Source: Isoetes taiwanensis
Taxonomy: Eukaryota; Streptophyta; Lycopodiopsida; Isoetales; Isoetaceae
Direction of reading: 5' to 3'
DNA: 64,000 nt
Assembly: GCA_021234155.1 (NCBI GenBank)
Contig: JAJEKV010000092.1
Span: 3,854,561-3,918,560 of the forward strand
Positions 1 through 64,000 of the stretch are shown in pieces; the stretch's first letter is position 1; every line of letters begins with the position of its first letter. The notes below the pieces were generated by a model, which ran no database searches, was not told where the DNA came from, and saw nothing but the letters and a program-made list of their open reading frames with translations. Position numbers and translations under genes: made by a program.

Positions 1-45
<45 letters not shown>
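1..45. repeat. (GA)n microsatellite
   Basis: Uninterrupted GA dinucleotide run reaching the window edge. It directly abuts the 3' end of the LINE fragment that follows, with a short (TGAAA)n stretch at 46-61 between them. Confidence 0.97.
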
Positions 46-49
<4 letters not shown>

Positions 50-465
50 AATGAAATGAAATCTTTATTATTACGTCTGTGAGACCATCAGGTCTAGAAG
101 ACGTTCAAGAAATACATTCAACATTATAAATTATATCATCTAATATGTCTTCGGGTAAGAACATATTAGTGCTCTCCTCCTCAAAGTCAAACTCACTAAC
201 TCCTATCATTGATTTTAAACTTTGAATGTTGGTGTTTCGTACCTGCATAACCTCTACTAGAAAATGCCCAATTGTGACTGAAGGTAGGTCAAAGAAGCTT
301 ACCCAGTTTGTTACGTGTATACCAAACTTCATGCGAATGAATTGATATGCCGGACAGGTCAGAATGATATGTGTCTCATCTTCCACTTCATTTGATCCAC
401 AAACCTTACAGCATCTCAATGCATGTGGTATTTTGGCCCAACGTCCAACCTCCACCCCCAGATGG

Positions 466-472
<7 letters not shown>
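46..472 (-). mobile_element. 5'-truncated LINE fragment (copy 1)
   Basis: Minus-strand coding remnant of a LINE C-terminus. It has a zinc-ribbon-like CxxC...H...C pattern (CKVCGSNEVEDETHIILTC) after HHLGVEVGRW, and it is clearly homologous to the longer copy at 10981-12192. It ends on the minus strand in a hairpin (81-96, AGACC/GGTCT arms), an AT-rich tail and (TTTCA)n. The 5' side is cut abruptly by the GA microsatellite at 473. The reading frame persists only to about 105, so this is a dead 5'-truncated insertion. Confidence 0.8.

Positions 473-558
<86 letters not shown>
473..558. repeat. (GA)n microsatellite
   Basis: About 43 GA units at the 5' truncation point of LINE copy 1. With the GA run at 1-45 it brackets the LINE. 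ORFs of alternating Arg/Glu or Leu/Ser across it are artefacts. A degenerate GAGAT-rich tail continues to about 655. Confidence 0.97.
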
Positions 559-561
<3 letters not shown>

Positions 562-688
562 GTTGGCCACATGAGGACTTAGAGATTACGAGAGAGAATA
601 CAAGAGAATACGAGAGATGAGAGATGGGGGAGAGATGGGAGAGATGGGTGAGAGTGGCAAAACCCAACTCTCACCTTGAGGGATGATT

Positions 689-712
689 CGCCCCTAACAG
701 CCGTTAGGGGCG
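689..712. repeat. Perfect 10-bp inverted repeat (hairpin)
   Basis: Arms CGCCCCTAAC and GTTAGGGGCG flank a 4-base loop. It stands alone between the GA-rich tract and the Myb/SANT-like gene. It could be part of a transposon terminus; its function is unknown. I see no gene in 559-950. Confidence 0.6.
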
Positions 713-1007
713 TTTTCATTGCCCACTAACCATACAATTAGGCTTAATTTTCGCTGCCTGAAAAAACTGGCCGAAATGTTTCCCACACCGAAAACCAGGG
801 CGCCATTCCCCCTGCTTCTTGATCTTCAAGACCGCCTAATTCTTGCAAAAGTATCCAATTTCTCGAAGCAATTAGCCGATTACGATCCAGGTATTCGTCA
901 GATTTTGCACGCATTTGCATTCCGTTTTTTGAGCATTCATACATTAAGTTTTGAACCTCAATTTCGTTTTATGTCTTCCTTATTCCCCTACAATTATTTG
1001 GATTCAG

Positions 1008-2113
1008 ATGTCTAAGGCCTCTCGATCTGCTTTGCCAGCAAGCATCAAGCCTTTCGTGCCTCCCTGGGTTGAAAAAATGGCACCAAGAAGGACCCGGAAA
1101 ATGAAAGGCCAGATCTCCATGGATGTGCATTTGGAGACAAATTCTGAGCCAATTCCATCACCAAGACAGCCAAAGGAAAAGAGATCCAAACGAGTATTGA
1201 GCGAAATTCAGGCATCCTCTGATATTGTGAGTGAATCTTTTGAATCTAAAGCTGCCTTGGCTCTTGTTGTGCATGAGAAGGAAAATTCAAAAGTGATAGA
1301 CACAAAGAATAGAAAGTCTCCTGTGCAATGGACAGATCAAGGTGTCTCCACTTTCCTCAATCTCTTAAACGAGATGAAATTAGTAACTAATGGCACCCTC
1401 AATCTCTCTAACACACAATGGAGGAAAATTATGATCAAATTGCAGCCTATAGTTGGGGGTTTAGTGGAGCTGAGACAACTAAAGAACAAATGGGATAAGC
1501 CCCAAGCTAAAATGTGACCTCAGATAATCCAATTCCAGGGGTTGGTGACGATGGTGAATTTGGGAATGAAGCTTTTGAGGCTGCAGACTTGCATACAAAT
1601 TTCTCAGAATCATTCATGAATGACACTTTCTTTGAAACTGTTGGAACAGATGCAGCATATGAGGACCACTTCGAAAGCATTCCACCCAATTCAAATAATA
1701 ATGTAAACACGGGAAATCCGAGCAGTCCATTCATGCCCGACATTCCAAGCAATAGGACACCAACAGGAAACCAGACAGACTCTCCAAGTCCTAGATCAGC
1801 TGCATGTAACCAGCCTGGAGTTTGTGGAAAACCTACAAGTAGAAAGAAGTCCAGGTTGCAGATAGATGAGGACATTGCAATGGGAATATCACAAATGGCA
1901 AGCACATTTGGGGACACTGGGGTAAAGAAATTGGATTTCCTGAAAGAAGAAAGTGCAAGAAAAATTGAGTTGGTTAGGGAATTGGAAACAATAAGGTCTG
2001 CCAACAGTTTGAAAATTGCCGAGTCCATGGCTGCAATGACTCAAAGCATTTGTGAAATGACAAAGGAGACATTGCTCGAAATTGCAAAACTGGCTGCCAA
2101 GAACAAGGACTAG
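1008..2113 (+). pseudogene. Myb/SANT-like DNA-binding protein, Harbinger-partner-like, frame-broken
   Basis: Two abutting reading frames, 1008-1517 and 1518-2113, look like one protein of about 365 aa. The first opens at ATG 1008 just after a splice-acceptor-like CAG. It carries a basic N-terminus and a Myb/SANT-like helix region (QWTDQGVSTFLNLL ... LKNKWDK) of the type seen in L10-interacting MYB proteins and in ORF1 of PIF/Harbinger transposons. It stops with TGA at 1515-1517. The second frame continues with acidic and Ser-rich sequence and a C-terminal helix rich in K, E and L that looks like a dimerisation segment. An indel or an unrecognised intron near 1500 separates them. Harbinger transposase pieces lie convergently at 3.4-3.8 and 9.6-10.6 kb, so this may be the accessory DNA-binding gene of that element. 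The family call is moderate; the partnership is inference. Confidence 0.55.
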
Positions 2114-2264
2114 AGGTTCATTTTCAGTTTTCTGCTTTTTAGAAATTCTATTTTGGAACTATCTCAAACCCACTAGTAATCCTAAATATTGAATGACTTG
2201 TACTGGCCTATTTTTTTAGTATTAATTATTGTCTTCTAGTCGCAATCACCCAAATTCATAAAGG

Positions 2265-2273
2265 CTATTTAAG
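2265..2273 (+). promoter_or_regulatory. TATA-like box upstream of the Ser-rich ORF
   Basis: CTATTTAAG lies 37 bases upstream of the ATG at 2310, giving a predicted transcription start just before the ATG. Assigned by position and sequence only. Confidence 0.4.
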
Positions 2274-2309
2274 CTTTCTGAATTCCTTGCATGCAAGCCG
2301 CTCCTCAAC

Positions 2310-2732
2310 ATGGAGAGAATCGTGAACCGTAAACGCCCTCGTTCTCCAAGCTCATCTTCGTCTTCCTCCAAGACCTCTTCCTCTTTCTTGACTCCGGATT
2401 TTTCTGCTTCCTCTTCCAGTGGGCTTTCTTATTACTCTGAGTATTCTTCATGGCCTACTACTAGTGAAGAAATTCTTCCTGATAGTAGTGCAGAAGCGCC
2501 AGAGTTCAGTGATCCAGTGAGCTTAGAAAACCTATTTCAGGAGAACCAGGTGCAGGATGAAGACTCTTCTGACGAGCAGGAAGAAAGCCAATACTCCTCC
2601 CCCTCGGTCGAGCCAGCAAACCCTGAAGTGGAAATCTTGTCCCACAAGATTATCCATTGCAGCTTCTCCAAGCAGACCATTACAGCTTTTCTGGAAATGG
2701 AGGTGAATATAGAAGCTGAGATTTTGGAATAG
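2310..2732 (+). CDS. Hypothetical Ser-rich acidic protein, 140 aa
   Basis: Single open frame from ATG 2310 to TAG 2732 with a TATA-like box at 2265. The N-terminus is basic (RKRPRSP) and could be a nuclear localisation signal. It is followed by long Ser tracts (residues about 13-65), an acidic middle part (DEDSSDEQEE) and a less biased C-terminus of about 30 residues ending EAEILE. I recognise no domain. It lies between the Myb/SANT-like gene and the Harbinger fragment, so it could be a host gene or transposon cargo. The clean frame and upstream box favour a real gene, but low complexity weakens the case. Confidence 0.4.
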   Translation: MERIVNRKRPRSPSSSSSSSKTSSSFLTPDFSASSSSGLSYYSEYSSWPTTSEEILPDSSAEAPEFSDPVSLENLFQENQVQDEDSSDEQEESQYSSPSVEPANPEVEILSHKIIHCSFSKQTITAFLEMEVNIEAEILE

Positions 2733-3429
2733 GCCTCAAATTCTGCCAAGAACCGGACAGGCCATATGGGATGTGTGTACGTTAGGCATGAAGAAAAATG
2801 GTGCCTACATGAAATACGAAGTGTAACCTTTCAGTGCGAGCTATGCCCCCAGCTTTGAATAAAAAAATCATGATTTGTCTCACTTTTTTTTTCTGTTGTC
2901 CATTTTCTTTTTGTAACAGGCTTTTGTTATATATAAAATGGGATGTGATTGCTCGGGATCTGACAAATGAAAAACATTGTGTCCATCTATTCATGCAGAT
3001 TACCTATGCTCATTGGAAGGCGTGCATTTTTTTTTGTTTTGTATTGTGAAGTCATTTGACTCAATTAGATTGTAACAGGCTGCTCTGATGCTAAACTGTT
3101 TTGAACAGGGCAGCATGTGCCCATGTAATGAAATCTTATGAATATAAACTTGGTTTATCCTACTTGTACCTGTACTCTTGATTTCTTATAGGCTTTTTTG
3201 TTCTTTAGTGTGAAGTCATTTGACTCACAATGTCCGTAACAGGCTGCTCAGTATTTTTTATGAAATGTTTTGAGCTCTAAACTATATGTTGGAAATTAAG
3301 CTCTAAACTTATGCTTCAAACATATTTATTTTTTCATCATTCTGTAAAAATGCAGGACAAAGAATTAAAGAGGTCAAATCGAATAGAATTGAATTATGGA
3401 TTTCATTTTTTTTTGTCTACAAAATTCAT
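2733..3429. other. AT-rich spacer with a repeated segment
   Basis: No gene seen. A segment reading GTGAAGTCATTTGACTCA followed by GTAACAGGCTGCTC occurs at about 3046-3090 and again at about 3208-3250, so part of this spacer is an old direct duplication. Confidence 0.4.
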
Positions 3430-3757
3430 TCAGAGGATCACATGTCCATCCAGATTCTCAAATAACACGTGCCTCATTTGATCACCTTGTTTTTTCAAGG
3501 ACCTGTTCATGGCTTCTGTTTCATAGTAATATATTGGTGGAGGATCGTCTTCAATTGGCAGCATGTCCCAGCCAAAAGTTCCAAAGAACACAACATGCAT
3601 GTATGATCTTGGAGGCTTTGGCAACATGTACGAGCAAGTGTTTCAGAATTCTGAATTTTTCCTTGACAATGCCAAATCCATTTTCTACACACACTCTGTC
3701 CCTACAAATCCTTTTGTTAAACTTACCATAAGCACCCTGATTTTGAGGAAAGACTTT
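3430..3757 (-). pseudogene. PIF/Harbinger transposase, C-terminal part
   Basis: The minus strand encodes CVENGFGIVKEKFRILK followed by ASKIIHACCVLWNF. This is the HARBI1-type block around the third catalytic acid (the E of VENGFG) and the conserved ACCVLHNF segment. In-frame stops follow LGHAAN. The N-terminal part with the first two acids lies at 9650-10622 on the same strand. The gap between them is filled by a GC-rich LINE of the same orientation, so one transposase gene was split by a nested insertion. Confidence 0.7.
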
Positions 3758-3782
3758 AAAGGAAGGAAGGAAGGAAGGAAGG
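3758..3782. repeat. (GGAA)n microsatellite at LINE 3' end
   Basis: About six GGAA units, read as (TTCC)n on the minus strand, directly after the 3' terminus of the LINE. It corresponds in position to the (TTTCA)n and (ATATC)n tails of the other two copies. Confidence 0.9.
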
Positions 3783-4179
3783 TACTTTTATCGTCCACGG
3801 AGACCAATCGGTCTATGGGACCCAATACAAAAACGCAAACATGCGGACATTGCCGGATTAAAAACCCCCCCCAGAAGGGTTTTCGAGGAAAAACCATGGC
3901 AAACAATCGGCCTGGCCGACAAACCGTAGGCTAATCATATAAAATGCGAAACATCCCAATATATACGGTCATGCACCACCCGTAGTGCCTAGTCGGTGGA
4001 TGACCCGGTGGGGGCAAAGGTGACCTCGCAGGTCCGGTACCTCTGGATGTATGACCCCGTGGCACGCATCTTGGCGGTGTGTTCATCGGCAAATGCAAGG
4101 GCACGTCCGCCGCATTACTAAGGGAGCGTGACCGCCCGGATCCGAGCGGGCAACTTCCGGAAAGTGTGAGACTCATCCT

Positions 4180-6230
4180 CAATGGCACCCGTTTGACAAA
4201 GACCGAGCGAGCTGTCTGGCGGGCTCCCCAATCCACCGCCTCTCGATCGCGAAGATGGTGGGCACTGTCGCGAATGGAGGCAATGAGTCTGCGCTTTTTG
4301 GGGGCATTTGGGAAGCAGCGGTAGATTTGGGCCCCAGGGCTAACACGGGGTTGATGTGCTCCTTGTAATGGGCCATTTTGACCTGCTCTAGAGCAATGGG
4401 GTCCCGAGCTTGCCAAGGAAACAAGCATCTAGGTACTCCCTCAAGCAGTCGCCACGATCGGGCCATTGCGCCCCAACAGACGCATCAGGTGCTCTGACGT
4501 TCCATCGGGCGAACCATCGATCTCTCTTACCCCTCCAACAGGCCCTAAGCGCTGCGGACTCATGGCCACGGTGTAAGCAGTCGCGGGGAGCCGAGCATCA
4601 CCCATAGTAACCACTTTTCGAAAATAGATGATGTGTCTATCAAGGGCTGCCGGTGAAGCGCAAGAATCCATTTCGCCCGAGAATCGATAGGGGACTGAAG
4701 GTTTCACCCCAAGTGCGTGCCAAAATGCCTTCTCGCGACTGCTCCAAGTCATTCCAGTCGCCAAAGAGGCGGCCAGGGCCCCAAACCTCGACCCCGCATT
4801 GAAGGACAGGGGCTCGACCGGATTAGGAGCAGATGTGACCGATGGCCCCAATCATATAGCTCGCCGGTGACTGTTGTTACGCATGGCATAAAAGCTTATT
4901 CCGGCCTTTGTCACCCACCATAGCGGATAGACGCCCCCGCCAGGCGAGGAGGGGAACTCCACCCCTAGGTACTTGTAGGTGGGCGTGGCGCCCACAGCCG
5001 CCCCCGATATGTGAGTGCAGGAGGCATGGGGTGACGTGAAGAGGATATGAGAACCACCCGGTCTTGGCGGATTGACGCAGCGCATGTCGTAGCGACAAAA
5101 TGTGTCTAGGGCATCCGGGTGAGATCGCATAGCCGGGGTGTGGGCAAGAAGGCCAACATCGCCCGCATAGATGAGTCGGGCGGATGACACGGGTGCAAAA
5201 GGCGTGATGCCATCCCCCCATGCTCGAAGCCGGGGCTCTAACTGATCAATGTAGAGGCCAAAAAAGTGTTGGCGAGAGGGGGCAACCTGGGACCCCGATA
5301 CTCTTTGGTGAATGCTTGGCCCGGCTTGGCCGCATCCACGCCAAAACAACTCTCATACAACATGTTATGGCATAAAAAATTACCAAAAAGGAGAGCCCCA
5401 GCTGACCATAATTCTAGCCTGACCTTTTCTCGGGACAAGATTGACTATCAAAGCCTTTTGCGAAGTCCACAAAAGCAAACAATACAAGTGTCGGCCCGAT
5501 GATTCAAAGAAGATGTTAAGAACTCTTCAATCATCCCCCAGTGTTAAAGATATGGTCAATCGTTGAGTGGCGGGTCGAAGCCCTTTACTGTGTGAGGGCT
5601 CGCGACATCCGTTGCCTACGCCCGGGTCAAGTCTGCCGCTTTCGAGAATGCCGATAGCAGTTTGGCAAATCTTGAAGCTCGACCATGATCGTCCGGTAGT
5701 GGCGACAAACGGTGGGTCGCCCAGCCTTGTGAATGGGAACAACCACGCTTGGGTCCATCGTCGGGGAAACCCCGCAATGCTCGTTGAGCGGGGAGGGTAG
5801 TGAGGACCCGGCACAAGCGGTTGCCACGCCCACTTGAGTAACTTCGGCCCACGCATACCATCGAGGTCACCGCCTTCCCATTAGCTAGCCGTTGCGGGCC
5901 CTCCTCAACATCCTCGTCCACGAGAACCAATGGGGGGCCATCTGTGGGGGTATGGGCGTCTGGCGTCCTCGGGCGGGTCATAGAGCTGCTTTGCAAAGTC
6001 GCATTCCCCACCGCCGGGTGTGATGTCCCCCGTGGCCGGGCTGGCCTTGAAGCACTCTGGCCAAAAGGTTGAGGATGAGTGTTCAGCGGGCGAACATCTC
6101 CCTCGATGCTTGGCAAGGTACCGCCTTTGTGTCCTTGGATGGGCGCCATGCGATGCGGTGGTGGCCTCGCAAGCGGGTACTGGATCCGAATGTGCCGGGC
6201 TGCCGCTGCGTTCTTTTCTGATCGCATCAA
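4180..6230 (-). pseudogene. LINE reverse transcriptase remnant
   Basis: Reverse transcriptase pieces are spread over several minus-strand frames. One has FGLYIDQLEPRLRAWG followed by ARLIYAGDVGLLAHT, where the catalytic YADD box reads YAGD, and then TYKYLGVEF (4852-5349). Upstream pieces (5527-6230) carry finger and palm motifs such as PDDHGRASRF. Frameshifts and the altered catalytic Asp box make it non-functional. Family knowledge: in LINEs this domain performs target-primed reverse transcription downstream of the APE endonuclease. Confidence 0.65.
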
Positions 6231-6685
6231 ACCATGATTCTACGAGGGAATGTTGTCGACCCCCGAGCGGCGAAGTGGCCCCGCTTAAAGCACTGGCCCG
6301 GGCCGCATCCGTAATAGCGAAGTCGGTGGTCCATCTGGCGCTCTAGTGTGGAGGTCTCGCAGAATTACCGGGAGGGCGTCCATGAGCATCGGGCAGTAGT
6401 CCTGCCGCTTCTGCTCATAATCGAAGTCTCAACCGAGGACGGCGAGGGGTGGCATAGTGGGGGTTTCGGGCTTTCGCCAAACCAGGTCCAAATAAAGTGG
6501 GAGGTGATCGAGTCGACCTCCTCATCCCGACCGTATCTGTGCCCAGGAAACGGCCCGATGAGATGCATATCTTAGCGCTAACTACAAGCACATAGTCCAC
6601 CACACTAGACCCTCCCCACGATTGTCATGCGCATGTGCACTTGCGAGAATCGACCCACCGTGAAAGGCCATTGCAAATTATCAAG

Positions 6686-7294
6686 TCAAAAATGCCATAT
6701 AGCAGAGTAAACCGCCAAAGCGAAGTGACTGGCGTCATCCGACCAGCGTGGCGGGCTACTTGCGAGGGCGTAGGCTGCGGGACATCGTCGTGAGGGGTCA
6801 AGTCGCATGGGCTGCTCTACTCCTGTCCGTGCATTGAAATCTCCAAGAAGGACGACCCTACCCAACTGCTGATGCTGCTGTATGTCATCATATAGATCGA
6901 CATACGGGTCCATCCTATCCGCATCGGGGTGGCTGCGATAGAAGGTGCTGTCTGCGTGAGGGAAATAACAGGCGGCCAGAAAAAGAGGGTTGCCACTGGT
7001 ATTATGCACACGAACCCAGAAGTACCGGTTGTGTCTGTCTGTCTTCTGGAGGGTAACCGAATGTGCCAAGGTTGTCCGGTAGTAGCAAGCCACTCCACCA
7101 TGACCCCGCTGTCCTGTACAGGTATTGAAGACCGAGAAATGTTGGTAACCCGGCAAATCAGGTAGCCTGTGCCCAGCATGCTCCCATGTCTCCATGAGGA
7201 AGATGAGATCCATACCGGCTGCCACGGAGTTCAGACTGTCCCCCTTCTGCCAAGGGAAGCCTCGACAATTCCATGAGACCACCCGGAGGCACAA
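6686..7294 (-). pseudogene. LINE APE-type endonuclease domain
   Basis: The minus-strand frame opens with LRVVSWNCRGF and continues with MDLIFLMETWEH, GHGGVACYYR and VVLLGDFNARTG. These are the standard exonuclease-endonuclease-phosphatase motifs (WNCRG, ETW, GDFNA with the catalytic D and N). It spans about 200 aa and is open to about 6686, where it loses the frame before the expected final SDH motif (SDDASHF may be its remnant). It sits immediately upstream of the reverse transcriptase, as in L1-like elements. Confidence 0.8.
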
Positions 7295-7299
7295 TTCCT

Positions 7300-8600
7300 A
7301 TTTGTCAGCAGGGATGGTAAGGCGCACCGAGTCAGCTGGGAGGGATCGGGAAGCAGAGGGCCGAAAGTGAGAAGTAGATGGAGCGGAGGGGCGATGTGGT
7401 CGAGAGGGCGGGCCGCGAGGGAGCAGGAGTAGGAGCAGGAGAAGGGGGGGCCGTGGTAGTAGAAGGCATGTGGCCGGGTGCCGGTTAGGGTTGGGGCTGG
7501 TCCCGCAGCAGAAAGTGTGTCGTCGGAAAATGTGCATCCCGCCAACCAATCCCCGCAAAGACTTCGCTGGGCGTAATGCCTCTCGACCCCTCGACAAGCT
7601 CCCCGTCTGCGTGCCTCCCGCTGCAGACGGGTGTGAGGTCCCTGGCCCACGTACAGGGATGTCCCTTCAACATCCGCCCGGGCGCAATATGGCATCACGC
7701 ACTGCGCATCCGCAACCGCGAATATGACAATGCAAAGCCACGCCGGGGCCGAGCCCCATGCCGCCGCTCGAGAAATGTGAATCGCCTCGAATGTCATCCG
7801 ATCGAGAATGTGTGTTCGGATGTTGTGGGCGCAGACTCTCCCCGGGCTGTTCGCATGCCTCAACTACCGGGGATAGGGCTCTCTCCGCCAAGGCCTCGAG
7901 TTCTCAAGGGCTCAGCGGGTCCAAGGTGGGCTAAGGCCGGGTCCCCGTGGCCGGGGTGGTGGTGGTGGCCGGGATGGCGTGGAGTGACCGGAGTGTGGCC
8001 GGGATGGCGTGGAGTGGCCGGAGAGCGGGGCAGCGGGGGCGGGGCGGGCCGCTGCTGGGAGGCCGTGGGCGGGATAGCTGCCCGAGCCGCTCGCCCCCCG
8101 CGGAAGTCCGGGAGCACAGCCTCTGCGTGAGCCTCGCCGCCGCTTGGCCATCTCCTGCCGCCGCACCGGCCGCAGTGACTATGAACCTCGGTAGGGAGAC
8201 CCTCGCTCGCCTCTGCGGGATGGTTGCCCGCGAACCCCGGGAGCTCCGTGCCTCGAGTAGCGAGAGCGTGCTCGAGCCCCAAAGACACGGGCGCCGAGGG
8301 TGGCTTGTTGTTCCGGATCTTACTCACGAAGATCACGAAGGCGTAATGCAGGCATGCGCAAGAAGCGGCACTGTGCTCCCGTGCCATGGTGGTGGGCTGC
8401 CTCTACCTCGGCCGGAAGCCCGGCGTGACCATCGTCTCTGCATTGCGCTCCCTCTCGTGTCATGGTGTCAGTGATGAACCACGAGTCTAGGCGGGACCCG
8501 CATGTCCGTGACCTCTGCACGGCTTCTTTGCCTTTCGAAGTGTGCAAGGCCAAGGCCATCTTCCACATCGGCGTGCGGGTCTCCAAGCTGTGATCACGGT
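7300..8600 (-). other. LINE ORF1-like GC-rich region with minisatellite
   Basis: Upstream of the endonuclease on the minus strand are Arg/Pro/Gly-rich open frames, none clearly recognisable. A minisatellite at about 7945-8030 repeats GTGGCCGGGATGGCGTGGAG. The position fits LINE ORF1, but I see no certain zinc knuckle or RRM, so the call rests on context. Confidence 0.35.
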
Positions 8601-8939
8601 TCTTTCGACCCCAATTTGCCTTTTGAGCACATGGGATGCAGGGACTCCATCTCCAACGCCATGCCGGCCCGGGAACGCTGTTAGCCTCAATACGAACACT
8701 TGTTAGCCTCCATTCCCGCTTTGGCGTGTCTCCAATTCTGTAGAAGGCGGGGAGTTCCTATGTGGTGCGAGCAATTAATCCCTTCCCGTCCGGGCTGGCC
8801 TCACCGGGGGGGGCCTTAGCCTTAGCCCGAGCCTCCTTCTTCATGGAGGATGACTCTCCCCGGCCCATGATGGCTGATCGTGGACTGTTTGTGGGCGGGC
8901 CCTCCTTGGGTTTCCCCGGGCCGGCCCATCTTCCGTGGC

Positions 8940-9600
8940 CATGACTCCCCAAAGTTTGAGGGGTCTCCGGCTGCGGAAAGGGTGCCTAGAATTGAATTTG
9001 GGGACTCAAGAACGCGGGCAGAGCACCTTTTGGGCTAGTCAACGGAAACCCTAAGTGGTGGGGTGGGGGGTGTGGGGTGCGTTTCTAGCGAGCCCAAAGA
9101 ACAGGGTAGGGGTGCCCACCACCTTTGACTTTGACTTTGACCCTCGCCACTTTGCTTCTCATAGGTCTTTCCAAAGCTTTGTACAACACGACACCATTTA
9201 ACATGCTAACGCTGCTCTAATCACGCCAACGCTTCTCATAGATTAGAATAGAACATCACTCACAATTATTGCATGCCAACTACCGCGGTGTGGGGGGTTC
9301 GAGGGCTCCAAAGTCCGAGGGGTCTCGGCTGCCTCAAGGGTGCTTAGAATCCGGTTTGGGGGCTCGGAAAGGCGGGTGGTGGAGCCTTTTGGGGGTTTGG
9401 GGGTTTTGGGTCTAGAGAGAGATTGTAAAACCCTAGAGAGAGAAAGCCAGAAAGGGGTAAATCAAGGGGGTCTATGCAAGGGGAGTGAGGGCGCTAGAGA
9501 GAGGGAGCTGGGCGCTGTGAGGGCGCTAGAGAGAGGGAAAGAGAGGGAGCTGGGCGCTGTGAGGGCGCTAGAGGCTGTGACAGAAGGGGACATATACAAT
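8940..9600 (-). repeat. LINE 5' UTR repeats
   Basis: A segment of about 110 bp (from about 8944: CCCCAAAGTTTGAGGGGTCT) recurs from about 9308 in diverged form, a spacing of about 364 bp. A short repeat GTGAGGGCGCTAGAGAGAGG recurs three times at 9486-9575. Promoter monomers of this sort are common at the 5' ends of LINEs and LTRs. Confidence 0.5.
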
Positions 9601-9649
9601 AACCTAGTACAAAGGGCGAGGCAGTTTCAACAGTAATCCCTGGGCCTGC

Positions 9650-10622
9650 TAGAATAAGCTGAATCACCTAATAATAGTGGTGGAATAGTTACCTGAACCT
9701 CTTGGTCAGTAGGCTGCCCCTTCTTCAGTTTTCTGCCACTCAGAGTCACCACTGGTTCTTGCAAAATTTGTTTGGAAGCAATTTTATTATAGATGGAGCT
9801 CTTCTTGAACTGGTTGGAATCATGGACTTAACCTGTTCTTGTTACACAAACATTTATAAACAATCTGCTATGTGTCACAATTCCTTGCATGAGACATGAG
9901 TGCCTCTTATGTCTGCTGTAATAGTCATCCCCATTATCCTTTTTTTTGGGTTTCCTCCATAAGAAGATGTGGGAACCGTCAACTGCACCATATATATTGG
10001 GCAACCCAGTTGCATCATGGAATTCCTTAATACACTGAGTTAATCTTGCTCCTGTAGGCATAGCAACAAACCGTTTGTATAGCATTGCCTTCGAGGTCAA
10101 TACAATAGTGACTTTCTTGGTATATTTTTGCACTGTTGCTTTCCCAACATAAAATCTTTGTCCCACATGTAAGGGCATATCCCCGCGTGCTAGAAAATAC
10201 AGAACCATAGCAACTGCTTTCCTTGGATCAACATGGGGCCTTACTTTAATCCCGGGCCTGACGAGATAAGGCACAATTAAAGCTACCAGTCTCTCAAATG
10301 TGGCCCTTTTCATCCTGTAAAATTGGTGCCACATATCGTCTTCAAAGGATGGCAGACAATTCCAAGCATGGTTATCGATATTATCCCACTGTGTTCTTTG
10401 CCTTGGAGCAATCCAAAATCTTCTTGGTGGTCTTCTAACCCTACTGGAACCCGATACCATTAAAACTGCAGATGCGCAAAAAAGCAAACCATTGTTATCT
10501 TCTAAAACTTCATCATCGAACAGGGTCATTGGGTCTTCGAGCTCGTTGAGTGCAAGTAGCTGCAAACAGTATCTCTGGAATGTAAATCCGAGTGTCAAAG
10601 CCCGAAAAAGCATAGCAATCAT
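9650..10622 (-). pseudogene. PIF/Harbinger transposase, N-terminal part
   Basis: A minus-strand frame of 264 aa (10622 to 9828) carries the HARBI1-type helix-turn-helix region (FERLVALIVPYLV ... VAMVLYFLARGD) and the first catalytic Asp in IYGAVDGSHI. A TGA then interrupts, but the same frame continues with VHDSNQFKKSSIYNK and the second catalytic Asp in IPPLLLGDSAY near 9660. After GDSAY the sequence changes to LINE. The remaining block with the catalytic Glu is at 3430-3757. Family knowledge: Harbinger transposases act with a Myb-like partner; one candidate lies at 1008-2113. Confidence 0.8.
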
Positions 10623-10980
10623 GCCAAGAATGACCGGATCGATGGTTTAGCGGCCGGAATTGAAAGCGTAGAGAGGCAAAACTAGAAATGAAATATCCCA
10701 CATAGGCTGCCGAACCAAGAAAAAATAGACTTGAATATCCCACAATTTGGCGTCCGAATGGAACGTTACGGTCAAATTATCCCACAAAGAACTCGTCGGC
10801 CGGAATGGATGCAGGATCGAAAATCCGGCAAACAGCAAAAATTGTGCCCATAACCGAGGCTGTTAAGCTTCGAGAGACAATTGTCTCTCCTCTCCTCCCA
10901 AAAAAATACGTACATTTAGGGGAGGAGCCGTATGTGACGAGAGATGGGTTTTTAAACACGCATGTGGCCGACGCGAGAGA
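10623..10980. other. Harbinger 5' flank with short direct repeats
   Basis: No gene. ATATCCCACA occurs at about 10690 and 10735, with a related ATTATCCCACA at about 10780, and GCCGGAAT occurs at 10652 and 10799. These could be subterminal repeats of the Harbinger element, but I could not pair them with a left terminus. Confidence 0.3.
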
Positions 10981-12333
<1,353 letters not shown>

Positions 12334-12654
12334 CACCACAATAGAAGACACGTTTATTCAATGATGTAGCATCATATATAGGTACCATAAAGGTATTAGA
12401 AAGAGGAAACATAAAGGTGAACAATAAAGGTTTCATAAAGGCATCATAAACACCCAGTGCTAACGCCACCCCTGCGACTTTCTGGTCCTTCACCAAATAA
12501 GATATAGAAAATGTCATGTCTCTAAAAGAAAGAAGGCCTGAAAAGAAGGAAGACAAATTATTGTAACGTATAGATGACCTCCCCACCTGTGAATTTTGTC
12601 TCGCACTCGGATGGAAAAAGTCTTTGGTGGTCATAAAGGACAAAACCCGAGTGC

Positions 12655-13075
12655 TAATATTTTCTAATGTCTATTCTTATTCCCAGGAATATCAACAGCT
12701 TTAATATTGTCTTGATGTCGCTTTTCACCTAGTGATTTAGTAAAAATATCTACAATCATAACCATAGTTGGTCAAAATTCCAACCTAAGTACACGCTTTA
12801 CAACTTCAAGCTTGACATAGTGATGTAACTCGATGTTCTTGGATTTGGAATGCAAGACTTCAACTTTCGATAATGCAATAGCACTTTGATTATCACACAT
12901 GAGCACACATGATCCATCTTGAACTTGCCTTACATACTCTAACAAATGTCGTAACCAAACAAGCTCATGGCTTGCTAAAGATGCAGCAACATATTTTGCT
13001 TCAACGGTGGAAAGCGAAACACATTGCTATTTCTTACTCATCCAAGACACCAAAGAGTTTCCAAAGAAAAAACAA
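12655..13075 (-). pseudogene. Ty1/copia RNase H remnant
   Basis: The minus strand encodes SWMSKK, one stop, then VSLSTVEAKYVAASLASHE, LVWLRHLL, CDNQSAIALS, HSKSKNIELHHYV and VDIFTKSLGEK. This is the C-terminal RNase H domain of copia polyproteins in correct order, with in-frame stops. It is a truncated insertion without visible LTRs; 12333-12654 holds no gene. Confidence 0.85.
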
Positions 13076-13100
13076 CCACCAGCTCATTGATGTATATGCA

Positions 13101-13562
13101 TACACATTCCCCACACATTATGTACACATTCCCTACAAATACAACACATTAAACCATTGGAATGGCCATTAAGAAACTAAACCATTGAATTAAACCCCCC
13201 AAACCCCCCAATTGTTTTTGATGATATTCATACAGGGCGTCCAACGGAAGGCTCGGACCGTAGGATGACGATTTCGGGCGATCTTGGCCATTGTTAGGTG
13301 TGGCTCATTTTTTAGCAGGTTTTAGTTAACTGTTAGTTAGGAATACGGAATTATTGGAAAGGTTGTAAAGCGCATTATACACATATACTAGCATATGTAT
13401 TGGAGCTCCTTGCCTCCGTTGGACGCCTTGTACGAATATAAGCAAAAACAATTGGGGGGTTTGAGGAGTTTAATTCAATGGTTTAGTTTCTTAATGCCCA
13501 TTTCAATGGTTTAATGTGTTGTATTTGTATGGAATATGTACAAAATGTGTGGGGAATGTGTA
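13101..13562. mobile_element. Foldback/MITE with about 150-bp inverted arms
   Basis: The left arm (13101-13254) begins TACACATTCCCC and the right arm (13398-13562) ends GGGGAATGTGTA. The arms remain complementary through a C7/C6 tract next to CAATTG and GGCGTCCAACGG. The loop is about 140 bp. No clear target duplication was found. A structure like this could be transcribed into a long hairpin. Confidence 0.7.
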
Positions 13563-13828
13563 CGGGAAAATTTTGGGGCCACTTCGGGGCCAAATATAAG
13601 ACTTCACAGCATGGAAAGCAATGTATTATAAATGATTTTGCTAAAAAGAGAACAACGTTCAAAGCTTTAGTTTCGTATTGTATTAGTTTTGCAATATTTA
13701 GAGACAATAAAAATTAAATTTGAAATAAGAAACATAGCATTAGATGTGCATAATCAATAGCTATGTTCTTGCATTTGTTTTATAGGAAGACGCTCATTTC
13801 ATAGTTATGTATGGAATATGTATGGATC

Positions 13829-14263
13829 CTATTCTAAACGTTGCTGCGATGCTCTATCTCGAAGTATCTCATTGACTTGGGCGTTCACTTTATGGTGGAA
13901 GAGACGACACAGTGCAAGTGCACAATTCTCTTGGGCTCGTAAACACCTTCGTTGGTCGGCATCAAGTCTTAAATCCATGTCTTTGGGCCAATCATCAATC
14001 CTGTCTAGTGTATGTATTACCTTATGTATAGCTTCTGTCATTTCAGTGGTGAAGGCAAGGAGTCACTCTACCATTTCGTCGACTGGATCGGTGCCGTATC
14101 TGTGCAGCTCTTGTCGCGTGGATTCTGGTTGTATGACAACTTCAACATGAGGGCTTTCTGGATGATCGCTTGGCTCAGCTTTTGGAGTCAGAAGGGGTGT
14201 TGATTGGCTCGTTCATGGTGCGCTTGAACAATGTCGGATGTAATATCGGATATTTGAACAATG
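13829..14263 (-). pseudogene. Downstream exon of the HUH-like gene
   Basis: Minus strand: a polypyrimidine tract ending in CAG near 14264 is a good splice acceptor. The coding sequence after it runs SHIVQISDITSDIVQAHHER, shifts frame near 14205, continues TPLLTPKAEPSDHPESPHVE, has one TAG, and ends in a 70-aa helix-rich stretch (MTEAIHKVIHTLDRIDDWPK ...) stopping near 13829. It follows the HUH-like exons in the same direction after an apparent intron (about 14265-14530, with a run of about 23 A bases at 14331-14353), so I take it as the C-terminal part of that gene. Confidence 0.45.
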
Positions 14264-14533
14264 TGGCTCTGAAAAGACAGCAAGGAGAAAGATATTAGTG
14301 GAAAATATTACAAAAATGTAAATACCCAAAAAAAAAAAAAAAAAAAAAAAAAACATTGGACGCAAACGTAAAAGTAATGTGTGAAGCAAAGAGAATATGG
14401 CATTGCACCTTTTTTTTTTATAATTTTAAACAACAATGGAAGATAAAATATAACATTCTTGTTTATTTACGTTGGATACAGGCGGTTCTATTCAGCCCAT
14501 AGAGGTGGTTTTATGTTCGTAAGTCTAATGACG

Positions 14534-16037
14534 TCATTGCCTCCAGTGCCCGCTACTTGTGTATTCTGTAGCCTGTTCATATAGTGTGTGCAGTCCACGC
14601 CTGGAAGGCACTCTCATTAACAGGGTTTGGATCATCGAAATACCTAAACCTGTTTGAGAATGGGTTGGAGTTGCCTCTGCTTGGCACTCTAGATGGGTTG
14701 TTTGGTTGCTCTCCAAAGAGAACCAAGGAAACATTTTCCCTAGTTGCATTTGAAGGGTCCATCATCAATTTATAAGCAGCTTCAACTCTTCTAGGGCTAG
14801 CATTTTGACCATTAGCTGGAATAGACCATTGTGTGCTAAGATAGAATTTCCCTATCCTAATCATCTATGTGATCACAAATGTTAAGGACGGTTGCAAATG
14901 TCCTTTCAATTGGTACAAGACGAAGTGTCTTACCTTGAATAGTAAGTTTCGTGGATCAAGACAAATCTCATGTTTCAACTCACCTGCACCATATGGTGCG
15001 TACTTCTCTTGTCCCCTGTTTATATCATCGACTATAATATTATGCATCCTTTGAGCGTAATGGGATTTTCCAAAATCTTTCATATAGTAAGCTATCATAC
15101 CATCAAAGGTGTGCAATTTTGTACCACTTAGTGGGGCGCCCGTATATCGAGTCCGGGATGTGGTGTTTCCGGACAATTTGCCTATGGTGTTTCTGGACGT
15201 CCAGAAACACCCAATGCTTCTGGAAGTGGTGTTTCTGACCAAAAAGTGGTATTTCTGGCCAAAAACCAAGCGCGAAACTGCGCGGCGGAGCCAAAATCTT
15301 TGGTCGGATCCTTCTTGCAGCTCCCTGGACGGCTTGAAATGCTTCAAAAGCCCTTCCAATCGCTTTGCCTTCCTCTTTAACACTAGTTTGATGAAGAGAG
15401 GAAGTGATTTGAGCTCAGATAGAGCCGGATCAAGCAAAAAATGACCTAAAACCGTTGATTCTGGGCTTAAAACTGTGAAGTGCACAGTGGCTGATAACGG
15501 CGTCCAGAAACACCACAAAAAAAGTCCGGAAACACCACATCCCGGACTCGATATACGGGCGCCCCACTTAGTGTACGGCATATAACTTTTGCTCCTGCAG
15601 GCTTTGTGGTATCCCACAACATCGCTTTCTTTATAAGTGCTACTGCACCCCTAAGCCCAATTGTGCTAAGCTTACACACAGCTTTGAAATGGAGGTGATC
15701 CAAGTTTGATTCTCGTTCAGTTGCAACCATCCCCGCAGAGCAATGTTCCTGTAGGAATGTAGGAATTGATAGACGTTGTCTATCAACGTAGGGTCAATGT
15801 CTGTCCCTCCTATGCCAATGCTTACGGAGATCTCCCCTCCAACTGGGCCTTGGGTCTTGCGTACTTTCTTCCCTCGTCTAGCCCTCGGCCTTGTCGCTTG
15901 AACATCCTCGTTGCTAGAAGCATCTCTGCTTGCCCCTGAAGACGAGAAGATTGTGCCCTCTGACGTTTGGTAAACCATGGGTCTTTTATCTCACTGTCGC
16001 CCTTGTCGATGACAAGTGCTTGGGCTGCCATGCTCAT
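14534..16037 (-). pseudogene. HUH endonuclease (Replitron/CRESS-Rep-like), decayed
   Basis: Reading from ATG 16037 on the minus strand, the code passes through three frames. A basic Ser-rich N-terminus comes first. Then GIGGTDIDPTLIDNVYQFL leads to a one-base break near 15735. Then MVATERESNLDHLHFKAVC contains HLH (15689-15697), fitting the HUH metal-binding motif of Rep nucleases. Downstream, past a MITE, GMIAYYMKDFGKSHY (about 15099-15055) fits the tyrosine helix YxxKD of single-Tyr Reps, followed by INRGQEKYAPYG. Removing the MITE and one target copy restores the frame exactly. A TAG at 14865-14867 and a shift near 14580 follow. Family knowledge: such Reps nick and rejoin single-stranded DNA in rolling-circle replication or transposition. 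The motif order and spacing support the call; the exact family is my inference. Confidence 0.6.
15134..15564. mobile_element. 431-bp MITE inserted in the HUH-like gene
   Basis: Perfect terminal inverted repeats of about 41 bp begin GGGCGCCCGTATATCG. Flanking 9-bp direct repeats CACTTAGTG lie at 15125-15133 and 15565-15573, fitting a Mutator-type target duplication. A TTA target duplication with TIRs starting GTGGGG (Harbinger type) is also formally possible because the flank is palindromic. The interior has no coding capacity, though it contains short inverted copies of the TIR motif. Confidence 0.85.
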
Positions 16038-17190
16038 TCCTATTTATCTGTTTGAAAACCATTGAATTCAATGGTCTATGGGCGTCAAAATGTAGAGTAT
16101 TAGAATACCTCAGCTGCATTTTTGGCGTCTAGCTCTATCGAGGCCGTATCCACATTGTATGTGACTCCATCTGCTTACAAGATGCCTTCACGATTTGGCT
16201 GCCTCCTCTTCGCTGAGTTACGAAGCATCATTGTGCCTTTAGTCATTTGCCAAGGCAATTTACATTGACATTAATAATTTGAGACTTGAAGATGCAAAAT
16301 AAGGACAAAGGAAAAAACGTTGAGAATAATAAAGGCGGACTTAAAAAATGGCCATTCCTTCATTACAATAGAAAAACTTTTGATGTCTATTTTTGGCTTT
16401 AGGTTTGTTGAAGGAACTCTATCTGGTTACTTTTTCTGCAAAACAACAAAGATTTGCATGCCATTTTGATGGGTTTATATGGAATTCAGAGTGTAATTAC
16501 ATTTACATGCCCTGCCAACAGATTATACAGGGGCTTGGAGTTTCATATGCTCAGCATATAGTAAGGGAATGCCTTGCTCAAATAAGCCACAGACTTGCAA
16601 AAACCCCGGGGGGTTCACGTATGTATTCCGTAGAATACATGTGCGTGGACGGGAGAGGGGTTTTTTCGAAAAAAAATAGTACGTATACATGCGGGCGCTC
16701 ATACGTTTTGGCGCCCAGATGTATGCATTTTCCACGGTCCGGGGATGGATTTCTTGGAGCTGCTGAGCCGTAAGAGTACGTTTTAGGGGTTTGAATCCGA
16801 AGCGCACATGCCAGAAAAACGTTTTAGGATTTGGTGTTTCGGAGGTAATGTTTTGAAGTTTTTTCGTCCCTGCCACATAAAAATCTAGCACAGAGTTTAG
16901 TCATGAACGGATTAGGAAGTAGTTAGACTAGCAGCATAAACCATTGTTGATGCATTTGATTTTAAAGTCCATTTGCATTGTTGATGCTCTGTTTTTTTTG
17001 CAGGCCAAGCTTCCCCTTTCTCCATTTCGGCCTCCATTCTGTGAGATTCGTGGTGGAAATCTGGTTCTTAGAGGGTTTTTGCATCTAAGTAAGGTGCATT
17101 AAGATCAGTTTTGTGCATGAATGTCGGTAGAACGCTATACATTGAATTGAAGCGACTCTCTCTAATATTACTTTGTTGTTTCCTTGCTTG
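16038..17190. other. Spacer between HUH-like gene and zinc-finger gene
   Basis: A short minus-strand open stretch at about 16110-16190 (ADGVTYNVDTASIELDAKNA) ends at a GT donor-like site and may be an upstream exon of the HUH-like gene. Otherwise no gene is visible. From 17161 a pyrimidine-rich run ends in CAG at 17196, the acceptor of the next gene. Confidence 0.3.
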
Positions 17191-17196
17191 TGTCAG

Positions 17197-18499
17197 GCTG
17201 AAAAAAATGGAAAGGACGATAGTTGTTAAGGTGAATGAAGGTTGTGGAATCGTGGCTGACCTTGGCCTCGTGATGGTGTCCCAAGAATGCACTTACTTGG
17301 ATGTCCGCAATGAAATAAGACAGGACGGGCTACTGGAGGATGAGAAAGAATTTGTATTTCTTGGAGATAGGGAAGTGGCCTTCACGTCAAGGCAGGAGGT
17401 AAGGTTTAAGGTTTGTGGTGACGAGGTTACTATCAAGGTGGTTGGAGAGCCTGCACAAAAAAGGCAGAGGACTGTTGTTGAGAGCATTTCATCTCAAAAT
17501 CTCCAATTTGAGATGGTAGACCAGACTGTCATAGCCGAGGAGCAGACCAATGAAGAGGTAAATCATGATGATGAACTTGTTCTCGTTGAAGATACCGCCT
17601 TTTTAGATGATGTATCAGATTTGAATTTTTCAAAGAATAGGTTGCTATCCAAGTTAGCAACAAGGTTTGATGTTGCCAAATGGCAAGTTGCTTTGAAGAA
17701 GTTAAGTTCAAAGCTGCAGCGAAAGAATCGAAAAGACAGGTTTGAATTGTGTTCTTATGATGCCCATGGTAAACCAGTATTTGCTATTTGGTGTCTTGAA
17801 TGTGAGAAACGTTATGGTAAAGGTGGAGATGACACCTTGTGTAACTTTGAACGCAGCCACTTGAAGTCCAAGGGTCATGCCGATAATTACGAGCGCAACC
17901 TCAAGTGTGAGGAGAAGGGAGAGCAGGGTGTGGAGAAGGAGGATCAGTCTTGCAATGTTGAGGAGGAGCTGGACATTTGCAAGGAGAATCAAACTCTAGT
18001 AGAAAGTACATTAGCTGCTGCCATTGCAAAGTTTCAAGAAGAAACTAGAATTTTTGATGTTGTGTTCAAGCTATACGAGAGCAGCATTGGTGGATATGCT
18101 AAACTTGATGACATTCGTGTTGTTTGTGCCATGTGTGAAAGGCTTCTCGAACTGTTTCCAAGAAGTGGATGTCTTAATGGCCACATGAAAGATCACATTC
18201 TATCTAAGAGACACGTGCATGCTGTCATGAATTCAGGTAAGGAGTCAAGTGACCAAGCAGCAAGAGGTGGCAGGCCGAAGAAATGGGCTGAAGCAGACCC
18301 GCAACAAGGAAAATTGCATTCTTTTTTTGCAAGAGGTAACCTCTATTTTATTTTTTAGAAGTAGTGTTCACGTTTTACGTTTTAGCTGCTATAATGTTGA
18401 ATAATCTCAGTTGATTCGGACTGATTTTGACATGAGCAGCAAATCCTCCGTGCCCTCCTCCAAGCTCGAGCAGCCAAGCTTCATCAAGTAACAGTTCAC
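17197..18499 (+). CDS. Zinc-finger N-terminal exons of a transposase-like gene, with PIP-box-like motif
   Basis: Exon 17197-18335 opens after a strong acceptor with ATG at 17207. It encodes an N-terminal domain of about 90 aa (LDVRNEIRQDGLLEDEKEF), an acidic linker and two C2H2-like fingers: WCLECEKRY with a distal H...H (about 17790-17880), and CAMCERLL with GHMKDHILSKRH (about 18128-18215). At 18305-18328 QGKLHSFF matches the PCNA-binding PIP-box consensus QxxLxxFF. GT at 18336 and AG at 18438-18439 join it in frame to a Pro/Ser-rich exon (18440-18499) that ends at a GT donor. Downstream coding pieces to about 21.7 kb look like the catalytic part and are broken. This exon pair is itself intact. 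I do not recognise the family. Confidence 0.5.
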
Positions 18500-18584
18500 G
18501 TGAGTACTCTTAGTGGCTTCATAAGTGGTTTGTATTTTAAGTTTGTAGGGTATCTAGGGTTTCATTGTCGTATTTCGGTAACAG

Positions 18585-21500
18585 AAACGTCCTTGGGTCT
18601 ACTATGCTGGGGCTATTGGCAGAACAAATATAGGTATGGAGATAAAGTTAAGGATTTAAGACCCTTTCTGCATGAGCTGAAAGAAGGGACACATTGGTAT
18701 TGTGAACCTGCATTGCGACATACATTTGTAGTTAGGCGGGGTTTAATAGAGATTAGTGGCTCGTTTAGGCATAAGAAATGCAAGAGGGTCGGGTCTTAAA
18801 GGTGAACCCTTTGAAAATTATCAATGTTCTTTATGTCTTTGCTATTCAAAAAGAGAGGGATTTTTACATGAGAGTGCATAGACAGACCGATGACAAGGTG
18901 GCAAGGGGCTTTAGAACCACAAAATTATGTATTAGATCAGATTACTTGAATGCAATTGAGATGAAGAAGATGGCGTGTCTGCAGTTCATGAGGTAAGGAA
19001 GTTACATAAGGAATTAATGTTTTCCAAAATGAGAGTTCTTGCATTATCCATGAAAGAAAGGTCGCTAAGAGGGAGTCTAGAGGAGTCAATGAACAGGAAA
19101 GATGTCAGCAGATTCTGCCAGGACATAGTGGAGGCACATCGGCAAGGTAAATTTAGTGGAAAACCAGCTCTTTGGGATTTTCTAAGGGACATAGCTCAAA
19201 ACATAATCAGACCCGGGGCATAAAAGAAGATCTGAGAGAAACCACAAAGGCGTTGTTTGAAACAATTAAGATATGGGGAGGGAGAAGAATGCACAATTTT
19301 CTTTCTCTCAATTTTGCAGGTCCAGTATGTCCACCACTATCGCTCCACACGAAAGCTTCTTTTTACAAGGTCGGTCTTAGGGAAGAAACATTCAAGCATC
19401 TTGCTCAGGTCTACACTCGACACATGCAATGCCAGCACTTGGATTTGGGGGGGGTTCCAGCAATTGTGGCTGAGGACGAGACCGTCATAAAGCGGGCTGT
19501 ACGTTGGATTCCCAGAGATGACTGCTTGCTCGGCTTTTGTGGAAAGAAAGAAGGCCATGCTTGTAATGGCCAATTTGAGGTGTTAGTTGGCTCCGATGAA
19601 GAGGGCTACAACATAATTATCAATGCCTTCGAGGAGAATGTCATTTCGCACTATGCAAGAGTTCTTATCGTGAATCCCTTGCATAGGAAGCTGCCCAGAC
19701 TCGTTCTTGCCATTATTCTGACATGTAATGCATTTGATCACACGGAGGTTAGACGTCGATTGGCAAAGCAAATCCAAGACTTGTGGAATGTGCACCGAGA
19801 ATGGTTGTGGGCCCTCTAATAAACCCCGGCTTCGGATGGAGACTCGAGGAGAAGGGCGTGCATGTTTGCAGATTATACATCCAGGTCTGCACCAGACAGC
19901 ACATTCAAGGTTTCATGGGACGGTTGGCCACTAAGTGCCTCGAGAAATAAGGATGTTTATGGGCTTCATGACCAAGATTTCGTGCACAACGGTAAGAAGC
20001 TTGTTAATCCCATGGATAGTGCCTCTAGAAGGTTGTACTTAGGGAACGAGTTAGTGACTCTCAATGACATACACCATGTCTTTGAGTTATGCCAAGGGAA
20101 GCATGGGCTGCAACTTGGAGACGTGAAGCGCCGGGGATCGGCAAAAACCGGAGGGTCTGCATAACGCCTTGCTTCTAGAAAGGTTCAAGCAATGCTTGGA
20201 CGAACTAAGCAATGGTTCTGCAGGCCCACCAACGCGGAATTTGGGCACCAAAGTTTATTTGGAAGTCGTGGCATCATATATTGACATCTTCCTCTCACCT
20301 ACTTTGGACTTGAGGGCTCGGATTAAAGCTGCTGCAACGGTGTCCTTCTTCTTTAGGTGAGCTGGAATCCTGTTTGCTACTTTCAATCTGGTACTATCTT
20401 TAAAACTTTAGGTGCATAACAGGCTTTGGAGGTCGTGGTTGTAAGCACAAAGACGCATTCGTTGAGTAAGAACTTCATTAGTCGGGGAAACCTTTATAGG
20501 CGTGCAATTGTCATGCCATTTTGTTTGTCTTTGCTAATAAAGTATTTTAGTTCGGAATTCGGGCATTTAGAGTTGCCCTTACAAAGGCACCCGGGATCGA
20601 GGCGTATGTGAGAACTTCTTTCTAAAGTCGGTGGCATGGTGCGAAACTAAAGAGCCTATGACGGGCAGACTTGTTGGAGAGTGCCTCTGCTCTCAATCAT
20701 ATTTCGAGTTTCAGCAGCCACCACTACCCTCCTGTTTCCCTGCGGCACATGCTAAGCAAGAACACATTTGGGAAGAGTTAGAAAAGAAGGTAGATACCAA
20801 TGGGGATGTGCTCACCCTGTAACCTTGCGGTCTGATGGCGTGGATAATGGATGACAAGATTATCGAGGCCTTAAAGGAAGGGCTTGCTGCTTGCACAAGC
20901 ATTGTGTACAAGCGTTGGCATTACAATTGAGGAGAATGATGGCTGGTTTAGTGAGCCATGGAAGGTCAAGATTGGTTTCATAGTAGTCGTGGTGGTAGAC
21001 CCGAGCTCTACCACATTGGGAGATGAGACCCGATGCCACGGAAGAGAACATGGAGATTGAAGGTGAAGATCAAAGGAACGAGGTAGTTAGTGAGGATGAT
21101 GTGGCCGTGTCTGAATTACGACATGTGTTTGACTAAATGTTAGATGAATGCTAGAGGAGGAAGCCATCTCATGTTTCTTGGCATGTTGTTATGGAAGGTA
21201 AGAAAATCTTCAAGTCAACTATAGTGAGTCATTTGAATGGGAACTGTGGCTATCGAAGGACAGGTTGACGAGGGTTAAGACTATTGTATATTCTATTGAA
21301 GAAAGTAATGTTGATGCACAAACTCGCTTTCGGCATTGGGGACAGATTGTGCAAAGTGTACTTCAAGAACCAAAGTGGAATCAATGGTGGCACCACAAAC
21401 CGGACAAGCTCAAATGAAAAAAGGAACAAATCTGGCGCAATTCATAAGGTTTGGTATCTTGGTAGGGTACTTAGCATGAGGAGGAAAAACGGCGGTGCAT

Positions 21501-21770
21501 GGAAAGAGAGTAGGGAGCCCGTGGACTTAGTTAAACGCCCGCCTTTTGAAGTTCAATTAAATCGGCATATTACAAGTAAAACATTGCGGCAAGGACGGCA
21601 AGTCCACTTGGTTTACTTATGATCCGCCGATAATCGAATTTATAGACCTCGAAGTCTATCATATCTCTTGCATCTTTAAGATATGAACTGCCAAAAACAT
21701 TTACCATCCGCATGATAATGACAGAGTACAATTTGAATAAGTTTGTCCGTGAAAACGAGAACATTGGTAG
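18585..21770 (+). pseudogene. Transposase-like catalytic region, unrecognised family, heavily broken
   Basis: Plus-strand coding blocks in shifting frames run in a consistent order: GTHWYCEPALRHTFV (18680-18735), KERSLRGSLEESMNRKDVSR (about 19060-19120), GVPAIVAEDETVIKRAVRWI (about 19450-19515, a possible first catalytic Asp), GFCGKKEG, DYTSRSAPDSTFKVSWDGWP (about 19866-19930), GTKVYLEVVASYIDIFLSP (20243-20300), LSKVGGMVRN (about 20610-20645) and VEVYHISCIFK near 21650. The conserved order and low stop density inside blocks indicate one decayed gene, probably joined to the zinc-finger exons just upstream. It resembles multi-domain DDE transposases, but I cannot name the superfamily. Confidence 0.45.
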
Positions 21771-22201
21771 GGTAATATTAAATTAGACGTCTTCAAATGG
21801 TTGAATTACGCTACTAACCGTCTCTTCTCTTTCATTCTTTTTGTAGGTGACAAGGGCAAGCGTAAGGTCTAGGGAGTTCATAAGGTTCAGCCCGGAACAA
21901 TGTGAACTACTTTATCAATGATCATTTATGATTAAAGCTACCATTTCAACAGTTTAAGTTTAAGAGCACTTTTCTGCTTTGTATAAATCTTTGTATAAAT
22001 CTTGTTTAAACTTTACTTTGAATGCAATAAACAGTGGCTACTGGTTGCCTGTGGAACTAGTTAGTTAGGTGTGCTTTAAGCCTTTTTGATTCCATTACTC
22101 CATGATTTATTTCTGCAGCATTTACAGAAGCATAATAAAATGCTTCCAAAACAGCAGATACTGTTACCCTACAATCTACTTTAAGGGCATGACGTGAAGA
22201 C

Positions 22202-22317
22202 AATAAGACATAATCAAAATCATACTTTAGAAAGAACAAAGCATACAATGTTTGAAGTCAATAAGACATAATCAAAATCATACTTTAGAAAGAACAAAGC
22301 ATACAATGTTTGAAGTC
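22202..22317. repeat. 58-bp tandem duplication
   Basis: Two essentially identical 58-bp units (22202-22259 and 22260-22317) starting AATAAGACATAATCAAAATC. The absence of divergence indicates a recent event. The surroundings (21771-22600) show no gene. Confidence 0.9.
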
Positions 22318-22714
22318 TGATTTCGGTTAATAACATTACATAAAAGAAACATATTAAGAGACAAAGTTAAACACAAGAACAATGTCTGAAACTGCTTCAT
22401 ATTCATATTATAATAATATACTTTACAAAAAGGAAGGTTCACACCTGCGCATGGCAGTTTACATCCCTGTTTTCATGGCCATTTACAAAACAAAGCAGTC
22501 CTAAACAGGGAGCTTTACAAAAAAAAAACAGATCAGGAGCTTTACAAAACAAGTTCAGGGATATTTCGTATGGCAAATAAAAAAACCTAAGCTATCATTG
22601 ATGACGTCCTGGAGGCATAACCCGGGGCACAACTTAGCGGATATCAGAATAACGGAGGCGGGAACGGAGGTCAGACTAACGGAGGCGCTTCACCGACTGC
22701 CCGGAGGTGGCATC

Positions 22715-23033
22715 CTAAGCGCAAAGATCTGGATCGTTCCCTCTTGCACGGATTTTCATTTCCAAAAGCCGCTCATCTGCAGGAGTCACCCCGATCAACC
22801 CATTCTTTGAACTTTTTCGATTGATATGAGCTCCATGATCTTGCATGTGCACCACTTCCATGCAGGAAAATTTCGCGACAACCTTGACTTTAGTGCCCTT
22901 TGCCTCTTCCTCAAAAAGTGCGGCCTCTTCCTCGGTAGCGGCCTCTTCCTCGTAGCGCGGCCTCTTCCTTCGGTGGAGCAGAGCCCACGGATTCTTGATG
23001 GGCAACTTTGGAGGTGGTCTTAATCCGCGCCAT
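22715..23033 (-). CDS. Small hypothetical ORF(s), charged
   Basis: Two overlapping minus-strand starts exist. ATG 23033 gives a short frame beginning MARIKTTSK and ending in an Arg/Gly-rich stretch. ATG 23005 opens a 96-aa frame rich in EEE repeats (RKRPRYEEEAATEEE) and ending GNDPDLCA. They may be one protein with a frameshift. I recognise nothing; the AT-rich flank at 23034-23300 has no further coding sign. Confidence 0.25.
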
Positions 23034-23300
23034 TGTCGAATGTGGGAGAGGAATAGGCGGATCGAGAGTGTCGGATCGGAGAAGGAGAGGAATAGGCGCT
23101 AGAGGGATGAGCCGATCATTGGCGGCATTTGCATGGCGAAGTTCACCATAATGGCGTCCTTAAAAGGCGTGCCGAAAAATAAAATCATGACCAATAATTA
23201 ATTTAAATTCATTATTCAATAATCAATAATGAATTTCGTTATGATGTCATCCTAAAATCGATTTAATTAAAATAAATAAAATTCAGCGTATTTCTTTCTT

Positions 23301-24247
23301 ATTTTTCTCGGAGTGACCATTGAACTCAAATGGCCCACGAAGAACCCTAAATCTTATTTGGATGCAACATTTCTTGATTTGGATGTAAAAATACGGTAGA
23401 GGGTAGGATACATGAATGAAATTCGGACGTAAAAATAAGGTTGAGGGTAGGGCAAGAAGAGCTTAGACTGGGTGTAAAAGTATGGAATCGGGTATGATTC
23501 TTCGACAGTATGGGACCGTATACATAGGGGTTTCTATGGAGGGTCAGCTGTATACAGAGGGGTTTCTCCTGACTTGATGCACGCACATGCCATATGCCCC
23601 TTATATAGAGGTGAACCCCCCGGGGCAAAAACCAATTGAATGCACCAAAGACAGACCTGTGAAAACCGATTGAATATACTATGCAAACAATACAACATGG
23701 ATTGAAAGGCTCCGAACCATACCTAATACTGTCTGCACACAAAGAATTAGCATGATTGTCGTCGCGATGAAAAACTCCGTGATCAGAAAACTTCGAATAT
23801 CACACACACAAGAGAGGGTTGGGGCCAAAGAACAACATGCCGCATGCATGTCCAAGAACACGCATGCACCAAACCAAACATGCCATATGAAGATACTATG
23901 CACGCATGCAGGGCGGGAAGGATCCAGAAAGATCCCCAATATGCTCTTGAGGAATAACTGATCTGTCACCCATTTTGTCCTTTTTGTTAGACCTTGGTCC
24001 CTTTCGCAGTCACTAGAAAATTAGGGCAGGAGGGCTTCTATAGGTTTGCCACATAGGCCGGATATTTCGCCAGGCTGGACGGTAGGTAACATTCCCCAAC
24101 GCATCATTGAGGTTAGCCTAATGGTGTGCTGCTTTTGGCGGGACAGAAAGACACATCAGCAGAATTATGTGGCCACGTCAGCAGAATTGAAATTCTCAGA
24201 TTTTACGATTTACAAGACCCCGGGAGCATTGATTCGTTTTCGGAACC
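23301..24247. other. Spacer upstream of MAT1
   Basis: No convincing gene. GGTAGAGGGTAG-type and GGTTGAGGGTAG segments recur at 23395-23450. The last 250 bp before 24248 serve as MAT1 5' flank; an in-frame TGA at 24230 excludes an upstream start. Confidence 0.3.
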
Positions 24248-25879
24248 ATGAACAAGGAGCTTCCTATCCGCCGTAAAATCAAATCTATGTAAGTCCCTGT
24301 GGAAACATGTCCAGTTAATGCTTTCTTTATAGATTTTGCGAAGGTTTCTTATTTCTTATTTGTATGCCACTGATTATTATTTCTTATTTCTTATTTGTAT
24401 GCCACTGATTATTGTGTAGATACAACAAAAGGGAGGAAGATTTTGAATCGTTACGGGAGTACAATGACTACCTAGAAGAGGTTGAAGATATAAGTATGAG
24501 TTTTTTTTACATTACTTTCTCCATACGTTTATATCTGACTAATTCTGGCGTCTTTAGTTTTCAATTTGGTATCGGGAATTGACGTTAAGGCGATAGAAGC
24601 AAAGGTTGAAAGGTACAAAGAGGAGAATGCAGATCAAATAGCTGCTTCAAGTGCTAAAAGAGTAATTACAACGTCCTTTACTCTTTGCTTAGGTATACAT
24701 ATTTTGGAACTCTATATGCCTAGCCACACAACAGGTTGTGATTTAATGTGGAGGCAGGGCCTAAGAACACCTTATGCCTATATATTTTACATTTGAGAGC
24801 TTTTAAGTCATCATCTCGACTTCTTCAATCAATGTCTTTGTTCATATAGCAGTTAAATGACCCTGATTCCGCATCTTTTGCATCCATATAAAACTGCATT
24901 AGTCTGCATCATTAAGAATCAACAATGTGTGAATGGTTTTAGAAAGCGTTTTATTAATCCTAGTGATGATTTTCATATATGGAATTTTGAAGTTCTAGTT
25001 TATATTACCTCTTCAATGTTGCTTTTCTCATAATACGCACCTGCTCATTTACTCCTTTTGCATGTTTTAAGCTAAGCATGCGTTCAGCTATCATGTTGTT
25101 CATACTTAGTGCACAGTTGCTCTTTTAATATTTGCCTCATTATGATATTTTCTATTTGCTATTAGTAATCAAGGTATTGTGACGTGATATGCATTGATGT
25201 ATAATCTGCATACCTTTTAGCCATTGGATAGCTAGTGGTGTCTCTTTGACTACCTTTCTTTAGGGTATCATGACGGTAGCTCTTTCCTGGTTCAGCTATC
25301 ATTTTAGACCCTGAAATGATGCATTTATGCTTTGCAAAGCTGGAGCAGGCATTCTTATCCAGTAGTTTTGAAAGAATGTTATTGCCATTAATGACATTTT
25401 TTGGTGTGCTGTATCTGGCCAGAACCTTAGCAATTATGTGTCATACTTCAACATAATGTGTACTTATTTATTTCATACAGGTTGAGGAACTAGCTGCAGC
25501 ACTTCGGCAAGAGCAAGGACATGCAGACATCAAGCCAGTCCACGAGCAGGCGAGTTATTTGAAAACCCGTCTATTCCTTTGTATTTTAGACTGAATCATG
25601 ACATTAACTCCATAATGATTGATTCAGGAAATAGATTCAACTGGCCAACTAGGTGACAATCTGTATGCACCAAATCTTGGAGCATATACACAATCAATGC
25701 TACCAGCTGTTGCTGCTCAACCCATGCCCATAAGTGGAACAGCTTTTAATGAATCCCATGAAGATGAGCAAGCATTGAAAATACGTCAAGAGCGTGCAGC
25801 CAGCGCAGGTGGTTGGACTCGGGATTTTGTTTGGAGAAGAGCTTTGCAAGAAGCTATGAGCAGTTTGTGGGTGGACTAA
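24248..25879 (+). CDS. MAT1: CDK-activating kinase assembly factor MAT1 (plant short form)
   Basis: Five exons read by eye: 24248-24288, 24420-24493, 24558-24661, 25481-25549 and 25628-25879, joining in frame to 179 aa, close to the plant MAT1 length I remember. The N-terminus (ELPIRRKIKSIYNKREEDF) and EYNDYLEEVEDIIFNLVSGI match the MAT1 core. A coiled-coil-prone helix follows (IEAKVERYKEENADQI), then a linker and the C-terminal WTRDFVWRRALQEAMSSLW. The N-terminal RING of animal MAT1 is absent, as expected for plants. Family role: MAT1 stabilises the cyclin H-CDK pair and anchors CAK to TFIIH in the nucleus. Start: ATG 24248, the first in frame after a TGA at 24230. Intron 4 has a GC donor (CAG|GCGAGT at 25550) with a normal AG acceptor; all other introns are GT-AG. 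Confidence 0.9.
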
Positions 25880-25881
25880 TC

Positions 25882-26045
25882 ATGAAGACAGCATATAGAC
25901 TCAAGTAACAAGTGTGCTGTTTGAACAATTTTACTGCCAGAGAATAGTTTCATCAATCAGGCTATGAAGACAGCATATAGACTCAAGTAACAAGTGTGCT
26001 GTTTGAACAATTTTACTGCCAGAGAATAGTTTCATCAATCAGGCT
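25882..26045. repeat. 82-bp tandem duplication in MAT1 3' flank
   Basis: Two identical 82-bp units (25882-25963 and 25964-26045) start 3 bases after the MAT1 stop codon, beginning ATGAAGACAGCATATAGACT. The 3' UTR therefore carries a perfect recent duplication. Confidence 0.9.
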
Positions 26046-26332
26046 CAGAATGCAAGACAAGGAAGCAAATACAGGTTAAAAGATATCTCAAAAGCTTTAT
26101 AGCGACTTAGATGAGTTAATTCTTTATTTTGCCTGAAACTTTTTTTTTTTTTGTTCTTTTCAAGAATTTGTGTTTACTGCTTTCAACATTTATTTTCTAG
26201 AACAAGCATCTAGACCAAATCCTTGCATGAAAATTTCGAGAATGGATGAACTTGCAAGAATGATGAGAGGAAAATGCATGCACAGACGATGGCTCAATAT
26301 TAGCGATTCTTATAAGCTCTGAAACACTTGAA

Positions 26333-26485
26333 AAGATGCAAAGACAGGAAAGAAAAGCTTTAGTAGCATCTTGAATGCCTTGAGGATCTCCTTCGTGCGA
26401 GGGTAAAAGGATGCAAAGACAGGAAAGAAAAGCTTCAGTAGTATGTTGAATGCCTTGAGGATCTCCCTCGTGCAAGGATAAAAGG
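26333..26485. repeat. 75-bp diverged tandem duplication
   Basis: GATGCAAAGACAGGAAAGAA recurs at 26333 and 26408, with matching sequence through TGCCTTGAGGATCTCC and GGTAAAAGG or GATAAAAGG. A few differences separate the copies. No gene is seen from 26046 to 27277. Confidence 0.8.
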
Positions 26486-27277
26486 TTGGAAGGGCTTGAG
26501 GCAGTACATGGTTGGTAGATTATACATAATGAAGTCACTAAGGCATATAAAGCATAGTGGATCCGCCTTTCTTTGTCATTGCATTTCTAAATATTTCAGA
26601 TGTAAAGGAATCTACAACAGATGCATAAACATATCATGTTGTTATGTGGTGTAGATGGATAAGAACAAGTTAAGATCTTGACTCAGTTGGACAGAGTCTA
26701 TATAAATCTTTGAGGCATACTAATGTACCACTTCATGTGCATTCCTAAGAATTTTACATATATGTTTATAAAATCTGAAGCCTGTCCTGGTATTTAGTTA
26801 TCATAGAACTGTCCTGGTATTTAGTTGGCATAAACTCTTGTGGATTTTCACAGGCATTTTTGCCATAACAGGTCTGGTTCATTTGTAATCTCAGATCACA
26901 CTAAATTCAAGCCATTGATACCTTTCCCATGTCACATTTCTATATCTCAACTATGATCAGAAGATTATTTACCAGTCTTGGATCTTTACATAAGCACTGC
27001 AGATTTCGCTATCATAGTGATTACCAATGTACAAACGGAATATCTTTAATGGGGGTATCTTTGTTTCCACTGGTACAGTAGTCTACATTTTTTGTTGTGT
27101 CCACTTTGGACGGCGCCATCAAGAGAGGTCATCAGGGCTGCCAATGTTGAGGAGGTAAATGCTTTAGGATACACTAACTTCTCTTTTTACTGATGATAGT
27201 AACCATGCCAGTTATCCAGATGACAGTATACTCCAAATATGTGTACCATTTGTTATCTAGAAAAGTGTATCGCTTGT

Positions 27278-27923
27278 TCAGGACTTGAAGAATGACCTAG
27301 AGATGTCTTGGTACTTCATCCATGAATAAGCCCGACGTCTATAGAGATTTGTTGCACAAATACTGAGTAGACATAAAGAATGGTTGACATTGGTGGGAGA
27401 AACCCATAGCATTCCTGGGTTCCAGTGCATGCTGAAACTGTTTCTTTCAGGCTCAAGTATAGGATGCTGGTGTCTGTGATATATAGGTCCCATCCACTGT
27501 GTCTTAAGGTAAGGCAAAATTCTCTTGGCTGTTACCCTAGGATTTTGCATGAATCTACTGACCTGCCCTACTGCAAAAGTGATTGTCAGGGTGTGTGATG
27601 GTAAGGTAAATTTATGAATGAACACGTTGCCTGTAGAGAGTTGTGTCACATGATTATCCTTCTGAATGCATTATAATTTTAGTACCCTGTTTGTAGGGAG
27701 TGATAGATGGTCTGCAGTCATGCGTATAAAATCTGTCTAACAGCTCCTTAATATATTTAATCGAAGTCAACTGGACAGATAACGGAATGTTGTAACATCT
27801 CAAAACCAAGACAGAAGCGAAGCAGTCCAAGATCACAAATGTTGCATCGACTTGTGTTTTAATATTATTAATCTCATGATATCCTAATAACATTGTATCC
27901 TTAGTATTTGTTTGGTGAAGCAT
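27278..27923 (-). pseudogene. Ty1/copia reverse transcriptase C-terminal remnant
   Basis: The minus strand encodes TSIKYIKELLDRFYTHDCRP and STPYKQGTK-like sequence, then ITFAVGQVSRFMQNPRVTAKR and LPYLK. These are copia RT-to-RNase H connection motifs, with stops and a shift between frames. The stretch around 27735-27790 is also present, interrupted by a MITE, at 29040-29080 plus 29793-29830, so two copies of this copia fragment exist. Confidence 0.8.
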
Positions 27924-27965
27924 AAGATTATAGGTAAAAGCATCTTTGGTGTCAAGTGAGACTAA

Positions 27966-28259
27966 GGGCTAGTTTGAATAATCCGCCCCCCTTGTAGTAT
28001 CCGGCCTGTGCAGCGGTTGAAGCAGATGCCCCCGCCTTTGAACAAATCTGGCCCCCCTTTGAGCGAATCCAACCCCTTTGCCGCCGATTTAGCACGGTAA
28101 AAATTACCAAACATAAGTCTTTTTGAACAAATCTTGGGCGATCATGAGTAGAGTGGGGGTCGGATTTGGGAGGATTAGTTCAATGGAGAGGGCCGGATAA
28201 TATAGTAGCGGCACAGGCCGGATACTACAGTAGGGGGGGCCGGATTATTCAACTATCCC
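27966..28259. mobile_element. MITE with direct-repeat flanks
   Basis: Terminal inverted repeats: left GGGCTAGTTTGAATAATCC, right complement GGGATAGTTGAATAATCC. They extend through a G/C run and GTAGTATCCGGCCTGTGC. AGACTAA flanks it directly at 27959-27965 and 28260-28266 (7 bp; ambiguous to 9). No coding capacity. The superfamily is unclear, probably hAT- or Mutator-like. Confidence 0.75.
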
Positions 28260-28260
28260 A

Positions 28261-28375
28261 GACTAAGGTGATAGCATTAGAGTATATACAAAATCTTGTA
28301 AGCATTAGAGTATATAGACTAAGGTGATAGCATTAGAGTATACACAAAATCTTGTAAGCATTAGAGTATATATAC
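28261..28375. repeat. 56-bp tandem duplication
   Basis: GACTAAGGTGATAGCATTAG begins at 28261 and again at 28317, with nearly identical sequence through CTTGTAAGCATTAGAGTATA. It starts at the MITE target duplication. Confidence 0.85.
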
Positions 28376-28706
28376 CTAACTCCTGGCCACAATTTAATCC
28401 TGAAATTCCCATTTGGTACAACATGATCCTATGTTGCTAATGCCAATGGAGACCATGCTCCTTTGGTGTTTATTATGCATTCTCATGTACTTGCTATAAA
28501 TTCTCCATGAATCCTTGCAGAAATGCAGCTAAATGATCAATGATGGACCTCCATTTTCAGTTTGATCAGTCTATGGATTTGGATTTGCTGGGACAACAAC
28601 GTTGATTTGCAAAACGTATTCAAAGTTGGACAACTTAGAAGGTAAGCAATGCATCTGTATAACATCGAAGCCCAATAGGTTCGGTAACTCTAGAGGTCGT
28701 AAAGAA

Positions 28707-28865
28707 CAGTTAAGTGTTGTTCTGCCCTCTCGTCCAATCCTATGCCGCCATGTGGCGATTTTCACATTCATTTCCAAGAAGTACAGTAACAAAATAGTCT
28801 TTTTTGGCGATTCTCTGCTCTAGCCATTGGATGGCTGACACGTGGCGCAGAACAACACCTAACTG
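28707..28865. mobile_element. Small MITE, about 159 bp
   Basis: The left end CAGTTAAGTGTTGTTCTGCC is inverted at the right end (complement CAGTTAGGTGTTGTTCTGCG). The interior has no coding capacity. No certain target duplication was seen. Confidence 0.55.
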
Positions 28866-29080
28866 GGGCTCCGTGCTACCGCGCGTCGCCCTGTTTCCAC
28901 AGCAGGAAAGCCCACTAGTGGGTTTTCCTATATACATATATCCCGTTTCCAAGTCGCTTGGTCTTGGTTCATTCGAGTTGCATGCATTCGGATGATAGAC
29001 ATAAAGTGTAGAAACAAAGAAGCAGCTTCTTAGGATCACACACCTTAATCTATCTAATAACAACTCCTTAATATATTTAA

Positions 29081-29792
29081 GGAAAATTTACCAAAATAAC
29101 CTTAATTGTTGACTTAATTCCCAAAAAGCCCTTTGTATTTTTGAGATTCCCAAAATGTCCTTAATTCTTAAGTATTTTTCCAAATAGCCCTTTGTATCTA
29201 AAAAATCACCAAAAAGCACGTATTTACATAGAGGATCATTTTTTGTAGAGGAAGTGTTTCTTAGACAATAATTTGAAAAATAAATTTAGAAAATCATTAT
29301 GACAAAAATATGCAACAGAAATGTCAAATAGGATTTCTGCAACTGCATTCATTATATCCCGGCATTACCACGTGTGCACTTGTACACACACTTTTCTCTA
29401 TCCACGTCTTTTGTCTTATCCCGTTTTCTTTTAGGCATGTCAGGACGACATGTTGCAGGAGATAGCGTTTTATTATTTAAATTTCAAAATTTGGAGGATA
29501 AATAGCTCCAGCATATGAATAGCAAAATGAGCTCTTCAAGTAACCTGGATGGGTATGAAGCAGCTTTTCTACAAGATGCCCACAAAGCTTCTCCTTCAAT
29601 ACGATTTTTGTAAAAGCATTAGATTAGTTGTCCCATCATTTTTAGTATGATAGGCTTATCTCTAGTGATTTTTAAATTACAAAGGGCTATTTGGGAAAAT
29701 ACTTAAGAATTAAGGGCATTTTAAGAATTTCAAAAATACAAAGGGCTTTTTAGGAATTAAGTCAATAATAGGGTTATTTTGGTAAATTTTCC
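29081..29792. mobile_element. 712-bp MITE with long TIRs and 9-bp target duplication
   Basis: Arms of about 140 bp: the left starts GGAAAATTTACCAAAATAAC and the right complement starts GGAAAATTTACCAAAATAAC; the arms stay similar to about 29222 and 29655. Direct repeats TATATTTAA at 29072-29080 and 29793-29801 give a 9-bp target duplication, fitting a Mutator-type element. It sits in a copia fragment whose uninterrupted paralogue has a single TATATTTAA at 27752-27760. Confidence 0.9.
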
Positions 29793-29801
29793 TATATTTA
29801 A

Positions 29802-30995
29802 TCAGAGTCAACTAGACAGATATGGAATGTCTATACCTTTTTTTTTTGTTATACTTAACATTTTGTTATTATGATTTTGTTATACTTATTATTTTGTTAT
29901 TAATTTTTTGTGTCTATACTTATGTCTCTTTTACATTAGAAAACATGGTTATTATTTTTTGTGTCTATACTTATGTCTCTTTTACATTCTCACAGTGGCC
30001 ATATCTAAGAAACAAGGGTTGTCAAGATAGCCGCAGTTGTGCTTAGAACAGATGAGACAATTAGAAAATTGCTTTGCCAGATTTCAATGCTTGTAAATGT
30101 TCTCCAGGTTATAGATTTAAGACAACAATCATCGATAAATCTATTTTCTTTCATGCTTTTTCTGTAAATTATCTACAGATTGTGCTTTCTTAGCAGATGA
30201 TAAAGCCTAAAATGAGAGCCAGACATAAATCATCTGTCCATGCATTCACAAGTAAATAATCAAACACATGCATTCAGCCTGATTATGACTCTCAATACCA
30301 CCATACTGATGTAAATACTGAATATCCAAACCAGCCCTTCAAAAAACTGTTTTCCTTATATATTAAACGCAGATCCTATTAGTGTCATAAGCTATTGAAT
30401 CTTTATGTAAAGTGTATCTTCTCAAAATGCAGCCAGCATTTTTGTATAAAAAATAAGCATATTGTTTACTGCTTATACCTTAAAGATCCAGAAATGAGAG
30501 GAAGCAGAATAAAACAAAGTCATTGGAACCCTTTACCATGATGACTTCTAAATATAATCACATGCACAACTTGGACATAATAGTAGCTTTGCAATCTTCC
30601 TCTTCATGTTCTTAACCCTCAAGTTCATCACAAAACTCTTAGACAACAGAAAGCACAAAGGGAAGAGATTACCCGTACCTGGAGCCATTCAATACAATGT
30701 TAGCCAAGAACATGGGTGACATTGCAAGGGCCAAAAGGTACATAGGGTAATATCGGCTTATGGCCTGTTACCTTTTGTACCTTTTGTCCAAGCACAACAA
30801 TAATGCAAACTATATACAATAACCATAAAAAAAAACTCAAAAACTATTTGTATATGATAGCTCAGACCCGTGTAGAGAGGCACTAGACCTCACAAATGCT
30901 ATAGCCTTATGAAACCTCATTCATATGGCACTAATATTATTCACAAAGCATCTTCCTTTTGGATATATTGAACAGAGAATTTAAAAGTTTTTTAC
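29802..30995. other. AT-rich spacer
   Basis: A short duplication of TTTTTTGTGTCTATACTTATG occurs at about 29905 and 29955. A small inverted repeat around GGCCAAAAGGTAC / GTTACCTTTTGTACC lies at 30730-30785. No gene recognised. Confidence 0.3.
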
Positions 30996-31163
30996 CTGTA
31001 TTTCGTCCTGACCAGACTCAAACTCTTCATCAGGTTGTGTTTCAGGCACAAATCCGTCAGGTCCTCCTTTAGGATAATTGTTACTACATCTGGGCAATAT
31101 TTCTACCTTGGGTGGCTCTGTCTTTCGCAGTCTTTTTCTTTTCTTTGTAACTCCTTTACCTTT
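30996..31163 (-). CDS. Orphan exon, 56 codons, unrecognised
   Basis: On the minus strand an acceptor (CTTAG) precedes 56 open codons ending at a GT donor (CAG|GTAAAA). The peptide starts with a basic block (KKRKRLRKTEPPK), then EILPRCSNNYPKGGPDGFV, and ends acidic (QPDEEFESGQDEIQ). Sharp splice-like borders and balanced composition suggest a real exon, perhaps of a nuclear protein, but I find no neighbouring exon and cannot name it. From 31164 to 32276 I see nothing else clear. Confidence 0.35.
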
Positions 31164-32276
31164 CTAAGGTTGCTGGAAAGGCCATTCTGGAATCTCCTCT
31201 ACTGAATTTGATGCATTATCTTGTCTCAGACACCTTATGAACTTACATTGCAACTTTCTAGTTTTTTCGGGTCCTCGGGTCTATAAGTTTTAATATTATT
31301 ATATGTATGGAAATTTTTGTACATAAGTGCCGCTCTCACATTGAAAAGATGCTTCCAACAATTTGCATCCTTCGGGAGAAACGAGTAAGCAACTTAATAT
31401 GTTGAAGCCTAATTTCTATAGAACGTTTGGGTGGTTTGTTTCTTGTACCGTTTTTCCAATGATCTTTTTTGCAGAGTTATGAAATTTGCATGTTTTTGGG
31501 GGCCGTCTGATAGCTACTGAATGGACACAGATGAAAAGATAGATGTATTTTTGTTTAGGAATTGTCCACAAGAACATGCAATTCGTAAATTTTATCATTG
31601 AAGCAGTTTAACCATGGCAGTGAAACTGGTTTAGTTGGTCTTTCATCTGTTTTAAGAATGTGAAGGTGTTAATGCTGCAAAAAGCACCAAGCGAGTGCAA
31701 TATAGAATTCTGCGAGACCAGATTGCTAAGCCTCTGCGGACAAGTTTTACATGCATTTGGAAAACCAGTTTTCTTCAAAACCACTAGCACCATTAATCTT
31801 ACTGCTTTTTCCACTCACTTCTGAAGGTCTCTAGCAGAAATCCTATTGGTGTGAGTGAGAAACCTGGGATGGACCGACTGAGTATAAAGTGCACATCTTT
31901 TTTGAGTACAGATACTTTCATAATCACTTGCAAAGTCACTAGTCAAGGAGGGATTCAAATAACATTTTAACATAAGTTGTTGATGCATCTTTATCGTCCA
32001 AATCTTTTGTTGTTATAACACTGTACTCCTCTGTTAACTTGTTGGCCCGATAGGGTATACTTCTGTACTGCTGCACAGTCTGAAATTTCCTCCATAAATA
32101 ACAAATATTAATGCAGTAAATTAGTTTGTTGTTCTCATTCTATTACATTCTTTTTACAGAGAATGTGGTTGCCTAGGATATTTTTCTCATAGCTTGCATG
32201 GCATGCAAATAAGAAATCCCTTCTTTATATCTCCACCCCCTTCATATAATCCATCACTATATGTTTTTACTCTTAG

Positions 32277-32331
32277 GTATTGCTGAAGCTGTGATAGAGG
32301 CTCAGAGACTGGAGGTGACATGCATCACCAG
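32277..32331 (+). other. Possible orphan exon
   Basis: A 55-nt open segment encoding about IAEAVIEAQRLEVTCITR lies between a pyrimidine-rich TTTTTACTCTTAG acceptor and a GTATAA donor. It is isolated, so weakly supported. Confidence 0.2.
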
Positions 32332-32565
32332 GTATAAAGCATGAATTAATTAATTAGAGAAATTTGGAATTCTCGTTTAGCATGAAATAGGTTCTTGGTT
32401 AGCCATATAGTGCAGAAACTACTAGCAACTGAGTAAAAGTTGGCATTTTTTAGTACAAATTCTACCAATGATTCGGCGTTGTTCAGAAATACAGTTTTTA
32501 CTGCTCATGTAAAGGTCCATCGTGAGTAGAATGCAGTAGTATGGAATGCTCTATGTTATCGCAAG

Positions 32566-32731
32566 AATCGCGAACGCGATCTTTCGCAGTTGAAAAGAGA
32601 CAAAATAATGAGCCTTTTATTAACACCATATGAGAGCATTACGTACTGGAAAGGTGCAGTGGAGTAGGCATAGCACAAACATTTCACTATTTAAAGCTTT
32701 GTATTTGCCATAGAGGATCGCGGCCGCGATT
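32566..32731. repeat. Two palindromes GATCGCGGCCGCGATC-type, 3' flank of ParB-methylase gene
   Basis: 32566-32581 reads AATCGCGAACGCGATC and 32716-32731 reads GATCGCGGCCGCGATT. Both are near-perfect 16-bp palindromes, just beyond the stop of the leftward gene. They match the cluster in the central promoter region and may mark the element's left end. Confidence 0.75.
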
Positions 32732-32846
32732 ATTTTCAACATTAAACATGCACCAAGTAATAGTAAAGACAAAAAGATACGGTAAAACATATTCCTGAAA
32801 CAAAAATTTCCATTGAAGGATGTAATGTACAATAGGGATGCAATTA

Positions 32847-35800
32847 TCATTCTTGTGATTGTGTTTCAGATACACTATCAGGTATCACACCCAATTCATT
32901 GGCAATGCGGATGACATGCGCTCTACCCAATTCCATAGCTTGTGTTGTGTCCATCTCTGAATAACCTGTGACCTTTGGAATCTCAACGCCCATGGCATTT
33001 GCGATGTGCTCCACATGTGAATCAGGCTCCACATTTTCACTATCGCCTGCACTAATCACGCCTATAAATTCCTTCTCCGACTCAGTAGCAATCTCGTGTG
33101 GATGAAAGATCTTCGGCTTCTTGCAGGGTACCTGATGCTCTTGTGTCCCAACAGACTCATCTTGGTCTGTTTCCATGTGCTGTACGCCCACGTATTCAAA
33201 CCTAGATTCGCCTGTCAAGAATGGCATATACACATCAAGCTTCTGGTTTAGTGCCCCTAGTTTTTGGAAAGTAGGTTCGAGGGCTTCAATACCTTTTTCA
33301 GTCGCTTCCAGCAATCGCTTTGTTTCTTGCATTCTCTCCTCGTAGCCTTGAGCATCGAGGTTATCCAAAATGACATCCAACCCTGATATATCTGTCTTTT
33401 GGGTAATACTGATGTCGGGCAGCAAAGGATTAGCCTCTGCATTCTCTGCTTTCTCCTCTTCTTAAGATTCCCCAGTAGTTTGACTGGCCATTTTCTCAAG
33501 CGTTTCCAAGAAGGACCTCAAGAAACGGCACACTTTACCTGAACTTTCAAAGGCTACGCTCTTTTTGCCTTGCATAAGAGCGACACGAGAAGCTGTCCCA
33601 GCCGAAAAGAAATCCAGGACGCAACCGTCAGTGGGCACCAGCTGATCAACAATATAATAGGCATATGAGGTTTTCAGCTGGCATTTCAATACAAGATCTC
33701 CTTCCATTGCTGCCCATTTGTATCTTGGTTTGCCTGTAAAAAGAGTTTGAAACTTCTTTTTTATCTTGTCATCGGCATCCTCATTACCTGTTAGCAGCAT
33801 TGGAGGCAATGGTGTTTGCTTAGGAGCCTTGCTGTGTGGAGATAGACGAAGCTCCAGCTCAGGTTGCAGAGGTGCTACACGAACGTCACTCCTGTTAATG
33901 CACATATGACTAATATAATACTGATATTCTTTCACCCTTCGTTTGCTCTCCCAACCCATTTCTTCATAAGAACCCAAAGACATGTGGCCACCTCCCTAAA
34001 TTTGTTTCCGACTGTACAAGCAATTGGGCAAATTCACAGAGCGCATAATAATAACCAAGTGATAAACTTTTGCAGTAGTCATGGTAGCTATCCTTGTAAA
34101 AAGGTCTGTGTATTTCTTGCAATCCCACACCTTGTTCATCCCTCGGATGTCAATAAATATCAATGTGGCATTCTCTGACACTGGGGAGGAAGTAGGGATG
34201 CCATCCTTTGTCACTGCTATGACAATATTTTTCTTTTCTTTTCTTTTCTTTTTCTAGCCTCTTCTGGCTTTAGAATATTTCTGATTGGCTCCAGAAAGGC
34301 TACAGGTAGGTTACCTAGTGTATGATCCTTGTTATAGTTAGCCTTCACATACTCTGTATCAGTATCTGATATATCAAGTATTCTCTGTTCAGTCAAATCA
34401 GAAAAAGCCTGAAGCAATTCCTCGAAGCTATCGACATCCTTTTGCAGCAAATTTGTGGCATAAGATAAAATTTCGCGCCTCATAAAAGTGAGGGTTCTGA
34501 TGTCAGTTGCCCGTTGTTTGCAATCAAATCTCCCGCTATACCCTGCCTGCACCTTTAAATACGTCTTGCCTTCTATTATTTCATCGAGCAGCTGTGACAT
34601 CTCTGCATTCGACATACCTCGTAGCAAACGAAGCCAGGTCTTGTTAAAGAAGTCTTTGGACGGCTTGTCCGGAAACTCACCATGGTCGTCACTGAGCTTA
34701 CGGTTCACCCACAGTCCGGCAACTTCCATTAACTTCTTGAAAACCTTCTCGTCCATAAAGATGAATTGTTTTTCATCTGCACTTTCAAAGTGGTGGTTGC
34801 AATTTCATGGAAATCCTGCAGAAACAAAGGTCATCAAGATCGCGGCCGCGATGTTGGTGAGTAGAAAATGAAGAAATACCTTCCAAGCTGAACTCGTAGC
34901 AGTCCCTATCGGTCCTTGTGGAGGACAGCCATAAGCCTTGTGCTGACGACGAAGTTGTTGCAGTTTTTCAATTAGTGGCTCTCTGTAGACGGTATTTGCA
35001 ATTACTTCGTTGCATTGAATGCTCAATTCTATATATTCCTTGTATGTAAGATTTCCGTTGAGCACTCTCGATCTTCTTCTAGCATATACTTTAGCAAATT
35101 CTAGTTGCTGCTCCAACTGGCCAACGACCGAACAAAGGAGTTGTGCCGCGCAAATACTGTGGTTGCCAGAAATAATGTAAAATTTCTTGCCCTTTAAATC
35201 CTCTGGATTGCTCCATGTCACCCTCCTCCTGAAAAAATGGACAACCATCAAGTCATATCTAAACAACGAATGTCCAAAAGATAAAGAATCAGTTACCTGG
35301 TAATGGGGTCAAATGGCACGACGTCAGCAGGCGTGAGGACCTCTGTTGGGTATGTCTTGAAGCTTTTAACCAGAGTTTGAACATGGTCATTTGAGCGCAT
35401 TCGGTGTGTCAGGTTTGCTGGTGCAGGTTCACAATCAAAAATAGAAATCTTGGTAAACCAGTTAACCCCTAAGGGGTAAAACCGTTTAAACTGTTCAAGC
35501 TTTTGAGTGGTCTGCTCTGCCATCTGCTTCCGGATTGAACTTCAACTCGATTGGAATGGCAGGTGCGTTTGGCCATGTCAACAACTTAGTAGAAGAGGCT
35601 TCCGTAATAGATGGGGGGGTTTGAGAATTGCTGGACTGCGGGCTATCGTCAGTGCTCAGATTTCGAAGGTTTATTTTGAAAGTAGTAAATTTTTTTGGAA
35701 TAAATCCACCACAGGTAGTGCTATCTGGGGCCTTTAAAGCAAGAGGAAGAGTAGGGTTAATAATACCGGAGGGGTTTATGGTGGATTGTGGTTCTTCAAC

Positions 35801-36843
35801 AACTTTTTTTGATGCTGAAGGCTCTCCCAATGTAGCAATTGGCTTCACACTTCTTTTCTTGGCCACGGCTCTGAGCCAATTGGTGTCCATCACCGACGGC
35901 ATTTTCTCGTCCCGAACTGCTTTCAAAGCACCGCTCGGAGGCTCCTTGTCTGTGGACAAACCATTTCTGCATGCCGAGAACCCTACCAAGATGTCTCTGT
36001 TTCCCTTTATACCTGACAAAGAGAGAGATTCGTAAGATGGCAACACCCAGCCATAACCCTTAGCTGATGTTGGGACGTTTTTCCCTGTGGCTGGCTTATT
36101 CATTTTGCTGGCTGTCATCATAGATGGGTCATAGTTGCGCCATTTCAGAATGTATTCCAGGAACTGCAATTGATGTGTGTCCTCGATGCTGCATATGATA
36201 GCATCTTGCACATTGTTCTTCGTGCCTTCCCACATTGCCACCACTATGCCAACTTGTTCAACGTCCTCAGCTTTCTTTCCAGTGCGCAGGAACAGGCACA
36301 GATCCTTTCTGCGGTCGCCACGAATGTGTGGTATTGCTTGTGCAATCTCTATACACCATTTCCTTTCGTTAGAGGGGGTTATAATACGGATGGGTTCGAC
36401 ATCCGGTCCACGAAACAGAGCGAGGGCTGTAAACAAAAGCCTCTGGTGAGTGCCTGATAGGCTGCATAATGTTATACAACGAAAAATATAAACTACTCAA
36501 GAGGACCGCGACCGCGATCCTTCAAGCAACTATACTACTACTCCACACTATCGCGGCCGCGATGTTTTGTAGCAGCTAAGCAGGGCAAGAAAACAAAATC
36601 ACTGCTCACGAACACCGGGGTCGCGATCCTACCGAGCTACTATACTACTACTCCACACCATCGCGGCCGCGTTGTTGTGTGGCAGCTAAGCAGGGCAAGA
36701 CTCAGCAAGACCGCGGCCGCGATCTTGATGAGCAGCTACAACAATCAAAACATAACAAAATCTAATAAGCAAGATCGCGGCCGCTATCTTGCTGAGCTGA
36801 AATGTCAGGATTTACCTTCTCTGAGGGAGTCCTTAGGTGCCAT
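32847..36843 (-). pseudogene. ParB-like / N6A-N4C DNA methyltransferase-like fusion gene
   Basis: Exon 1 (36816-36843, ATG 36843) splices in frame to 35297-36426, then 34880-35228, then from 34815 onward. An N-terminal region of about 300 aa precedes a ParB/sulfiredoxin-like domain: FTKISIFDCEPAPANLTHRM, VQTLVKSFKTYP, then, across an intron, FYIISGNHSICAAQLL, matching the G-x-H-R-x-x-A box. A helical middle part follows. Then comes a permuted methyltransferase-like domain: LIFIDIRGMNKVWD (about 34165-34125, where DPPY would be; here D-I-R-G) and C-terminal VLDFFSAGTASRVAL with SVAFE (33540-33620), resembling motif I DxFxGxGT and the acidic residue of motif II. The ParB-methylase order is familiar from bacteria and phages. 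Breaks: shifts near 35510, 34795 and a (TTTTC)n tract at 34232-34252, a TAG near 34000 and TAA at 33462. A degenerate DPPY suggests this copy is inactive. Confidence 0.6.
34838..34853. repeat. Palindrome inside intron 3 of the ParB-methylase gene
   Basis: GATCGCGGCCGCGATG, with further complementarity outward (CAAGAT / ATGTTG is partial). It lies in the short intron between 34815 and 34880, so it does not change the protein, yet keeps the same palindrome as the promoter cluster. Confidence 0.8.
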
Positions 36844-36861
36844 GGGATCGCGGGCGCTGGC
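36492..36861. promoter_or_regulatory. Iteron-like palindrome array, leftward promoter side
   Basis: Palindromes at 36504-36519 (GACCGCGACCGCGATC), 36549-36564, 36613-36628 (half conserved), 36659-36674, 36709-36724 (GACCGCGGCCGCGATC), 36773-36788 (GATCGCGGCCGCTATC) and a half-site at 36846-36861. The first four lie in two direct repeats of 109 bp (36492-36600 and 36601-36709), each with two palindromes and the shared text CTATACTACTACTCCACAC and GCAGCTAAGCAGGGCAAGA. Most lie within intron 1 of the ParB-methylase gene; the last overlaps its start codon region. GCGGGCGC half-sites recur at about 36941 and 36995. Confidence 0.85.
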
Positions 36862-36999
36862 TGAATACGAAAATCGGGTTGTTTAAGGGAGGTTCTTTAA
36901 GCCGCTGAAAGCTCGAAGGCGCTAGGCGCTTGAAGAATTCGCGGGCGCTGGAAATTCTCTGAGATGATATGGCCGGCCGTAAATTTATATAGAAACGCG

Positions 37000-38029
37000 G
37001 GCGCGGAAATTAAATGCCCACTAATCATAATGATGCGTTGATTATCGTGCCAGCCGTGATGACGCCGTACGTGCGGGCGCATTAATTTCACGCCGGCTGT
37101 ATTAATTACCGGCTGGCCGGCTGTATTGATTGCCGGCCATAAATGCGTCCGTGCGAAAATACCCAACAAAAAAAACACGCAATTCGTACGAGAGCTCTTT
37201 ATCGACTTGGACGTCCGCGTTCAAATTTCTCGCGTACAGTCAGTTAATTAAATGAACCTGACATGTTAAGCAGCCATAAAGGCCTGAAAAAGACACTAGA
37301 TTACGGATGGACAGCGACATGAAAATTTGAATTTGGTAACAAACATTTAGAGTGAAAGCGGGAATAGCCAATTCAAATTTGTTTGTTTTACAAGTCCTCG
37401 GAGACGCTCGAGCTGCGCCTACGCTGTGCCATGTTCTCCCAAGGTTTTGCTGCAGAATCCCGCATCAATTGAAGGCGCTGACAAGGGCGCTGATAATCCG
37501 CTTGCACTGCGCCACTATACATTTCGATTTCTTCCACTGCATCGAATTTAGTCTTTTGGCCGAGGTAAAAGGGCTATCCTGATGCCTATCTCTCAGTGAA
37601 GTGATCCAATAAATTTCATTGATAACTACTACCTGTTAAGAATGTGCTGATAGTTGATGATCAATAATACATAATTCATCCTTCAAGAATGTTTCCTTAC
37701 AGGGTTCTCGGCATTGAATTGATTCTACTGAAACAACACTATTTAATATATGGATTGATAAGATACCTGCTGATAATTTGGATTAGAATATTTAAAAATA
37801 GATGTTCTCAGCAAACCTGTGCACTCTGTTGTGTTTATTATACAATGTTCACGTGTTTCAAATACATGCTTTCTTTCTGCTTGTGGATGATACAAAACAT
37901 GTTTTGGTGGCACTACAGCTTCTGACGGGTCATTGGCTACAAGAAGACGTTGACGCCACCATTTCGAGACCTGTGAGGTAAGAGTAATGCTTTAGTGTAG
38001 AAGTCACTGCTTTAAGTCTTGTGCTCGAC
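37000..38029. other. Central part of the divergent intergenic region
   Basis: About 1 kb between the two divergent genes. GGCCGGC and GCCGGCTG motifs recur at 36970-37140; the rest is AT-rich and shows no gene. Confidence 0.35.
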
Positions 38030-38342
38030 GAGATTGCGGTCGCGAAGTCTTCAACCATCTACACTTGCTATTTACTTAAGAACTCCGATATATTTATCAA
38101 TATGAGTCGAAACCACATGCTAATCTCGACATGTGTTTTCGACTCCGAGAGAACGATATATCCGAGTTCTTAACTAAACAGCTAGTGTGGATGCTTGCAG
38201 AAAGCGCGACCGCGTTCTTGCCAATGCTCGATAAGATCGCGGTGGCGATAGTCCTTAGCATTTTTTTAGCTCCCAATTGTCGTTTTGTACTATAACTTTT
38301 AAAACAGAGCTCTATTTGCTTACAAACATCGCGGCCACGATG
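38030..38342. promoter_or_regulatory. Palindromes and large hairpin, rightward promoter side
   Basis: Palindromes at 38032-38047 (GATTGCGGTCGCGAAG), 38202-38217 (AAGCGCGACCGCGTTC), 38235-38250 (GATCGCGGTGGCGATA) and 38327-38342 (CATCGCGGCCACGATG). The first two sit at the ends of a long inverted repeat (about 38030-38220): the arms share CATC(T/C)ACACT, TTAAGAACTC and GAGTCGAAAACACATG-like blocks around a loop near 38125. The last site is 22 bases upstream of ATG 38365. Confidence 0.8.
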
Positions 38343-38364
38343 TTCACGATGTCTTGTTTGTAGG

Positions 38365-40646
38365 ATGGCGGATGTAATCTCGCTTTATCTGCTGGGGAAA
38401 AAGGTGGCCGAAGGAAGAGTCCACAACTTCGAGCGCCATCACAATTCGATTGTCCCGGAGGGTATGGTGGTTGTTTCGGTTGTGAATGTTTTGGATGGAC
38501 AGCTGCCACTACCAATTCCCGAGCAGGAAATAGAAAAACTTGGTGAAGCTGTGGGGAGTTTTGTGTTGTGGTACAAGGACATTGCTGGTCAGCTTATGAG
38601 AGAGGAAGAAGTTTGCACGCCACCAGGACAAATTAAACGCATAAACTGGCAGGTCGGAGGCAATGAGAGATTAGGCAATAATGAGACGAATCATGTGCAA
38701 GGGCTTTATAGAGATGAGTTAATTGAGAAGGCTTGCACACTCATGCATGAATGCTGCCACATGGCTTACGGGTGTGGTGTTATCGTTTTTGTCGATCCAA
38801 ACCATGCTGTTGCTGACGTGAAGTTAGGGGAAGGCTCGATAGCTGCTACTATCATGAGCCTATTTCCAATGCCTGAAAAGATCTCTATGTGCTGCCAAGC
38901 CTGTGCAGAAATGCCCCAGCTGCATGACCTTGTAAGATGGCCCATAGCCTTCGTGCTCGTTGATAACATTCCAGTTTCTACTCTCGTGGTTGCAGTGAAG
39001 GAGAAGGATGTGGAGAATAAACCTTATTCCATTAGACCAGAAATTGACATCACAAAAAAGAGACCTTACCACATGGTCAATCGGAGACCCAGGACACGTC
39101 CAGCACAGACCAAATGTGAAAGAAAAACTAGTGCTGAGGCTATTTTAGACTTCAGGTCATCACTGTGCTGCATGAAAAGATGTTGTGCAAATTTTACATC
39201 CAAGGAGATAGCTTGCATGAGAACCTTTTACTGGAACATGAAGTCCTCGGAGTGCACAACCTTTGCATATAACATGCTAGATCTTTGCTCTGAAAATGGT
39301 GTAGTCCGCAACCTGATGTTGAATAACAAACAGGTGTGCGTGAAAGCATGGCATAAATTTCCACTTTTTACAAGTGGAAGAAGCTCTTCAATGATGGCCA
39401 TAGAATTGCTGAGCACGAAAATAGTGGTTCTAAGAAGCCAAGATCTCATACTTTGGCTGGCAATGCTGTGCTATCTATGTTCATAGATGAAAACGCAGAG
39501 ACGATGCCACACCGCTCAAAAATTACGAGCGAGGGTAGCAGACAAAATGTTAAGAGGCTACCTTCAGTCTTGACTAAGAAGGATATACACCAAGAAGTAG
39601 ATGTTACCATTACAGAGATGACAGGCAAGGATATTTCTCCTTCGTCCTTTCTGTCTGCTTGGAAAGAGAATCATTCAGAGGTGGCAATAGCTACGAGGAT
39701 AGCATTTTCTAAGTGTAACACCTGTATTGTCATAAAGGAAAAGCTTGCTAAGACCAGAGATCCAAATGAAAGAAGGGTACTTGCAATGGAGAGAAAATCA
39801 CATATGACGGCCCAGATTTCATGTAGGAGCCTTTACTGGTCCTGGAGAGCTTTGTCTCATAGATCTCCTGAGCACGCTTTAACCATTATACATGACAAGA
39901 TGGATCAAAATAAGACCATGGTCCCTCGTCTAGAAAAGCTAGCAAAGTCTGTGTGGAGGGGTGAACGACTGAAGGTGAGTGTTACAGGTGCTCTCATGCA
40001 CGAGCATGGTATAGGTGCCTTGGGCCACTTCTCATTGGACCTCTGGCCTGATGATTCTAATTTTCATGTGGGATCCTTGAATCATACCTTGAAGACACTG
40101 GAGAATAAATCTGAGGATAATTGGGGCCATTTGAGAGATCTGAGATCGTCCCCGAAAAGCTGGCTTTGGGGTGGAGCAATTTTAAACACAGATGCCCTTA
40201 GGACAAAAATGGTAAATGGCAGTAGAAATGATTTTATGCCTCCTGCCAAGGGCCCTATGGTACCGAACAAGTTGCTTAGGAGGCTTTACTTGCAGCTAGA
40301 TAATTGCTCAGGTCAAAATAAGAATAGATATCTTTTCTCTTACTTGTCATACTTGGTTTGGTTAGGTGTCTTTGATCAAGTGCAGCTGGGATTCATGATG
40401 GTCGGACACACCCACGATGACATAGATGCCCTCTTTGGAAACTACTCTACTCTAATGAGAAGATTAGATGCATTGACTATTCCAGAGCTTATGCAACTCT
40501 TCAGGCAGTGTAGTTCAAAGTCTCCGTCACCTTACCTTGTGTCAGAGGTTCCTAATTGGAAGGAATTCGTGAAAGGTTTTATCCCTGATAAGAAGGACCG
40601 TTTATGTGGTCATTTGGAACCTCTACTCTTCATGGATCAAGATTAA
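38365..40646 (+). pseudogene. DDE-transposase-like protein (DUF7869-like C-terminus), one frameshift
   Basis: Two frames, 38365-39486 and 39453-40646, join through a single-base break near 39360. After the break the other frame reads TFYKWKKLFNDGHRIAEHEN and runs on. The N-terminal part (about 330 aa) contains a Cys-rich block (SSLCCMKRCC). The C-terminal part has a CxxC motif (FSKCNTCIVIKEKL), HDKMDQNKTMVPR, LQLDNCSGQNKNRY and MVGHTHDDIDALFG. These match an RNase H-like DDE pattern seen in uncharacterised transposase-like proteins of plants and animals (DUF7869-type, from memory). The D of LDNC and the acids of GHTHDDID are candidate catalytic residues. It stops at 40646, though coding-like sequence continues about 90 bp in another frame. 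It is divergently paired with the ParB-methylase gene. Host of the same element is inference. Confidence 0.65.
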
Positions 40647-40649
40647 CAC

Positions 40650-42240
40650 CATTTCTATAGCATTCACACAGATCGTTGTAGCTCAAGTAGCACTTGAAGG
40701 ATCGGATGTGCTCCGGACGAGGAGGCAAGGAAGCCATGGAAGATGAATGACCTCTACCACCGAATGGAGCTGCTTTTATAGTGAAGTAAAATTATTGATG
40801 TTCATTATTGGTGTAGATTGTAAGGTCATTATTGAGCTTGTACAAGTATCACGTACACGTACAAGTATAACACATAATTTGTATGGATATGTGTATGTTT
40901 GTGACCTCATGTATCTTGGGCTCGAGAACTAGGTGAAAGTATTGGTGCTTGAGCAAATTAGGTGTGCTTAAAATTCTCAAAATTGCGTTATTTTCTCCAA
41001 TTAATGAAATCATGCTTTATATATGTATATTTTTTTAAAACCTTTGGAGTAACCCAATTCAATTCCTAGGAGGTCTTCAACAACTATATATTTTACTAAA
41101 TATTTTTCTCTAATATGTACACCACCTTTTCCTAGGCACCGAAGGGGCCGAAAAAGTTTTGAGCTAACGCAAACCATTACATTCAACACTTTAAAATTAA
41201 ATTCCTCCTGAAACCCCCTTTGATTTGGGTGCATATTCACACGGGAAGTGACATAGGGCAGCGAGAGCCCCTTTTGTACTCCCTAAAACCGTATAAAACA
41301 TGTATGAAATTAACACCATTTAGTACATTGCCGCAAATGTTATAGTATTTTGCAAGCCTCGCTATGCAATATACCAAAACATGTATGAGAATACCCCACA
41401 AACAAGGAATGCAATTATGGTCCAAATTTTGCTGAATATCTCATTTGTTATTTCATCCTTGTTTTGTATAATTGATAGATTTTCAGCCTCCCAATGAGCA
41501 GGGCATGGTTGAGCAGGGTCTGGCCGTGGCTCCAGTTGCAGTAGCTCCACTTCTAGTAAAAGTAGTAGATTTTCTAAAACTGTATAATATATGTGTGAAA
41601 TCAGCACCATTTAGTACATTGCCTCAAACCTTACAATATTTTGCAAACCTCGCTATACAGTATACCCAAACTTGTATGAGCATATCTCTCAAATGAGGAT
41701 TGTTATCTATGGTCCAATCGAGGAATAACTTGCAAATATACCCATACAACAGCTCTCGATGCCCTAAGTCAACCCCCATGTAGCATAACACAGGGGGTTT
41801 CTTTGTATTTCTATACGGTTTTTGCTATGGCTTTGCTATGGTTTGGAGGGCGTATTTTGAGATCTACTAATCAGTACATCTAGAGTGCGCACCATATTTT
41901 CTTGTGAGTTTTGCAGGTGTTTTCCAAAGGTTTGGCTGGATATATATTTTCTTGTGTGTATGTATTTATTAAAACCCATCCAAACATCGATATTTGTATT
42001 TTAGAGCAATGAAAGAAAAATTTCCGTAACGGAAAGCCTGTCGGGCTTGTCATGTTTGCAAGCATCTGCCTGTGTATCTGCTAAGATATGCTTTATATGT
42101 CATTAACCAACAACCACATATTAGGTTATTGGCTTTCTGGATTTCAGCCAAAAACTCAACAGCCAGAGATTAGATTACTGGCTTTCTAAATTTCGGCCAA
42201 GAACCTAACGGCGACAAATTAGATTATTGGCTTCCATAAG
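40650..42240. repeat. Spacer with two diverged duplications
   Basis: A segment of about 150 bp beginning near 41287 (AAAACATGTATGAAATTAAC, then CACCATTTAGTACATTGCC) recurs near 41577 in diverged form. At 42119-42240 a unit of about 50 bp containing ATTAGATTA-TGGCTTTC and TTTCGGCCAA is repeated about three times. No gene is seen. Confidence 0.6.
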
Positions 42241-42314
42241 CAACATCAAAATAAACCAAAAATCCCTTAATCCAAAAATGGATAGCAAAACCATTACAAA
42301 AACACCAACACGAA

Positions 42315-44566
42315 ATGTTTCAAACTGAGAACTACATGTTGGGCTTAATTCAGTGCCCTTGCTTGCCTCCTAGGTCGAGCCATTTAGGCTACGCTGTAGC
42401 TTTGAACAAATTTAACTTGGGTAGATGTAGTTTCCGATTTTCCGCAGCGGCAGAACCTGCTGAGACTGCACACATTCAAGAAGAAAGCGCAGCAAACAAG
42501 GAATTGAAAAGGAGGGGAAGCACGCAGCTATTGAGATGGGCTAGGGCGCGCAGAAAATCTGCAAGGCGTTTGGAATTGAGATTTAATGAGGAAAATGGAA
42601 CTGCGGATTCAGACCAAACAAATGATGAATCTGAAGACGAAGGAGATTTTGGTAAAGATGGGGTGGATATGCCTGGTAAGGCAGTCTTTTTGGTGTCTGA
42701 TGGAACTGGATGGACTGTTAGTCATTCTGTGCAGGCTGCCTTGGGCCAATTTGAACACTGTCTTGTTGACAGAAACTGCTCAGTTAGTACTCATTTGTTC
42801 TCAGAGGTATGTTAAAAGTCTAGTTGGAATGTAATATTTGGCTTCATCTTAGTACACTTTTGTTCTCAAAATTCATAGTATCCTAAATATGGTTCATTAT
42901 TTATTAGCACTTATTTTTTCTCAGATGTATCTATAGTCATCTTTAAGTATAAAGATGTGTTGTTTAAGGAATGAAAGTGTGCTTGTTTGAATAAGTACTC
43001 AGTTATCCCCACACTATATATCTTGACTATAGAAGTGTTGAAATGTAATTGTTTGGCTCATTTTTTGCTCAGCATTTTTGTATTGTTATGACTGCAGGTG
43101 AATGAGATTGATAAATTGATGGAGATAGTCCGCCAAGCAGGAGAAGAATCTGCTTTGTTGATCTATACATTGGCTGATCCTGCCATGGCTGATGCTGCCA
43201 AGAAGGCTTGCCAAATGATGGCTGTGCCATATTTGGATATCCTTGGGCCCATCACAGAGGTCCTTTCAGCTCAGATAGGTGTCACTCCACTTGGACTTCC
43301 TCGAAATGCACCTGGAAGAAAGAGAGTTCTGTCCAGGGAATACTTTAAGCGGATCGAGGCAGTTGATTTTACAATAAAGCACGATGATGGAGCTTTGCCA
43401 AAAAATCTACACAAGGCAGACATAATATTGACTGGGGTATCCAGAACTAGCAAAACTCCGTTATCTACGTATATGGCACAGATGGGGTATAAGGTTGCAA
43501 ACGTGCCTCTTGTCCTTGGAATTGAACCTCCCAAGGAGCTATTTGAGGTTTCTCAAGATAAAATTTATGGATTGACTATAGATCCCAATTTCTTGAAATC
43601 CATTAGAACTTCTAGATACCTGCATCTTGGTCTTGCTAGAGATTCCAGGAGTTCTTATTTTGACATGGACTACATCAAGAAAGAGTTGGAATATAGTGGC
43701 GACCTCTTTAAAAAGAATCCTACCTGGCCTGTGATTGGTAAGTCCTTTTATCATGAAACTTTATCATTGCAACTTTCCTTAATTCTAACTCCACCTGCCA
43801 TAAACAATCAATTTTTAGCGTCTTTTCTTCTTTCTTGGACTTAAATGATATAGGTGATATGACATGTTTTTCCCCAACTGTTTCGATCTACTTCCTGTGA
43901 ACACAATTGATTCTGGACAGCGTTGAGGCCTATATTTAATGGACATTTTAGTGATAGGACACAATTGATCATAAATAGCACCTTAATTATCATAGTTTTT
44001 CAACTCCAAATTGAAAGTTTGGCATCCTTTTCCAATTATGATGACCACACAGTTATTATGTCATAGAATTCAAGGATAATCGCATCTTATGTAAGCGAGG
44101 CAGCTGCAGAAGCAACAAGCTGGGGTACAGCAGTAAGACTAACGTTATTGAAACTTCTATGGCGACTTCTAACTTGTTTTTGGACATCCATAACATTATC
44201 TTCTCTCTTGAGCAGAGCGAAGGCACGCTTCACCTTCCGCCATCCACTGAATGTTGAAAAGATTTTCAATTCTTTGCCCTTTGAGCCCAACACTCACCTG
44301 AATGAATGACATGATATATTTTATTATCACTGCCAAACTGGCTAGATCTTGAAAAGTTTTGACCAATTTGATTATGAGATTTTGACCAATTTGATTATGA
44401 GTTTTAGATGATGTTACTTCTACCTACCTTTTCATTTTACTAAATTGTATGATTTTTTGCAGAGGTCACAGGAAAAGCAATTGAAGAAACTGCGGCTGTA
44501 ATTCTCCGCATATTTCATGAGCGGAAAACCAAGCACGTAATGCCGCGCATCTCAAAACGATATTAG
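42315..44566 (+). CDS. RP1: Pyruvate, phosphate dikinase regulatory protein (chloroplast)
   Basis: Three exons, 42315-42806, 43098-43737 and 44463-44566, all GT-AG, give 411 aa, close to known plant RP1. The N-terminal region (residues 1 to about 110, Arg/Ser-rich, few acids at first) fits a plastid transit peptide. The kinase-phosphorylase domain (DUF299 family) begins [20 protein letters not shown] and holds the P-loop-like GVSRTSKT at residues about 277-284, [23 protein letters not shown] and the C-terminal [12 protein letters not shown]...PRISKRY. Family role: ADP-dependent phosphorylation and Pi-dependent dephosphorylation of a Thr on PPDK, switching it off in the dark and on in light. 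The first ATG after stops is 42315; an internal Met is possible. No break seen. Confidence 0.95.
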
Positions 44567-45900
44567 ACTTTATAACGTTGTGAAATTATTTTTGTATATA
44601 GCTGGGCAGAATGAACATACACAATCCATACATCTAAAGCTTCATTTAACTTTCCGGGTAGGGTGTAATTGTTAATATGTACACGTTAACTTTCCGGGTA
44701 GGGTACTTCACACTGAATCTGATATAATTGTTAATATGTACACCACATTGTTGATTTAGATATTGGTCCATCTATGTTTTTAAGATGTATAGGTTTCTCT
44801 CGAATAGGTCAATTTGGACAATAAAAATACATTTTATTTTATTCTGTTCTCTCTCGTTCCTTCCTTACTTTCGTTCTTTTTAAACATTTAGATTGCTGAA
44901 GATTCTTTGAAATCTTTCAATAATTTAAGGGTATTACATGCCGAAAACAATTGTGCAAAAAAACAATTGCTTTTTTCCTCTTATCAAAAATCGTAGTCTA
45001 TTAGAAGCAAGCAATGGGGCTGCTTGCTATCCCCGCTGGACCTATCCAAAAATTTTGAATGCTTTGAGCCTATCCAAAAATTCTAAACGCTCTGAGCTTC
45101 TGAGCGGAGTTTCTAAACAGGCTGAAGGAACAAACATAGGATTCAAACACATAGTTGGATGCAAACACATATTTGTTTGAAGTTGAAAACCTCCAGGGCA
45201 TGCTCGGAAATTTCCTATGGTTTCAGGTCCCTTTGGGTAACTTTTGTGTCTCAATTTCTGGTGGCGCCGCCAAGGTTTACATTTTCAGTGGCAAAAATCT
45301 GAGGACCATTGCAGAGTACCATCGCAAAGCTTAGGAGCTTCGCCAGAACAGAGTTTCCACTACAGAGATCTCGCCTGAGCTTCTCCAGAACTGGGCTTTC
45401 TTGCTGTTAAATCTCGCTTTTCCTTTCTTTAGTACGGTTGCTTGAATCCGTGTCAAGCCAAGTATATACTTTTCCCATCTTCGAAGATTTTGAATTGGTT
45501 TTGGGTCCTAAAAAGGAAAGATCAGTCGATTTAAACTGTAAACTGCTCTCAGACAGACGAAGCACACAAGGTTGCTTATACAACTCTTTAAAACGCTGCT
45601 ACAATGAAGAATCGACAAACATCCCTTTAAAATGCGGCTGTAGCAAAGAATTGGCAGCCACAAGGTCTGTCTCTCCATTTTATATAAGGGAATGCACCAC
45701 AGATCAAGAACAAGAATAAGGACGGATCTTTTACTTTAAAAAATGGTCAAGCTTAACCCAGATTTCAGGTCCCAAAGGTTACGGGGGGAAGAAATTGGCT
45801 GGGTGGCGGCGCCGCCACAGGCCAGTTTTTTCACCGCGAGCGGCACCGCCACCAGGTCAGTTTTCCCGAAACCGGACCAAGCCTTAAAATTGAATGGTGG
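44567..45900. other. Spacer 3' of RP1
   Basis: TTAACTTTCCGGGTAGGGT occurs twice (about 44648 and 44688), each followed or preceded by TTGTTAATATGTACAC, a short duplication. GGTGGCGCCGCCA-type palindromes occur at 45260 and 45813. No recognisable gene. Confidence 0.3.
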
Positions 45901-47600
45901 TATCTCCGTTTTTTTTTAGGCCAACTTTTTAGAGTTGCCATGTTGAATGGCAATTTTGTCAAGATGCCATTCTTTTGAAGGTTAAATTCTTTCTTAGCCA
46001 TTCATTAGAGCTGCAATAAACAAGCACAAAAACACACCATCATATATAATTCACACATAAAGCTTAAAGGCCTTCCTATTATAATTCAATAGCCCAAAGT
46101 TTACAATTGCACCATGCGGCATTGCTTATGATCCATCCAATTAGCATAGATCATCTCATAGTCTGCATCTGCCATGTCAGGCGATGATAATGATAAGAAC
46201 ATCAACATTTCAAGAGTTTTCAGATTCAAAGATTCTCGATCATCATCCTTTATCAAGTTTTGCCTTCGAAATCTGCATTCACATTCTACAGAAGATGCTG
46301 GAAGAACTAGAACTTGGAATGGAATAACCCAACTTGGTTTCCAAACTCTTTTAAACTTTTTTGTAACGGTAGTTCCATCACACTCTTGAAATTCATCAAA
46401 TTCCTCATCTGACATATCATCTTCCTCGTCTATGTCTGGTTCTGCATTAAGATCTAAGGCATCATTAGATGCTTCAATGTCAACAATGCTAGAGGTAGTG
46501 CTTCTTGCTCCTCTTTTTGCTTGAGACTTATGAAAAGCTTTGAATATATCTTGTTGTAGAGGATCTTTTTTGGGTCTTACCATCCGCACCAAAAAGAATT
46601 GGTAAAACAAAGGAGACAACATATGAAATAAAACTAATACAATACCTTTCACTATCTCTGGAAACAAGCGTAGAGCATAATCCGAAGGAAAAAATGATCA
46701 CGAGCATAATCCCAAGGAAAAAATCTCTGTTTTTAGAGTCTGGCAAAACTGGTAAGATTATTCTATTTATGCGGTTTGGGAGGAAAAAGTTGACAGATAG
46801 ATGACAGCCAACCGATTGTGAAGAATCGGTTGCATTTGGCTTTTTGCACATGACACTTTCTAGTGCAAATTGTGGAATAGTTTGCAAAATAGGAAGAAAA
46901 GAAGAAGAATTGATGGCAAATGGCAGTAATACATTTACATGAAGAAGAATTGATGGCAATAACACAGTCTGATCATTACCTTTTCCTTAAAGTTTGATCC
47001 AAATTCCAAAACCGATTTTAGAATCCGAGTTCACAGGCCAATCCAATCCGAGTTTGGCAATCTTCTGAGTTTACAGTCCGATTTTTTGGCCGATTCTTCA
47101 GAATTACATCATTAATCTGGACTTGTCTGGTCTAGAATGCGGAGGCATGAAGAAGATTTCGGAACTCTGGCCTAACCGAAGAGCAGAAGACTTAGGATCG
47201 TCCGGCAGCAGCGGGGGCAATTGGAAAAGAGCGGCAACTTGGCAAGACTTGAGCTCATCAACAATTTTTTCAAGATTCCCCCTTTCTTTTTAATGTTTAA
47301 TGTTGGTTGGTTTGCTATTAATTTCGTAGTATCTCATTAATTACAAATTAGTAATGGTATTTTGTTCCAATTGGGGTAGGGAAATAAATGAATAATAGAA
47401 AATATATGTACTAGAAAATAATTTTTTTTTTAACCTTGCCATTCAATTGAAGGGTTACATTTGCCAAAGCCGTTCAAGCTGAATGGCATTATTTTCTCTT
47501 GCCGTTCATTCGCATGGCCGAAATAAAAACCGCCGTTCTTTGAAGGGCCAAAGGCCTCTTGAATGGCATTGCCATGTTCAAATTTAAGGCCTGCAAAGGA
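45900..47600 (-). mobile_element. hAT transposon remnant
   Basis: The coding remnant at 46101-46667 is flanked by subterminal repeats of GCCATTC or GCCGTTC. At 45905-45990 they read TTGAATGGCA and GATGCCATTC; at 47440-47560 they read TTGCCATTC, GCCGTTCAAG, TGAATGGCATT and TTGCCGTTCATT, in inverted arrangement. I could not define exact ends or the target duplication. Confidence 0.5.
46101..46667 (-). pseudogene. hAT transposase C-terminal dimerisation region
   Basis: Minus-strand frame of 188 aa. After an acidic linker (DIDEEDDMSDEEFDEF) it reads VLPASSVECECRFRRQNLIK and DDRESLNLKTLEMLMFLSL, then ANWMDHKQCR. This matches the hAT dimerisation block (ASSxECERGFSxQN, LExLM, W..K.R), with the Cys/Arg changes typical of decay. 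The catalytic core upstream is missing or unrecognisable, so this is a non-autonomous or degraded copy. Confidence 0.65.
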
Positions 47601-47758
47601 CCCAGAAAACAAAATTTGAACAGAAATCATCTCATTGCACCTTAAGCCGGAAGCCCTCAACCAATAGATTCAAATTTGCTTCTTGCCCTTATCACGAGAA
47701 TCTATTTTATTTGATTCGTACCTCCAGACCATGTCTGCCTCACCAGAGCCCTGCCCTA

Positions 47759-47940
47759 TTTTGGATATGACAAAAGATGACTGGCAGTTCTAGCCGTTAA
47801 GAGTAAATAAGATTTTGGTAGAGCATTTACTAAGTTGTTCCTAACTTTAAGGAACTCGTATTTTTGCATTTCATTTTGATAATGAATCAAGATCATTGCT
47901 TCTTTGTTGGTAGCACTTTGAAAACTCCTGTTTCTTAATA
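47759..47940 (+). repeat. 5' LTR
   Basis: 182 bp, from TTTTGGATATGACAAAAGAT to CTGTTTCTTAATA. It is followed at once by the tRNA-Met-type primer-binding site TGATATCAGAGC (47941-47952). Confidence 0.88.
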
Positions 47941-48011
47941 TGATATCAGAGCAGGTGGCTCTTAAGCCCAAGAGCTTTTGGAGATGAAGGAATGAGGAGC
48001 AGTCTATATAA

Positions 48012-48740
48012 ATGTCAAAATTTGTTGTGCAGCCTTGGCGGGTTGCTCGTGACAGGAGCATGGAAATGCTCAAGAACCATCTGGGACATGTCATTATTTG
48101 GTATGTCGTGTGGGGCTTTGGGCGCTCACTAAGAAACACCACAGATATGGCATGGAGGCTCTGGATGCTTGTAGCATGGCAAGCTGCAGGAACAGGAAAA
48201 GATCCCATGAAGAGGATAATGGCAGCAAGAAGGCTAGAGACACTGTTGATGGATTCTTCCAGTGCATGGCAAGTCTGCAAGCAGGTGCTTGAGAGTATGG
48301 GCAAAGACGAATTTAGCTTAAGGGGAGAACTGCTTGAGATTATAGGTAGAGAATGCATGAAGAAGCTAATGACAGCAAGAAAGCTAGAGATACTATTGAT
48401 GGATTCTTCCAGTGCATGGCAAGTCTGCCAGGTGCCTGAGAGTATGGACAAAGATGAATTTAGCTTAAGGGGAGAACTGAACAGCAAGAAGTGGGAACAT
48501 GTCGTGGCATCTAGAATTATTGTGGTCGTAAGCAATGGATGGCCATATTGTATTAGATTGCTTAAAAGTGGAAGCTGGGTGGAGGCAGTCAATGTCATTC
48601 TGAAGTTATGGATTGAGGATGATTGCCTATTATTGCTGAAGTTCATAGTATCACAGACTTTCAGGTTCACCTCTCGAGATTTACAAGAACTTGCTGCAGA
48701 TGCTGGCACATTTGCAATAAGTAGAGGCATATTGTTGTAA
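48012..48740 (+). pseudogene. LTR-element interior ORF with 150-bp tandem duplication and PEX6-like tail
   Basis: Open frame of about 242 codons. Two in-frame copies of a 150-bp (50-codon) unit start at about 48206 and 48356, both containing LLMDSSSAWQVC and DEFSLRGEL. The tail KFIVSQTFRFTSRDLQELAADAG (48640-48710) corresponds to the PEX6 segment QTSGF-PRDLxALxADAG. The rest is unrecognised. It is probably not a functional protein but captured sequence that stayed open. Confidence 0.5.
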
Positions 48741-48779
48741 AAGACCTCAGTAAAAAAAAAAAAAAAGCAACTAAAACTG

Positions 48780-49230
48780 CTATTATTGCAGCTGAAGAAG
48801 CACAATGGCATGGCAAGGCAGGGATGGCTAATGGAGTTATTGGGAGACTCCAGGACATTAAGAAAGTTTTTGATTGTGCAAAGTTGAGGACGGGGCTTGC
48901 TATAGGGACTCCAAAGATGCCAGATGTCAAATGGGAGGATGTTGGAAGACTAGAGGATGTAAAGAAAGCTATATTTGATATTGTGCAGAAAGTTCCAATA
49001 GCACATGGCTGTAAGGATGTTTTGGTCTTAGTGGTTGTTGCAGTTGAGGATGAAGATTCTGTTGTACTTTCTCTGCAACATTGCTTTCCTCATAAGATTG
49101 CTTTGGGGACACCCAATAAGAATGATCAGCTTGAGTGTCTTCGCCACTACATTAGAATTGAGAGAGTTGATTCTAATATCTCAGCTCTAGTGAAGGATGT
49201 TCTTGGTCGTGTAGAAGCATTTATTCGTAA
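48780..49230 (+). pseudogene. PEX6: PEX6 (peroxisomal AAA ATPase) fragment captured in the LTR element
   Basis: AIGTPKMPDVKWEDVGRLED and VKKAIFDIVQ (48893-48990) match the start of the PEX6 D2 AAA module (GxPKVPNVKWEDVGGLEDVK). The expected Walker A sequence is missing, because the frame switches to VVVAVEDEDSVVLSL. HCFPHKIALGTPNKNDQLEC and RHYIRIERVDSNISALVKDV (49078-49205) look like the D1 C-terminal region, so the pieces are out of order. No introns are seen, which suggests capture from mRNA. Function: none expected. Confidence 0.6.
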
Positions 49231-50439
49231 GGATGATAGTGCATCAAGTGCATTGACTCCCACGGATGACAAAGAAATACTAGTTTCTGAAGGAGTTCGA
49301 AGTGAAGTTATTGGTGTAGAGGCAATTGTTCTTGCGAATGACGTAGAAATGCGAGTTGCGCATGGTCAAGTTTCCGCTTTTTATTCTAGCAACTCGAATA
49401 GATGCAAAAGGTATCTTATTTTTGTTGCATGCATGTTTGTTTTTGATGTGTTGATGACTCTATGTGAGGGGAGTGTAAAAGGAGTTTGTGGAAGAAATGT
49501 GGTAACAAACCTTGTAGTCCAAACAGCCTGGTATGATGCACATCTGGAAGGTAGATTCCTACACATATCTGTTCCTAAGAAATGGAGGGCGCAAGAAGTT
49601 GCTCCAATGAAGGTATCTCTTTCCATTCATTTAATAATTGAGCACTTACAGAATAGATATTATTCGTATGCACAAGAGAAGACACTGGCTGTTCCAAATT
49701 TGTTAGTGAAATGTCAAAATGTTCCCTAACCAAACAAGATGCAGATACAGAATTGATTATGATTTACACAAATGATTCATCTTACAACAGTTTTACAGCT
49801 CTCAAACGTAGAATCAGAGAGATGGCAAAGTGAAGGTGTACAATAGCCAATTATTTCGGAAAATGAAGAGGGGGCATGGCCTTAAGATTGGGTGTTTCAT
49901 GTGGAGTAGGATTGAGTGCTTCATGTGGAATCAGGTGCTGTTCAGATGCGTCTGGTTCATGTTGAACAGAGAAGAGGTGATGCAGGAGATACATGTGCTT
50001 AGTTTGGCTAAGAAGCTAATAATAGTCTCAGATGCAGTAAGATGTTTGGCAAATCTTGCCAAGGTGAAGGCGTACCTTAGAAAACGTGGAAGTTTATGGC
50101 AGGAGAAGAGGGTGCAAGGCCTTAGGATCATCGAGCAAGGGTTATGCACAAGGCCTATGTCAAATCACAAGAAAAAAATTTCAACTTTGGCTTTAGAGTT
50201 TTTGGGAAGAATTGGGTCGACATTGCAGAGCCAAGTTCTAAGTTTCAGACGCATGTCCAGGAACTTTTACCTTGAGAAGATTGTTGATGGGAAGATGCCA
50301 TTGGTATTCTTTTTCAAGATGCAGGGGGAGAGCATATGGTTTTGGTTCAACAATTGGATATTGGGTCCACCTGATCTTTTGCATCATGAAATAGAATATA
50401 TGAACTTGATGCTTATGCAAAGAATTCATACGTTCAGAA

Positions 50440-50920
50440 TTCATCCAGGTTATGGTGTTGCAGTGGCATATGGAGCGATGAATAGATTTGATGCTGACAG
50501 TTATGATGCCAATGCAAGGTATGGAGCAGCACCGTCTGGATATGGTAGTAGTTATGATCGTGCACTAGTGGTGCATATGGAAGTGGACCTGGAACATGTA
50601 GTTATGGCACAGCATTGGAGCCAGAAGTGCAAAGGGATAATAAAGAATCCTCTGATGGTTTTGAATGGAGCAGCACCATCTGGATATGGTAGTAGTTATG
50701 ATCGTGCACTAGTGGTGCATATGGAAATGGTCCTGGAACAGGTAGTTATGGCGCAGCATTGGAGCCAGAAGTGCAAATGGATAATAAAGAATCCTCTGAT
50801 GGTTTTGACTCAACTCAAAAGGGAAAGAAACATTCAATGGCAGATGGTGCATCAATTTGGAGACCAGGCAGAACAACAGGCGTATCATCTTGCCAAGATA
50901 CGGGTAGGCTGGCTATAGAG
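50440..50920 (+). pseudogene. Gly/Tyr-rich RNA-binding-protein-like fragment with 144-bp tandem duplication
   Basis: The code reads DSYDANARYGAAPSGYGSSY, a Gly/Tyr-rich low-complexity style seen in hnRNP-like proteins. A 144-bp unit beginning at 50521 (ATGGAGCAGCACCGTCTGG) is repeated at 50665. Other frames overlap to 51052. This is likely another captured host segment inside the LTR element. The identity is tentative. Confidence 0.35.
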
Positions 50921-51598
50921 CATCAAGTGGGGCTACATGCTCTAGAGGTTACGCCGGAGGCTTTACAGACTGTTATAAAAGTACATGATACCCTGATAAC
51001 ACTTGGGGTTCTGAAACCTGTAATGCTAATTCTACTGTTGGAGCTGGACTAGGAAAATCATTTTTCTGTAATGCTGAAATCGTGTATTTGATCATGTCCT
51101 TTCTGCCAAAGCCATTAAGGCAAAAAGAGCAGAAAAAGGGCATGAGTGAGCGTAAGGTAGGACCTGGGAGATGATCACCTGGAAGCAGGTCCATATGGTC
51201 TACAACTTTCTGCCTTAATGAATTTGTACACTTCAAAGGGATCATCCCGTTTCTACTGAACCCCTAAAATGCTTTTGGAACATAAGACAATTATAAGAAA
51301 AATTGGTTTAGAGTTAATAAGTTAGAAGGGTAATTCCCACATAGGCCATGAACTTTAGAAACATTTAAAGTATTCTAATAGGGAGTAGATACAGTGGTCA
51401 AGTTTATCTTCAATCTAATAAGAGCCATACACTGGTAAAGCATTATGATATTGTTAATAAAAAAACCCTGCCTTGTCCGTAGATCAGGGGGCCAGTGCAT
51501 AAACATAGTTCAAATAAAATCATTCCGAACTAAAATAGTTGCAGCAAGGAGAGTAGGATGTTGCAGCAACTAGCAGGCCCTACCCTCACTATGCACTA

Positions 51599-53180
51599 TG
51601 TGACGCTCCCAGAACATATACGACGCTCGGGCGTATACATACGGGGACTTCCCCCTCCCATGGCACCCGTCTAACTCCGGCCATCTATGGTAAGATGCTC
51701 GAGTGAAGGACACAGAGGGGTCATTCGGCCCACGCCTTCAATGGGGCTCCTATGTCGCGGAAGCGTGAATACAAGGTCAGCATACAGCATAATCATATCA
51801 TAAATACCACCACGAAGGGTGGCACATCCATCCAACTGATAATAACAGAGAAGATACATTTAATACTAGAGAAAACAACCCAAACCCATGGTTCTACCCC
51901 GGCTCAGACTCCAGTGAGGATCGACTGACGGCTAGGTCTCAAGAGATCAGCAGACCAAATCTTGGCATGGCGTTGGCTGGCATAGAACATCGGCTAGGGT
52001 TGTCCACTCCATCCGCCCCTCCTGTGCACACTTTGCAGATGAGTCAAGTCATGCCATGGCATCACTATAGCCTTCCGGAGACGCAGACTCAAGGTACCAC
52101 CCTTCGAGCCTACTCCAGGTTTCATGAAGATCTGTCCGATGAGGCAGGTCGGGGAAGCGTCCCCTTCTATCACAGCGGTTCCATGGGTGAGTTAGAGAAT
52201 ACGTGCCGCATCAGCGACCCTCGCATCCGTACCCGACCTACTCCCTTAACTTTATCTTCAAAGTGCAGGATGCCCCATACGGGTCACACCTCTGCACCCA
52301 GGGAGTGTCAGACCCATACGCGGCCCTATACGTGACCGGCTATCAGGCCTAGCCCAATGTAGGAGTCCCAGGAGCCTTTTATGTTCGTGCAAGACCCCAC
52401 CCCCACTTCACCACTGCGTCCCGTCTCTGGTGCTAAGCAATTCCATAGCATCCACGACTCGGTGGTCCCTTGTGCACATGCCGCATCTAATGGGAATAAT
52501 ACAGGGCTCTATCTAGGAGCATACTACAATACATGGGCTCAGAGGTCTCTACCCCCCTTTAATCCCTGCTTTACGGAAGCTGACAGAGATACTTTCATAG
52601 ATTCATCCATCCTTACTTAACAAAGCATAATCCATAATTGAAATATAATCCTAAATATCAAAGAAGGGTTAATCCTAACAAAGATAACCAGAGAAGACTA
52701 ACTGAGGCACTATCCTAGAAGCTCAAGCTAGACTACCCACTAACCCGAGTTTCTGCTAGAACCGTTATCATGGGGCACCTCCATCTTTCAGCAACTTGGG
52801 TGTTCAGCAACAACTTCAGCAACTTGGGTGTTCAGCAACAGCTTCAGCAGCTTGGGCGCTCAGCAACAACTCCTCCTGGCTCGATTTTGGGGCCAAATGG
52901 GACAAGGGTTCAATTTGATGCCCCAAGTTAGCATTCCCATGCTGGCCAATCGAATTTGGCCAAGTGGCACCTTCCTAATTAATCTATTATCCTAATTAAG
53001 TCAATTAGATATTATTTCCTTAATTATAGGTGATTAACCTTTAATAATTAATTTAGCATAGCTAAATTAATCCCTTTTAGGTCAACCCCCTAGGTTAAAA
53101 TACCCCATGGTGGCGTATCTTTACTGGGTGACGTGTCAGTATATTTATACGTATACCGTATAAATACTTGAAACGTCACA
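51599..53180. mobile_element. 1.58-kb TG...CA repeat, solo-LTR-like (copy A)
   Basis: Begins TGTGACGCTCCCAGAACATA and ends AACGTCACA. Flanks CACTA and CAATA are one base from a 5-bp duplication. A palindromic TATA-rich stretch (TATTTATACGTATACCGTAT) lies near the right end, and a tandem repeat of about 32 bp (CAGCAACTTGGGTGTTCAGC) occurs three times at 52775-52870. It is homologous, in inverse orientation, to 62081-63554. It is nested in the LTR element. Open frames inside (51967-52335 and others) look incidental. Confidence 0.7.
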
Positions 53181-53409
53181 CAATACAAAATGGCTACTCA
53201 AATATGTAAATAACTTTTAAGAATGGTGATCATATCTCTAAGGGGATAGAGAAGAAGTGGAGTCAGTTTTGAATTGGCTAAGGGGGAGTGCCTCACAAAG
53301 TCTTTTTACATAAATTGTCAACATTCGTATGGACAGTGTAGACAGATGCAGAAAGTTTTTAGTTCCATATTTCTTCTAGCATTCTAGCAGTCATCTTCTT
53401 GAGGGGGAG

Positions 53410-53591
53410 TGTTGGATATGACAAAAGATGACTGGCAGTTCTAGCCGTTAAGAGTAGAGAAGATTTTGGTAGAGCATTCACTAAGTTGTTCCTAAGTTTA
53501 AGAAACTCGTATATTTGTATTTCATTTTGATAATGAATCAAGATCATCGCTTCTTTGTTGCTAGCGCTTTGAAAACTTCCGTTTCTTAATA
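53410..53591 (+). repeat. 3' LTR
   Basis: 182 bp starting TGTTGGATATGACAAAAGAT, preceded by the purine tract GAGGGGGAG and followed by the target-site copy CCCTA. Aligned with the 5' LTR it shows scattered substitutions. Confidence 0.9.
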
Positions 53592-53596
53592 CCCTA

Positions 53597-55212
53597 TACA
53601 AGGGCAAATAAAAGAACAAAATCTAACACCAAAAACCTCTGCAGCCAAGCCTCTGTCACCGCAACAATTCTAAAAAGGAAATATTGGACATCATGCCTCT
53701 TCCTGGCTACTAATAGGTAGTTGCAGACCAAAACCACTAGGAAGAAAAATAATTCTCCCAAAAGATTCAAAGGAAAAACTCTGCCCAACACTAAGAAGAA
53801 AAAATACTTCTCCCAAAGAAAATCAAAGGAGAAACTCCTGCCCACAGCGAGCCTGCCAGTGTCAACAATATATGAATCCAGATACATACAAAAAGGGAAA
53901 TTTTTAACCTTCGATTTCATTTGTTGAAAACTCGAAAATAGGATTGTGGAAACTTACATGAAGATCTACAAAGCTTTGTAGGTAGAGCATCTATTACTTC
54001 TAATTTCGATGTGATTCTCATAGATGTGAATCATTATCGAGTCAAAGAACTTCAAACAGCGGATAGAACTTTGGAAGTAAGATAATAAATTAGTGAAAGA
54101 TGAAGAAGAAGAAGGAATAGGAATGAGAAAAAGTTGGGCTAAGATCACCTATTTTTCAAGAGGGAAGATTAAACAAAACCTTAGCTGTTGAGGGAGCCCC
54201 TCGTATTCTATGGAAGTTAGGAAATGTCAGAGGCTCTTTCAAGTTCAACCATATATTCTAGGGAAGGTGAATGTGTGTGATGGTATATTCTAGGGAAGGT
54301 GCATGTGTGTGATGGTCTACTGTTGCATCTTATAATTTGGACAAGGCCACCAACAACATTTATTATGTCATGCACAATTTGGACAAGGCCACCAACAACA
54401 TTTATTACGTCATGTATGCATCGCTCGAAACCATATAAGACTCCCTACCAACTAACCTTCATTCCCATAAACTAACCTTCATTCCCTAGTCGATCTCAAA
54501 TTTGCTCTCACCTTTTGAAGCTAGTCTAAATTGAAGCTTAGATATTGCATACCCTTAGATCACAACTCTCATAAGTTCCATGTGTTTGCTTCCTCCACGG
54601 TCCTACATGCTGCTTCTCGAAAACATATTATTCATTGTGCAGGAAAAGGGTGGAGGCAATGTCATCGTGGTCTAGAGCCATGGCAAAACATTTACAAGTG
54701 ACATTTGCCACATAACTTTGCAAAATTGAACTTTACAAATAATGCCTGTACCATGGCACACGTTTGCCCCATGTCAAAAATTGCAACAGCAAGAATGCGT
54801 AGCTCAATAAAGAACTAAGCATATCTAAGCATACAAAACACAGGATTACGAGAAGTGAGCAATTTTTTTCTCTCCAGATCTGGAATAAAGTCATTTCAGG
54901 AACTCTGTTTTTATGTATTTAATCCCGTCCAGGGTATGGTACAAGTAATGCATACCTAGCATATCATGCATCTCTGAGCTTACAATGTGATATGCTAGTG
55001 AACATCAACATTAGCATTTATTTGTAAAATTGGGAGTTCTATGAGATTGTCCATTACACAACAACCATGTCTGGCCACTGCATTTTCTGGAATACGCCAC
55101 CTTTTTTTATCTGTCGTGTGCATGTGCTAGTATAAACAATGTAAGCATGCTTCCAAATCCATAGCATGCTCTTTCCAAATCACCACGTAGAATGATGCAC
55201 CATTCAGCTCCA
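53597..55212. other. Spacer with short tandem duplications
   Basis: A 32-bp unit (TATATTCTAGGGAAGGTG...) is repeated at 54252-54315 and a 42-bp unit (AATTTGGACAAGGCCACCAA) at 54334-54416. No gene recognised. The WDR82-like gene ends at 55213. Confidence 0.4.
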
Positions 55213-58200
55213 TTAACTTGGGTCTGGATGAGCAGCTTGCTTTACAGAGTTCAACTTTGTCAGGTCAGGTATCCAGAAGGCAAGAACAACAGATGCACTT
55301 GCAAACATTAGTCGCCGAGGTGCCCACTTCACAACTGCTGGTATGCCACAGTTATTTGTCCAACATGCAACCTGCAGTTTCCAAGAACAAGGTATAATCG
55401 ACAGAAACAAAAATGTTACAACTTTTATACCAGTACTCACTTCGACACCCGTGATTGCACTCCATACCCGTAGGCTCCCATCACCAGAACCTAATTCAGG
55501 AACATGCCAAAAAATAGAACATGTAAATTTTCTGAACAGAACAAGTGTACCATGTGACAATGAGTGAATCTCATCTTCTTTTAGCTCATAGTTTGTTTTA
55601 CTAAAAGATGTTTCATGAGAGGATAAATAGTAATAAAGCCTATTGTCAATCTGGGAATAGAGAGAGCTGTTGGAGGACTCTTATGGGCCACAAGAATTGG
55701 TAGCCAACTTGTACAACTTAACTTGGCAAATGTGGTGCCTGGGCTTTTTACAACAACAGCAAATCAACTTCTTCCTAAACTGTTTGCCGTATCCTACCAG
55801 TGTTTGGTACTTAGCATACATGTCTTGACTAGTTGAATCTTGCAGAGCTACCTGCCGTCCTGCATCTTTAGGTGAGTGTACGCCTCGTAGTCCTGGCATA
55901 AGCCCGAACAATACAGCCACTACCTTGTGGAAGTTGATTGATGAGCTATATGGCAGAAATCCAAGGAAAATCAAGTCTAAGGGCCTTTTAGAGCATTGAA
56001 TTGCCATATCAAAGGTCTCTCACTCCCTCCTCCTACCTAATTCTATATAGCATTCCATCTCCATAGACAATAAAACACGAGGCAATTCAATTCTCTGAGT
56101 CACACAGATACATTCTTCATTCCCAACCTGTTGACTATACTTTGGTTCAATGAAGATGGCAAAGATGATCGAGTGACTGAGGTAAGAACAGCTAGTCCCC
56201 ATGACTCATATAGAGGACACACCAAAATTTGCGACTCTTTGTGCTGGGGATATGTCCAAGTTCATTCTGACATTGCTACTCAATTAAGATGCACCTCCAG
56301 GGCATCTTAGTTACTATATCCTTCGACTCAAGCCAAGACCAGCTAAGGCCAACCCAGTATGAGACAACAACTGTCCTGCGCATGTCCAAAAGACAGCCAA
56401 TGTCTCAGGCACCTGTTTGGAATATATCCATGACCTTCCAGTTTCGATTTGCATCAGCTCATCAATAAAAATATCTCCCATCTATCTGAAAAGTACGTTC
56501 CAAACTGACCTGAAATTACAAATTGCCCATCAGGACTGAAAGATGCTTCCAATGTACCCCCATCACGATTAGGCTTCAGGGTAAAACCATGCAGCTGAAA
56601 AAAATATCACAACTTATTGTCAAATATGCAGAACTTTTAACCACTGACATATTGCCAAATATAGGTACATTAATAAGTATGTTTGCTCAACCTAGAGAGA
56701 CAATCTCAAACAATATCCAGATAATCAATGACCAATGCTTTAAACGGATCCAACGACGCCTAAATTGAAGGAAAATTGGACCAAGCAGATACACCCAATC
56801 GTTGCTACAAAACAATTCAAATTGTTGCTATAAAACAATTCAGATGTCATTTAATCAATCGTCAGAACTTAGAATCATCCGGCTCATTACATTTTAAACA
56901 CCCACCAAACCATGGAAGTGCATGTTGTTTACTTTTGGGCTTTATTAAATCCTATAAATTGGCTGTTTCATGGCCACTCGATGATCGATCTCAAACACTT
57001 GATCCAGCATCTGACATACATGTTATGGCACGCCTGGACATCATCTTTCCAGCACCCAACATACATGTTATGGCATGCCTGGACATCACCCTTCCATCTT
57101 TAAGTTGTCGAATCTTGACCTGGGACTGCTCATGCCCATTTGCAAGCATTTTATGGGATATTTGGACCATTCCTAAGAACAAGTCCTCTCTGTATGGAAA
57201 CTGACTTAGGTTCATAGGAAAAATAAATGCTTGACCTGCCTAAGATCTCTAAACTGTTTATTGTAGATCTTCAATTTAGCAAGCAAATACAAGATTGTCC
57301 ACTCTTCTATGTGAGGGTACAATTCATATTACAATTAGTCCAGATTGAAAAACACAGTTTACCTTTTTGCCAACATATGCATCGACAACATATACATGGC
57401 TATTTGTAGTTGAGAGTAGCATGAGCTTTCCGTCGTTACTGAATTTCATCCCTGATACTTCTATAGTATCACCCCCTACAAGAAATGTGTCAAATGGTCC
57501 CTGTCAAAATCCAAAAATTCCATGAGTGGAATGCTTCGAATATTGCTTAGCAAAAGCATGCTCTCATATGTACCTTTTCAAATGATCGCACATCAAATAA
57601 TTTAATAGCTCCCCCTTCCATAGCAACAGAAAACACTAGGCCTTGCTGATCGTATGCTACTGCTGGCCGGCCACGTACATTGAGAAGACCCTGCTACCAT
57701 AAACAGAATTTTAGTTTGATACAATCTGCATTGAAACAAGGTGATAAATCCCAATTCATAATTTTCCCATATACCTGGCATACATTGCTTCTGAGGTCCC
57801 AAAGACGGACAGTGTGGTCCAGAGACCCTGACATAAAGCTGTCATTCTTGGGAGACATGCAAAGGGAGACAACCCTGCCCAAAGTTTTAGAAATTTTAAA
57901 AGCTTAGATGCCAATTATCAGGTAAAGCATGTTACAAGAAAGTACCTGTCCTTATGGCCCTTGAAGTAACGCAAATATCGATTATCATATAGGGACAAAT
58001 AACGTAAAGAATCTAAAACGCAATATACAATGTCAATTTGCAAACTTGGTAGAGCTGTGCCATTCAATGCTTACCATCATAATTGTTCTTTGATGAATAA
58101 ATGACAGAGCTTGTATGATGAGTGAAACATATTTGATCTGCCCCATATTTCTTACTGTTTACTGTCTTCACAAGCCTGCAGCCTTTTATTAATTAAAAGC

Positions 58201-58461
58201 GTCCCAAGTATCTATCAGTAATAAACTTACGTCGCACTTGCAGTGTCGTAAAGGCGGATTGATGCATCATCGCAGGCAGTCACCAATAGATCATCAGTTC
58301 GATGAAAATCCAACGAATTAATCTTCCCTCCCTACAAAGAAGCCTCTTACTTAAGATATGTTTTTCCTAAAATATTTTTTGAAGGCGGATATCAAACTCA
58401 CATAATCCTTGAAAATGGCTGCTATAGACATATGCTTTACCGTGTCCTCGCTTATTTCCAT
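55213..58461 (-). CDS. WDR82/Swd2-like WD40 protein (COMPASS subunit, plant S2L type)
   Basis: Ten exons on the minus strand: 58402-58461 (ATG 58461), 58231-58331, 58075-58175, 57946-58012, 57775-57874, 57574-57690, 57363-57500, 56510-56594, 55441-55490 and 55213-55371. All introns are GT-AG and the frame is intact, 325 aa, the usual family length. Signature blocks: [56 protein letters not shown] followed by [60 protein letters not shown] and [20 protein letters not shown]. It should fold as a seven-bladed propeller. Family role: Swd2/WDR82 links the Set1/COMPASS H3K4 methyltransferase to Pol II and is also found in PP1-PNUTS phosphatase complexes. Intron 8 (55491-56509) is the largest and holds nothing recognised. 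Confidence 0.95.
57000..57110. repeat. 48-bp tandem duplication in WDR82-like intron
   Basis: ACATACATGTTATGGCACGC followed by CTGGACATCATC repeats at about 57010 and 57058 in diverged form, within intron 7. Confidence 0.7.
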
Positions 58462-59164
58462 ATCTGCTTTTCAATTATCCATGACCGCCTATTTAAGGAT
58501 GAAGACTTAGATGGCCTGCTGGATGTCTCCAATTTCTGACTAAAACCCCAAAGAACGTGATTCTTTGCGAAGGTTTAGGTTTCAAATTCCACACTGCGTT
58601 CTTTTGTAGCCTATTTGTACGTTCTAATATTGTCAAAATACGGTTTTGGTGTGCAACAAAGTCCTAGGTGAATCAAATAATCCCGTTCAAATTAAAAAGT
58701 TCTGGTCCATATGATAATGTGGCCCCGGTCAGAAATGGTAGTTTTTGTTACATATGATTGTGTAAGGTTAGGCCAGGTATTCGCATGCAAATACGTATGT
58801 TGGTGATGCTGGCATCTGGGATGCATTTTGGAAACCTGCGTGGCAGGAGGAGCCTGTGTTTTGTCCAGAGATCTGGATTGGGTCAGGCGTGGAGGCCGCT
58901 GCAGGTGTGCGTGACCGAGGAGGATGCTAAATCCGGCTGCGTGAGGTGTCCTTTCGCTTAATCCGGCTGCATCAGGTGTCGGATGGGTTAGTTTAGGTGT
59001 CGCCAGCACAAACTTGGCCGTTTTTGCAGATGATGTCTTGTGAGTGTTGTTCTGTGGTATACCAGGCTTGCGTGAGCGGCAAGGGTGGAGCGATCTGCAC
59101 AGACCAGAGGTTAGCATCCTGGCCATGTTTCTTGTCTGTTTTCATTTGTTCATCCTTTGTTCAT

Positions 59165-59348
59165 CATGTCTTCTATGAGGAGGGCTGCTAAAAAGGCTAA
59201 AGCTAGTGGGCGTCTGCCTCCTTCTATGCCATTGACTACCATTCCAAGCTTCAGTTGTCAATGGCATGCATTCGATGATCCTATGTGTGGTTTTATTCGT
59301 TCCCTGGAAGCCAACAAACATGATTTGTTAGTGAGCTTGGGGAATTGA
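59165..59348 (+). CDS. Small basic hypothetical ORF, 60 aa
   Basis: From ATG 59166 (about) the frame reads MSSMRRAAKKAKASGRLPP, then SMPLTTIPSFSCQWHAFDDP, ending at TGA 59348. It looks like the N-terminus of a transposon protein or an isolated fragment. A perfect hairpin follows at once. Unrecognised. Confidence 0.2.
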
Positions 59349-59360
59349 ACCCCAAGCTCA
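59332..59360. repeat. Perfect 11-bp-arm hairpin
   Basis: Arms TGAGCTTGGGG and CCCCAAGCTCA around a 7-base loop, overlapping the end of the small ORF. The flanks (58462-59160 and 59361-62080) hold no gene I can support; a GGGGTTCGATTCCCC element at about 59914 resembles a tRNA T-arm but lacks the rest. Confidence 0.5.
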
Positions 59361-62080
59361 CAAAGGGAGATCCCAGTGTAGGGGGTCTCCATTATGCCCA
59401 GGGGCCAAAGCCCTCTGCAAGCCTGCAGATGTTAGTAAGGAAATGCAATGAACAAAGCATGAGCAAGACATAGCATCAAGCAATAGAATATCGCATATTC
59501 ATAGGCTTTAATCATAATACATGAACATCAAGACAGGCAAGACCATTAAGTAACCTTAGCTAAGGAATTGGTAATCCCTTTTAGAGGATGATGTGGCATC
59601 GTTGGGTAAAATCCCAAAAGGAGGCAACGAAGCTATGCGGCGACCGAATGGCCTTCCAGGCCATCGATCTTATCCTTCAGGGATCTGATTTGACCTACAG
59701 AGGGCACAATTTCTAAGTTCGGCCCTTGGACTTCAAGGGGAGCCCATCAGTTTGCCAGATGATGAAGTATTTAAGAATCCAAGATTGTAGAGCCATCACA
59801 ACCCTGTGCAAGATCAGGAATGGCATGAGAGGGCATGGCCGAATGTGTTCGATGGCTCCTATGCATGGTCCGACCGCGACATTGAGGTAAGCCATAAGCT
59901 TTGGAATTATCTGGGGTTCGATTCCCCAGGCTCTTGTCATAATGTGTCCTTCTGTGGTGTTCTTCATGCTCTTGGCTCATGGAATGTTGCCATACAATGA
60001 TTGATCATGTTGTTTTTATACTATACTGTATTGTAGCGAAAATACTTCTTTATCCAATGGTCTCTGATGCCTTAATAATGTCCCCTTGAAAGTCGGGTCA
60101 ACAGGGGCCAGTTTGACCTGCAAAAGACCCGCTTTGCACGCTCTGGATTTATGGAGAGGGAATATGCTGCCAGATGTGCCCTTATCCAATGGTTGAGAAG
60201 CCATAATACAAGCTTTAACCATAATACAACCATAAAATAGTGTAGGATATACGGCCGGTCCAAAAAATGGCGTATAAGGATTTAGGCTAATTAACCATAG
60301 ATCCTAGGGTTTTTTTTGTTATATGTTATACTAGTAGGATTTTCTTACTAAGCTACTTATCTATAGGGAATGCCAATATTATATTTAATATACGCCTACA
60401 ATATTAAATGATGTTAAACAACCATCTCCCAAACATTTTTCATCATTAGAGTACATGCATTATAGGTTGTGCAATGTGTACTACAACATTTGATGAGCTC
60501 GTAGAATGGCCTGAAATAGAAAAGTTTGACTTTGTTTCTATTTGACGTGCTTGTAAAGAGAGTTCTCATTACATACAAGTCTAATACATGATTCTTTGTA
60601 AATTTTGTTAAAGAAAACATTCCATGCTGACCATTTTCTAAATACTTGTTACAGGAAAGTTCCTAATGGATTTCGTAACAAAGGGGCCAATCCGGTTCAA
60701 ATTAATATAATCCTATTAGTTTTGTAAACAAAATATTTTTTTCCTAGTGGGAAAAAAAGGTTCGTTATACATTGGTTTTGGGTTGCTCGAAGTGCAAATA
60801 GGGGAGGGTGCCCATAAAGCGCCCACCTATTTAATTTTTTTAATCTCTATCTTGATAGAACATAATGAAATCTCAAAGTAGCTTTCAAAAAATGATACTA
60901 AACATGAGTCGTCCCAATAGACCACCAAATGCCCTTCAATGGACCACTGAAAGCCCTTTAAAAAACCACCAAATTCTCACAATTGACATTCATTGGCTCA
61001 TAAGTGCCCATTAATAGAGTATGTATCTAGTTCAATTTCAATTACTTCTTAAAGTGGGCTATTAAATTGCGTAAAGGTGGGATCTCAAAGGGTAAAAAGT
61101 GGGCAATTAGGGGCCAAAAAGTGGGCGATTGAAGGGGAGTGGATGGAAGAAAGGCATCCTCTCTGACCCTAGGGATGTAGGAAAGACCCTTTTTCAAACC
61201 CATCGATCTTGGCATATGAATTTGGTCCAGGTTATTTGGCTTGTCAATTTGCAGAAACTTTGTTGGATATAATCAGGTTGCATACACCTTAGACTTCACC
61301 AAACAGTAGTGATGAACATGAAAAGAATAGAGTATAAAGGGTTCTCGAAATCAAGCATCTGCTAAATCATCTTAGTAATCTGATTCATAAGCATCGAATA
61401 TATAATTTCTTCATGAGTTTAATTTTTTCATGAGTTTAATGGTGGGTATTTCGAAATTTCTCAATGTTACGGCTAAATCTCCTGTAGGTTCTCGTCAAAG
61501 GAGGCATATTAGCAATGGAATACGAGTTTAACTAGTATTGCTATCACTATAATGCTTAAAGAAACCAAGTTATGTAATGGGCTTCAAGAGTGGTGCAAAC
61601 CTTGCAACTCAGATATTCTGACTCCTCGCAGGATGTTCGATATCCTGGTCAAACATATTCCTCCTTCCTCAACCATAGTGGCCGCATTCCAACTTCTCAT
61701 TGCTTTTCAATAACTTAAGATGGATGAACCCTCCACCTCCAACTCTTAGCATACCAATATGGTCTCCCATGTTCTCAGGCAATTTCTTTCAGATGATGCA
61801 CCGACTCTCACTCCACTTCTGTCCACTGCCGCATGATATCATTTTTGCACATTGATCTGTTTACATTCCACATCCCCCTCCCCCACCAAAGGACCGCAAT
61901 CCTCCATCCATTATGGATGTTTTGGCAGTCGTTAGAGGAAATTTTGAACATATTTTGCAGGATCAATCTTTTTATCCACTTCAAAGCCACAACCCAGAGC
62001 TCACAAACATACTTACCTTGATCTTGACAAAAAGGCCTAGATTTTCTATACGTAGCTGATGACCTTACACCCCATAACTT

Positions 62081-63554
62081 TGTGACGTTCCACGTATTTA
62101 TACGGTATATGTATAAATATGCTGACACGTCACGCAGTAAGAATACGCCACCATGGGGTATGTTAACCTAGGGGGTTGACCTAAAAGGGATTAATTTAGC
62201 TATGCTAAATTAATAAGGGGTTAATTAAGGGAAAGACACCTAGCCAAATTCGATTGGCCAGCAGGAAACTGCTAATTTGAGCCAGCAAATTGGATCCCAA
62301 TTCCCATTTGCCCCAAATCGATTTCAAGGAGAGGAGCTGCTGGGCGCCCAGATTGATTGAAGATGGAGATGCCACATGACAATGGATCTAGCAGGAATTC
62401 GGGTTAGTGGATAGATTAGCTTGACATTCTAGGGCTAGCGCCTCTGTCAGTCTTCTCTGGGTGTCTTTGATTATGATTAACCCTTGTTTGATAGTTAGAA
62501 CTATTCTGAACTATGGATTATGTTCTGTGATATATGGATGGATGTATCTTTGGTAGTATCTTTGTTAGTTCTTCCGAAAAAGCAGGGTTTAAGGGGGGTA
62601 GAGACCTCTGCGACCTATGTTCGTTAGTATGCTCCTAGTATCTCCCCTAGTACCCAGTAATTGCGGCCTGTGTACAAGATCCCACCGAGCTGTGGAATCT
62701 ATGGTATCATTGAAGCACCAGACAAGGGGCCGTAGTGATGAAGTGTGGGGTGGGGTCTCGCCTGAGCATAAAAGGCTAACGGGACTCCTTCAGTGAGCTA
62801 GGCCTAATAGCTGGCCAATGAACCCGGCCGGGTATGGGTCTGACACTCCCTGGGTACAGTTGTGTGAGCACCCTGTACTTTGAGTAGACTTAGGGGAGTA
62901 AGTCGGGTATGGGTGCGGGGATCGCTGATGCGACACGCATTCTCTAGCTCACCCATGGATTCACTGCGACTCTGGGAAGGGACACTTCCCTGACCTGCCT
63001 CATCGGACCGGGGAGTAGTTCCGAAGGGTGATGCCTTGGAATTGCGTCTCCTGAAGGCTACAATGACGCCATAGCTTGAATCAGCTCATCTGCAAAGTGT
63101 GCACAGGAGGGGCGGATGGAGTGGACAACCCTAGCCAATGTTCTATGCCAGCCAACGCCATGTCAAGATTCGGTCTGCTGTTCTCCTGAGACCTAGCCGT
63201 CAGTCGAACCTCACTGGAGTCTGAGCCGGGGTAGAACCTTGGGTTTGGGGAGTTTTCTCTAGTATTAAATGTGTTCCCTCTGTTATTATCTGTTGGATGG
63301 ATGTGCCGCCCTTCATGGTGGCTATTTATGATATGATTATATTGTATGCTAACTTGTATTCACGCTTCCGCGACATAGGAGTCCCATCGAAGGCGTGGGC
63401 CGAATGACACCTCTGTGTCCTTCACCCGGGCATCTCTCTATAGATGGTCCGAGTTAGACGGAGGGCCCTGCTCATGGCGAGTTGGTTGCCATGGGAGGGG
63501 AAGGTCCCCGTATGTATACGTCCGGAGCGCCGTATATGTTCAGGGAGCGTCACA
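62081..63554. mobile_element. 1.47-kb TG...CA repeat, solo-LTR-like (copy B, inverted)
   Basis: Begins TGTGACGTTCCACGTATTTA and ends GGGAGCGTCACA. Read on the minus strand it follows copy A (51599-53180): GTATACATACGGGGAC near one end, the TCGCGGAAGCGTGAATACAA region, CACTCCATCCGCCCCTCCTG, and the GGTTAAC/CCATGGTGGCGTA block near the other. No target duplication is visible (AACTT against GTAGT). No PBS or PPT lies beside it, so it is a solo LTR or another terminal-repeat element. Confidence 0.65.
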
Positions 63555-64000
63555 GTAGTATGAGAGCATGATTTTGGTGGACCAGATCATTGCACTGGCC
63601 TGGCCATGCTCTAACCCGATAGAATGTTAAGTAGTTGGGGACTTTAACATAGAAAGACTCCTCTAGAGCCTTGTAGTTAGTTGTTTGAGGCCAAGAATGT
63701 TGTTAGTAGGTCTTTGTGAAGGAGATTTAGTGGTATAAAGGTAGAAAGTCTGTGCAGTTAGACAGGGCAGGGTCCCTTCAAAATGCCATAACTTTATCTA
63801 GGAAGCTCGGAATTGGAAAATGTTTATTCCATTGCGTCGGGGACCCTCGAATTAGCTTAGGACGCCCTTCAGTTGGCTGGAAATGGTAAACATATGGCCA
63901 CAAACCCAAAATTGGCGCACTTGGGTAAAAACGAGTTTCTTTTGCGATTTAAAACGTCAAAATACCCAAGTCCGCCGGTTTGACCAGGCGTTGACCTTTT
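63555..64000. other. Window end, no feature seen
   Basis: Nothing recognisable as coding or repeat, to the end of the window. Confidence 0.3.

Follow-up and report, generated by a model that had tools for sequence, protein, structure and literature searches.

Elements of the Sola1 superfamily have a DDD transposase and 4-bp target-site duplications, and the CACTA TnpA, MuDR MURB and VANDAL VANC proteins are accessory products of transposons, several of which bind repeats of their element or counter silencing. The presence of 4mC and 6mA in eukaryotes is debated and the origin of the corresponding enzymes is open. In phages, fusions of a ParB/sulfiredoxin domain with a DNA methyltransferase, such as NVP1213O_71 of Vibrio phage 1.213.O, have an N-terminal ParB-like domain followed by a permuted N6/N4 methyltransferase. 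Transposon partner genes of ParB-like/methyltransferase type are already known from algae: the Ectocarpus element Sola1-1_Ec32 carries a gene for a protein with a ParB-like and an N4C/N6A methyltransferase domain opposite its transposase, and the accessible part of the account proposes self-binding and self-modification and cites cases from green and red algal transposons (PMC12477816, Genome Biol 2025). The bdelloid N4CMT and a Marchantia 4mC enzyme are bacterial-type amino-methyltransferases acting in eukaryotes; N4CMT carries a chromodomain, extra domains are reportedly absent from the Marchantia enzyme, and in the accessible part of the source neither is described as transposon-borne (PMC8885841).

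The window analysed here, a stretch of 64,000 nucleotides from Isoetes taiwanensis (GCA_021234155.1, contig JAJEKV010000092.1, positions 3,854,561 to 3,918,560), holds a damaged copy of a multi-copy, two-gene cut-and-paste DNA transposon whose genes share one pair of ends. The element spans 32337-41017 in this copy, which corrects the extent of 32560..40750 given by the first-pass annotation; the proposal that both genes belong to one mobile element is borne out by the terminal repeats, by the duplications of 4 bp and by the large number of copies. The left terminal inverted repeat, AAGCATGAATTAATTAATTAGAGAAA (32337-32362, plus strand), pairs with the right one (40992-41017, minus strand) at 23 of 26 bases, and both are flanked by the duplicated target site TATA (32333-32336 and 41018-41021). 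The pair scores 21, compared with a maximum of 15 in 60 dinucleotide shuffles, and among 76 same-sized pairs of stretches from the window only two, the element aside, scored above 13. Both of these belong to a different inverted repeat located around 53 and 62 kb.

Terminal inverted repeats and a target-site duplication of fixed length are the hallmarks of cut-and-paste DNA transposons, and the four examined copies having both ends all show a 4-bp duplication (TATA in the window, TTCC in L013, AAAA in L022 and TATG in L025); the fifth copy examined, L017, is without its left end. When the DNA of 33400-35600 was searched against the same genome, 40 of 1192 candidates were scored, the window itself being one of them, and the 39 others all matched at 87-97% identity, 35 of them over 1.9 kb or more, so the observation is more than chance. 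In 13 of 20 copies the homology starts between 32330 and 32339. Of the copies examined, the two that are complete at both ends and free of large deletions measure 10.4 and 10.6 kb, and about 2.2 kb present in L025 is absent from the window copy at a single deletion point, 40632.

The plus-strand gene (38365-40646) matches DUF7869 (PF25273) with an E-value of 1.6e-39 and 135.9 bits, the curated cut-off being 26. It is 39% identical to its closest match among eukaryotic DUF7869 proteins, which have members in Ceratodon and Physcomitrium, and it has moss homologues. The first-pass annotation had called this gene DDE-like, and its LDNCSGQNKN and GHTHDDIDALFG are indeed found there; the alignment has an invariant D and HTxxDxD columns. 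We infer that the DUF7869 protein is the transposase of the element. The transposase region is present in 12 of 21 copies, within the stretch read, and the gene is broken in the window by a frame change near 39357 and the absence of its 3' part, which encodes the C-terminus.

The second gene lies on the minus strand, head-to-head with the transposase gene as initially described, and breaks were rightly reported in both. Four exons are predicted: exon 1 (36816-36843, MAPKDSLRE..), exon 2 (35297-36426) with the N-terminal region and the first half of a ParB-like domain and a frame shift in the window copy, exon 3 (34880-35228) with the second half of that domain (FYIISGNHSICAAQLL), and exon 4 (32847-34815) with a linker, a methyltransferase-derived domain and a C-terminal tail. 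All 21 copies retain the exon 3 motif SGNHS. Exon 4 contains stops and frame shifts in the window; in L017 it is uninterrupted, and the whole gene there encodes 1171 aa across its predicted splice sites. The minus-strand peptides quoted earlier lie in these exons, SGNHSICAAQLL in exon 3 and LDFFSAGTASRVAL and SVAFE in exon 4.

The ratio N/S of variants shared between copies was compared with that of singletons, a neutral value of about 2.5 serving as the yardstick. It is 0.33 v 1.81 in the ParB-like part, 0.38 v 1.97 in the linker, 1.09 v 1.88 in the methyltransferase part and 0.68 v 1.50 in the transposase. These values show constraint on both genes of the element, and the shared variants show strong constraint on the ParB-like part and a weaker one on the methyltransferase part.

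The layout is that of Sola1-1_Ec32, with weaker evidence for the ParB-like half. As in the brown algal element, both domains are placed in one protein, of 1104 aa there and 1171 aa in L017, encoded on the strand opposite the transposase; Sola1-1_Ec32 is 21.5 kb long whereas the present element is about 10.5 kb and resides in a land plant, and the accessible part of the published account, with which the likeness is one of description, makes no mention of palindrome arrays, DUF7869 or catalytic loss (PMC12477816). The 4-bp duplications and the partner gene shared with an Ectocarpus Sola1 element are likenesses to that superfamily. CACTA TnpA, MuDR MURB and VANDAL VANC resemble the second protein in being element-encoded but are not methyltransferase-derived. 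The phage fusions share the order of domains with the plant proteins, which differ from them in a long linker, introns, GNHS in place of the phage GHGR and the lack of a PF02195 match.

The ParB/sulfiredoxin-like character claimed in the first-pass annotation is consistent with GNHS, the domain order, PHROGs and the published brown-algal architecture, but PF02195 gave no match over its cut-off anywhere it was tried (the window copy, its read-through and the L128 domain among them). With the domain of L128, the top two PHROGs are ParB-like partition proteins (E 0.0066 and 0.015), and the best Pfam match is DUF6551 at E 0.011, below its cut-off. The phage ParB profile did not match the plant ParB-like part, hhalign with five plant sequences gave a probability below 1%, and comparison of this part with the PDB returned no match. 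The assignment of the N-terminal part to ParB is weak.

The methyltransferase claim stands as one of ancestry and is not significant from the window copy alone. PF01555 scored 12.2 bits against this copy, below the curated cut-off of 26.7, and did not match its read-through; in the segments 33540-33620 and 35190-35480, on which the first-pass annotation had staked its case, no significant match to a methyltransferase or ParB was obtained. The N6_N4_Mtase family is marked by a [D/N/S]PP[Y/F/W] catalytic motif and FxGxG. All 21 copies of the window family read DIRG and 17 of them FSAGTA; FxGxG occurs in none, and [D/N/S]PP[Y/F/W] is likewise missing. The catalytic motif is degenerate as was noted, but not through damage of this copy, since DIRG is present in all of them.

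Ancestry is supported by sister families in the same genome, which match PF01555 significantly and show the divergent layout too. All 150 scored matches, out of 1443 candidates, exceed the cut-off; a sister-family match reaches 72 bits, the protein of the C1077 stretch E 9.3e-20 and a Riccia protein 1e-11. Among the 12 best loci D[LI]PYG is found in 9 and FSGSGTT in 11, position two not being a proline. Twenty-four of the 150 matches lie within 20 kb of one of the top 150 DUF7869 matches (0.54 expected), 22 of these pairs being divergent and 2 not, and within 7 kb 17 of 17 are divergent; the co-occurrence of the two genes, on which the initial idea depended, is thus found. A profile of 49 phage ParB-methyltransferases matches the C1077 and Riccia proteins with E-values near 2e-13 when the search space is set to a single sequence. 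The link of the window family to the sister families is modest, as judged by hhalign (E 0.0017, probability only 15%) and hmmsearch (6.3 bits, a score that one of 501 decoys surpassed). The sister families carrying D[LI]PYG and FSGSGTT probably also methylate their element, and the window family has probably lost catalysis and kept a DNA-binding role.

Relatives, R1sor_009704 and Gb_14868 among them, are present in Riccia and probably in Ginkgo. Direct homology search with the window protein found none at E 0.01 among 7997 scored candidates. In tblastn against phage and plasmid sequences the ParB part found nothing, and the methyltransferase part gave best E-values of 0.3-0.6; all 7 of its plasmid matches are DNA methyltransferases, and of its 5 phage matches 2 are to a methyltransferase and the other 3, at E 5, to a tail sheath protein. 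No relative appeared in scans of viral contigs with the window and Riccia proteins, and a scan of prokaryote genomes with the Riccia protein P0107 gave one methyltransferase-only match. Structure predictions had pLDDT values (34 for the window methyltransferase part, 33 for P0107) too low for fold reading. An alignment of P0107 with 32 other proteins was set aside, the catalytic motif having been judged, by the conserved columns, to be placed on the ParB part.

The element also carries an array of palindromes, which in the window copy lies entirely outside the predicted exons. Two are found downstream of the ParB-like gene (32567 and 32717, spanning 32567-32730), one, ATCGCGGCCGCGAT, inside intron 3 (34839-34852), six inside intron 1 (36505, 36550, 36614, 36660, 36710 and 36774, to 36787) and four in front of the transposase start (38033, 38203, 38236 and 38328, to 38341). 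Four copies contain 14, 14, 14 and 10 of them, with none beyond the element in those stretches, and the palindrome has 961 exact sites genome-wide compared with 0 for the reversed control. CpG is kept at 794 of 863 positions in palindromes vs 1236 of 1505 elsewhere in three non-coding stretches, a difference open to bias because the window copy served for choosing the palindromes. In the C1077 stretch a different palindrome, GTGTATTCCGGAATACAC, occurs 19 times. On the basis of these two families, the arrays are family-specific.

ParB recognises parS. By analogy, the ParB-like part of the second protein, whose proposed ancestor is a permuted N6-adenine/N4-cytosine DNA methyltransferase with a fused ParB-like domain, would recognise the palindromes of its own element, and binding at the intron 1 cluster and upstream of the transposase would regulate or protect the element. 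We consider it reasonably probable that the window holds a damaged two-gene transposon whose second protein acts in this manner, with catalysis lost in the window family. In CACTA elements subterminal repeats are transposase binding sites, and the palindromes could instead be bound by the DUF7869 transposase, leaving another task to the second gene. The four sites immediately before the transposase gene and the pair 230 and 380 bp in from the left end agree with this, but most palindromes are in introns and the centre of the element, the right half past the transposase start is without a site at up to 3 mismatches in all four copies, and the second gene is constrained, its ParB-like part most of all, and is therefore no mere passenger. 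We regard transposase binding as rather unlikely.

It is improbable that the window-family protein is an active methyltransferase that modifies the palindromes through a non-canonical catalytic motif. DIRG and FSAGTA are conserved in the proportions given above and the N/S of 1.09 among shared variants of the methyltransferase part is below neutral, but both motifs depart from the N6_N4_Mtase pattern and constraint is much weaker here than in the ParB-like part. Several copies are interrupted by other DNA, as might be expected if two unrelated elements were nested or adjacent by chance; a single pair of ends nonetheless surrounds both genes, and the layout recurs. Bacterial contamination is contradicted by the introns, by the position of copies in long contigs, by prokaryotic matches that span just 9-48% of the sister protein and by the scans with P0107. 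Nesting and contamination are extremely improbable, and we reject them together with chance, as the repeated divergent layout contradicts all three.

Beyond the regulatory or protective reading favoured above, we tentatively suggest that in transposons of land plants a sequence-specific N4-cytosine or N6-adenine methyltransferase may be aimed by a ParB-like domain at family-specific, parS-like palindromes. A non-5mC mark on these CG-containing sites could act as a label of self, a switch of the divergent promoters and a block to 5mC silencing by the host, and some families would have shed catalysis and kept recognition. The idea of self-modification has been published for algae; palindrome targets, family turnover and catalytic loss apparently are not, as far as the accessible part of that account goes (PMC12477816). 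The members from land plants, the pairing with DUF7869, the palindrome arrays that differ between two families and the apparent loss of catalysis with retention of the ParB-like part appear to be new, and among the matches listed in a search of literature titles, mostly open-access, there was no other title on this system.

A kind of transposon partner protein described from algae is extended here to land plants, with concrete candidate target sites; the genome concerned has 1443 candidate methyltransferase loci, 150 of them scored. Nanopore reads were reportedly used for the genome of Isoetes taiwanensis, and their raw signal, if available, could show marks at a defined palindrome. The branch without the catalytic motif, in which the ParB-like part is constrained, suggests that recognition may be separable from methylation.

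The element at window positions 32337-41017 is a transposon. Its terminal inverted repeats are identical at 23 of 26 bases and score 21 as a pair (60 dinucleotide shuffles gave no more than 15); homology starts at 32330-32339, the left repeat, in 13 of the 20 copies retrieved for comparison; and all four examined copies that have both ends show 4-base target duplications (TATA, AAAA, TATG and TTCC), a fifth, L017, having lost its left end. A 4-bp target duplication fits Sola, with which the window element has this feature in common. A search of the genome (1,658,258,908 bases, 1110 contigs) with the DNA of window 33400-35600 gave 40 scored matches among 1192 candidates, the window itself counted; the other 39 are 87-97% identical to it, and at least 1.9 kb is covered in 35 of them. 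Compared with the copy L025, the window copy is missing about 2.2 kb at one point, where the copies L017 and L022 carry the remaining transposase and small related ORFs. In the right part of the element, L017 has two such ORFs on the minus strand, which encode 98 and 93 aa (9774-10067 and 10480-10758 in the numbering of the oriented copy), and in L025 a DNA match reveals apparently three copies of the small-ORF segment. The 98-aa ORF of L017 has no Pfam match; the small ORFs are possibly a third, duplicated gene.

The first-pass annotation had described a ParB-methyltransferase-like gene head-to-head with a DDE-transposase-like gene, and the peptides quoted for them are present in the window on the strands claimed. 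The DUF7869 profile, one of those it named for a search, matches the plus-strand gene (PF25273, E 1.6e-39). This gene has 106 homologues at E ≤0.001 (6108 candidates), Ceratodon and Physcomitrium proteins among them, and when it is aligned with 24 of the 106 the invariant columns include both D residues in IHDKMD, the one in LDNC and the HTxxDxD segment, a set of D columns that would be consistent with a DDD-type nuclease. A profile search of the genome for DUF7869 returned 9902 candidates, the best 150 of which were scored and all exceeded the cut-off; if most of these first-look candidates are real, the genome-wide expansion of DUF7869 is very large.

Predicted splice sites divide the minus-strand gene into four exons, and in L017 it is uninterrupted (1171 aa). 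Its ParB-like part carries the motif SGNHS in all 21 copies of the window's family and GGNHS in related proteins, namely those of the sister-family locus C1077, of L127 and L128, and of Riccia sorocarpa; in the arrangement of its elements, which closes with an LT..EA...A..N helix, this part resembles ParB. The ParBc profile (PF02195), named in the annotation, found no match in the window, nor in L128, the Riccia piece or any genome stretch at E 1. The best Pfam match of the L128 domain is DUF6551 (E 0.011, below its cut-off), the two PHROGs that rank highest for it among 38880 families both carry the name ParB-like partition protein, at E 0.0066 and 0.015, and nothing was found with a phage ParB profile and PDB sequences against the plant domain, which we label ParB-like, not ParB.

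The PF01555 match expected of the methyltransferase part fell short in the window copy (12.2 bits against a cut-off of 26.7), this profile did not match the read-through of the window's second gene, and a phage ParB-methyltransferase profile did not match the methyltransferase part of the window's family. That part is not significant by itself; the sister families provide its identification. The genome holds 1443 PF01555 candidates, and the best 150, which were scored, all exceed it, at E values between 1e-12 and 3e-17, where it is the cut-off; LDAFSGSGTT is present in 11 and D[LI]PYG in 9 of the best 12 loci. The C1077 protein, read across breaks, matches nearly the entire profile (E 9.3e-20) and has 44 matches at E ≤0.01 among 5.8 billion proteins. 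Listed first is R1sor_009704 of R. sorocarpa (E 3.8e-54, coverage 96%) and second eukprot Gb_14868 (E 6.7e-24), which we take from its prefix to be Ginkgo biloba and in which the ParB-like part is missing, as is much of the methyltransferase; the proteins that follow are, where named, bacterial DNA methyltransferases. The L017 protein is linked to these relatives by hhalign (E 0.0017, 251 columns, probability just 15%) and by hmmsearch (6.3 bits, E 1.4e-4 for one sequence, with 1 of 501 decoys higher), where both segments were matched in the same order, and a further tie to the sister families is the same position of its gene beside DUF7869.

The two genes also co-occur elsewhere in the Isoetes taiwanensis genome. 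A DUF7869 match lies within 20 kb of at least 24 of the 150 PF01555 matches (0.54 expected under uniform placement), a lower bound counted on the best 150 candidates for each gene. The pairs are divergent in 22 of 24 cases, with 2 that are not, and in 17 of 17 within 7 kb. For the window's family, the transposase region falls within the stretch read in 12 of 21 copies, the remaining alignments ending earlier or being interrupted.

Selection on the genes was assessed from the N/S ratio of variants common to at least two of the 21 copies versus singletons, about 2.5 being expected without selection. The constraint is strongest on the ParB-like part (shared 0.33, singletons 1.81); the ratios are 0.38 and 1.97 in the linker, 1.00 and 2.08 in the N-terminal part, 1.09 and 1.88 in the methyltransferase part and 2.00 and 2.55 in the C-terminal tail. 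The difference is seen over the second gene as a whole (Fisher p 1.7e-10) and in the transposase (0.68 and 1.50, 12 copies, p 0.011), these p-values being indicative only because the copies are related to each other. Both genes were thus probably required while the family moved.

The element also carries arrays of a palindrome. The window has 15 sites that differ from ATCGCGGCCGCGAT at no more than 3 positions: 13 inside the element, none of them in its predicted exons, and two outside it, at 15146 and 15539. Four other copies contain 14, 14, 14 and 10, and the stretches read of those four show no site beyond the element. The exact 14-mer is present at 961 sites in the genome and its reversed control at 0. 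Over three non-coding stretches, 794 of 863 palindrome CpGs are retained versus 1236 of 1505 elsewhere (Mann-Whitney p 5e-7), a comparison possibly favouring palindromes through the choice of sites in the window copy. GCGGCCGC is absent from the C1077 stretch of 6.2 kb, which has, at up to 5 mismatches, 19 matches to GTGTATTCCGGAATACAC, most of them in two clusters; the 10-bp core of GTGTATTCCGGAATACAC is present at least twice in 7 of the 12 best methyltransferase loci. The palindromes of the window's family and of C1077 differ, so two families with different proteins have different palindromes, and family specificity is an observation on these two, which are few.

Beyond the observed anatomy, copy number, constraint and palindrome arrays, we propose that the ParB-like part would bind the palindromes, that the divergent promoters would thereby come under regulation, and that sister families may methylate, catalysis having presumably been lost in the window's family. 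Chief among the competing readings of the arrays is that the transposase, not the ParB-like part, binds the palindromes.

Other features surround the element. A Kinase-PPPase gene (42255-43844, plus strand; E 3.1e-68 for its second part) begins about 1.2 kb past it. Weak matches to DDE_Tnp_4 (9828-10646, minus strand, E 2.4e-4) and to a hAT dimerisation domain (46101-46697, minus strand, E 0.008) are probable remnants of other transposons, and a Replitron HUH endonuclease-like stretch (14865-15650, minus strand; PF21859, E 8.7e-6) is slightly below the curated cut-off. A GC-rich block reaches to about 8.9 kb (56-64% GC in 4001-9000 against a window mean of 43%) with a high CpG ratio and ORFs that are LINE-like by eye, e.g., 6686-7297. 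A long inverted repeat (51628-53180 and 62081-63524; seven blocks, 72-94% complementary, arms about 9-12 kb apart) may be a further large element whose terminal repeats are long.

This kind of transposon is already known from the description of Sola1-1_Ec32 of Ectocarpus (21.5 kb), in which a second gene, located on the opposite strand to the transposase, encodes a 1104-aa product with ParB-like and N4C/N6A methyltransferase domains (PMC12477816; Genome Biol 2025); very likely the window element is a further member. That paper, which also cites green and red algal cases (Petroll and others 2025 among its references), proposes that such proteins bind the transposon that encodes them and modify it epigenetically. 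Relative to that description, what provisionally appears to be new is the presence of members in land plants, the naming of the partner as DUF7869, palindrome arrays that differ by family, and a putative loss of catalysis in a protein whose ParB-like part is still constrained.
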